Source: a virus
Reading direction: 5' to 3' (one strand)
DNA length: 37,653 bases
IMG/VR virus record: IMGVR_UViG_3300027302_000014
Coordinates: 1 to 37,653 of that record
The position numbers and the translations under genes were made by a program. The notes beneath the pieces are model-generated. The model searched no databases. It saw only the letters and a list, made by a program, of their open reading frames with translations, and was not told the origin of the DNA. Within the stretch, counting starts at the first letter, position 1. Each line of letters begins with the position of its first letter. Positions 1 through 37,653 of this stretch are shown one piece after another.

Positions 1-22
1 AGGGTGACGCATCAGGTCACAT

Positions 23-60
23 GGGGGGGGTACATGGATTGCGCAGCGCACGGCCCCCCC
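23..60. repeat. G8/C7 inverted repeat (stem-loop)
   Basis: Eight consecutive G (23-30) face seven consecutive C (54-60), giving a 7-bp all-GC stem with a loop of about 23 nt. The loop holds a second palindromic element, GCGC-A-GCGC, at 41-49. There is no T-run after the stem, so it does not look like a normal intrinsic terminator. It could be a transcription block for an upstream gene outside the window, a structure used in packaging, or a sequencing-prone homopolymer pair. Confidence 0.45.
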
Positions 61-218
61 TACTAGTAGTAACCCGCATAAAGCACGACCCCAAAAATAG
101 AACGTGTAAAGTTAGCTTGAATTAAACCGGTAATTTGTGCTCGGGGTATCCATCGCGCATACACAAACATCTTGTTGTATTGTTATCCGAAGTTCCTAAA
201 CCCCCGTTTGTAGTTTGC

Positions 219-249
219 TTGACACACCCGTCATCCCCCGTGCTATATT
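219..249 (+). promoter_or_regulatory. Sigma70-like promoter for the packaging genes
   Basis: A perfect -35 box TTGACA lies at 219-224. A -10 box TATATT lies at 244-249 and is preceded by TG at 241-242, giving an extended -10 (TGCTATATT). The spacer is 19 nt, longer than the usual 17, which the extended -10 could offset. Transcription would start about seven bases after the -10, at or next to the A of the ATG at 256, so the first gene would be read from a leaderless or nearly leaderless mRNA. Confidence 0.65.
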
Positions 250-255
250 CCGGCT

Positions 256-735
256 ATGGACAACCTTCCTCTCAATCACACCAAGTGGAATGATCGACTG
301 GCTTTTGATGTAGCGCTGACTCTTGAGGGCAGCGGGGACACGCTCCAAGAAATTATGGGGCGACACAACATAACAGCCAACGACATTCTTGTGTTCAATG
401 CCGACCACATATTCTTAAAGAAGGTGGAGCACTACCGCACCGAAGTAAAAGACAAAGGGCTGACGTTCAAACTCAAGGCGCGTGCTCAAGCTGAAGAACT
501 CCTCACCACATCTTGGATGTTGATTCACGACTCAGCAGTTTCGCCCGCAGTCAAGGCCGACTTAATCAAGAGCACCGTAAAGTGGGCGGGGCTAGAACCC
601 AAAGATTCTGGCCCACAGGATCAGAGTACCGGCGGTGTAAAGATTACCATCAACCTTGGTAACGACCCTCGGGATGCACGTACCATTGAAGCAACCACCA
701 CTGAGATCGAAGATGCAACTACCATCGAACATTGA
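256..735 (+). CDS. terS: Terminase small subunit (probable)
   Basis: The 159-aa product sits directly upstream of the large terminase gene and is the likely small terminase subunit, the part of the packaging motor that recognises phage DNA. What can be seen: an N-terminal helical region (about residues 10-50) compatible with a helix-turn-helix, then a helical segment rich in Lys, Ala and Glu (about 70-115), then an acidic Thr-rich tail. The assignment rests on position, size and this layout; I cannot name a specific small-terminase family. No Shine-Dalgarno sequence precedes the ATG. The -10 box ends only seven bases upstream, so leaderless translation is likely. The next in-frame ATG (355) would remove most of the predicted DNA-binding region. 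The 3' end overlaps the next gene by 23 bases. Confidence 0.7.
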   Translation: MDNLPLNHTKWNDRLAFDVALTLEGSGDTLQEIMGRHNITANDILVFNADHIFLKKVEHYRTEVKDKGLTFKLKARAQAEELLTTSWMLIHDSAVSPAVKADLIKSTVKWAGLEPKDSGPQDQSTGGVKITINLGNDPRDARTIEATTTEIEDATTIEH

Positions 736-931
736 AGACCTGTTTACCCAAACCTACAATGGATTTAAAGCCATAAAACTACGAAGCGCCAGCGAAGCCA
801 TCATGGTAGAGAACGCACTACAACGCGCCGAGAAGTCTTACCAAACAAAAATCACACGAAGCAAAAAGCGCGGGCGTGAATTCATCGTCTTGCTGGTTAA
901 CCCAAGCGAGGAATTAGCGTATGCCGCTTGA
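713..931 (+). CDS. Hypothetical 72-aa protein between terminase genes
   Basis: I do not recognise this 72-aa protein. It is basic, with a Lys/Arg-rich centre (around TRSKKRGREF) followed by a hydrophobic strand (IVLLV), which suggests a small alpha/beta fold. The start at 713 (MQLPSN) is preferred over the in-frame ATG at 656, because 713 gives only a 23-base overlap with the small terminase gene and the upstream residues look like a shadow of that gene. The 3' end overlaps the large terminase start by 11 bases, so it is probably translationally coupled to it. Position suggests an accessory packaging role, which is inference only. Confidence 0.6.
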   Translation: MQLPSNIEDLFTQTYNGFKAIKLRSASEAIMVENALQRAEKSYQTKITRSKKRGREFIVLLVNPSEELAYAA

Positions 932-2309
932 CATCGACTACACCCCACCGCCTACAGGCAAGAAGTTCATGGCGTCCAGTGCCAAGATGCGTACGCTTAT
1001 GGGGCCAGTGGGGAGTGGCAAAAGCGTAACGTGTTCTTTCGAGATTGTGCGCAGAGCGTCAATGCAAGAACCCAACGCTCAAGGTATACGCAAGTCACGG
1101 GCTGCTGTGGTGCGCGAAACAGTACGCCAGTTGCAGGACACGACGATCAAGACCTTCCTCGATTGGTTCCCGCCCGGACAGTGTGGGGCGTACATGCGTA
1201 CGACCAAGACGTACTTCTTCAAGGTGGGCGACGTAGAGTGTGAGATTATGTTCCGTGCACTGGACGATGCGGATGACGTAGCCAACCTGAACTCACTGGA
1301 GTTGACCTTCGCATGGTTCAACGAGTGCCGCGACATTCACCCCGACATCGTGGATGCTATGTCCAAGCGCATTGGGCGATTCCCCTCAGCCAAAGACGGC
1401 GGGCCGACATGGCATGGTATGTGGGCAGACACTAACCCACCGACAATGGATACATGGTGGTACTACCAGATGGAAGGGCTTGACCCCAAAGATGGTGTGT
1501 CAGCCAACAACAACGGGTGGGATGTGTTCAAGCAACCCTCGGGGCGCAGTCCATACGCTGAGAATATTGAGAACCTGCCCGACGGATACTACGATACGCA
1601 AGGGCGTAGCGAAGAATACATCCGTGTATACATTGACGGTGAGTATGGCCTGTCAAGTGCAGGTATGCCGGTGTACAAATACTTCAGGCCGGATTACCAC
1701 ATGGCGAAGGAACGCCTACGGCCTATCGTCAACGGAGTACGGCCCATCGTCATTGGCATGGACTTAGGGTTAACCCCAGCAGCGGTGCTAGGGCAGCAAG
1801 ACCCACGAGGTCGTGCCCTCATACTTGATGAGTGTGTATCGTTTGATATGGGGGTGCAGCGGTTTGTGCGCACCATGCTCAAGCCCCTGCTATACGAACG
1901 ATTCCCCGGCGCTCCGGTGTTCGTCATCGTTGATCCAGCGGGTACGCAGCGGGCACAGACTGATGAGCGCAGTGCAGTGGACATCATCAAGGCTGAGGGG
2001 ATGAAAGTTATTCCGGCTAAGACCAACGCTGTTGCAGCCCGCATCAACGCAGTGGATGAGTACCTCATGCGGCAAGTAGACGGTGACCCAGCGTTCCTTG
2101 TTGACCCCCGATGTACACAGCTTAAAGCTGCCATGATGGGTGGATACCGCTTCAAGCCTAAGGGCGACGGAGACATCGACAAGAACAAACACTCGCATGT
2201 GGCTGAAGCGCTACAGTATCTGATGCTGCACATTGCCTCAGCGGGTGCAGGTTCGGTACTTTCACAACGCCGTGATGTTAAAGCAGTTGCGGCTGCGGGG
2301 TGGACATGA
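921..2309 (+). CDS. terL: Terminase large subunit (ATPase-nuclease)
   Basis: This 462-aa protein is the packaging motor: an ATPase that pumps DNA into the prohead, joined to an RNase H-like nuclease that cuts concatemers. The N-terminal ATPase shows a Walker A motif GPVGSGKS (residues 28-35) and a Walker B-like stretch ending FAWFNE (to residue 135, the likely catalytic Glu). The C-terminal nuclease shows acidic residues at MDLG (Asp281) and IVDPAG (Asp338), plus a late HSHVAEAL motif (from residue 424). Length is normal for the family. The start ATG has a GAGGA ribosome site about 8 bases upstream, lying inside the preceding gene. The gene ends about 50 bases before an intrinsic terminator, so it closes the packaging operon. 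Confidence 0.95.
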   Translation: MPLDIDYTPPPTGKKFMASSAKMRTLMGPVGSGKSVTCSFEIVRRASMQEPNAQGIRKSRAAVVRETVRQLQDTTIKTFLDWFPPGQCGAYMRTTKTYFFKVGDVECEIMFRALDDADDVANLNSLELTFAWFNECRDIHPDIVDAMSKRIGRFPSAKDGGPTWHGMWADTNPPTMDTWWYYQMEGLDPKDGVSANNNGWDVFKQPSGRSPYAENIENLPDGYYDTQGRSEEYIRVYIDGEYGLSSAGMPVYKYFRPDYHMAKERLRPIVNGVRPIVIGMDLGLTPAAVLGQQDPRGRALILDECVSFDMGVQRFVRTMLKPLLYERFPGAPVFVIVDPAGTQRAQTDERSAVDIIKAEGMKVIPAKTNAVAARINAVDEYLMRQVDGDPAFLVDPRCTQLKAAMMGGYRFKPKGDGDIDKNKHSHVAEALQYLMLHIASAGAGSVLSQRRDVKAVAAAGWT

Positions 2310-2360
2310 TATGCTTAGAGCACTGCACTCGCAGTTGTCACCTCCCCTAGTTGGGATTTT

Positions 2361-2402
2361 GCCCCCTGTGTGCTCCCCTGCCACCGGGGGCTTTCTTTTT
2401 TT
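2361..2402 (+). terminator. Intrinsic terminator after terL
   Basis: GCCCCC (2361-2366) pairs with GGGGGC (2386-2391) and is followed directly by an 11-base T-rich tract (2392-2402, TTTCTTTTTTT). An alternative shorter stem can form from CCCC at 2374-2378. The A/T run is only on the downstream side, so it works for plus-strand transcription. It should insulate the packaging genes from the structural genes. Confidence 0.8.
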
Positions 2403-2419
2403 CCGGTAGTGTGTATACT
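2391..2419 (+). promoter_or_regulatory. Possible promoter for the structural operon
   Basis: A good -10 box, TATACT (2414-2419), lies just after the terminator and about 23 bases before the next start codon. The -35 region overlaps the terminator T-tract and matches consensus poorly (TTTCTT). A promoter is functionally expected here because transcription from upstream should stop at the terminator. The ribosome site AAGGAG (2431-2436) follows, five bases before the ATG at 2442. Confidence 0.4.
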
Positions 2420-2441
2420 GGCGCAACTCTAAGGAGCAGCT

Positions 2442-2801
2442 ATGCAATGTGGTCAAGGCAAACCGTTCACAGTAACGTCTACTAACTCTAAGATGGGTAG
2501 CGTAGCCGTCAGGTCTTATGAAAAGGGTGGTGTAGTTACAAAACCTGACCCTGATCCTAAAAGCATAGCAGGTAAAATTCAAAAGTACTCCCCAAATCAG
2601 TACGAAGCGATAAAAGAAACCGAGCAAGAAACTGAGCGGCGTGGAAAACAAGCCGTTAAAGATTTTGAGGATAAAAAATATGGTTCGGCGGCAGTTAATG
2701 TTGGGCGTGGCCTTGCATCTGCTGCGGATACGCTACTAGTTACAGGGCCAAAAGCAGCAGCACTTGCACTACGCAATAGAATTACTGACGGAAAAAAATA
2801 A
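2442..2801 (+). CDS. Hypothetical 119-aa charged protein
   Basis: I do not recognise this protein. It is hydrophilic and rich in Lys, Glu and Gln, with a helical charged centre (about residues 45-85) followed by an Ala/Gly/Leu-rich helix (about 85-112). A KGGVV element near residue 28 resembles short KGG motifs in other small proteins of this phage (see 10094-10243). The start is strongly supported: AAGGAG lies five bases before the ATG. The stop codon is followed without a gap by the portal ATG (TAAATG), so translation is probably coupled. It is the first gene after the terminator. Head-assembly accessory or host-takeover roles are both possible. Confidence 0.75.
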   Translation: MQCGQGKPFTVTSTNSKMGSVAVRSYEKGGVVTKPDPDPKSIAGKIQKYSPNQYEAIKETEQETERRGKQAVKDFEDKKYGSAAVNVGRGLASAADTLLVTGPKAAALALRNRITDGKK

Positions 2802-4865
2802 ATGGCCGGACTGACATTTCTTCGCGTAGTCAACAATACCGAACTTGCTCGGCAAGAACGGGAAACCACTGACCGCGCCTTACAAGAGCGTCAGAACCAA
2901 TCCGTCATCCTTGGCTTAGCAGGATATTTGCGCGAGTGCTGGGATGTTGCTCAGATGGCAAAGCGCCCTCTTGAGCAAAAGATGCTGCAAGCTCTACGTC
3001 AGCGTAACGGTGAGTACGACGCAAGCAAGCTGCAACAGATTCGCACACAAGGCGGCTCTGAGATTTTTATGATGATCACAGAGGTCAAGTGTCGTGCGGC
3101 TGAGTCGTGGCTGCGAGACATCTTGTTGGATGATGGCACACCGCCGTGGGACTTAAACCCAACACCTATCCCTGATCTAAGTCCTGCGCAGTCCAAGGAA
3201 GTACAGGGCATCTTTGCAGAGCGTGTGCTCAAGATGGTTGAAGACTACGGCAAAGCACCCAACGCCAGTGAGATACGTGAGATCAAAGAGATGGTGTCGC
3301 AGGATTACCGCTTTGACGTTTTGCAACAGGCACAGATTCGTGCCGACAAGATGAAGCTCAAGATTCAGGATCAGTTTGCACAAGGCGGCTGGGGTGATGC
3401 GTTTAACGACTTCATCACTGATTTGGTTACGTTCCCCTGCGCCTTTATCAAAGGGCCAGTGGTGCGCCGCCAGCGTGTGTTGGGTTGGAAGGTAGATGCC
3501 ACAGGTCGCACGGTTGTTGAGCCTACTGAACGACTTGGCCCCGAGTGCGAGCGGGTCGATCCATTTTATATATACCCTGAACCGGGGATCAGCAACATCA
3601 ACGAGGGGTACTTGTTTGAGTACCATCCTTTGAGTCGGATGCAGTTGTCTGATTTGATTGGTGTTCCGGGCTACGATGACGACGCTATACGCAAAGTGCT
3701 GGAGATCGGCAACGGCATGTCGTGGATTAACTTGGATGTAGAGTTACAGAAGAACGAGGAGGAGCGTAAGTTCTACTCGTACATGAAGCCTACGACTGAG
3801 TTTGATGCACTAGAGTTTTGGGGCAAAGTCAGTGGCAAGATGCTTATCGAGTGGGGTCTGACTGAAGAAGACGTACCCGATAGCGCACGAGAGTACGATG
3901 CCAACGTCTGGATGGTGGGTAATATCGTCATCAAAGCCGTGCTGAACTACGACCCCTTAGGTGAAAAGCCGTACTGCAAGACTTCGTTTATCAAGTGTCC
4001 CGGTGCATTCTGGGGTAAGGGTATACCCGAGATTATCGAAGACCTGCAAGGCGTGTGTAACGCTGCCGCACGTGCGCTTGTCAACAACATGGGTATCAGC
4101 AGCGGCCCGCAGGTTGAAGTCAACGTAGAGCGTTTGCCGCCAAACGAAGACATTACCCAGCTTGCTCCTTGGAAAATTTGGCAGACTATCAACGATCCCG
4201 TAGGATCGAGTGCCCCCGCTATTCGGTTTACACAGCCTGACTCTCGTGCTAGTGAGCTTGTAGCTGTGTACGACAGGTTTAGCAAGTTGGCTGATGACCA
4301 CTCAGGCATTCCTGCTTACGTGTATGGTGACCTCAACGTGCAAGGCGCTGGACGTACGTCGTCCGGCTTGTCCATGTTGATGGGCGCTGCCGGTAAAGGT
4401 ATACGACAAGTCGTGATGCACATTGACACCGATGTGGTCAAGCCCATTGTTATGCGCCAGTTTGTGTATAACATGCGCTACGACGAAGATGAATCAATTA
4501 AAGGCGATGTTCAAGTTATTGCTAAGGGCGCAATTAACCTTGCGGTCAAGGAAACTGTTAACATTCGCCGTATCGAGTTCCTTAACGCAACCGCCAACCC
4601 CGTTGATCTTGAGATTCTCGGTAAGGATGGTAGGACAGCGATTCTTCGTGAAGTCGCTAAAGGGTTGCAGATGCCTGTGGATGAAGTTATTCCATCTCGG
4701 GAGAAGTCAGGTTATCAAACCCAGATTCAAGCTAGGGCAACGGCGGCTGCTGCACAACAGCAAGCGCAAGCCCCAGCATCTGGCGGAGAGAGTCCTGATG
4801 GATCACCCAAAGGTGGAATGGAGGCCAACACAGTGCAGAATCGTGTGAGCGGGAAGGCAGCATGA
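2802..4865 (+). CDS. Portal (head-tail connector) protein
   Basis: At 687 aa this is the portal, the ring at one capsid vertex through which DNA enters and leaves and to which the adaptor proteins bind. Supporting features: position between terminase and scaffold/coat, a size between T7-type and P22-type portals, a long alpha/beta body with a central strand-rich part (about residues 215-280, with PCAFIKGP and DPFYIYPEPG), and a helical C-terminal region with many Ala/Gln residues (about 630-670), as in portal barrel tails. The start is immediately after the previous stop and has only a weak ribosome site (GACGGA), consistent with coupling. The end overlaps the next gene as ATGA. Confidence 0.85.
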   Translation: MAGLTFLRVVNNTELARQERETTDRALQERQNQSVILGLAGYLRECWDVAQMAKRPLEQKMLQALRQRNGEYDASKLQQIRTQGGSEIFMMITEVKCRAAESWLRDILLDDGTPPWDLNPTPIPDLSPAQSKEVQGIFAERVLKMVEDYGKAPNASEIREIKEMVSQDYRFDVLQQAQIRADKMKLKIQDQFAQGGWGDAFNDFITDLVTFPCAFIKGPVVRRQRVLGWKVDATGRTVVEPTERLGPECERVDPFYIYPEPGISNINEGYLFEYHPLSRMQLSDLIGVPGYDDDAIRKVLEIGNGMSWINLDVELQKNEEERKFYSYMKPTTEFDALEFWGKVSGKMLIEWGLTEEDVPDSAREYDANVWMVGNIVIKAVLNYDPLGEKPYCKTSFIKCPGAFWGKGIPEIIEDLQGVCNAAARALVNNMGISSGPQVEVNVERLPPNEDITQLAPWKIWQTINDPVGSSAPAIRFTQPDSRASELVAVYDRFSKLADDHSGIPAYVYGDLNVQGAGRTSSGLSMLMGAAGKGIRQVVMHIDTDVVKPIVMRQFVYNMRYDEDESIKGDVQVIAKGAINLAVKETVNIRRIEFLNATANPVDLEILGKDGRTAILREVAKGLQMPVDEVIPSREKSGYQTQIQARATAAAAQQQAQAPASGGESPDGSPKGGMEANTVQNRVSGKAA

Positions 4866-5077
4866 TCAAGCCTGAACCGCAAGTGATCAAGGCGTTAGCC
4901 TTGTTTGTTCGACAACACCCAGATTTTCTGGAGTGGCTTGAAGGATGGCGCTTGCGCGAGCTAGATCAGTTACCGAACGCAATCAACAACACCGCAGTGT
5001 TTCAGGGGCGCTGCCAAGTGTTGGGCGAGTTGGCAAAACTCGTCAAAGAATCCCCTGCGTTGGCGGCAAAGTTATGA
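4862..5077 (+). CDS. Hypothetical 71-aa protein
   Basis: This small, mostly helical protein is not recognised. Its start overlaps the portal stop (ATGA), so it is likely made by coupled translation. Residues 8-35 form an amphipathic helix with Trp, Leu and Glu (LEWLEGWRLREL), and the C-terminal half is a second helix. Short genes of this kind between portal and scaffold are frequent in related podovirus-like genomes. Connector or assembly roles are possible but unproven. Confidence 0.7.
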   Translation: MIKPEPQVIKALALFVRQHPDFLEWLEGWRLRELDQLPNAINNTAVFQGRCQVLGELAKLVKESPALAAKL

Positions 5078-5123
5078 TGAAACTCGCCGTCTTTAATCAC
5101 GCACACCAATAGGAGCGTTCAAC

Positions 5124-6158
5124 ATGGCAATACCAGAGCAAATTCGTAAGCAGACCGAGGCAGTTCAGCAGTTGTATCAACAACTCAACCCGGACGACAA
5201 CACAGGCGAATTAACATCCGCCGATGGCACCGTCACGCCCGTTGAGAATAGAGATAACACGCCACTTGCCGACGCTAACTCTGCATCGAACAATGCTGCT
5301 CCGTCATCCGCAAATGAGCATAAGTCGGATGATGACAACCTGCCGGAAGAAACCATTGTCCAGAAGTACAAAACACTTCAGGGTATGTACAACGCCGAAG
5401 TTCCCCGCCTGCACCAGCAGAATCGGGAGATGGCAAACCGTGTACAGCAGATGGAACAGTTGCTTGCATCGCTATCCGCACAGCAAACGAGTGCTCAGTC
5501 GCAACAGACTGTCGAAAAAATTGTTACCGACAAAGATGTTGAGGAGTATGGCGAATCGCTTGATGTGATGCGTAAGGTGTCCCGTGAGGAGTTAATCCCT
5601 ATGGCACAACGCTTTGCGCAGATGGAACAGATGTTTAAGCAGATGCAAACTAACGTAGTGCCGCAGGTGCAAGCCGTAGCACAACGTCAGCAAGTATCCG
5701 CAGAGCAAGGGTTCTGGGCTGAACTGACTAGTGTTGTCCCCAACTTTCGCCAGATCAATGACAACGACGCATTTCAGTCGTGGTTATTGTCGGCTGATCC
5801 GTTGACGGGCATTACTCGCCAGACATATCTCGACGATGCGCAGCGTTCGCTTGATGCAAAACGTGTTGCTAATTTCTTCCGTGCTTGGCTAGAGTCTACT
5901 GGACAAGCCGCAGTTGCTCAATCCACTGGTCGCGCTCAAAACTCTGAATTGGAAAAACAGGTTACCCCCGGTCGTTCAAGAAATACTGGAACACCTGCAA
6001 CTACTAATCAAGGTAAAATGTATTCACCGCAAGACATCCAAAAGTTTTTTAACGATGTCCGAACTGGTAAGTACAAAGGCCGAGAGCCAGAGCGTGACCG
6101 AATCGAACGCGATATTTTTGCTGCACAGCGAGAAAATCGCATCCAAGCTAATGCCTGA
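5124..6158 (+). CDS. Capsid assembly scaffolding protein
   Basis: The 344-aa product is the likely internal scaffold that guides coat assembly and leaves before packaging. It lies directly before the coat gene, is highly hydrophilic, and is rich in Gln, Ala, Glu and Asp. It has a disordered Asn/Asp/Ser-rich N-terminal third (residues 20-75), a Gln-rich coiled-coil (about 85-125), a second helical region (about 140-200), and a basic C-terminal end (GKYKGREPERDRIERD, about 315-330). A basic C-terminal helix is how known scaffolds touch the coat protein. The ribosome site TAGGAG lies about 8 bases before the ATG. Confidence 0.8.
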   Translation: MAIPEQIRKQTEAVQQLYQQLNPDDNTGELTSADGTVTPVENRDNTPLADANSASNNAAPSSANEHKSDDDNLPEETIVQKYKTLQGMYNAEVPRLHQQNREMANRVQQMEQLLASLSAQQTSAQSQQTVEKIVTDKDVEEYGESLDVMRKVSREELIPMAQRFAQMEQMFKQMQTNVVPQVQAVAQRQQVSAEQGFWAELTSVVPNFRQINDNDAFQSWLLSADPLTGITRQTYLDDAQRSLDAKRVANFFRAWLESTGQAAVAQSTGRAQNSELEKQVTPGRSRNTGTPATTNQGKMYSPQDIQKFFNDVRTGKYKGREPERDRIERDIFAAQRENRIQANA

Positions 6159-6174
6159 TTAAAGGAGTTTCACC

Positions 6175-7098
6175 ATGTCTTATCCCGTTTCCCCCGGTCG
6201 TCCCAATTACAGCGGTAACTTTATCCCTGAGATTTGGTCTGGCAAATTGATTGAAAATTTCTACGACGCCACCGTGCTCGCAGCGATCTCGAACACCGAT
6301 TACGAAGGCGAGATTCGCCAGTACGGTGACACTGTAAATATCCGTACCACACCGGAGATCACCATCCGCGACTACGTAAAAGGTCAAACCTTGGTCGTAG
6401 AAAATCCTGATAAACCAAAAATTCAACTAATCATCGACAAAGGCGAGTACTTCTCCTGCGTTGAAGATGATGTGGATAAGGTTCAATCGGACATCAACTT
6501 GATGGACACTTGGTCAAAGGACGCTTCTGAGCGTATGAAGATCAAGATTGACCAGCGCGTGTTGACCGACATCCTGCCCGGTATCGTAGCTGCCAACAAG
6601 GGCGCAACCGCTGGTGAGCAATCTGCCTCATTTAATCTCGGTACAAGTGGTTCTCCACTGACCGTGACTAAGGACGGCGCTTCTAGCACCACATCTGTTG
6701 TTGATTTGCTTGTTGACCTCGGCACTGTATTGGACGAAGCTAACTCACCTGAAGCTGATCGCTTTGTGGTTATTCCTGCCAAGATGGCTGGTTTGATCAA
6801 GAAGTCTGAACTGAAAGACGCTTCGTTGACTGGCGACAGCATGTCTATCGTCCGTAATGGTCGTCTGGGTATGGTTGATCGTTTTACTATCTACGTGAGC
6901 CACAACTTGAGTGTGTCTTCAGGTAAGTACAACATCATCGCCGGTCACAAGATGGGCTTCACGTTTGCATCGCAGATGACAAATATGGAAACCATCCGCT
7001 CCGAATCAACCTTTGGCAACATTATCCGTGGCTTACAAGTCTATGGGTATAAAGTTACCAAGGGCGAAGCTTTGGCAACGGCTGTTATCAGCTTCTAA
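6175..7098 (+). CDS. Major capsid (coat) protein
   Basis: This 307-aa protein is the coat subunit. It follows the scaffold gene and has a strong ribosome site (AAAGGAG). N-terminal residues (about 1-60) include a conserved-looking segment around IPEIWSGKLIENFYD. Next comes a strand region with IRTTPEITIRDY (about 58-70), an acidic helix resembling the HK97-fold spine helix (about 95-135), and a C-terminal beta-rich end. No maturation protease gene is visible nearby and there is no obvious cleaved prodomain, which suggests T7/P22-style assembly with a separate scaffold. The HK97 fold is inferred from family knowledge. Confidence 0.88.
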   Translation: MSYPVSPGRPNYSGNFIPEIWSGKLIENFYDATVLAAISNTDYEGEIRQYGDTVNIRTTPEITIRDYVKGQTLVVENPDKPKIQLIIDKGEYFSCVEDDVDKVQSDINLMDTWSKDASERMKIKIDQRVLTDILPGIVAANKGATAGEQSASFNLGTSGSPLTVTKDGASSTTSVVDLLVDLGTVLDEANSPEADRFVVIPAKMAGLIKKSELKDASLTGDSMSIVRNGRLGMVDRFTIYVSHNLSVSSGKYNIIAGHKMGFTFASQMTNMETIRSESTFGNIIRGLQVYGYKVTKGEALATAVISF

Positions 7099-7129
7099 GT
7101 CTCCCCAACATACTGAAAAGGAAATTAAA

Positions 7130-7585
7130 ATGGCTGCATATACTGACACACTCGGGTTCAATAAGGGTACTGCTGCGTACCCCGCGAACGTCACCGACAT
7201 CTCTAAGTTTGAAGTAACCTTGGACTTCGCCGCAATTGCTGCTGCTCGTTCTGCTGCTAGTGCTACGGCACTGGCTGCTGCTGACACGCTGCAAATAATC
7301 TCTCTACCTGCCGGTTCTATTGTTTTGGCGGCTGGTGTGAATGTGACGACTGCTGAGACTACTAACACAACTGCTACCTTTGACCTTGGTTTTACAGGTG
7401 GTTCACCGTACGCTGCAAACGTGTACGCCAACGACGTTGCTTCCAACGCTACCGGCCTGAAAGCGGCTGATCTTGCAAATCCATCCGTTGTGGTTACTGC
7501 TGACACGATTGATCTTTTGATCAACACCGCTGTCCCAGCTAACTGCGTGATGAATGTTTTTGCTATTGTTGCCAACGCCAACTAA
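7130..7585 (+). CDS. Small structural protein (possible head decoration)
   Basis: The 151-aa product follows the coat gene and is rich in Ala, Thr, Val and Asn, with alternating hydrophobic and polar residues typical of an all-beta virion protein. The chosen start at 7130 has AAAAGGA seven to eight bases upstream; an earlier in-frame ATG inside the coat gene is rejected because it would overlap that gene by about 85 bases. A motif TFDLGFTGGSPYAANVYA (about residues 83-100) looks like a capsid or tail surface domain. Decoration or stabilisation of the head is inferred from position. Confidence 0.65.
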   Translation: MAAYTDTLGFNKGTAAYPANVTDISKFEVTLDFAAIAAARSAASATALAAADTLQIISLPAGSIVLAAGVNVTTAETTNTTATFDLGFTGGSPYAANVYANDVASNATGLKAADLANPSVVVTADTIDLLINTAVPANCVMNVFAIVANAN

Positions 7586-7589
7586 ACCC

Positions 7590-7611
7590 AGTGGGGGCTT
7601 CGGCCCCTGCT
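7590..7611 (+). promoter_or_regulatory. UUCG-capped RNA hairpin between structural genes
   Basis: GGGGC (7594-7598), the tetraloop TTCG (7599-7602) and GCCCC (7603-7607) form a perfect C(UUCG)G-closed hairpin. It is extended outward by four more pairs, including two G-U pairs. There is no T-tract, so it is probably an mRNA stability or processing element, or a partial attenuator, lying between the high-level coat region and downstream genes. A ribosome site follows about 8 bases later. Confidence 0.6.
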
Positions 7612-7628
7612 CTTAAAAGGAGAAAATC

Positions 7629-8027
7629 ATGGGTGTTTATAGTGGTATTGCACAAGACAATGTGACCATCAACAGTGGTAAAGCAGTATTGCAAACGCTG
7701 GCTGTGACTACCGGTGTTCGCATGGCTGTTACGGCGGCTGCGGCTGCGGGTTCAACTCAAGCTAACGCAACTGCATTAGCTGAAGGTTTGAATGTCGTCT
7801 CAGGGGCTGATGCAACCAAGGGCGTAGTTTTGCCTACGGCGGTTGCTGGTGCTACTGTGATTGTCAAAAGCACTACTGGTGCAGTACTAAAGATTTATCC
7901 CGCAACTGGCGGAACAATCAATGCACTTTCGGCTAACGGTGCACTTAGTATTGCTGCGTCAACTAGTGTGATGTTAGTTGCTTCGTCTACCACACAGTGG
8001 TATTCTTTGCCGCTTCTTGCGTCATAA
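7629..8027 (+). CDS. Small beta-rich virion protein, unrecognised
   Basis: This 132-aa Ala/Thr/Val/Gly-rich protein is not recognised as a named family. The C-terminal part, around ILKIYPATGGTINALSA-like residues (about 92-125), resembles a short beta-sandwich segment often found in phage fibre or decoration proteins: a physical-quantity-like strand (LKIYPATG) followed by an aromatic end (TTQWYSLP). It has a good ribosome site (AAAAGGAG) and is flanked by hairpins on both sides. It is probably a virion surface component. Confidence 0.6.
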   Translation: MGVYSGIAQDNVTINSGKAVLQTLAVTTGVRMAVTAAAAAGSTQANATALAEGLNVVSGADATKGVVLPTAVAGATVIVKSTTGAVLKIYPATGGTINALSANGALSIAASTSVMLVASSTTQWYSLPLLAS

Positions 8028-8033
8028 TGTAAT

Positions 8034-8061
8034 CGGCAGGGGGCTTTGTGCTCCCTGTCCG
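8034..8061 (+). promoter_or_regulatory. RNA hairpin between structural genes
   Basis: CGGCAGGGGGC (8034-8044) pairs with GCTCCCTGTCCG (8050-8061), with one bulged base and one G-U pair, leaving a 5-base loop. As with the hairpin at 7590-7611, no T-tract follows and a ribosome site (TAGGAG) comes shortly after. The two hairpins bracket one gene. Confidence 0.5.
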
Positions 8062-8075
8062 TATAGGAGATTAGG

Positions 8076-8861
8076 ATGCCAGTTAACCTTACGGGTTCAA
8101 CAATTGCTAATACCTACGATCAACTGATTCATGTTGATGACGGCCCGACGGCTACTGAAAAGACAGTTTATAGCGGCACGGGAGTAGCAACGGCGCTAAA
8201 AATTAGCACTCTGTCTGCCTCGGTAGACAACATTCGTTTAGATGGCAACACCATCTCTACACTAGATACCAACGGAAATCTTGTACTAGCCCCTAACGGC
8301 ACAGGCTCAGTTACTGCGGCTAAGGTTGCAATTACTGGCGGCACAATCGCAGGCATTACGTCGCTTGAGTCTACGACGCTGGCAACGAGTGCCGCAGCAG
8401 CAGGTTGCAATCTTACCGGCAGCACATTAGCCGCAGATGGTACAGATACCAACATCAACATCAACATCACGCCCAAGGGTACAGGACAAACCCTTAGCTC
8501 TAGCAAGATGGGTTACCCCACCGGCACAGGCGGTACTGTAACGCAAGCAACAAGCCGCACCACTGGTGTTACGCTTAACAAGATTACAGGCGAGATTGTT
8601 CTATTTGCCGTTGGGCTTTCAGCAAACAACGCAGATGAATTTGTTCTAACCAATAGCACCATCGAAGCAAATGATGTAGTTAAGGTGTGCATTAAAAACG
8701 GTGGTTCGTTATCAGCAGGCACACGCAAATACTACATTACGCATGTAATTTCAATTTCTGCGGGGGCATGTATTATTTCAGTAGGTAATATTAGCGCTGG
8801 GGCTATAACCAGTGAAAGTCCAACCCTTCAGTTTGTTGTACTGAAAGGAGCGGTGGCGTAA
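8076..8861 (+). CDS. Fibre-like structural protein
   Basis: The 261-aa product has a fibre-like module: a segment with DGNTISTLDTNGNLVLAPNG and TGSVTAAKV (about residues 55-90), which is closely echoed in the tail fibre protein at 13188-14177. A second NINITPKGTG element follows at about residue 125. Such Asn/Gly/Thr turns repeat in beta-solenoid or triple-beta fibre shafts. The C-terminal half (about 165-261) is a separate globular-looking domain. It lies among head/decoration genes, away from the other tail fibre genes, so it could be a head fibre. The start has a TAGGAG ribosome site, and its stop overlaps the next start (TAATG). Confidence 0.65.
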   Translation: MPVNLTGSTIANTYDQLIHVDDGPTATEKTVYSGTGVATALKISTLSASVDNIRLDGNTISTLDTNGNLVLAPNGTGSVTAAKVAITGGTIAGITSLESTTLATSAAAAGCNLTGSTLAADGTDTNININITPKGTGQTLSSSKMGYPTGTGGTVTQATSRTTGVTLNKITGEIVLFAVGLSANNADEFVLTNSTIEANDVVKVCIKNGGSLSAGTRKYYITHVISISAGACIISVGNISAGAITSESPTLQFVVLKGAVA

Positions 8862-9121
8862 TGGCTAAGACCCCAGCATGGACACGCAAGGAAGGCAAAG
8901 ACCCCAAGGGGGGTCTAAATGCCGCAGGGCGTGCGTCCTACAACAAGGCCAATCCGGGTAAACCCGGATTAAAGCCGCCAGCACCGAATCCTAAAACAAA
9001 AGCAGATGCAGGCCGCAAAGCCAGTTTCTGCGCCCGTATGGGCGGTATGCCCGGCCCAATGAAGGACGAGAAGGGTAAGCCTACTCGTAAAGCTCTTTCA
9101 CTCAAAGCATGGAATTGTTAA
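8861..9121 (+). CDS. Small basic protein, DUF6321-like
   Basis: The 86-aa protein is strongly basic (Lys/Arg/Pro/Gly-rich). It carries a pattern I associate with the phage domain DUF6321: an early WTRKEGKDPKGGLNAAGR segment (residues 6-23) and a late SFCARMGGM segment with a Cys (about 55-63), ending in an LKAWNC tail. The function of this family is unknown. It overlaps the preceding gene by one base and begins a cluster of small basic genes, which could be DNA-binding virion components. The DUF assignment is from memory of the motif and was not searched. Confidence 0.7.
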   Translation: MAKTPAWTRKEGKDPKGGLNAAGRASYNKANPGKPGLKPPAPNPKTKADAGRKASFCARMGGMPGPMKDEKGKPTRKALSLKAWNC

Positions 9122-9122
9122 C

Positions 9123-9317
9123 ATGGCTACCAAACCTAAATCCAAATCTACAGTTAATGCGGCTGGCAACTACACCAAGCCGGAACTACGGAAACGGATT
9201 GTGTCTCAGGTAAAGTCTGCTGCTGTGCAGGGCACTGGCGCAGGCCAGTGGAGCGCACGCAAAGCACAACTTGTTGCCAAGAAGTATAAGGCCGCTGGCG
9301 GCGGATACAGGGACTGA
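9123..9317 (+). CDS. Small basic protein with GQWSARKAQL motif (DUF5872-like)
   Basis: This 64-aa basic protein has the sequence pattern YTKPELRKRI, then GTGAGQWSARKAQLVAKKYK, then GGGYRD at the end. I associate this pattern with DUF5872, a domain of unknown function in phage and giant-virus proteins. It follows the previous gene with a one-base gap and is followed one base later by a second small basic gene in another frame. Homologues may carry both parts on one chain (see findings). The job is unknown; the charge suggests nucleic-acid binding. Confidence 0.65.
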   Translation: MATKPKSKSTVNAAGNYTKPELRKRIVSQVKSAAVQGTGAGQWSARKAQLVAKKYKAAGGGYRD

Positions 9318-9318
9318 C

Positions 9319-9552
9319 ATGAAAGCCCCGCAACAGTCCCTAAAAAACTGGGGCGATCAAAAATGGAGAACCAAAAGTGGTAAAAAATCTTCTGACACTG
9401 GTGAGAGATACCTCCCTGAAGCTGCAATTAAAAGTCTTAGCTCTGCTGAGTATGCTGCAACGACCAAAGCCAAACGGGCAGGAAAAGCCGCCGGAAAACA
9501 ATTCGTAGCCCAACCCAAAACGGTTGCCGCAAAAACCGCAAAGTATCGTTAA
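9319..9552 (+). CDS. Small basic protein with SGERYLP-type motif
   Basis: The 77-aa product is Lys/Ala-rich. It has a distinctive order: QQSLKNWGDQKWRTKSGKKS (about residues 5-24), TGERYLPEAAIKSLS (about 27-41), then KAKRAGKAAGKQFV and PKTVAAKTAKYR at the end. I recall this pattern in unnamed phage proteins, often beside or fused to the GQWSARKAQL domain encoded just upstream. The start is set at 9319, one base after the preceding stop; an in-frame ATG at 9271 lies wholly inside the upstream gene and is rejected. No function can be assigned. Confidence 0.65.
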   Translation: MKAPQQSLKNWGDQKWRTKSGKKSSDTGERYLPEAAIKSLSSAEYAATTKAKRAGKAAGKQFVAQPKTVAAKTAKYR

Positions 9553-9572
9553 CTTAATTAAAGGAATTTGAT

Positions 9573-9911
9573 ATGCCCGCAGCCGCACTTGCCTTCAGCC
9601 CTCTGGGCCTCACGGTAACATTTACCGCAGCTACTACTGTCCCAACATCTGCGCAAGCTCCGTCCTCTGCCCCTACTACACGCCCAGCGTATCAGTACAG
9701 GGTACATAATGTAGGGACAGAAGTCGTACTATTAGGTGTTGGAGTAGACAATGCAACGGCTGTAGCTAAGGCAGCGTCAATTGGCGCAGGCGCAGTTCCA
9801 CTTGCTCCGGCTTCTGTTACTGTCCTCGGATTTCCAGCAGGATCATTCTTTACTGGCAAGACCGCTTCTGGTACTTCGGTAGTGTATGTAACTCCCGGTG
9901 AAGGCATGTAA
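9573..9911 (+). CDS. Small Ala/Thr/Val-rich virion protein
   Basis: The 112-aa protein is not recognised. It is hydrophobic and beta-rich, with no Lys-rich tail, a pattern common for small head or tail surface proteins. YQYRVHNVGTEVVLLGVG (about residues 41-58) looks like a beta-strand core, and PASVTVLGFPAGSFFTGK (about 80-97) like a second sheet. An AAAGGA ribosome site precedes the ATG. Its stop is followed one base later by the next start. Confidence 0.6.
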   Translation: MPAAALAFSPLGLTVTFTAATTVPTSAQAPSSAPTTRPAYQYRVHNVGTEVVLLGVGVDNATAVAKAASIGAGAVPLAPASVTVLGFPAGSFFTGKTASGTSVVYVTPGEGM

Positions 9912-9912
9912 T

Positions 9913-10092
9913 ATGACAACGGCAAATGAAGTTGAGAACAAACTAATAACGCACGAAGCAATTTGTGCAGAGCGGTACAACACGTTTATATCTCGTGTTG
10001 ACCGTTTAGAGAAACTGCTTATCAAAGCAGCAGGCACTCTCATCATGGGGATGGCGGGTGTCATTATTGCAATCGTAACCAAAGGAGTTTGA
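9913..10092 (+). CDS. Small membrane protein, XhlA/holin-like
   Basis: The 59-aa product has an N-terminal helical, charged region (residues 1-37, with ISRVDRLEKLL) and a single C-terminal hydrophobic segment (about 40-56, LIMGMAGVIIAIV) followed by Lys. This layout matches the XhlA/haemolysin-like family of small phage membrane proteins, which often assist holins; the match is by architecture only. I prefer the ATG at 9913, immediately after the previous stop, over a GTG at 9898 inside the preceding gene. It is far from the main lysis genes (18572-19570), so a virion or membrane role other than lysis is possible. Confidence 0.6.
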   Translation: MTTANEVENKLITHEAICAERYNTFISRVDRLEKLLIKAAGTLIMGMAGVIIAIVTKGV

Positions 10093-10093
10093 T

Positions 10094-10243
10094 ATGCCCA
10101 TTAAAGCAAAAGAAAAATCTTTAGACGAAATGAAAAAAGATGCTATTAAGGATAGCGTTGATGTACGCGGCTATGCCAAAGGTGGCATGGTAAAAAAACC
10201 CAGCATGAAAAAAGGCGGCGTAGTTAAGAAGGCTAAAAAATGA
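10094..10243 (+). CDS. 49-aa Lys/Gly-rich protein
   Basis: A short gene of 49 codons: MPIKAKEKSLDEMKKD at the start and a tail with YAKGGMVKK and MKKGGVVKKAKK repeats. It has a good ribosome site (AAAGGAG, 10081-10087) seven bases before the ATG and overlaps the next gene as ATGA, so it fits the operon's spacing exactly. The KGGMV/KGGVV repeats resemble short Lys-Gly segments found in many small proteins of uncultured aquatic phages. The strong positive charge suggests contact with DNA or membrane lipids, but no function is known. Confidence 0.7.
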   Translation: MPIKAKEKSLDEMKKDAIKDSVDVRGYAKGGMVKKPSMKKGGVVKKAKK

Positions 10244-10515
10244 GCAAGATGTTTATTCGGGTTAAAGCAGACGGCTTTATCTATGACTTCAATCCCATTC
10301 TGGCAAAAAATCCTGAGTGTGAAGTCGTGTCTGAAGAAGTTGCATACCCAGAACGATTCATCCCGCCTGCTGTTGTGCAACAAATTGCAGCAGAGGATAA
10401 GCCTACCGGACGTAAAAAAAGAGGTACGCTTGACCTAACGACTGCGGAAATTCCTGAAGCTCCGCCGTACACCCCACCTGAATTGGCTGAAGAAGCTGCT
10501 AGAGGTCTACCATAA
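10240..10515 (+). CDS. Hypothetical 91-aa protein, pre-adaptor
   Basis: The N-terminal half (residues 1-45) looks folded: MFIRVKADGFIYDFNPILAK, then a strand and YPERFIPP. The C-terminal half is Pro/Ala/Glu-rich and probably disordered. I know this type of sequence as an unnamed conserved neighbour of adaptor genes in related phages but cannot give a function. It overlaps the upstream gene as ATGA and is followed without gap by the adaptor ATG (TAAATG). A head-completion or connector accessory role is inferred from position. Confidence 0.65.
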   Translation: MSKMFIRVKADGFIYDFNPILAKNPECEVVSEEVAYPERFIPPAVVQQIAAEDKPTGRKKRGTLDLTTAEIPEAPPYTPPELAEEAARGLP

Positions 10516-11160
10516 ATGTTAACGAACGACGTCATCACTGAGGTTAGGTACTTAGTCCAAGATAACACGGCAACGTTTCGCTATAGCGATGCTGTGTTAC
10601 TTGGTTTTGTAAACCAGACTTTAAAAAAGATGGCGATCCTTCGTCCAGATTTGTTTTCTTTGATTACAAATTTTACGACTGTGCCGGATACAACACTACA
10701 AAGTTGCCCAACAGATTCTGTACGGCTGATACAAATTTTCCAAGTAAATGGCGGCGATGCTATAACTGAGGTATCGAAGGAAACCTTGGACAGGATGTAC
10801 CCCAGTTGGGTTAGCGAACCGTCGGGCACACCTGTAAATTTTATGCGGCATGTGCGGAACCCCAATAGATTTTTTGTCTACCCCCGCCCTAGTTCGGGTG
10901 TCCAACTTGTTGGAGAGTACGCACAGTCGCCCGCAACTTACGGACTTAACGATACTATTTTGCTACTGCCCGATGCGTATCTTACTTCTGTAGTTGAGGG
11001 TACTGTGTACTTGGCGGAGTCTGTTGACAACGAGCACGTAAATTCTGGGCGTGCTAAATTATTCTTTGATGCATTTGTGCAAGGTCTGGGCGCTGGACTT
11101 CAGACCCGTATAATTACAGACGTTGAAGAAGGCGGGCTTGACCCGAGACAGGTGATCTAA
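10516..11160 (+). CDS. Head-tail adaptor protein (DUF6682-like)
   Basis: The 214-aa protein resembles the phage adaptor family DUF6682. It begins with a helical part holding VRYLVQDNTATFRYSD and LGFVNQTLKKM (residues 8-40), where the family shows a conserved LNDT...RWSD...LLxWLND pattern. A beta-rich domain follows (about 50-135) with FFVYPRP. A C-terminal helix region ends the protein. Such proteins bind under the portal and connect it to the tail. Gene order (adaptor, then a second adaptor) supports this. It overlaps the next gene by one base. The family name is from motif memory, unsearched. Confidence 0.75.
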   Translation: MLTNDVITEVRYLVQDNTATFRYSDAVLLGFVNQTLKKMAILRPDLFSLITNFTTVPDTTLQSCPTDSVRLIQIFQVNGGDAITEVSKETLDRMYPSWVSEPSGTPVNFMRHVRNPNRFFVYPRPSSGVQLVGEYAQSPATYGLNDTILLLPDAYLTSVVEGTVYLAESVDNEHVNSGRAKLFFDAFVQGLGAGLQTRIITDVEEGGLDPRQVI

Positions 11161-11834
11161 TGGCTACACGTAGTTTTTCTTCACTTACTGCACGGCTATC
11201 ACCAAGCGTGCCGGGATGCCCCAACCAAACAGTAGTCCAGTATATCCGGGATGCTGCAATTAAGGCTTGCGAAAAAACGTTGGCGTATCGGTATCAACAG
11301 CCTGTGTTTAATCTCACGCCCGGCGCATATGTGTATACATATCGTAAACCTGCTGATACACAAGTTCATGCGGTGTTTAGCACTTTAATGAACAACGAGC
11401 CGCTAGAAGTTTTGCCGCTGGATAAGGCGTTGATGCTGTATCCTGAGTGGGCCGATAAATATACTACGAGTCAAGACATTGCAGAGTTTGGTTCGGAACC
11501 TCGTTCTATCACACAAATTTCCCCAAACGAATTTGCTGTATTGCCACTGCCAGATGCGCAGCGCACGTACGCTGTGCGGATGTTCTATGCGCTAAAACCT
11601 ACACGCTCCGCTACAGATATGGACGAGGTAGTGTTTGATGATCTTGAAGATGTTATTATGCATGGTGCACTACAGCAATTGTTGGTGTTACCCAATACAA
11701 ATTGGTCTGATAGGGAGTTAGCTGCCTACCATGCTAAACAGTTTCTTGCGCAGGGCGCAGAGCGCAGAGCAAGGGCAAATCTTAGCAATTCTCGCGGTAT
11801 GATGCGGGTACAGATGCAACCCTTTGGAGCCTGA
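11160..11834 (+). CDS. Tail tubular A / head-completion-like protein
   Basis: The 224-aa protein is a probable second ring component between adaptor and nozzle, comparable in place and size to T7-type gatekeeper (tail tubular A) proteins. An N-terminal helical segment (about 20-45, VVQYIRDAAIKACEKTL) is followed by a beta-rich middle, and by a C-terminal helical end (about 155-215) containing VVFDDLEDVIMHGALQQL and an Arg/Ala-rich helix. The stop of the preceding gene overlaps the ATG by one base. The assignment is by position and layout. Confidence 0.7.
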   Translation: MATRSFSSLTARLSPSVPGCPNQTVVQYIRDAAIKACEKTLAYRYQQPVFNLTPGAYVYTYRKPADTQVHAVFSTLMNNEPLEVLPLDKALMLYPEWADKYTTSQDIAEFGSEPRSITQISPNEFAVLPLPDAQRTYAVRMFYALKPTRSATDMDEVVFDDLEDVIMHGALQQLLVLPNTNWSDRELAAYHAKQFLAQGAERRARANLSNSRGMMRVQMQPFGA

Positions 11835-11835
11835 T

Positions 11836-12165
11836 ATGTCTACAATTAAACTTGTACGCAACGACACTGGCCCGCAACTTCGTTTCACACTTACGGACAG
11901 CCTTACTGGGGCGGCTACTGATTTAACTGGAGCGACTGTCACACTACATCTTCGTGCAGTGGACACTACTACAGTTCTACTAAGTCGTAATGCTACTATT
12001 CCTGCTCCGGCTACAAATGGAATCGCCGTTATTGCGTGGCAAACTACAGACTTAGATATTGCCGCCGGAGAGTATGAAGGTGAAGTTGAGATTGTGTTGG
12101 CGTCCACTTTACGAGAAACTATTTTTGATCTGTTGCAGTTTACAGTCCGAGAAGATTTCACATGA
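11836..12165 (+). CDS. Small Ig-like/BppU-type tail protein
   Basis: The 109-aa protein has the pattern of a single beta-sandwich: NDTGPQLRFTLTD, then LTGATVTLHLR, then NGIAVIAWQTTDLD and GEYEGEVEIV. This order of strands is like the N-terminal domain of phage baseplate upper proteins (BppU-like), which anchor receptor-binding parts. I set the start at the ATG 11836, which has GGAG about seven bases upstream; a TTG further upstream lies in the previous gene. The stop overlaps the following start (ATGA). A tail attachment role is inferred. Confidence 0.6.
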   Translation: MSTIKLVRNDTGPQLRFTLTDSLTGAATDLTGATVTLHLRAVDTTTVLLSRNATIPAPATNGIAVIAWQTTDLDIAAGEYEGEVEIVLASTLRETIFDLLQFTVREDFT

Positions 12166-12707
12166 AATTAAAGACCTTAACCAGTCCTATTCGCCTATCT
12201 CTGAGAACTTTATCTCAGCGTATGGCTATGGCTACGTTAAGTATAAGACTGCAAACAACAATACTTTCACAACGTCTTGTTGTTGCAGTTGGAGATTTTC
12301 TATTAATTAAGCTCTTAACTGACACTGCTACTATCACGGAGAGTCTACTTCGTGCAATGACAAAATCTCTAAGTGATTCTGCATTAGCATCAGAACTTAA
12401 ACGTATTACTTTCGGTAAAAAATTAGCTGACTCTGTTGCCGCAGATGACGGAACAGCATTCTATTTTAGCGAAACTTATTTTGTAGATAATCTAGATTAT
12501 GTGTTTTCTATAGGAAGATTCTACACATTATATAAGGCCATTCCTGCTGAACCGGTCACGGCTAGTGAAGCTTACGCCGCTGCAATGGCAAAAATACTAG
12601 CCAATACCTCTTTAGTATCTAGCTCCGGGTCTTTAGTAAATCAAAATTATATTGACTCAACATATTTTTCCGAGGATTACATAGGTGAATCCCGTGCTTT
12701 CTCTTAA
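12162..12707 (+). CDS. Tail-associated protein with KxLxDSxxxxD-type repeats
   Basis: The 181-aa product is not a named family. Its centre (about residues 50-95) shows degenerate repeats of a KxLxDS-type unit (LLTDTATITES, KSLSDSALASE, KKLADSVAADD), a pattern I recall as longer arrays in unnamed tail proteins of aquatic phages. It ends in an aromatic stretch (YIDSTYFSEDYIGESRAFS) that looks like a folded tip. The N-terminal 45 residues are basic and hydrophobic. It overlaps the upstream gene by four bases, in a tail/fibre context. Confidence 0.55.
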   Translation: MKLKTLTSPIRLSLRTLSQRMAMATLSIRLQTTILSQRLVVAVGDFLLIKLLTDTATITESLLRAMTKSLSDSALASELKRITFGKKLADSVAADDGTAFYFSETYFVDNLDYVFSIGRFYTLYKAIPAEPVTASEAYAAAMAKILANTSLVSSSGSLVNQNYIDSTYFSEDYIGESRAFS

Positions 12708-12718
12708 AGGTAACTACT

Positions 12719-13177
12719 ATGAACAAAGTTGAAAATATCTTGTTGCGCGGGCAGCTTAACATTGTGCTAACTGACAAGACTGGGAAAGTTAAAGAGTCGC
12801 GTTACATCCCCAATCTTGTGGTAAACACAGGGCTAGGCTATATCGCTAGTCGAATGGTTGGAGTAGCATCAAATGTGATGAGTCACATGGGTATAGGGTC
12901 AGGCACATCAACCGCTTTGGCAGCAAATACCGACCTTGGAAATTTATTGGGTAGTCGGCAAGCTTTAGATAGCACTACTATTAGCGGAGCTAGTAATCAG
13001 AATGTTGTTTACGTGGCTACATTTGCCGCTGGCGTGGCAACTGGCGCTGTTACTGAAGCTGGTATTTTTAATGCTTCTACTAGTGGCACGATGCTTTGCC
13101 GGACAGTTTTTTCTGTTGTTAATAAGGCGGCTGATGACTCGATGGTTGTTACTTGGACAATTACTTTATCAGCCTAA
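12719..13177 (+). CDS. Tail protein, unrecognised
   Basis: The 152-aa protein is beta-rich and glycine/alanine-rich, with NLVVNTGLGYIASRM (about residues 37-51) and a GIGSGTSTALAANTDLG element (about 59-75). Similar stretches occur in phage tail proteins that deal with fibres or their attachment; the later part (VTEAGIFNASTSGTMLCRTVF) fits the same class. It has an AAAGG ribosome site and lies directly before a tail fibre gene, so a fibre-linked or baseplate-like role is likely. No named family is claimed. Confidence 0.6.
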   Translation: MNKVENILLRGQLNIVLTDKTGKVKESRYIPNLVVNTGLGYIASRMVGVASNVMSHMGIGSGTSTALAANTDLGNLLGSRQALDSTTISGASNQNVVYVATFAAGVATGAVTEAGIFNASTSGTMLCRTVFSVVNKAADDSMVVTWTITLSA

Positions 13178-13187
13178 GGAGTAACAC

Positions 13188-14177
13188 ATGGCAGCTATTA
13201 CAACAAGAGCAGGTAAAGGGTCTCCGCTAACAAATGCGGAGATGGATGCCAACCTCACTAATCTTAATGCAGGGCTTACTACCACTGCTGCCATTACGGG
13301 TGGGACAATTAACGGCACAACTATTGGAGCTACAACGCCGTCTACGGCTAAGTTTTCTGAGGTTGACGTTGACAACCTAGAGCTTAATGGCAATGCCATT
13401 ATCTCTACTGATACCAATGGAAATATTGATTTAACACCTAACGGCACTGGTGAAGTCAATATTACTAAAGTAGATATTGATGCTGGCACGATTGACGGTA
13501 CTGCTATTGGAGGCGGCACGGCTGCCGCTGGTGCGTTTACCACTTTGGGTGCTTCTTCTACTGCCACGCTTAACACGCTTAGCTCATCTGGTGCAACATT
13601 GACCGGGGGAACTATCGACAACATAGCGATTGGGGGCGCTACTCCTGCTGCCGGAGCGTTTACCACGGTGACAGCATCTACACCTATGGGGCCAGTATCC
13701 GGCGGATCGGGTGTTGCAAATAACGCAGCAGCAACGGTTACAAGTTCTGGAAATTTTGCATATACCAGAACACTAACAGGTGCTACAAATGTCACGTTTC
13801 CGACAACGGGGACATTGGCAACCTTAGCTGGATCAGAGACGCTCACAAATAAACGTGTAAACCTCAGGATAAATTCGACTGCATCCGCAGCATCTGTAAC
13901 TCCAGATATTTCGGCAACAGATTTGCAGGCCTTCACAGCATTGGCAACAGGACTCACAATCAATGCCCCAACAGGAACGCCCACTGATGGTAGTAGATTA
14001 CTGTTTCGGTTTTTAGATAGCGGTGTAAGTCAAACATTGACTTGGCACGCTACCTATGCAGTCATTGGAACAACTTTACCAACAGCCACTGTTGCAAACA
14101 AAACAACTTATGTAGGTTGTATTTATAACGCCAACAACACCCGTTGGGATGTGCTTGCAGTAACCACACAGGCTTAA
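13188..14177 (+). CDS. Tail fibre protein
   Basis: The 329-aa product has several fibre hallmarks in order. The DTNGNIDLTPNGTGEVNITK module (about residues 78-97) is shared with the protein at 8076-8861. Two GGTAAAGAFTT / GGATPAAGAFTT units follow (about 106-165), then a GTLATLAGSETLTNKRV element (about 205-222), which is very common in phage fibres. The C-terminal domain (about 225-329) is beta-rich and globular. It should form a trimeric fibre contacting the host surface. The ribosome site AAGGAG is well placed. Confidence 0.8.
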   Translation: MAAITTRAGKGSPLTNAEMDANLTNLNAGLTTTAAITGGTINGTTIGATTPSTAKFSEVDVDNLELNGNAIISTDTNGNIDLTPNGTGEVNITKVDIDAGTIDGTAIGGGTAAAGAFTTLGASSTATLNTLSSSGATLTGGTIDNIAIGGATPAAGAFTTVTASTPMGPVSGGSGVANNAAATVTSSGNFAYTRTLTGATNVTFPTTGTLATLAGSETLTNKRVNLRINSTASAASVTPDISATDLQAFTALATGLTINAPTGTPTDGSRLLFRFLDSGVSQTLTWHATYAVIGTTLPTATVANKTTYVGCIYNANNTRWDVLAVTTQA

Positions 14178-14178
14178 T

Positions 14179-14403
14179 ATGATAAAAATTGATTTCTCTT
14201 TCCACTCACAACACGGCACGTTTTCAGATGCTTTGCATTTGGAAGATGACCACGGATTAACTCAAGATGAGATCAATGCCATGCAACAGCAGAGGTTTGA
14301 TAACTGGGTTGCTATGATTACTGCACCATCACCAGACTATGTGTTGGATGCCGATGGAAATATAGTTTTTGATGCTGATGGTAACCCCGTGATTGCGGAG
14401 TAA
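14179..14403 (+). CDS. Hypothetical 74-aa acidic protein
   Basis: This acidic protein starts one base after the fibre gene. The N-terminal part (FSFHSQHGTFSDALHLEDDH, about residues 6-25) and the helix after it (LTQDEINAMQQQRFDNWVAM, about 27-46) look folded. The C-terminal end repeats a short DADGN unit twice (VLDADGNIVFDADGNPV), a calcium-loop-like or strand-turn pattern. It sits between two long surface proteins and may be a fibre chaperone or attachment piece. No family is recognised. Confidence 0.6.
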   Translation: MIKIDFSFHSQHGTFSDALHLEDDHGLTQDEINAMQQQRFDNWVAMITAPSPDYVLDADGNIVFDADGNPVIAE

Positions 14404-14406
14404 AAA

Positions 14407-17400
14407 ATGGCTGATCGCTATTGGGTAGGTGGCACAGGTACTTGGGGTAGCAGCCAAACTACCAACTGGTCTGCGGCCACTGGTTTATCTTTTACCGCTA
14501 GTTGTACAGGTACTACATTAACGACTGTTGGATCACCAGCACTTGTAGCTGGCATGACTGTATTCTCAAGTACTCATGTTTCACTTGGAACAATTGTTAG
14601 TGGTTCTGTAAATACGTGGGTTGTAACTATTGGGGGAACTTACGGTTCTCAAAGCATGAGTGCGGCTACTGTTGGTGCATCTGTGCCTACTGCGGCAGAT
14701 AACGTATTTTTTGATGCCAACTCAAATAGTGGAACAACGGCATTTACTTGCACTATGGCAAACACGCCAAGGGTCTGTAATAATTTCACAGCATCAGGCC
14801 TTGATGGCACGATGACCCTTGCTGGTACAAGTATTGCATTGAACGTATCAGGCAGTCTCACATTTCAAGCGACAAACTTTACTCGCACATATACAGGCGT
14901 AACCACATTTAATGCTACAACAACAGGAAAAACCATAACAACTAATGGTGTTGCGTTTGGTGCTGCAGTTACATTTGACGGTGTTGGGGGTGGTTGGACA
15001 CTTGGTTCTGCACTTACTATCAGCGCTTCCAGCACATCATTAACAGTTACTAATGGCACATTTGATACTTCGTCAGTAGGAAATTACGCAGTAACAGTAC
15101 CTCAATTATTTTCGAGTAATTCAAACATAAGAACAATTAACCTTAATGCGTCTACAGTTACGTTAAGTGGAATTTCTGCCATAAGTTTTGCTACACCTAC
15201 AAATCTTACATTTAACGCTGGAACATCTCAGATAAACTTTACAAGCTCGTCACATCTTGATGACATGGGCGGCCAAACATTTTATAATGTTTCGCACGCG
15301 CAGGTTAGTGGATTTGTTCAAATATCTAGTACGGCTACATACAATAACCTAACATTTGCAAGCAGAACATCTGTTGGACTTGGGCGATTTACTTATAGCG
15401 ACAACCAAACAATCAATGGGATATTCACCATAGGCGCTGGTACTACGGCATCTTGTCGCTATTTTATTAACAGTAGCATTATTAGTGTACCACGCACATT
15501 TACTTGTGCATCTATTGCCGCAATGTCTGATGTTGACTTTAGAGATATAACTATTGCTGGCGCACATGGCACGCTGTCAGGCACTCGACTAGGCGACTGC
15601 AAGGGAAACACCAATATAACTTTTCCTGCGGCTAAGACTGTTTACTATAGGCAAACAGGTTCTGCTGATTGGGGTACTACAGGTTCAGGTTCTTGGTCTG
15701 CTACATCCGGTGGTGCATTAGACGCAACCATGTTTCCATTGGCGCAAGATACTGCGGTATTTCCTGCGGCAACTTATCCTGCATCTGGTTCAACGACAAC
15801 CATAAACGGTGAGTACAACGTTGGCACAATAGATATGTCGTTGAGAACGACAAACACCATGACGTTGGCATCAGCGGCAAATACATTATCAATTTATGCT
15901 AATTTTATTACTGGCACTGGTATTACGCTAACAAGCACAACCGCATACCAGTTTAGTGGACGCACAACACAACAAATTACAAGTGCTGGCAAGACTTTTC
16001 CAGCGGGTATGTTTATAAGTAGTCCGGGTGGAACTGTTATCTTGCAAGACGTTTTTACAACAGGGTCAACGGTTACAACAACACTATCGAGAGGTACGTT
16101 AGACTTAAACAACTTTAAACTAACCACGGGGTTATTTACCTGTACCAGTCCGGGCACCAACCCCACAAGGGCAATTGCGTTCGGTACAGGAAATATTACT
16201 TGTACAGGTACAGGTAGTGTGTGGCTTTGTGGAACAGCTACAGGGCTTACTACAACTGGAACTCAAGTAGTTAACGTAACTAGCGTAGGCTCTACTGCTA
16301 TAACTGTAACGCCCGGAGCCATGGCGGAAATAGACTCTATCAGTTTTAACTTTACTGGTGGAACTTATCCGCTGGCGTTTTTACCAAACTCAGGTAATGC
16401 TGCAAAAAATGTTAACTTTACTGGTTATGCCGGTACGTTGGCGGCAATGTCTTCTGGAGTAATTTACGGCAACCTAACGCTTTCTTCAGGCATGACACTG
16501 ACTGCATCAATACAAACATTATCATTTAGAGCGACAAGCGGAACAAAGACTATTACAACAAACGCGAAGACATTAGATTTTCCAGTTACGTTTAACGGTA
16601 CTGGTGGTACATGGCAACTTCAAGACGCTCTTACAATAGGCGCTACAAGATTAACAACACTAACCCTAGGCACGTTAGACCTAAACAATCTAACACTAAG
16701 CACAGGTAATTTTTTCGGTAGCGGCGCAGGCACGAGAGCAATTGCGTTCGGTACAGGAAATATTACTTGTACAGGTACAGGTACTGTGTGGACTACGGCA
16801 ACAGCTACAGCGCTTACTACAACTGGAACTCAGGTAGTTAACGTAACGAGTACGGGTTCTACTTCCATTATTGTTAATACGGGTACATTGTCTGAAACAG
16901 ACTCTATTAGTTTTAACTTTACTGGTGGGACTTATAGTTTACAGTTTTTAAGTACGTTTGGCGATACAGCGAGGAACGTAAATTTCACTGGTTATGCTGG
17001 AACATTGTTTACAACTGGTAATAGTACTATTTTTGGCAACCTAACGCTTTCTTCAGGAATGACATTGTCTGCATCAGGAAACCCGATACTATTTGGCGCA
17101 ACAAGTGGAACAAAGACAATTACAACAAACGCGAAGACATTAGATTTTCCGGTAAACTTTAATTGTCCGGGGGCTACATATCAAATACAAGATGCAATAA
17201 CATTTGGCTCAACTAGAAATACAACTTTTACAGCAGGAACTGTAGATTTTAACGGGCTTACATGGACAACTGGAACTGCATCTTCGCAGGGAAACGCCGC
17301 AAGAAATCTTACATTTAACGGTGGAAGTTTAATAATTGTTGGCTCTGGGTCAACTGCTTGGAATGTAACAGGTGGGTCAGGATTTACAACAACAGCAGGA

Positions 17401-17844
17401 ACAGGGGTAGGCACGATCTCTATGACTGCCGCAACTGCCAAGACGTTTGTGGGTGGCGGCTATACATACAACTGCACAGTTAACCAAGGTGGGGCTGGTG
17501 CTTTGTCTATTGAAGGTTCAAACACATTCAGCAACATAACCAATACTGTCCAGCCAGCATCAATCTTGTTTACAGCAGGGACAACAAGCACGTTCAGCAA
17601 CTTTAGTTTGTCGGGCACAGCAGGAAACCTGATAACCATTGGCTCGATAACCGCTGCAAGCCATACGCTATCCAAAGCAAGTGGTACTGTGTCTGTTTCG
17701 TTCTGCTCAATCAGTAGGTCAAATGCCACTGGCGGTGCAGACTGGGAGGCGTTCACTGCGGCTCCCTATTTAAATACAAACGGCGGTAATAATACGGGTT
17801 GGGACTTTGGATCGACCGGTAATTTCCTAGCATTTTTTCTGTAA
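14407..17844 (+). CDS. Large repeat-containing fibre/adhesin-like virion protein
   Basis: The 1145-aa product is almost wholly Thr/Ser/Gly/Asn-rich and beta-strand forming, with hardly any charged residues: a beta-helix or repetitive adhesin type. It begins with RYWVGGTGTWGS...TNWSA (residues 4-22) and has a second version of this cap, DWGTTGSGSWSATSGG, near residues 418-435. A roughly 190-residue unit is duplicated in tandem (about residues 563-754 and 755-943), each with IAFGTGNITCTGTG, ISFNFTGGTY, VNFTGYAGTL, NLTLSSGMTL and KTITTNAKTLDFPV. It ends in a YLNTNGGNNTGWDFG motif typical of the C-terminus of such proteins. GGAG overlaps the previous stop and serves as ribosome site. A host-binding or virion surface role is inferred. 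Confidence 0.75.
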   Translation: MADRYWVGGTGTWGSSQTTNWSAATGLSFTASCTGTTLTTVGSPALVAGMTVFSSTHVSLGTIVSGSVNTWVVTIGGTYGSQSMSAATVGASVPTAADNVFFDANSNSGTTAFTCTMANTPRVCNNFTASGLDGTMTLAGTSIALNVSGSLTFQATNFTRTYTGVTTFNATTTGKTITTNGVAFGAAVTFDGVGGGWTLGSALTISASSTSLTVTNGTFDTSSVGNYAVTVPQLFSSNSNIRTINLNASTVTLSGISAISFATPTNLTFNAGTSQINFTSSSHLDDMGGQTFYNVSHAQVSGFVQISSTATYNNLTFASRTSVGLGRFTYSDNQTINGIFTIGAGTTASCRYFINSSIISVPRTFTCASIAAMSDVDFRDITIAGAHGTLSGTRLGDCKGNTNITFPAAKTVYYRQTGSADWGTTGSGSWSATSGGALDATMFPLAQDTAVFPAATYPASGSTTTINGEYNVGTIDMSLRTTNTMTLASAANTLSIYANFITGTGITLTSTTAYQFSGRTTQQITSAGKTFPAGMFISSPGGTVILQDVFTTGSTVTTTLSRGTLDLNNFKLTTGLFTCTSPGTNPTRAIAFGTGNITCTGTGSVWLCGTATGLTTTGTQVVNVTSVGSTAITVTPGAMAEIDSISFNFTGGTYPLAFLPNSGNAAKNVNFTGYAGTLAAMSSGVIYGNLTLSSGMTLTASIQTLSFRATSGTKTITTNAKTLDFPVTFNGTGGTWQLQDALTIGATRLTTLTLGTLDLNNLTLSTGNFFGSGAGTRAIAFGTGNITCTGTGTVWTTATATALTTTGTQVVNVTSTGSTSIIVNTGTLSETDSISFNFTGGTYSLQFLSTFGDTARNVNFTGYAGTLFTTGNSTIFGNLTLSSGMTLSASGNPILFGATSGTKTITTNAKTLDFPVNFNCPGATYQIQDAITFGSTRNTTFTAGTVDFNGLTWTTGTASSQGNAARNLTFNGGSLIIVGSGSTAWNVTGGSGFTTTAGTGVGTISMTAATAKTFVGGGYTYNCTVNQGGAGALSIEGSNTFSNITNTVQPASILFTAGTTSTFSNFSLSGTAGNLITIGSITAASHTLSKASGTVSVSFCSISRSNATGGADWEAFTAAPYLNTNGGNNTGWDFGSTGNFLAFFL
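16093..17235 (+). repeat. Tandem 567-576 bp coding repeat, two copies
   Basis: Copy 1 spans about 16093-16668 and copy 2 about 16669-17235. Three anchor strings recur exactly 567 bases apart: GCAATTGCGTTCGG (16171 and 16738), AACCTAACGCTTTC (16471 and 17038) and GAACAAAGAC (16541 and 17108). Copy 1 has nine extra bases near its start. Long near-identical stretches suggest a fairly recent duplication or continuing exchange between copies. A third, shorter and more diverged relative starts at 17236, and an older one lies near 14930-15080. Confidence 0.9.
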
Positions 17845-17851
17845 TAAAACT

Positions 17852-17867
17852 TTAGGAGTAAAATATT
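17852..17867 (+). promoter_or_regulatory. Ribosome site that selects an ATT start codon
   Basis: TTAGGAG (17852-17858) is followed six bases later by ATT (17865-17867), which opens a frame with no stop through to 18572. The residues after the ATT (DPLSILFAANACVAAIKEG) look like a real N-terminus of the kind that begins MDP(I/L)S in related phage proteins. TTG one base later (17866) is in another frame, and the first in-frame ATG (17958) has no comparable ribosome site. Confidence 0.65.
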
Positions 17868-18572
17868 GATCCACTCAGCATTCTCTTTGCCGCCAATGCC
17901 TGTGTCGCTGCCATCAAGGAAGGCTGCAAGCTGTATAAGCAAGCTAAGACTACCTTCATGGAAGTCAAAAGCACTGTTAACGAAGTCGTTGGAATCGCAA
18001 AAGAGGTTAGGGGTTTCTGGTCAAAGTTGGCAGAAATGTTTGGTGCAGGTACTGCACCTGTCTCACAGGGAAAATCGCCCCAGCCTGTGGCAAAAAAGAA
18101 AGAAACCTACGTTGCCGTTGACGAAACCCAAGTCATGGCAGACATTGTGGGGCAGCTATCTCAATTCTTTAAACTTCAAGAACAATTAACAACACATATC
18201 CGGGAGGAAGAAGAAAAATCTAAAAACGTCTATGATCCCAGTGCCAACTTGATGGAAGCAGCCTTGCATAGAATCATGGCGCAGCAGCAGATGGAAGAAT
18301 TAAATGTTGCTATCAGAGAAGCGATGGTGTATCAATCTCCTCCTGAGATGGGGGCGTTGTACAGCAAAGTGTTTGATATGCGAGAAGTCATTGGTCAAGA
18401 ACAGGAACAAGCAAGACTAAAAGAGGAAACACAGCAGAGGTACAAGCAATGGCAACGTCGGGAAGCAAAAAGAAACTTCCAAGCAAAGTCAGCGTACCTG
18501 ATCGGAACTACTATATTCCTCCTGTACCTGTGGTTCCTCCTACTCCTGATAAATCGTTGGGGGAAGACATAA
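17865..18572 (+). CDS. Coiled-coil protein with C-terminal membrane anchor
   Basis: The 235-aa protein is not recognised as a named family. If read from the ATT at 17865 it starts (M)DPLSILFAANACVAAIKEG, a helical N-terminus I associate with unnamed aquatic phage proteins. If read from ATG 17958 it loses 31 residues. The middle (about 85-200) is a charged helical or coiled-coil region rich in Glu, Gln and Lys. Residues about 210-229 (AYLIGTTIFLLYLWFLLLLI) form one membrane segment before a short basic end. It lies directly upstream of spanin-like, holin and endolysin genes and overlaps the next start (TAATG), so it may act in lysis or in membrane contact during infection. Confidence 0.7.
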   Translation: MDPLSILFAANACVAAIKEGCKLYKQAKTTFMEVKSTVNEVVGIAKEVRGFWSKLAEMFGAGTAPVSQGKSPQPVAKKKETYVAVDETQVMADIVGQLSQFFKLQEQLTTHIREEEEKSKNVYDPSANLMEAALHRIMAQQQMEELNVAIREAMVYQSPPEMGALYSKVFDMREVIGQEQEQARLKEETQQRYKQWQRREAKRNFQAKSAYLIGTTIFLLYLWFLLLLINRWGKT

Positions 18573-18754
18573 TGGGATGGGTTGCTGCGTGTTTTCTTAT
18601 TGCTTTGCTTTTGCCCGTAATGGGTATGCTGTATCTGGACATACTGGAAGCCAAGCATGAAGTTAAAACGCAGATAGAGAAGGTAGAAAAACTCAGGCGA
18701 GAGCTTGAAAGAAAGGAAAGAGATGATTCCAATAGTCGCATCCCTCCTCGGTAG
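18572..18754 (+). CDS. Inner-membrane spanin-like protein (Rz-like)
   Basis: From the ATG at 18572 the 60-aa product has an N-terminal membrane segment (residues 3-24, WVAACFLIALLLPVMGMLY) followed by a highly charged helix (KTQIEKVEKLRRELERKERD). This is the arrangement of inner-membrane spanins, which help disrupt the outer membrane at lysis. The start overlaps the previous stop (TAATG). The same frame extends upstream to an ATG at 18449, which would add a Pro-rich 41-residue stretch and 124 bases of overlap; that proline content is partly explained by the Leu codons of the other frame. It is short for an Rz, and no outer-membrane lipoprotein partner was found. Confidence 0.55.
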   Translation: MGWVAACFLIALLLPVMGMLYLDILEAKHEVKTQIEKVEKLRRELERKERDDSNSRIPPR

Positions 18755-19235
18755 TCTTGCCCAAAATGGGCTGACACTACTGTCCAGCGCTATCCAAGCC
18801 AAAGGCAAGGAAGTAGTTGAGAACACGCTTGGCGTAAAAATTCCCGACAACCCTACACCTGAGGATGTAACAAAGCTACGGCAGATGCAGTTCGACCATG
18901 AGGAACGTCTGCTTGAGCTTGGCATTGAGAAGGCACGACTTGAGCAAGAAGAACTCAAGGCACTGTTGGCGGCACAAGCCAACGAGGAAAACAATGTCTC
19001 TACCCGTTGGAACGCTGATATGGCATCTGACTCTTGGCTGTCCAAGAACATCCGCCCCATGAGTCTTATAGCTATTTTTGTAGGCTACTTCCTGTTCAGC
19101 ATGATGTCAGCCTTTGGGTATAACGCCAATGAATCCTACGTTAACCTGCTTGGGCAGTGGGGTATGCTCATCATGGGTGCGTACTTTGGCGGTAGGACGA
19201 TTGAGAAACTGGCAGAAATGAGGAGTAAAAAATGA
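18723..19235 (+). CDS. Holin, GTA-type 3-TM family
   Basis: The 170-aa protein matches the holin family described for gene transfer agent release (3-TM holin, PF11351-type). It has an N-terminal amphipathic/hydrophobic stretch (1-24), a charged helical middle (about 45-85), then the family-like WNADMASDSWLSKNIRP segment just before a membrane helix (about 113-133), and a last hydrophobic segment (about 141-160) followed by a basic tail. It would make the inner-membrane holes that time lysis. The ATG at 18723 has AGGAAAG upstream; a TTG at 18705 is possible. It overlaps the spanin-like gene by 32 bases and the endolysin gene by four. Confidence 0.85.
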   Translation: MIPIVASLLGSLAQNGLTLLSSAIQAKGKEVVENTLGVKIPDNPTPEDVTKLRQMQFDHEERLLELGIEKARLEQEELKALLAAQANEENNVSTRWNADMASDSWLSKNIRPMSLIAIFVGYFLFSMMSAFGYNANESYVNLLGQWGMLIMGAYFGGRTIEKLAEMRSKK

Positions 19236-19570
19236 GCCTTAGCCAAGAACAAGCTGCGTTCTTACTGGACGCCTGCAAACTAATTCAGTACGCTACCGAG
19301 CAAGGCTTCATGGTCACGGGTGGCGAACTAACACGTACCCCTGAACAACAAGCTATCTACGTAAAGACGGGGCGTTCCAAGACAATGAACAGCATCCATC
19401 TAAAACGATGCGCCATTGACTTAAACTTCTTTAAAGACGGTAAAATCATTTGGGATAAAGATGTCCTTGCCCCCCTTGGCAGTTACTGGGAAAGTCTGTA
19501 TCCTAAGAACCGTTGGGGTGGCAACTTCAAATCTCTTGTAGATTGTCCACACTTTGAACGGAACGTCTAA
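19232..19570 (+). CDS. M15-family peptidoglycan peptidase (endolysin)
   Basis: The 112-aa protein is a small zinc peptidase that cuts peptidoglycan cross-links (L-Ala-D-Glu or D-Ala-D-Ala type). Both M15 signatures are present: SxHxxxxAxD as SIHLKRCAID (Ser54, His56, Asp63) and a DxxHFE-type end, DCPHFE (Asp104, His107). By analogy with characterised M15 endolysins, His56, Asp63 and His107 bind zinc and Asp104 is the catalytic base. There is no signal peptide, so it should need the holin encoded just upstream (4-base ATGA overlap). The tail-nozzle gene follows without gap (TAAATG). Confidence 0.9.
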   Translation: MSLSQEQAAFLLDACKLIQYATEQGFMVTGGELTRTPEQQAIYVKTGRSKTMNSIHLKRCAIDLNFFKDGKIIWDKDVLAPLGSYWESLYPKNRWGGNFKSLVDCPHFERNV

Positions 19571-22006
19571 ATGTCAGCGATTAAGATCACCAACTTTCTC
19601 GGCACGGCTCCCAAGATAAGCCCGGAGTTGTTGCCGAACACGGCTGCGCAGATTGCAAACAATTGCAAGCTGTACTCGGGTGATCTTATTCCTTACCCAC
19701 AACCTGTTGTTGTTGACAACACAGCCCGCACCGGCACAATCAAAACGCTGTTTGCGCTACGCGACCCCGCGACCAACGCAAAGAAATGGTTGTCATGGCT
19801 TACTGATGTAGACATTGCTGTTGCATCTAAGACCGACAAAGACGAGCAGCGGTTTTATTATTCCGGCGATGGAGCGCCTAAAATTAGCAACTACGAGTTG
19901 GCAACTGCTGGCGCGGCTCCGTACCCAGTAACGTACTACGACTTAGGGTTACCGTTACCAACTACGGTGCTTACAACAGCGTCAACAACATTTACAACAA
20001 AGACAACAACAAACTTTTTTCGTGACGCTGGCAATACTGTAACAATTACAACCAGTGCACCACATGATTTAGCGTCCGGTAGATCAATTTCACTGACAGC
20101 GTTTACTTTTTTGTCGGGAACATACAACCAAGCGGGCACAACTACAATTAATATGACCATTACCGCTCACGGGTTAGCAAATGGTGCGTCAATTGCGCTT
20201 GATTTTTTATCCGGCACAGCTACAGACGGGACATACACAGTCAGCAATGTGGCAACAAATACATTTGACGTTATAGCCGTTTCGTCAGCTACCACTAGTG
20301 GAAATGTTAATTTAAACCTTGCGGGTTTTAACGCAACCAACGTAGAGTGTACTGTCACAAGCACCACTACGTTTACGTACTTCAGCCCCGGTTTTCAGAT
20401 CGGATCATCAGCTACACCTATTGCGTTTACGACTGCCAAGGTTGATCTTGGTGGTTTAACTCAAGCGCGTTCCTACGTCTACACGTGGTACACACCGTGG
20501 GACGAAGAATCTATTGCATCTGAACCATCTGACAATTTGTTTATCAAAGAAGGACAGATTGTCACGGTATCAAATTTGCCAACGGCTAAACCTACTGGTG
20601 ATAACTTTGTGCGTGGTGTAAAACTCTATCGCACTTTAGCAACGACATCGGGCACAGATTATTTTCTGCTCCGTGAACTGTGGTTCCCCACTACCTTAGC
20701 GTCTGTAGAACGAACCAGTAATGTGTCTCGTGTAGCTTTAGTCTTTCCGCACAATCTTGGCCTTGATGATCGCTTTAAAATTAGTGGCTGCACTGTGGCT
20801 TCGTTCGATATTACGGGTGGCATTGTCACTGATGTCATTGATGACTACACCTTTGAATACGCGCAGACGGCTGGGGATGTTGCGAACACACTGGTAGTTG
20901 CGGGTACGATGTATCACGACGTTTCAGAAAATCCGCCGACTACAACTGCACGATATTGGGGCGATGGTAGCTATGACTTTACAGATGACTTTGAGTCTCG
21001 TGATTTATTTAGCATCCTCAGCACTGATGAATTTGATCCGCCGCCTGAAGATTTGCAAGGGCTGACTGCCATCCAGAACAACATTCTTGTGGGATTCGTT
21101 GGCAACACTTTGTATTTCTCTGAGCCGGGTGCACCACACGCATGGCCTGAAAGATACTCAGTTAACCTTGAGCATAATGTTGTGGGTATTGCTGCGATTA
21201 ACGGCTCTGCATTGGTGACAACAGACTCATATCCGTTCTTTGTGTCGGGGTCTGACCCTGCCAACGGCATGTCCACCCAGCGTATTGATGCTAACTTTCC
21301 ATGCCTGAGTAAGAACAGTATGGTGACGATGGGTTACGGCATTGTGTACTCTACACACGACGGACTGGCGGTCTACGCTGTTACCGCTGGAACAGCTATC
21401 ATCACTAAGTTGCTGTACAACAATGACACATGGACATCCGCGCTTGATCCGACAACTGTCATTGCTGAGTACTACGGTGATAACTATTTTGCAGCGCACT
21501 CAACCGGGGCGTTTATCTTCGAGCAAGATGCCAAGGCCGGTGGGTTTTTTGTAGATGCTGACTACACTTTTACCGCTTCGTACTACGATTCTATTGACGG
21601 TGTTGTGTATTATGTTAGTGGTGTAAACGGTGACATCTATGAATGGGACGACTTAGACCAACCGGCTACAACTATGGAGTGGAAGTCAAAAGTCATTACC
21701 ACCAAAGGCATGATCAACCTTGGCGCAGCACGTGTTGTAGCTGACTACACTACAGTGTCGACGGTATGGGATTCATCGGCATCGGTATGGGAATCTGTAA
21801 CTAGTATCTGGGATGCTGCTGACAACATTACGTTTTACCTGTGGGCAAACAAAGAACTTGTATTGACAACAACTGTCTCGGACTCTAATGTGTTTCGATT
21901 ACCTACTGGGTATCGCACAGATAAGTTTGAGGTTAGCGTAGAAGGCGACATCCGGATTCGTGCTATCTATTTAGGGGAAACTCCCCTCGGACTGCGAGAG
22001 ATGTGA
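19571..22006 (+). CDS. Tail nozzle / tail tubular B-like protein
   Basis: The 811-aa protein is the likely nozzle of a short tail. It begins ITNFLGTAPKISPELLPNTAAQIANNCKLYSGDLIPYPQP (residues 5-44), a segment I associate with nozzle-like proteins of uncultured podovirus-like phages, and then continues as a long beta-rich chain. Residues about 150-275 hold two similar Thr/Asn-rich beta units (each with a hallmark SAPHDL or TAHGL, LSGT, NTFDV or TTFTY), and a third related unit lies around 380-450; these look like inserted surface domains. The C-terminal half (about 450-811) has Trp/Tyr/Gly-rich strands suiting a propeller. The last codons overlap the next gene (TGATG). Confidence 0.75.
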   Translation: MSAIKITNFLGTAPKISPELLPNTAAQIANNCKLYSGDLIPYPQPVVVDNTARTGTIKTLFALRDPATNAKKWLSWLTDVDIAVASKTDKDEQRFYYSGDGAPKISNYELATAGAAPYPVTYYDLGLPLPTTVLTTASTTFTTKTTTNFFRDAGNTVTITTSAPHDLASGRSISLTAFTFLSGTYNQAGTTTINMTITAHGLANGASIALDFLSGTATDGTYTVSNVATNTFDVIAVSSATTSGNVNLNLAGFNATNVECTVTSTTTFTYFSPGFQIGSSATPIAFTTAKVDLGGLTQARSYVYTWYTPWDEESIASEPSDNLFIKEGQIVTVSNLPTAKPTGDNFVRGVKLYRTLATTSGTDYFLLRELWFPTTLASVERTSNVSRVALVFPHNLGLDDRFKISGCTVASFDITGGIVTDVIDDYTFEYAQTAGDVANTLVVAGTMYHDVSENPPTTTARYWGDGSYDFTDDFESRDLFSILSTDEFDPPPEDLQGLTAIQNNILVGFVGNTLYFSEPGAPHAWPERYSVNLEHNVVGIAAINGSALVTTDSYPFFVSGSDPANGMSTQRIDANFPCLSKNSMVTMGYGIVYSTHDGLAVYAVTAGTAIITKLLYNNDTWTSALDPTTVIAEYYGDNYFAAHSTGAFIFEQDAKAGGFFVDADYTFTASYYDSIDGVVYYVSGVNGDIYEWDDLDQPATTMEWKSKVITTKGMINLGAARVVADYTTVSTVWDSSASVWESVTSIWDAADNITFYLWANKELVLTTTVSDSNVFRLPTGYRTDKFEVSVEGDIRIRAIYLGETPLGLREM
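21973..21987 (+). other. Short perfect hairpin before a start codon
   Basis: AGGGGA (21973-21978) and TCCCCT (21982-21987) form a 6-bp stem with a 3-base loop. It lies inside the end of the nozzle gene, 18 bases upstream of the next start codon (22006). It could tune translation of the downstream gene, but it also encodes protein and may be chance. Confidence 0.35.
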
Positions 22007-22362
22007 TGGCAACACGAAGCCCACGTTTTTCTGCTATCCCCAACATCCCGCAAAGCGGGTTAACTGACGCGCAGTCCAGCACAATTTATGCACTTAAAGA
22101 AAACGTCGAGTTGCTAATTGGATCACGTGGTTCAAGCAACGCAACTCGTGCAATTCTTGGCGGGCAGGTAACCGTTGCTAACCCCACGGAGCAAACAATG
22201 TCTCGTGTTACAGCTACGGGTGCTGGCTTTACAATAAGCGGGGTAACTGTGCCTAGCCTTGAAGATTACAATACACTAATTGTTAATGTGCAACAACTTG
22301 CCAATGACGTAGCGTCTTTGCGGATCACTGTGAATACGCTCATCAACCAACTGAAAGGTTAA
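22006..22362 (+). CDS. Hypothetical tail protein with C-terminal coiled coil
   Basis: The 118-aa product overlaps the nozzle stop by one base (TGATG), so I take ATG 22006 rather than the GTG at 22003. The N-terminus (RFSAIPNIPQSGLTDAQSSTIYALKENVELLIG, about residues 7-39) is conserved-looking and helical. A short Gly-rich strand region follows, and the last 35 residues form a Val/Leu-spaced helix (LIVNVQQLANDVASLRITVNTLINQL) that suggests a trimeric coiled coil. This would suit a tail needle, plug or fibre-attachment piece. No family is named. Confidence 0.6.
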   Translation: MATRSPRFSAIPNIPQSGLTDAQSSTIYALKENVELLIGSRGSSNATRAILGGQVTVANPTEQTMSRVTATGAGFTISGVTVPSLEDYNTLIVNVQQLANDVASLRITVNTLINQLKG

Positions 22363-22364
22363 AT

Positions 22365-23177
22365 ATGTTTAATCCACCCTCTACAGTATCACTTGATTTG
22401 CCGCCAGCTTTGGCAAGCATCTTGAATCTAGGTTCCACAACCACGACCCCGCCAATCCAAGCTGGATCGCAATCTACAGGGCTTGCATCTGGTATGACTA
22501 ACATGGGTACTTTTGCACCTTCGTATCAGCAAGGCGGCATGATTGGTATGGGCGGTATGCCTGAACCTATGAGCACTATGTCATCACCTACAAATGTAGG
22601 GGTAAACCCGAACGGCGCACAAGGCCCAATGTCGCCGCAAATGTTGGAGATGCAAATCAATCAGTTTGCTACGCAACGCCCACAGGAGATGGCTCAGATT
22701 CGACAAGTCATTATGCAAGAGCTTCAGAGTGGAGCATTGACACAACAAGAACTTAACACTATTGTCCAATTAGCAACTGTTGCTGCGCAAAATCCAGAGA
22801 TGTATCCCTACGTTCGCAACTTTGCTATACAGCAAGGCATCACTACAGAGCAAGACTTGCCACCGCAATATGATCAGGGGCTTATCTTTGTTCTCTTGTT
22901 GGCTGCACGTGCTGCACAGAGCGACTTGGGTGGGCAAAACATGATGCAGGGCGGTAGCCCCGCAATGGCAGGTGGCCCGTCAGTCTCGGCGGCTCAAGTT
23001 TCTAGCGGTGCTATTCCGTCAATGGCACGGGGTGGTATGACCCCGGACTCAAGAAAACCTGATGGCTCTGTACTAATCAACGCACATGAGGGAGAATACG
23101 TCATACCCAAACGTGTAGTCGAGATGAAGGGTAAAGAGTTTTTTGACACGCTTGTCGAGAAGTACAAGGAAACCTAA
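22365..23177 (+). CDS. Ejection-block protein with HEGEYVIP motif
   Basis: The 270-aa protein opens the ejection-protein block. It has a Met/Gly/Pro/Ser-rich N-terminus (about 1-90), a helical Gln-rich middle (about 90-180) with one hydrophobic stretch (LIFVLLLAARAA), a Gly/Ser/Met-rich linker, and a C-terminal LINAHEGEYVIPKRVVEMKGKEFFDTLVEKY end (about 236-268). That last motif is a known C-terminal feature of several phage tail or internal proteins (xHEGEYVxxxxAVxxxGxxF pattern), of unknown function. The ribosome site AAAGG lies nearby, and the stop overlaps the next start (TAATG). Confidence 0.6.
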   Translation: MFNPPSTVSLDLPPALASILNLGSTTTTPPIQAGSQSTGLASGMTNMGTFAPSYQQGGMIGMGGMPEPMSTMSSPTNVGVNPNGAQGPMSPQMLEMQINQFATQRPQEMAQIRQVIMQELQSGALTQQELNTIVQLATVAAQNPEMYPYVRNFAIQQGITTEQDLPPQYDQGLIFVLLLAARAAQSDLGGQNMMQGGSPAMAGGPSVSAAQVSSGAIPSMARGGMTPDSRKPDGSVLINAHEGEYVIPKRVVEMKGKEFFDTLVEKYKET

Positions 23178-23662
23178 TGGCACACCCACCGGGATTTGAT
23201 CCAATTCCTCTTGACGAGTTTGATGCGCTATTGCTCTCTACAAAAGAGCAATTTGACAAGTACTGGTCTGCGGCTAAGCCGCTTATTGAGAAGTGTATTA
23301 AAAGATCAATGCATGGGGAACTTACGGTGGATGATGTTTACGCACTGGCACTACAGCAAAAAATGTATGTGTTTATTGTCAAGTGCGACAAAGGAATCGT
23401 GCCAGCTGTAAAGCTGGCTTTAGTTCTTGAGATTATCAACTACCCACGTTTGCCTGCTATGAATATACTGGCACTTGGCGGCGAGGAACTTGATGCGCTC
23501 TATGAGAAGTATTGGAAAAGCCTATGCGGATGGGCGTATATGAACGGTGTCCGAGCTATTGAGGGATGGGTGTCCCCAGCAATGGAGCGGGTAATTTCAA
23601 GATATGGATTTAAGCATGTGTACACGCATATGCGGCTCAATTTAACGGAGAACACAAAATGA
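23177..23662 (+). CDS. GNAT-fold-like internal protein (T7 gp13-like)
   Basis: The 161-aa protein has the layout of a small acetyltransferase-like (GNAT) domain: N-terminal helices (about 10-60), a strand with MYVFIVKCDKGIV, strands LVLEIINYPRLPAMNILALGG (about 80-100), then helices with WAYMNGVRAIEGWV and a C-terminal FKHVYTHMRLNL strand. T7 gp13 and relatives are GNAT-like proteins needed for assembly of the internal core, and they sit in the same place, just before the large ejection proteins. Catalytic acetyl-CoA binding is not obvious, so activity may be lost. It is linked by overlapping start and stop codons on both sides. Confidence 0.65.
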   Translation: MAHPPGFDPIPLDEFDALLLSTKEQFDKYWSAAKPLIEKCIKRSMHGELTVDDVYALALQQKMYVFIVKCDKGIVPAVKLALVLEIINYPRLPAMNILALGGEELDALYEKYWKSLCGWAYMNGVRAIEGWVSPAMERVISRYGFKHVYTHMRLNLTENTK

Positions 23663-25089
23663 ATCATGTAGCTCGTATGCCAAAGCGCTTTAATGACCGC
23701 TCTATGGCGCTAATGGGTATTCCTGATTTACCAGAATCGGCTTTTGGTGGAGATCTTTCACCTTTCCAACGTACTGCACTTGTCCGGGCGATAGGCATTA
23801 AACCCCAAGGTGGTGGTGGTGGCGGTGCCATTGCAAAAATTGTTAGTGTTGCTGCTGTAATTGCAATTCCGTTTGTTGCCCCGACGATTGCTGCTTCTAT
23901 TGGCCTGTCCGGTGCTATTGGTGCAACGGCTGGTTCCGCACTTGTTGGCGCTGGTCTAGGCGCTGCAACTGCTGCTGCCACAGGGGGCGATGTTGAACGA
24001 GGAGCAATCATGGGGGGTATAGGAGGAGGTATAGCTGGATACAACTACACCCCTACGGTACCACTTACGGGGCCAGCACCTGTCTATGATGTAAACGCAG
24101 CAGGGCAGGTTGTTCCTGCTCCGGACTATGCTACTGCCACCGCCGCTGCCACCAATATGTCTAGTTACACTAACCCAGACGCGCTAAGAGCAGCAGGATT
24201 AGATACTTCTACTGCTGTGTTCGATCCTGTTAGTTCTGATTACGCTAACGTAAACGCGCAACAAGCAGCAGGATTTAATGCGCCATCTAATACTTCTACT
24301 GCTGCGTTCGATGGAGCTTCTGCCACTAATGCGTCTGGTTACACTAACGTAAACGCACAACAAGCAGCGGGAGCAGCACCAACATTTGGTGGTGATGGGC
24401 CGATGGGGCCACCTGTACCTTCCAACGCTACAGTTGTTGGTGCAAGTACAGTAGTTCCAATGTCTTTTTCTGATGCTCTTGCATCAGTTCCGGGCGAGCT
24501 TAAAGCAAAATTTACTGACCCTAAGGCATTGGCTGATGTGACGCTTCGCGCTGCTGGTGCTCTTGCGGGTTCTTATTTTGCAGGCGACGGCATGTCTGAC
24601 CAAGAGAAGAAATTAATCGAAGCACAGACTAATGAGTTACGTGCATTGCAGGTAAGCAACAAGGCTTTGTTTGACCAGAAACTACAGGCAGCACAAGACC
24701 TTATCGGTGATTCTGAGTATTTTAATCCCGAGTATTTCGGTTTGCAACGTGCTAGAAAAGCCCAAGTTGCTGGTGCTAAAGCTAAACGGGCAGGCTTGCG
24801 TGGTCTTGAGGGCAGTCGTCGCGCATCTGAAGAACGTCGTTTTGATTTGGCGACAGGTCGAGACGCGGGTACTGCTTACGATCAGGGGTATGGAGCCGGG
24901 GTTGCGGGTCGTACACAGACTCTGCAAGCTGGTTTGACGGCTATGCCAAGCTACCAAACTGGATACGGCAGCGAGTATCAAAACATAGCTAGCCAATATG
25001 CTGCTGCTGATAGACGTTCAAGAGAGAGAGCACAAGGCATTGGAGATTTGTTTGGTTCATTTGTAGGTACATCCAAAGCAAAAGCTTAA
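23659..25089 (+). CDS. Gly/Ala-rich internal virion (ejection) protein
   Basis: The 476-aa protein is a likely ejection protein that inserts in the host membrane. A Gly run followed by a long hydrophobic Ala/Gly/Ile zone (about residues 50-128, including AVIAIPFVAPTIAASIGLSG) could span or perforate the membrane. Next come short repeats (VNAQQAAGFNAPSNTSTAAFD and VNAQQAAGAAP, about 195-240), another small hydrophobic part (about 292-312), and a charged helical C-terminal half (310-470) with many Arg, Lys, Gln and Ala. This matches the layout of T7 gp14-type proteins. It overlaps the GNAT-like gene by four bases. Confidence 0.7.
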   Translation: MNHVARMPKRFNDRSMALMGIPDLPESAFGGDLSPFQRTALVRAIGIKPQGGGGGGAIAKIVSVAAVIAIPFVAPTIAASIGLSGAIGATAGSALVGAGLGAATAAATGGDVERGAIMGGIGGGIAGYNYTPTVPLTGPAPVYDVNAAGQVVPAPDYATATAAATNMSSYTNPDALRAAGLDTSTAVFDPVSSDYANVNAQQAAGFNAPSNTSTAAFDGASATNASGYTNVNAQQAAGAAPTFGGDGPMGPPVPSNATVVGASTVVPMSFSDALASVPGELKAKFTDPKALADVTLRAAGALAGSYFAGDGMSDQEKKLIEAQTNELRALQVSNKALFDQKLQAAQDLIGDSEYFNPEYFGLQRARKAQVAGAKAKRAGLRGLEGSRRASEERRFDLATGRDAGTAYDQGYGAGVAGRTQTLQAGLTAMPSYQTGYGSEYQNIASQYAAADRRSRERAQGIGDLFGSFVGTSKAKA

Positions 25090-25101
25090 CAAGGAAATAC
25101 T

Positions 25102-27480
25102 ATGAACTTAGGACAATTCCTCAGTAACGCAGGTGCAACTGCGACCAGTATGCGAGCGGCTGAAGAATCCGAACGTGTAGCACAAGAGAATCAATTAAAA
25201 ATTGAGGAGCAGAATCGCTTCGCTGCATTCAAAGCCAAGATGGCACAAGATGCTGCTAGACAAAGACCCCAAATATCTGCCCCTCAGTTTCAAACAACTT
25301 TAGACTCTGCTCCATTTAGTCAATCAGACCGATTGTCAGTGGATGTTTTACCTCCTCCTGCCGCTGCACCTGCACCCGCACCTGCTGTATCTGTTTCTGC
25401 TGCCCCTGCTGCAAATGATGGTTTACCTATGCGTCGCATGAGTCCTGAGGAATGGGCAAGGCTTAACCAACAAGCTGCTAATAGACCGACAAGCGCAATG
25501 TCGCAGTATGAATTTCAATCGTTAACTCCAGCGCAACGGCTACGTCGTCTCCAAGATGAAAACGACCGCCGCGCACTTATACGACTTGATGCAAATGTTG
25601 CAAAACCGCCTGCTGCTTTGTTTGATGTTATGGCGCTGCCCTATACCGGCTCCGCTGCCCTACTAGAAAAAGGATTGAACGCTGTTGACTTTGCCCGTGT
25701 AGGGCGAGCCGCTGGTTTTTACGATCCTGATGTTACAAGTGTCACGATCCCCGGTGCAGAGTCAATTACGCCATTTTATGATCGCCTTCGTAGAGCCGAA
25801 AATGCAAACCAACCATTGACTGAGAAACAACTCCTTGAGCAACTCAAAGAACAAGACGCTAAAACAATTAAACGAGTACAAGGAAAACAGACAAAAGAAA
25901 GTCAAGCTGCACCTACTAAACCCAGCAAAGCTGCGCTGTCCTATGACAACAAGGTCACGCCATACGATGCACTCATCCAACAAAGTGCAATTCAGTACGG
26001 CATTGATCCTGTAGTGTTTAAGCGGTTGCTTGGCACTGAGTCATCGTTTAACCCAACAGCAGTCTCCCCACGTGGCGAGAAGTTTGGTCTGGGCATTGCG
26101 CAGATTGCTAGTTCGCACGGTCTAAGTCGTGAACAAAGACTTGATCCCAATATTGCTATCCCTGCTGGAGCGCAGATATTTGCAGCGATGCTAAAACAAG
26201 CTGGTGGTAACTACGAGTTAGCTCTCCAGCGATACAAGGGTGCGTCTAGTGAAAAAGGCAAAGCCGCAATGGCTGGCCCAATTGACATTATTTTGTCTGG
26301 ACTAGTATCGTCAGCACAAGCTGCTCCTCCTCCTGCTACGGCAGTACGCCCCGGCGGTAATATGACAGAGGCACAGATTGCAGCACTACAAGCAGACCCG
26401 TTGGCGCTTAATAAAAATCCACCTGCTACGGCAGTACGCCCCGGCGGTAATATGACAGAGGCACAGATTGCAGCACTACAAGCAGACCCGTTGGCGCTTA
26501 ATAAAAATCCACCTGCTCCTGCCGCTGCTCCTGCCGCTGCTCCTGCCGCTGCTCCTGCCGCTGCTCCTGCCGCTGCTCCTGCCACCGCAACTGTGGTACG
26601 CACGGACGCAGACTTTTACCTTGGTAACCCACAGTCTATCCCGTATGAGTATCAGCAGTTATCACGAGCGTACCAACAAGTAGCATCACAGGCTCAAGAG
26701 GAAGCAAACCTTGTAACCCAGCAGCGTAACGAGACGGCTCGTCTTGCACAAATGTATATGCAAAGTGGGACAACCGCTGGCATTGATACTGCCATGCGAA
26801 TGCGCGATGCGATAAACAATTACGATATTCAACTACTTAAACTTAGACAAGGTGTCAGCAACGAACAGCTAAAAGTTACGCAAGGGCGTGTGTATCTTGA
26901 GGGTATGCAAGGACTCCAAGAGCTTGCTCTTACTAATGATCCGCGTCGCCTTGCCTCTGTGTGGTCACAGTACGCAGGTGTGCCTATTGGTATCCAGCCT
27001 CGCTCAGACGGTACGTTTAACATTATGGTCAACGGTAAGAAAACCAAAGAAGGTGTTACCCCGTTTGAACTAAGTAACAGTGCACGACTGGCGTTTGATC
27101 AAACTTACCGTCAGCAACAAGCTGCTGCGGGTGCAGAGATGACCAAGTTTATGACGCAAGAACGGTACAAGTCTATGTACAAGATTCAGGAAGGTAATGC
27201 TTCTGAGTTGGCTAAGATGATTAGAGAAATTACAGTTGAGCGGACAAAAAATAATGGTGCATTAGCTTTGGAATGGGCAAAGGCTAACTTCGACTGGGAC
27301 ATTAAGCCTACAGGAGCCGGAGACGGCACTCTTATCATAAAACCCCCTAATAGTGCGCCGTACGTGTATAACCCAACGGGTACAACAGTAAAAATAGACA
27401 ACATTGAGATAAAATCAAATGCCGCACAGTTAATTAGCGGCTTGCCTATTCCGACGCAACAAAGACTCAATGCACAGTGA
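25102..27480 (+). CDS. Internal virion protein with lytic transglycosylase domain
   Basis: The 792-aa protein combines a soluble lytic transglycosylase (SLT) domain with long helical parts. The SLT domain (about residues 285-395) shows GTESSFNPTAVSP, with Glu313 as the probable catalytic acid, followed by FGLGIAQIAS and LDPNIAIPAGAQIF, as in Slt/LysM-type enzymes. It would cut a small hole in peptidoglycan during DNA ejection. The N-terminal 270 residues are charged/Gln-rich with a Pro-Ala linker (about 90-110). After the SLT come a duplicated 30-residue segment and a (PAAA)n linker (about 411-495), then a helical C-terminus (about 510-680). A ribosome site AAGGAAA precedes the ATG. Confidence 0.85.
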   Translation: MNLGQFLSNAGATATSMRAAEESERVAQENQLKIEEQNRFAAFKAKMAQDAARQRPQISAPQFQTTLDSAPFSQSDRLSVDVLPPPAAAPAPAPAVSVSAAPAANDGLPMRRMSPEEWARLNQQAANRPTSAMSQYEFQSLTPAQRLRRLQDENDRRALIRLDANVAKPPAALFDVMALPYTGSAALLEKGLNAVDFARVGRAAGFYDPDVTSVTIPGAESITPFYDRLRRAENANQPLTEKQLLEQLKEQDAKTIKRVQGKQTKESQAAPTKPSKAALSYDNKVTPYDALIQQSAIQYGIDPVVFKRLLGTESSFNPTAVSPRGEKFGLGIAQIASSHGLSREQRLDPNIAIPAGAQIFAAMLKQAGGNYELALQRYKGASSEKGKAAMAGPIDIILSGLVSSAQAAPPPATAVRPGGNMTEAQIAALQADPLALNKNPPATAVRPGGNMTEAQIAALQADPLALNKNPPAPAAAPAAAPAAAPAAAPAAAPATATVVRTDADFYLGNPQSIPYEYQQLSRAYQQVASQAQEEANLVTQQRNETARLAQMYMQSGTTAGIDTAMRMRDAINNYDIQLLKLRQGVSNEQLKVTQGRVYLEGMQGLQELALTNDPRRLASVWSQYAGVPIGIQPRSDGTFNIMVNGKKTKEGVTPFELSNSARLAFDQTYRQQQAAAGAEMTKFMTQERYKSMYKIQEGNASELAKMIREITVERTKNNGALALEWAKANFDWDIKPTGAGDGTLIIKPPNSAPYVYNPTGTTVKIDNIEIKSNAAQLISGLPIPTQQRLNAQ
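26332..26511 (+). repeat. Perfect 90-bp tandem duplication
   Basis: Two identical 90-base copies (26332-26421 and 26422-26511) each begin CCTGCTACGG and end AAAAATCCA, adding an extra 30-residue unit (TAVRPGGNMTEAQIAALQ plus DPLALNKNPP) in frame. No base differs between the copies, so the event is recent or maintained by slippage, or it is an assembly artefact. The unit sits in a linker, where length changes cost little. Confidence 0.95.
26515..26583 (+). repeat. 12-bp minisatellite encoding a Pro-Ala linker
   Basis: GCTCCTGCCGCT occurs five times in a row (26515-26574), plus a partial unit to 26583, coding for APAA repeats. It directly follows the 90-bp duplication. Such in-frame repeats commonly change copy number by replication slippage and would lengthen or shorten a flexible linker. 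Confidence 0.9.
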
Positions 27481-27489
27481 GGTAATTTA

Positions 27490-30400
27490 ATGGCAACAGC
27501 AGGACTCTCCTTTGCAAACCCCATGCTTGAACGCATGGGTGTAGGTGAAGAACCAAACCCATATGTGCCATACAGCCCAACGTCAGATATTGGGATGGGT
27601 GGTCTTGCTCCGTCTGCTGCTGATATGGCTGTTATGGGGCAGGCTTTAGTTAAGCAAAGCCAGTTCACCATGCCGGAGATGCGGCAACCCCCGTCTATTG
27701 CGTTCAGTCCTTCATCTAAACAGTTGTTTGTTAACGGTATAACCTTTGACGCTGACGATGCAGCTACTGCTTTGCAGTCTGAGTCCTACCTACAAAACCC
27801 CGGTACGGGTTTACCCCGAGGCGGCGACTGGGTTTCACTTGACGAGCAAGCTTACGGTCAGTTCCTTAACTCAATTAAAAATCCCAGCATGGGTCGTCTA
27901 GCGTCCAAGAACTTTGGCATTGGTATCGACAACATGCAGATGCTCGCTGGTCGGGCACTACAGTTAGGCGGCGCTGAGAAACTTGGTGGGTCTATTGTCG
28001 AGCAGCAACAGGAAGATATAGGGAAAACCCTACCGTTCCAACGTCAGTTCACGGACATTGGCTCCAAGCCATATGGTCAGAGCCGTGGTGTTCTTGACTG
28101 GTTTGTAGCTAACCTTGCCCAGCAAGGGCCAAACATAGTAGAGTCAGTAGTCACTGCTGCCGCAGGTTTCGTTGGTGGTTCTGCTGCCGCTGGCCCTCTT
28201 GGTAGTGTCCCCGGTGCACTTGCAGCTTTGGCTGGTAAAGCAGAAGCCAAGCAAGCCATTCTTGCTGCGGCAAAGAAGTACGCAGCAGGTCAAGCTACCA
28301 AAGAAGAACTCAAAGTCCTGAGTAATGCCGCTGGTGTTCTTGGTGCAGCGACTGCTTCATTGGCACAGAACTACGCAACTGGCGCTGCTGACATCTATGG
28401 TGAGCAACGTGACCAAGGTGCTGGCGCAGATGATATGGGTGCTCGTATAACTGCTTTGATGGGTGCTTTCCCCTACGCTGCGATGGAGACATTGCCAGAG
28501 TTCCTGCTTGCCAGACGAGTGCTTGGCGGCAGCAAAGGTATTGGTTCAACCTTGGGCATGGCTCCCGGTGCTACACGCTTACAACGCGGTGCTGGCTATG
28601 CTGGTCGTGCGGCAGTTGGTGGCGCAGTTGGTGGCACTGCTGAAGGTACTACAGAACTTGTGCAAGAAGGATTGCTCCTTGGTTTATCTGGACAGGACTT
28701 CTCTGACCCTGAGAATGTAAACCGGCTGATTAACTCCTTTGCCGCTGGCTTCGGAGTGGGTGGCCCGATTGGTGCGATTGCCAACTTAAAGGGCACAGCA
28801 CCCGCCAACATCCTTACTGGGGGAAATACTGACCCCACTAATAAAGAAACAGGTGGCGGCATTGCCCCATACAACCCACCTCCTGCACCCCCCGGTCGTC
28901 AATACACCGACGTAGAGTTCATGGGGTCTACCCCTCCACCCTCGGCTGGATTGGGTGGCCCAAGCCCAACTACGCCACAACTCCCCGGCCCTACTCCTCC
29001 TGTATCTCCAGTGGGTGGGCCAGTCATCATGGCTGGCATGGGGCCAAACGCTGCGGATGTAACACGACAAGATGTTTTGCTGCGTCAGCAAGGTAACGTC
29101 CCGCCCGGCGCAACACCCGGCTCACAGGGCGTGCTAGATATTTTTGGTGGGACTATTCCTGCGCAAGAGTTGGCTGCACGTATGCAACCACAGCAACCGC
29201 TTCCCGGACTGCCTGCACCATCTGCTGCCCCTACGGCTGATCCTCGCCAAGGTGCGTTGCAGTTCAGTGGCGCAGCCCCTCAAGGCCCAACCAACCCTAT
29301 CTTGGCGCAAAGACTGCAAGCTGCTCTTGCATCACAACAACGTGCACAAGAATTCCAAGCTGCGCAGGCACAGCGGGCCGCCCAAGATGAGGCAACCAAG
29401 CAGCAACAACTTGATAGATTGCAGAACGAGGCTCGAATCCAGCAGCAGTTGGATTTGATAACGCAATCTCAGCAACCTGTTCCGCAGTCAATGCCGATGC
29501 GTCCAGTCCCTGTTCCTCAACCTCGACAACTCCCACTGTTCAGACGCGGTGAGTTGCCCCGGCCTTCACGTGCTGAAGGATTGCGTCGTGGCGTAGGTAC
29601 ACAGACACCCGCAACACAAGTGCCTGCTCCCCCTCCCACTGCTGGCGAATTCCAACGTGCCGGACAAGGCATCTTGTTTAATCAACAGGGGCAACCGTCT
29701 TTGCAAGCACTTAAAAGTGCAGGCAAAAAACAACCACTACCTAAGCCCACTGTGGCAAAAGGTGTCACTCAGGCAAAGCCTACTGGTAAACCCGTAAGTG
29801 CTGTCACTGTGGCAAAGGCCGTGTCCAATCTGAAAAAGGGAGCACCAAGTGCCGTTCAAAAGCCAAGCGCAAAGAGCGTGGATGTACCAAAACAAACCGG
29901 AGATGGCAAAGGAGTTCGAGTCGAAGACCAAGCCGGAGACCAAGCTGCCGGAAAGGGTAAAGCCCTCAAAACCACAGCGAAAAAGCAAGAACCCACTGTA
30001 CAAACTGTAACCAGCAAGCTGGTTGAACGTATCAACAAGGGTGCGTTTGGTGGCCCCACTGGTGCACTTGGAGAAAGACTCAAGCAAGGAAAGACACCCC
30101 AGCCCCCAAAGGCCGAGGCGGCAAAACCCGCCGCCAAACCAAAGGTTGAGAAGCTGAGTCCTGCCGAGGCATGGGAGGACATGAAACCGGAAGGCGGCGT
30201 AGCGTACAACACGCTCTCAGATGAACAGAAGAAACGCTGGGCAACTGAGAACTACTACGACCGTGCCAACATGCAGTTGGCTGACGAGATCAATGCTCAG
30301 GCTACACCACTACCTGAGGAAGAACTGGCAGACTTGTCTTACATGGAGTTGTTGGACGAGGATATTGCCACGGCAGAATCCACCACAGATACAAGTGCGT

Positions 30401-33400
30401 TCCGTGATGCGATTGAGAACATCATGTTCCATGCCTACTTTGATACTGAATCCAACAATGAAAAAGTTATTGATAAAGCACAGATGTTCTTGATTGAGAC
30501 TGGCTTCACTGAAGATCAGCGTGGCATCATGGACACTGCGTTGTTGGATGTCGTCAATGATCGACTAAAAATTGAAACTACGTACAAAGAGGGTAATCTA
30601 AAGGGCACACTCAAACCTTGGTTTACCTATGCGCAGATGCGCAACTTACTCCCAAGCATTGGAACAAAACTCACTGGGTTGTCTGATACGCAAGTGGCTG
30701 AGTTGTTGCAAGCTCGCCAGATCAGTGAGCAAAACGTACCTGTATCTGTTTACAAGAAGTACAAGACCTCGCTGCCTGCTAGTGAGTCAGTCGTCAATAC
30801 CAAGAAGGTCACCTCACTTAACCGCATTGTTGACCAGTCTGGTGCAAAGATGGCGAACCTGATCCGCGATTTGGTAACTCGTGTTAGGGAAATCCCTACG
30901 CTGACCAAAGAAATAGTATTTGGTTCTGAGCGTTTCGCCAATATTAAAGCACTGACCAAGCAGTTGTACAGTGAACTCGATGAAGCTGGTCGCAACTACA
31001 TGTTGCCTGACGGAAGCAAAGTCAAAGACTACTTCAACGACAAGGGCGAGGCTAAGCTAATCAAGTCTGATGGTCGCTACATCCTAAGCCAAGTTGAACT
31101 CACTGAAGAACAGCAACGTGCCCGTGAGATAGAGCGCCGTGAGGAGTTGCGTGCATTAGGTGAAGCAGCCGCAGCAGAGTCAAAGGCAGAGCAAGATGTT
31201 ATCAATGCCCGCAAGCGTGGTGCACGTGGTAGCGAGACAGTACAGGCTTGGGATAAACCCGAAGGTAACTTCTACCGTGACGATGGCACACCTATGGGTT
31301 CTGCCATTCCATTAGGGCGTGTGAAGTTGCTGGTCAAAGGTTTCTTGGCAAAGCTAAAGATCAAGCCTACTGTTTATGTGTACGCCAATGTTGCTGACCT
31401 ACAGGCTCGCAACCCTGAGTTGTATCAGCGTGCTGCTGCCGCTCGTAAGCAAGGTGACTTCGACACAACCAACGCCGTGGGTTACTCCTTCGGCCCTGAG
31501 GTCATAATCTTCTCTGACTTTGTTCGTACTGAGCAACAGTTGAAGTTTGTACTGGCTCACGAAACCATTGGTCACTTTGGTTTCAAAGGTGTGATGGGTC
31601 AGTCTGAGTTGAACAAGGTACTGAATCGTATATATCAAACTGACCCTGATGTGCAGGCCGCAGTAGATGCAATGGTCGAGACCCAAGGAATGGATAGGCT
31701 GGAAGCCATAGAGGAATATCTGGCTGACAACGCTGCTGACCTAGATGTATCAATCATCGCAAGGCTATGGAACGCCTTGAAGAACGCCCTGAACAAGCTT
31801 GGTTTCAACTTCAAAGACGACGAAGCCCGTCAACTTGTTAACCTCGCACGCCGCTACGTGCGTGAAGGCAACACAGGAAACTTCTTCAGCGCCTCATCCT
31901 TTGTGGGCAACATGGAGGACATGGAACAAGCAGTAACGGACGGTAAGTACGCACGTAATTTTGCTGGCAACATCGGCTCACGTGGCATGGCAATGAACGC
32001 CTTGAATCGTAGGTTCGGCCCCGGCGCTGGTATGTTTGGGTCGATGGACGCCTTCCAGAAGGGTCTGTTCGGCAAGACAGGAGATGTTGGTGTAAACGTA
32101 GGCAAGATACTTGAGAAGGTGCAGACCCTCGACAACATGGCACGTAAGAGCTATGGCCTTAATCAGATATTCCGTATCTTTGAACAACGAAGTCAGAAGG
32201 CTCGCGCTCTACTCTCCAAGTACTCACGCTACATGGCGTTCACCAACACACCACGTGTGTTTGGATTTGGTGATGGTGTGTCTGAGGAGGAAAAACAACA
32301 AGCTGGTGAACTTGCTGCGTACGCTGCATTGTTCAAGTCACGCCAGTTAACCGACGATTTGTTAGAGTCGTATGGCTCTATGATTACTAAAGACGCAATG
32401 GGCAATGTCACTGTTGACCCGCGTGTGCTTGATGAATTGGAAAAAGCAGGTACTGTCACTGCGGAAGAATTCCGTAAGGGCTTTGATGTGGAACTTGGCA
32501 CTGGCGAGAAGATCAGATACCAGTTTGATGTTGATGAGAACAGCCCTGTGTGGCGTGTCTACACCGAGATGCATGATACTGTAAACGTCGCAGCAATAGA
32601 CTTGCTGCTATCAAACTACGAAGCATCTCAAGCAGAACAGCAGCGGGTGTTCGGTGAAATTGCTGGTATGAAAGGACTCAAGGCTGAGTTCTCTGCACAA
32701 GACCTTGCTGCCATTCGCAAAGTAATTGAGATGTATCAGAACATGCGCTACGATAAAAGTGGCGTTGCAAACGCTTCTGTTGATGTACAGAAAGCGGCAG
32801 ACGAAAAATCTAGTTACTTTGTATATCAATTTGGTCGTGCGCTATTCAATGACCTTGCGTTTGCCGCATGGATGGGCGATCCCAAAATTGTGGGTGACAT
32901 GAAAAAAGACTTTGAGGAATTCCAGAAGGCTGAGTACGACGACATTCGTGCCGCCATTCCTTCAATACGTGACAAAATCCGCACTGAAAAACAAGCCTTT
33001 GCAATTCAGAAAGCTGTGGAAGACATCTTCTTGTTTGACATGCAGACACGCAACGCAGAGTTTTACGCAAAGCGCACCATCCTTGGTTCATACGTTCCGT
33101 TCAGCCGCCGTGGTGAGTACCAAGCTAGGCTGGCAGCGTTCAATGCTCAAGGTGACCCAGTACGTTTGGATGAAAACATCCGTGATGCTATGCCCTACTT
33201 CCAGTTTGAGACTGAGAGTGAAGCAACCGCTGCACGCGAGGCATTGGAGAATGAGTTTGGCAATGGGCAAGAGTGGACTCTTAAAGATGAGTACGGTGCA
33301 GAGATCAAAGTAACTTTGCGTGCCGAATCTTCAGAAGCCTCAGTTAGCCCATCTTTAACTGAAGCCGTGAACTTCAATGAGTTCATCTATGTGCTGAACC

Positions 33401-35487
33401 GCTTGAACGTAAATATCACGCCAACCGCACGTGAACGTATTGTCAAGACACTGACGAATCAGAACGACCGTGCTCGTAAGAACCTACAGCGTAGTGGGAA
33501 CCCCGGATGGGACAGCGACATTGTGCGTTCTGTGTCTGAGCACTTAGAGATGGTTGCCCACATTGCCGCCAAGAAAATCTATCGCCATCGCCTTGATGAC
33601 ATCATGCTAAACGAATCGTCATGGCTCGGTGACCCACAGAAACTCAAGGACTTGCAAGCTGCTGTTGATGCAGCCACTACTGATGGACAACGTGTTAGAG
33701 CGCAGCGTGCATACGATGAGTATGCGTTCATGTATAAGTACATGGCTCCTAAAGCTGCTGGTGTCACAGTCAATGGTGAACCTACATTGGGTCAAGGCAA
33801 ACGCTATCTTGAAGAAGCCAAGAAACTTATCCGCTGGTACAACGACTCATCTAATATTAACGACAGCACCGAGGATATGTTGTCGGGCGAGGCTGGCTCA
33901 TTCTTAAAACTGATTACTGTGTTGATGCAGTTGGGTGGTTCGGTTGCATCCGCAGCCGTGAACTTCGTATCTCTGCTTACCCACAGTACACCATACCTGT
34001 CCTACTACAACGCTAAGCGCGGATACGGAGGTGGTTATGGAGAGGCCAAAGCCGTGACCTCCCTCTACCGTGCTGCCCTTGATGTAGGCAGTCCTAAGCT
34101 GGAAGATGCTGGGTTCTTAAACGACTTGTTGATCAATGCCAACTATGGTGACTACGGCTTAACCGCAGACGAAACACAATTTTTGTTTGACACCACTGAG
34201 GAAGGCACACTGCAAGCGGCTCAGTTCAACGCACTGGTCGGTACAGCACGTGGCAAGATATTTAACAACAAAGCACAGGCGGGTATCAAGGCATGGATGG
34301 CTATGTTCTCTTATACAGAACAGGCTAACCGCCGCATCACTGCACTAGCAGCGTACCGACTTGAAAAGGAACGTGCGCTATCACAAGGGTTGAGTGAAGA
34401 ACAAGCAATCGCTGAAGCTACTGAGGCAGCACGGATTGCGGTCAACACATCGCAAGGTGAGTACGCCATGTTTAACCGACCTGAGATGGCACGTGGTAAC
34501 GTGGCTCAGTACGTGTTTATGTACAAGCAGTTCGTAATCATCACCGTCCAACTACTGCGCAACATGCCAGTTCGTGGACAGTTGTTGATGCTTGGCTTAC
34601 TGTTGCTGATGAGTGGTCTGAAGGGCATACCATTTGCAGATGACCTCGCTGATATTGTTGACACAATCGCACAGATGCTTGGTCTAAAGACGGCAAGCAT
34701 CGAGAAAGCTACTGCTGAATGGATTGATAGTGTGGCTCCGGGGATGTCGCCGTATGCCATGCGTGGTCTGATTGATAGTGCAGTCGGTGCGACTGTCTCG
34801 ACCCGCTTGGGTATGGGTGATTTGATTCCATTGACTGGTGCGCTTAAAGCTGGCGCAGACCCTGCACGTGAGTTTGGCGACTTTGCTGGCCCTGTATTTA
34901 GCGGTATCGGTGGGCTGGTATCAATGGCGGGTGGTTTGGCTAAGTATGGTGCAGAGATAACGGGCCTGCGTGATGACACAACATCCTTCAACACATTGAT
35001 GCGAGAGTCTCCTGTTGCCTTTCTTCGGTCTGTCGGGGATAGCCTTGCATACTTGTCGAGCGGTGACATTACGAACGTACGTGGTCAGATGGTTGCCAAG
35101 GATGCACAAGCGCACGTGATTCTTGCCCGATTACTTGGCTTCTACCCAGCAATCGCCACTCAGCAGAACGACATTGTTCGTATGTCTAAGCAAGTCAATG
35201 AGTACGGCAAAGCAATCAAGGCAGAGTATGTTGCTGCTTATGTGAAGGCTCGGGCTGCCGGTGATCAAGAGGCAACAGATAATGTTGTATCCGCAGTAAG
35301 CCGGTGGAATGAAGATTCCAAGGGTACAGGTTTGGAGATTACCAAGTTCTTAAAATCTGCCAATCGTGCGTACATTGAGTCTCAGCGTCCAACTGTACTG
35401 CGTTACATGAAGTCAGCGCCGAAGTCTATGCGTCCCGAGACTATGGAGTTGTTAAGACTCTATGGACTCGACGACGAGATTGAATAA
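27490..35487 (+). CDS. Giant internal virion protein with HEXXGH metallopeptidase-like domain
   Basis: The 2665-aa product closes the ejection block. Visible parts in order: Gly/Ala-rich hydrophobic stretches (about 213-255 and 372-400); a Pro/Gly/Gln linker (about 464-600); a Gln-rich coiled coil (about 604-664); a Lys/Ala/Pro-rich stretch (about 754-920); charged helices; and a zinc-peptidase-like centre with AHETIGHFGF (His1357, Glu1358, His1362) and EEYLAD about 52 residues later. Next are long helical regions, and a late hydrophobic segment with QLLMLGLLLLMSGLKGIPFADD (about 2355-2385), which resembles LPD38-type domains of large polyvalent phage proteins. A helical end follows. It is far longer than T7 gp16. 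The ribosome site GAGGT overlaps the previous stop. The family links rest on motifs only. Confidence 0.75.
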   Translation: MATAGLSFANPMLERMGVGEEPNPYVPYSPTSDIGMGGLAPSAADMAVMGQALVKQSQFTMPEMRQPPSIAFSPSSKQLFVNGITFDADDAATALQSESYLQNPGTGLPRGGDWVSLDEQAYGQFLNSIKNPSMGRLASKNFGIGIDNMQMLAGRALQLGGAEKLGGSIVEQQQEDIGKTLPFQRQFTDIGSKPYGQSRGVLDWFVANLAQQGPNIVESVVTAAAGFVGGSAAAGPLGSVPGALAALAGKAEAKQAILAAAKKYAAGQATKEELKVLSNAAGVLGAATASLAQNYATGAADIYGEQRDQGAGADDMGARITALMGAFPYAAMETLPEFLLARRVLGGSKGIGSTLGMAPGATRLQRGAGYAGRAAVGGAVGGTAEGTTELVQEGLLLGLSGQDFSDPENVNRLINSFAAGFGVGGPIGAIANLKGTAPANILTGGNTDPTNKETGGGIAPYNPPPAPPGRQYTDVEFMGSTPPPSAGLGGPSPTTPQLPGPTPPVSPVGGPVIMAGMGPNAADVTRQDVLLRQQGNVPPGATPGSQGVLDIFGGTIPAQELAARMQPQQPLPGLPAPSAAPTADPRQGALQFSGAAPQGPTNPILAQRLQAALASQQRAQEFQAAQAQRAAQDEATKQQQLDRLQNEARIQQQLDLITQSQQPVPQSMPMRPVPVPQPRQLPLFRRGELPRPSRAEGLRRGVGTQTPATQVPAPPPTAGEFQRAGQGILFNQQGQPSLQALKSAGKKQPLPKPTVAKGVTQAKPTGKPVSAVTVAKAVSNLKKGAPSAVQKPSAKSVDVPKQTGDGKGVRVEDQAGDQAAGKGKALKTTAKKQEPTVQTVTSKLVERINKGAFGGPTGALGERLKQGKTPQPPKAEAAKPAAKPKVEKLSPAEAWEDMKPEGGVAYNTLSDEQKKRWATENYYDRANMQLADEINAQATPLPEEELADLSYMELLDEDIATAESTTDTSAFRDAIENIMFHAYFDTESNNEKVIDKAQMFLIETGFTEDQRGIMDTALLDVVNDRLKIETTYKEGNLKGTLKPWFTYAQMRNLLPSIGTKLTGLSDTQVAELLQARQISEQNVPVSVYKKYKTSLPASESVVNTKKVTSLNRIVDQSGAKMANLIRDLVTRVREIPTLTKEIVFGSERFANIKALTKQLYSELDEAGRNYMLPDGSKVKDYFNDKGEAKLIKSDGRYILSQVELTEEQQRAREIERREELRALGEAAAAESKAEQDVINARKRGARGSETVQAWDKPEGNFYRDDGTPMGSAIPLGRVKLLVKGFLAKLKIKPTVYVYANVADLQARNPELYQRAAAARKQGDFDTTNAVGYSFGPEVIIFSDFVRTEQQLKFVLAHETIGHFGFKGVMGQSELNKVLNRIYQTDPDVQAAVDAMVETQGMDRLEAIEEYLADNAADLDVSIIARLWNALKNALNKLGFNFKDDEARQLVNLARRYVREGNTGNFFSASSFVGNMEDMEQAVTDGKYARNFAGNIGSRGMAMNALNRRFGPGAGMFGSMDAFQKGLFGKTGDVGVNVGKILEKVQTLDNMARKSYGLNQIFRIFEQRSQKARALLSKYSRYMAFTNTPRVFGFGDGVSEEEKQQAGELAAYAALFKSRQLTDDLLESYGSMITKDAMGNVTVDPRVLDELEKAGTVTAEEFRKGFDVELGTGEKIRYQFDVDENSPVWRVYTEMHDTVNVAAIDLLLSNYEASQAEQQRVFGEIAGMKGLKAEFSAQDLAAIRKVIEMYQNMRYDKSGVANASVDVQKAADEKSSYFVYQFGRALFNDLAFAAWMGDPKIVGDMKKDFEEFQKAEYDDIRAAIPSIRDKIRTEKQAFAIQKAVEDIFLFDMQTRNAEFYAKRTILGSYVPFSRRGEYQARLAAFNAQGDPVRLDENIRDAMPYFQFETESEATAAREALENEFGNGQEWTLKDEYGAEIKVTLRAESSEASVSPSLTEAVNFNEFIYVLNRLNVNITPTARERIVKTLTNQNDRARKNLQRSGNPGWDSDIVRSVSEHLEMVAHIAAKKIYRHRLDDIMLNESSWLGDPQKLKDLQAAVDAATTDGQRVRAQRAYDEYAFMYKYMAPKAAGVTVNGEPTLGQGKRYLEEAKKLIRWYNDSSNINDSTEDMLSGEAGSFLKLITVLMQLGGSVASAAVNFVSLLTHSTPYLSYYNAKRGYGGGYGEAKAVTSLYRAALDVGSPKLEDAGFLNDLLINANYGDYGLTADETQFLFDTTEEGTLQAAQFNALVGTARGKIFNNKAQAGIKAWMAMFSYTEQANRRITALAAYRLEKERALSQGLSEEQAIAEATEAARIAVNTSQGEYAMFNRPEMARGNVAQYVFMYKQFVIITVQLLRNMPVRGQLLMLGLLLLMSGLKGIPFADDLADIVDTIAQMLGLKTASIEKATAEWIDSVAPGMSPYAMRGLIDSAVGATVSTRLGMGDLIPLTGALKAGADPAREFGDFAGPVFSGIGGLVSMAGGLAKYGAEITGLRDDTTSFNTLMRESPVAFLRSVGDSLAYLSSGDITNVRGQMVAKDAQAHVILARLLGFYPAIATQQNDIVRMSKQVNEYGKAIKAEYVAAYVKARAAGDQEATDNVVSAVSRWNEDSKGTGLEITKFLKSANRAYIESQRPTVLRYMKSAPKSMRPETMELLRLYGLDDEIE

Positions 35488-37653
35488 TCAAACTACTTTC
35501 ATCTGACCAAAGGTTAAGTCAGCGGCAATCTCATCTGCATCACTCAAGATTCCTACGAGTTTGGGGTGATTCAGATTGAGGCCAAGGACATATGCCTGAC
35601 CCAGTTTGATGGGAGTGTCCTTGCCAAGAAACGCTTTCTCTGACTTGGGTGTAGCAACCACACTCTCAAACTGCATCTGTTGTATGAACGATTTGTAGTC
35701 GCCACCGTTCTGTGCCAACCATCTACGGAAGTGGGTGCGGTCAACAAGCACAACACCTCTATCAAACTTGTCTGCCGCAGTGCGTCTGTATGTGTCAAAC
35801 CGAACACGGATGTCAGCACGTGGCATCCTTGAATAATCCACAACACCTTTGTCTGTGCCTGTGTGCATCACAGTAACAGCGGCTCCAGCACTGTCGTTTA
35901 GATAGTTGGAGAATAGATCGAACGCATCCATCTTGTTCTCAACCACACTACGTCTGATTGCACCTAGTTGTTTCAAGACCCACTCAGTACCAAGGGTGTA
36001 GTCGTACTTGATGATTCCCCATTCAACACATAAGCGTGAGGCTAAGTCTGACAGGATGATGGCTTGTTCCCAGTAGCGTTCCTGCCCTACAAAGTTGGCT
36101 TTGTACTTCTTGTGGAAGTTAGCCGTGGCGTGATCAATCGCAGCGCGTACTCCATCGGCTCCAAGTTCCAACAACTTCTTTACGAATAAGCGTCCGGCAT
36201 GTCCGTAGTTGGTGTGGATAAACTGGTGAATCTTGCGACCGCCTGTACTGTCTCTTGTAAACAAGTCATGCAGTGGTATATCAATCTCAAGAAGCCGTGC
36301 CATTTGTGCGTCAGTCTCAAGCCCAGATGCAACCAGCTTAGATTGCAGAGACTTGTTGGTGGATACAAGCACAGGCATTGCCCATGTCTTTGCGTCACGT
36401 TCTTCGGCGTTGCGGTTCAGTCGTGCCTTGTCTCTACCTTGGGACACCCAGTATGCAAAGTCACCTACCTCTTTATCTAGCATCAAGGTAACTTCGTCAA
36501 TGGTCATCGGCATATGGGAATAGACACCCATGCGCCCAAACAAAGTGTTCTGTGTGAACTTGGCGGCAAAGTGTAGTTTGTCAGGGTCACCATAGATTGA
36601 TTGCACCCACATCTGTATCAATGATTTGCCTCCACCTGATGGGCCGAACAATGAAACAGTCAGACCCTTAAGGCCAGTGAACGCATACAGGGGGGCAGAT
36701 AGTCCGACACCAAGTGCAAACATGTGCCAGTGCAATCCTGTTTTCTCAAGCACAGAGGTGAAGTCTGCCCACTGTTGAGCATCCCCTGATACACCATACA
36801 ACTCGTTGCCAAGTCGTTGAGTGCCAGCGGAGAGGCTGATGTTTTCTTCACTGACTGAACCGTCAGGCTCTCGGCGTAGAAGCGTGTCACCAATCACAAA
36901 CTGGGAGAAGTTTTCTTTCCATCCCATCGTGGCATACAGATTGGTCATCGCACGTTTCTGCCGCAATTCATCCATGTATGAACGTAGCATAAGTTGGAAG
37001 TACTCCGTCTGTCTTTTGTTGTTGAGGACAATGCCTTGATCGGCAATCGTGGAAGCGAACTCTCTATGTCCGTCTGTAAGGTGCGCTTGTCTTAGGGAAA
37101 GTTCTTGCCAACCCTTATGCTGACGATTCCAGTGGTAGCGCACAGTCTCGTAACCAAGACCTTCATCACGACCATAGCCCACGGGGTAGATGTCGAACGA
37201 ACATACGTCAATATCTGTCTCGTCAATGGTCATCTTGATACCATCAGCGGTGCGCTTAAACCCACGTGGCATGGGTACATCAAACGCCGCCTTGTCCAAC
37301 GCATCCTGTGGCGGTGCAATCTGTTGATACTGCAATCCAAGGGCGGCAGGACTCTTTATCTTGTCCTTAAATTTGCATCCCTTGCATCCCCCGGGACGGC
37401 TGATGTCCCACGTATCACAACGTGTTGGCCCATCTGTGTTGTCTTTCCACTGGATCAGCTTTTGCAATGTTCGTTGTGCGTCAAACTTTGGGTGGTTCTG
37501 ACTCCACTCAATAGCCGTAGCCTCAGGCTCAACACAAAATGCGGCTACTCCCAGTAGGCTGTACCACTGAGGTTCTTTTACTTCACCTTGATTCTCTACT
37601 GCCCACTTGATCTGTTGGCATTTCTTGACGACAACCGCACCAATGGTAGGTGG
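35488..37653 (-). CDS. Primase-helicase-like ATPase (DUF927-type), 5' end outside window
   Basis: The minus-strand frame stays open to the right edge, so this is a partial gene: 721 residues are seen and the true start is beyond 37653. The TTG at 37467 is not the start, because coding-like residues (for example QWYSLLGVAAFCVEPEATAI) continue upstream of it. A Cys cluster (CDTW, then GGCKGCKFK) lies in the N-terminal part. The ATPase core has a Walker A, LFGPSGGGKS (about 36621-36651), a Walker B-like MTIDEVTLM (about 36481-36507), a VSTN sensor-like strand, and ARLLEI as a possible arginine-finger site. This fits the DUF927/D5-like helicases that pair with primases in phage replication. Its stop codon abuts that of the plus-strand giant gene, with no base between. 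Confidence 0.8.
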   Translation of the reverse strand, partial: PPTIGAVVVKKCQQIKWAVENQGEVKEPQWYSLLGVAAFCVEPEATAIEWSQNHPKFDAQRTLQKLIQWKDNTDGPTRCDTWDISRPGGCKGCKFKDKIKSPAALGLQYQQIAPPQDALDKAAFDVPMPRGFKRTADGIKMTIDETDIDVCSFDIYPVGYGRDEGLGYETVRYHWNRQHKGWQELSLRQAHLTDGHREFASTIADQGIVLNNKRQTEYFQLMLRSYMDELRQKRAMTNLYATMGWKENFSQFVIGDTLLRREPDGSVSEENISLSAGTQRLGNELYGVSGDAQQWADFTSVLEKTGLHWHMFALGVGLSAPLYAFTGLKGLTVSLFGPSGGGKSLIQMWVQSIYGDPDKLHFAAKFTQNTLFGRMGVYSHMPMTIDEVTLMLDKEVGDFAYWVSQGRDKARLNRNAEERDAKTWAMPVLVSTNKSLQSKLVASGLETDAQMARLLEIDIPLHDLFTRDSTGGRKIHQFIHTNYGHAGRLFVKKLLELGADGVRAAIDHATANFHKKYKANFVGQERYWEQAIILSDLASRLCVEWGIIKYDYTLGTEWVLKQLGAIRRSVVENKMDAFDLFSNYLNDSAGAAVTVMHTGTDKGVVDYSRMPRADIRVRFDTYRRTAADKFDRGVVLVDRTHFRRWLAQNGGDYKSFIQQMQFESVVATPKSEKAFLGKDTPIKLGQAYVLGLNLNHPKLVGILSDADEIAADLTFGQMKVV

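Follow-up and report, generated by a model that had tools for sequence, protein, structure and literature searches.

A predicted HEXXXH zinc metallopeptidase domain inside a giant, putatively ejected protein of a podovirus-type virus record

The middle part of a 2665-aa protein encoded in the window (the whole stretch of DNA analysed, 37,653 nucleotides, corresponding to a single virus record of podovirus type) very probably folds as a zinc metallopeptidase of the HEXXXH gluzincin type, as found in the polyvalent giant virion proteins of phages. The domain occupies residues ~1261-1440, and an intact-looking zinc peptidase site within it is supported, proteolysis itself being a predicted activity. 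The presence of a zincin-like domain with HEXXXH and a later Glu in a giant phage protein, put forward by the sequence-only reading, is borne out by conservation, predicted fold and gene context. The kind of enzyme is not new, since a paper of 2017 (PMC5512222) already describes HEXXXH metallopeptidases as parts of injected polyvalent proteins. The domain is so far without any covering Pfam model.

The giant gene and the genes that define its setting are the following:

27490..35487, plus strand: open reading frame of the giant protein (2665 aa), which closes the virion/ejection gene block.
33916..35337, plus strand: C-terminal 'PLxRFG/tail-700' domain of the giant protein, residues 2143-2616 (NCBIfam NF032893.0, 179 bits, cut-off 100).
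25102..27480, plus strand: internal virion protein with an SLT transglycosylase domain, directly upstream of the giant gene.
19571..22006, plus strand: internal virion protein (PHROG 511, E 8e-118).
921-2306: terminase (Terminase_3).
2802-4862: portal protein of SU10 type.

The giant protein is matched by NCBIfam NF032893 'PLxRFG' (E 1e-52) and by PHROG 11358 (E 1e-43), PLxRFG being the only domain matched in it and the NCBIfam match being confined to the C-terminal part. The protein encoded directly upstream matches Pfam SLT (1e-11) and PHROG 342, 'internal virion protein with endolysin domain' (4e-14), and a convergent primase/helicase-like gene lies 3' of the giant open reading frame. About 20 relatives share this succession of genes (internal virion protein, SLT protein, giant protein, convergent primase), which speaks for a virion role of the giant protein. 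Taking into account its conserved place after the SLT internal virion protein, it is most likely that the giant protein is packaged and then ejected with the DNA; it has been argued that polyvalent proteins of such a kind are injected in this way (PMC5512222). The same window also contains, at 14407-17841, a 1145-aa open reading frame that has no match in Pfam or PHROGs.

The putative active site and the structural elements around it are located as follows:

31270..31809, plus strand: zincin-like metallopeptidase domain, residues ~1261-1440, delimited by the conserved block, the AlphaFold2 model and hhalign to M48 and MATCAP.
31480..31512, plus strand: two-stranded hairpin GYSF-GP-EVIIF, residues 1331-1341 (model residues 65-68 and 71-75), placed before the active helix as in the zincin core.
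31558..31575, plus strand: HETIGH, residues 1357-1362, with H1357 and H1362 as predicted zinc ligands and E1358 as predicted general base.
31711-31728, plus strand: EEYLAD, residues 1408-1413, in frame in the giant open reading frame.
31714..31716, plus strand: E1409, second Glu of EEYLAD, the predicted third zinc ligand.

Both motifs described by the sequence-only reading, HETIGH (H1357, E1358, H1362) and EEYLAD (E1408, E1409), are thus present at the residues given for them in the 2665-aa open reading frame, with E1408 and E1409 lying 51 and 52 residues, respectively, after H1357. HEXXGH did not occur in any of 5000 shuffles of the giant protein. EEXXAD alone is uninformative, because a second segment of this form, EEELAD, recurs at residue 943 (window 30316-30333) in a poorly conserved region.

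When the window protein was compared over its full length with 17 homologues, some of them found with LAHE as bait, H1357 and H1362 were the sole invariant His/Cys among 2665 positions. In the same comparison, the best-conserved 30-aa windows (mean identity of at most 80%) start at residues 1326-1340, and no other part of the protein is as conserved as the stretch beginning near residue 1329. Scanning with the region returned close relatives, and 50 loci came from an alignment scan. Among 34 sequences of 35-96% identity, A-H-E, G-H, a further G and the two Glu of the EE pair never vary; after the addition of prophage relatives and two cultured phages, AHExxGHxG, E1409 and A1415 are still invariant, while E1408 and the D of EEYLAD vary. 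Across 66 domains, with identities as low as 18%, E1409 is invariant, and E1408 and the D of EEXXAD are not. Several of these sets had been baited with, or selected by, HE or HExxGH, so the invariance of HE/HExxGH in them is to some extent built in; this does not apply to E1409. As the motif-baited sets are biased, the search was repeated with the C-terminal domain as the only bait, leaving the motif out, and in this independent scan HExxGH and the EE pair were kept in 16/16 relatives reaching the region. When 274 genomes were searched with a profile of the whole domain, six more prophage copies came up, all six with HExxxH and five of the six with HExxGH. Forms of HEXXXH without the Gly are HEIIVH, in phage PTXU04, and HESRAH, in a prophage (L187). 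Regarding the loss of the site in homologues, which the sequence-only reading had named as evidence against it, His, Glu, His and the EE pair are retained throughout the set found without the motif as bait, although E1408 varies in the wider family. Judged from this conservation, the putative HETIGH site is more than a chance motif.

The AlphaFold2 model of residues 1267-1466, built with 66 sequences, reached a pLDDT of 78.9 and a pTM of 0.74, the blocks with the HEXXXH helix and the Glu helix having a pLDDT of ~80. It begins with a helix (1275-1286), a strand (1294-1298) and the two hairpin strands (1331-1334 and 1337-1341), and continues with a helix carrying H1357, E1358 and H1362 (1348-1368), two more helices and a helix carrying E1409 (1403-1417). 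The zincin core of polyvalent proteins has been described as a helix, three strands, the HEXXXH helix and a C-terminal Glu helix (PMC5512222); the order of elements in the model is the same, with extra helices between the last two. The predicted ligand and base residues are conserved and lie in model elements appropriate for a gluzincin, that is, two His and a Glu in the HE helix and a downstream Glu. An earlier model, based on 34 sequences, was of lower quality (pLDDT 69); searched against the PDB, it gave no significant match, PPEP-3, lethal factor and MATCAP being among the weak ones.

Foldseek comparison of the better model with the PDB gave no significant match, the top two being human MATCAP (E 0.15 and 0.62). 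Against predicted viral structures, 12 matches at E < 0.001 were obtained, four of them titled 'large polyvalent protein associated domain-containing' and one belonging to Escherichia phage PTXU04; among the weaker viral matches are Peptidase M48, SprT-like and lethal factor entries.

The 66-sequence profile was compared with peptidase families by hhalign, using shuffled-column controls. With M48, it gave a probability of 87% and a score of 44.9 (control maximum 19.2), and with MATCAP/DUF1704 (PF08014) 47% and a score of 35.2 (control maximum 20.6); in the latter alignment HExxxH and ExLA are both in register, E1409 standing opposite the Glu of ExLA. The comparison with MPTase-PolyVal PF18818 remained at noise level (0.6%, score 17.3, control 17.9), and neither PF18818 nor PF08014 has a Pfam match in the giant protein. 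A Pfam scan of the whole protein found nothing, and scans of its pieces gave sub-threshold matches only, for example to Baculo_PEP_C and, weakly, to M48. PDB sequence searches returned nothing relevant, and the P1 and N4 genomes contain no match to the domain profile. The same domain was found in prophage proteins together with ART-PolyVal, LPD1, LPD39, InPase and DarB-like regions. In a search of the literature on phage HEXXXH or ejection metalloproteases, the only relevant items were Iyer et al. 2017 (PMC5512222) and a preprint on the N4 virion RNA polymerase.

With respect to mechanism, conservation and fold suggest that H1357, H1362 and E1409 would bind zinc and that E1358 would activate a water molecule. 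The best candidates for a substrate are the giant protein, which the peptidase would cut from within, and the ejection proteins that partner it; such cutting, at the time of virion assembly or upon entry into the cell, would leave the modules free to act separately. Iyer et al. favour the processing of the polyvalent protein itself, citing the cleavage of P1 DdrB before packaging (PMC5512222); however, the zincin-bearing N4 virion RNA polymerase is packaged uncut (PMC5512222), which counts against self-processing. No cleavage site was identified in the giant protein. A substrate of this kind, self or partner, has in our estimation a little short of an even chance of being the right one.

Natural gene splits bear on this point, the relevant feature being:

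29842..30108, plus strand: low-complexity linker, residues ~785-873, at which the gene is split in two lineages (L024/L176 and L170).

In the comparison with 17 full-length homologues, conservation in this linker is among the lowest of the giant protein. In both lineages the N-terminal module is a gene of its own and the peptidase site is intact in the C-terminal piece; in L176 (197-11569) and L170 (3-11569), 3-4 kb of other open reading frames, some of them decoration-like, lie between the gene halves. With this natural split falling upstream of the zincin domain, the two halves can work as separate chains, and since the site is kept where the gene is already split, the separation of N- and C-terminal modules cannot be the only role of the peptidase. 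Frame breaks in another relative (L036), a metagenome contig, resemble frameshifts and were dropped as evidence of processing. A broader proposal would make the zincin a general processing enzyme of the podovirus ejection apparatus, cutting giant and partner proteins at set points while ejection proceeds or afterwards, with the split-gene lineages representing one cut made at the DNA level; we regard this generalisation as speculative and improbable.

Alternatively, the zincin could enter the cell with the DNA and cut a host protein early in infection, for instance a component of defence, transcription or the envelope. This role is listed among the possible ones in PMC5512222, and it would be in line with the strong conservation of the site, even in lineages that encode the N-terminal module separately, and with the ADP-ribosyltransferase and antirestriction-type regions adjoining the domain in relatives. 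However, the domain is conserved alongside structural virion parts across very different phages, so a virion-internal substrate fits at least as well; a host protein as the substrate is thus rather unlikely, if still a serious candidate. A further alternative is that the zincin fold is only structural, for example as a scaffold of the ejection apparatus, binding metal but having no peptidase activity. In favour of this idea, the activity of the domain is a predicted one, and passages of PMC12633501 on the C1 domain (HExxH) of the N4 virion RNA polymerase report no protease activity for it. Nevertheless, the scan without motif bait shows the general-base Glu to be as invariant as the ligands, whereas its loss in some lineages would be expected of a scaffold, which makes a purely structural role quite improbable.

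The proposal of the sequence-only reading that the domain is an M49 (dipeptidyl peptidase III-like) peptidase is almost certainly wrong and was rejected, in spite of the HEXXGH spelling and of an EEXXAD segment 51-52 residues later: PF03571 has no match in the record at E 10, and hhalign gave 3.2% with the true HEXXGH set (three sequences, hence of limited power) and 1.4% with a wider set of 37, which did no better, scores being 20-22 against a shuffled control of 20.9 and both motifs being left unaligned. HEXXGH and EEXXAD are both present throughout the close family of the window protein, but in the wider family the Gly of HEXXGH and the first Glu and last Asp of EEXXAD vary, only the second Glu being kept. 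EEXXAD is no M49 signature, because ExxAD-like segments also appear in the M48 sequences compared. Moreover, the conserved unit has ~180 aa, against a large two-lobed fold in M49 (Pfam model of 548 positions), and no M49 structure is found among the 50 Foldseek matches listed. Thus, of the comparison with M49 and other gluzincins proposed at the outset, the zincin topology and the likeness to M48 and, more weakly, to MATCAP stand, and the relation to M49 does not.

The HEXXXH gluzincin assignment corrects a tempting M49 label and, for a class of proteins usually annotated as 'PLxRFG' or 'hypothetical', makes a firm comparative case that the peptidase site is intact. It also brings in PTXU04, a phage of E. 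coli in culture, where self-processing by the peptidase versus action on the host could be tested by a single point mutation. Its protein PTXU04_00025 (QBQ76639.1, 2197 aa; gp25), annotated as a hypothetical protein, carries a homologous domain (profile E 2e-16) with H1161, E1162 and H1166 in HEIIVH and E1223 in EEVLALAAE, and it differs from the window protein in having HEXXXH without the Gly.

Other arrangements of the domain were observed as well. Dolichospermum phage Dfl-JY45 (L012, PP438435.1) has three zincin copies in three separate large open reading frames:

55255-55800 of PP438435.1: first zincin copy.
70807-71289 of PP438435.1: second zincin copy.
77119-77562 of PP438435.1: third zincin copy.

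A 4808-aa prophage-like open reading frame from a Rhodanobacteraceae assembly (L073) contains tandem copies, both with HExxGH, at 7889-8626 and 9740-10477. In Pseudomonas phage F116, p60 (L290, 6536-11485) has the C-terminal domain in common with the giant protein and shows HEMIH, an HEXXH motif, after a similar strand segment; this region is possibly the same domain minus the extra residue (hhalign 33%, hmmsearch insignificant).

Among cellular peptidases, M48 resembles the domain in its N-terminal helix, strands and HE helix, which align with it, but has the canonical HEXXH, and the best Pfam M48 match among 34 members has an E of 0.0023, the window sequence being below the cut-off. MATCAP/DUF1704, comprising tubulin carboxypeptidases and their bacterial relatives, is likewise an HEXXXH gluzincin with ExLA as third-ligand motif; however, its inter-motif spacing is shorter, it is a free-standing cellular enzyme, and the similarity, at 47%, is remote. 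The C1 domain of the N4 virion RNA polymerase is also a zincin in a giant ejected podovirus protein, but with HExxH and no profile match. The closest resemblance in design is to the HEXXXH polyvalent MPTases of Iyer et al. 2017 (PMC5512222), which have, like the window domain, an HEXXXH helix and a later Glu helix and lie, like its relatives, inside giant phage proteins beside LPD and ART domains; motif and context suggest that the window domain belongs to the same clade as this HEXXXH subset.
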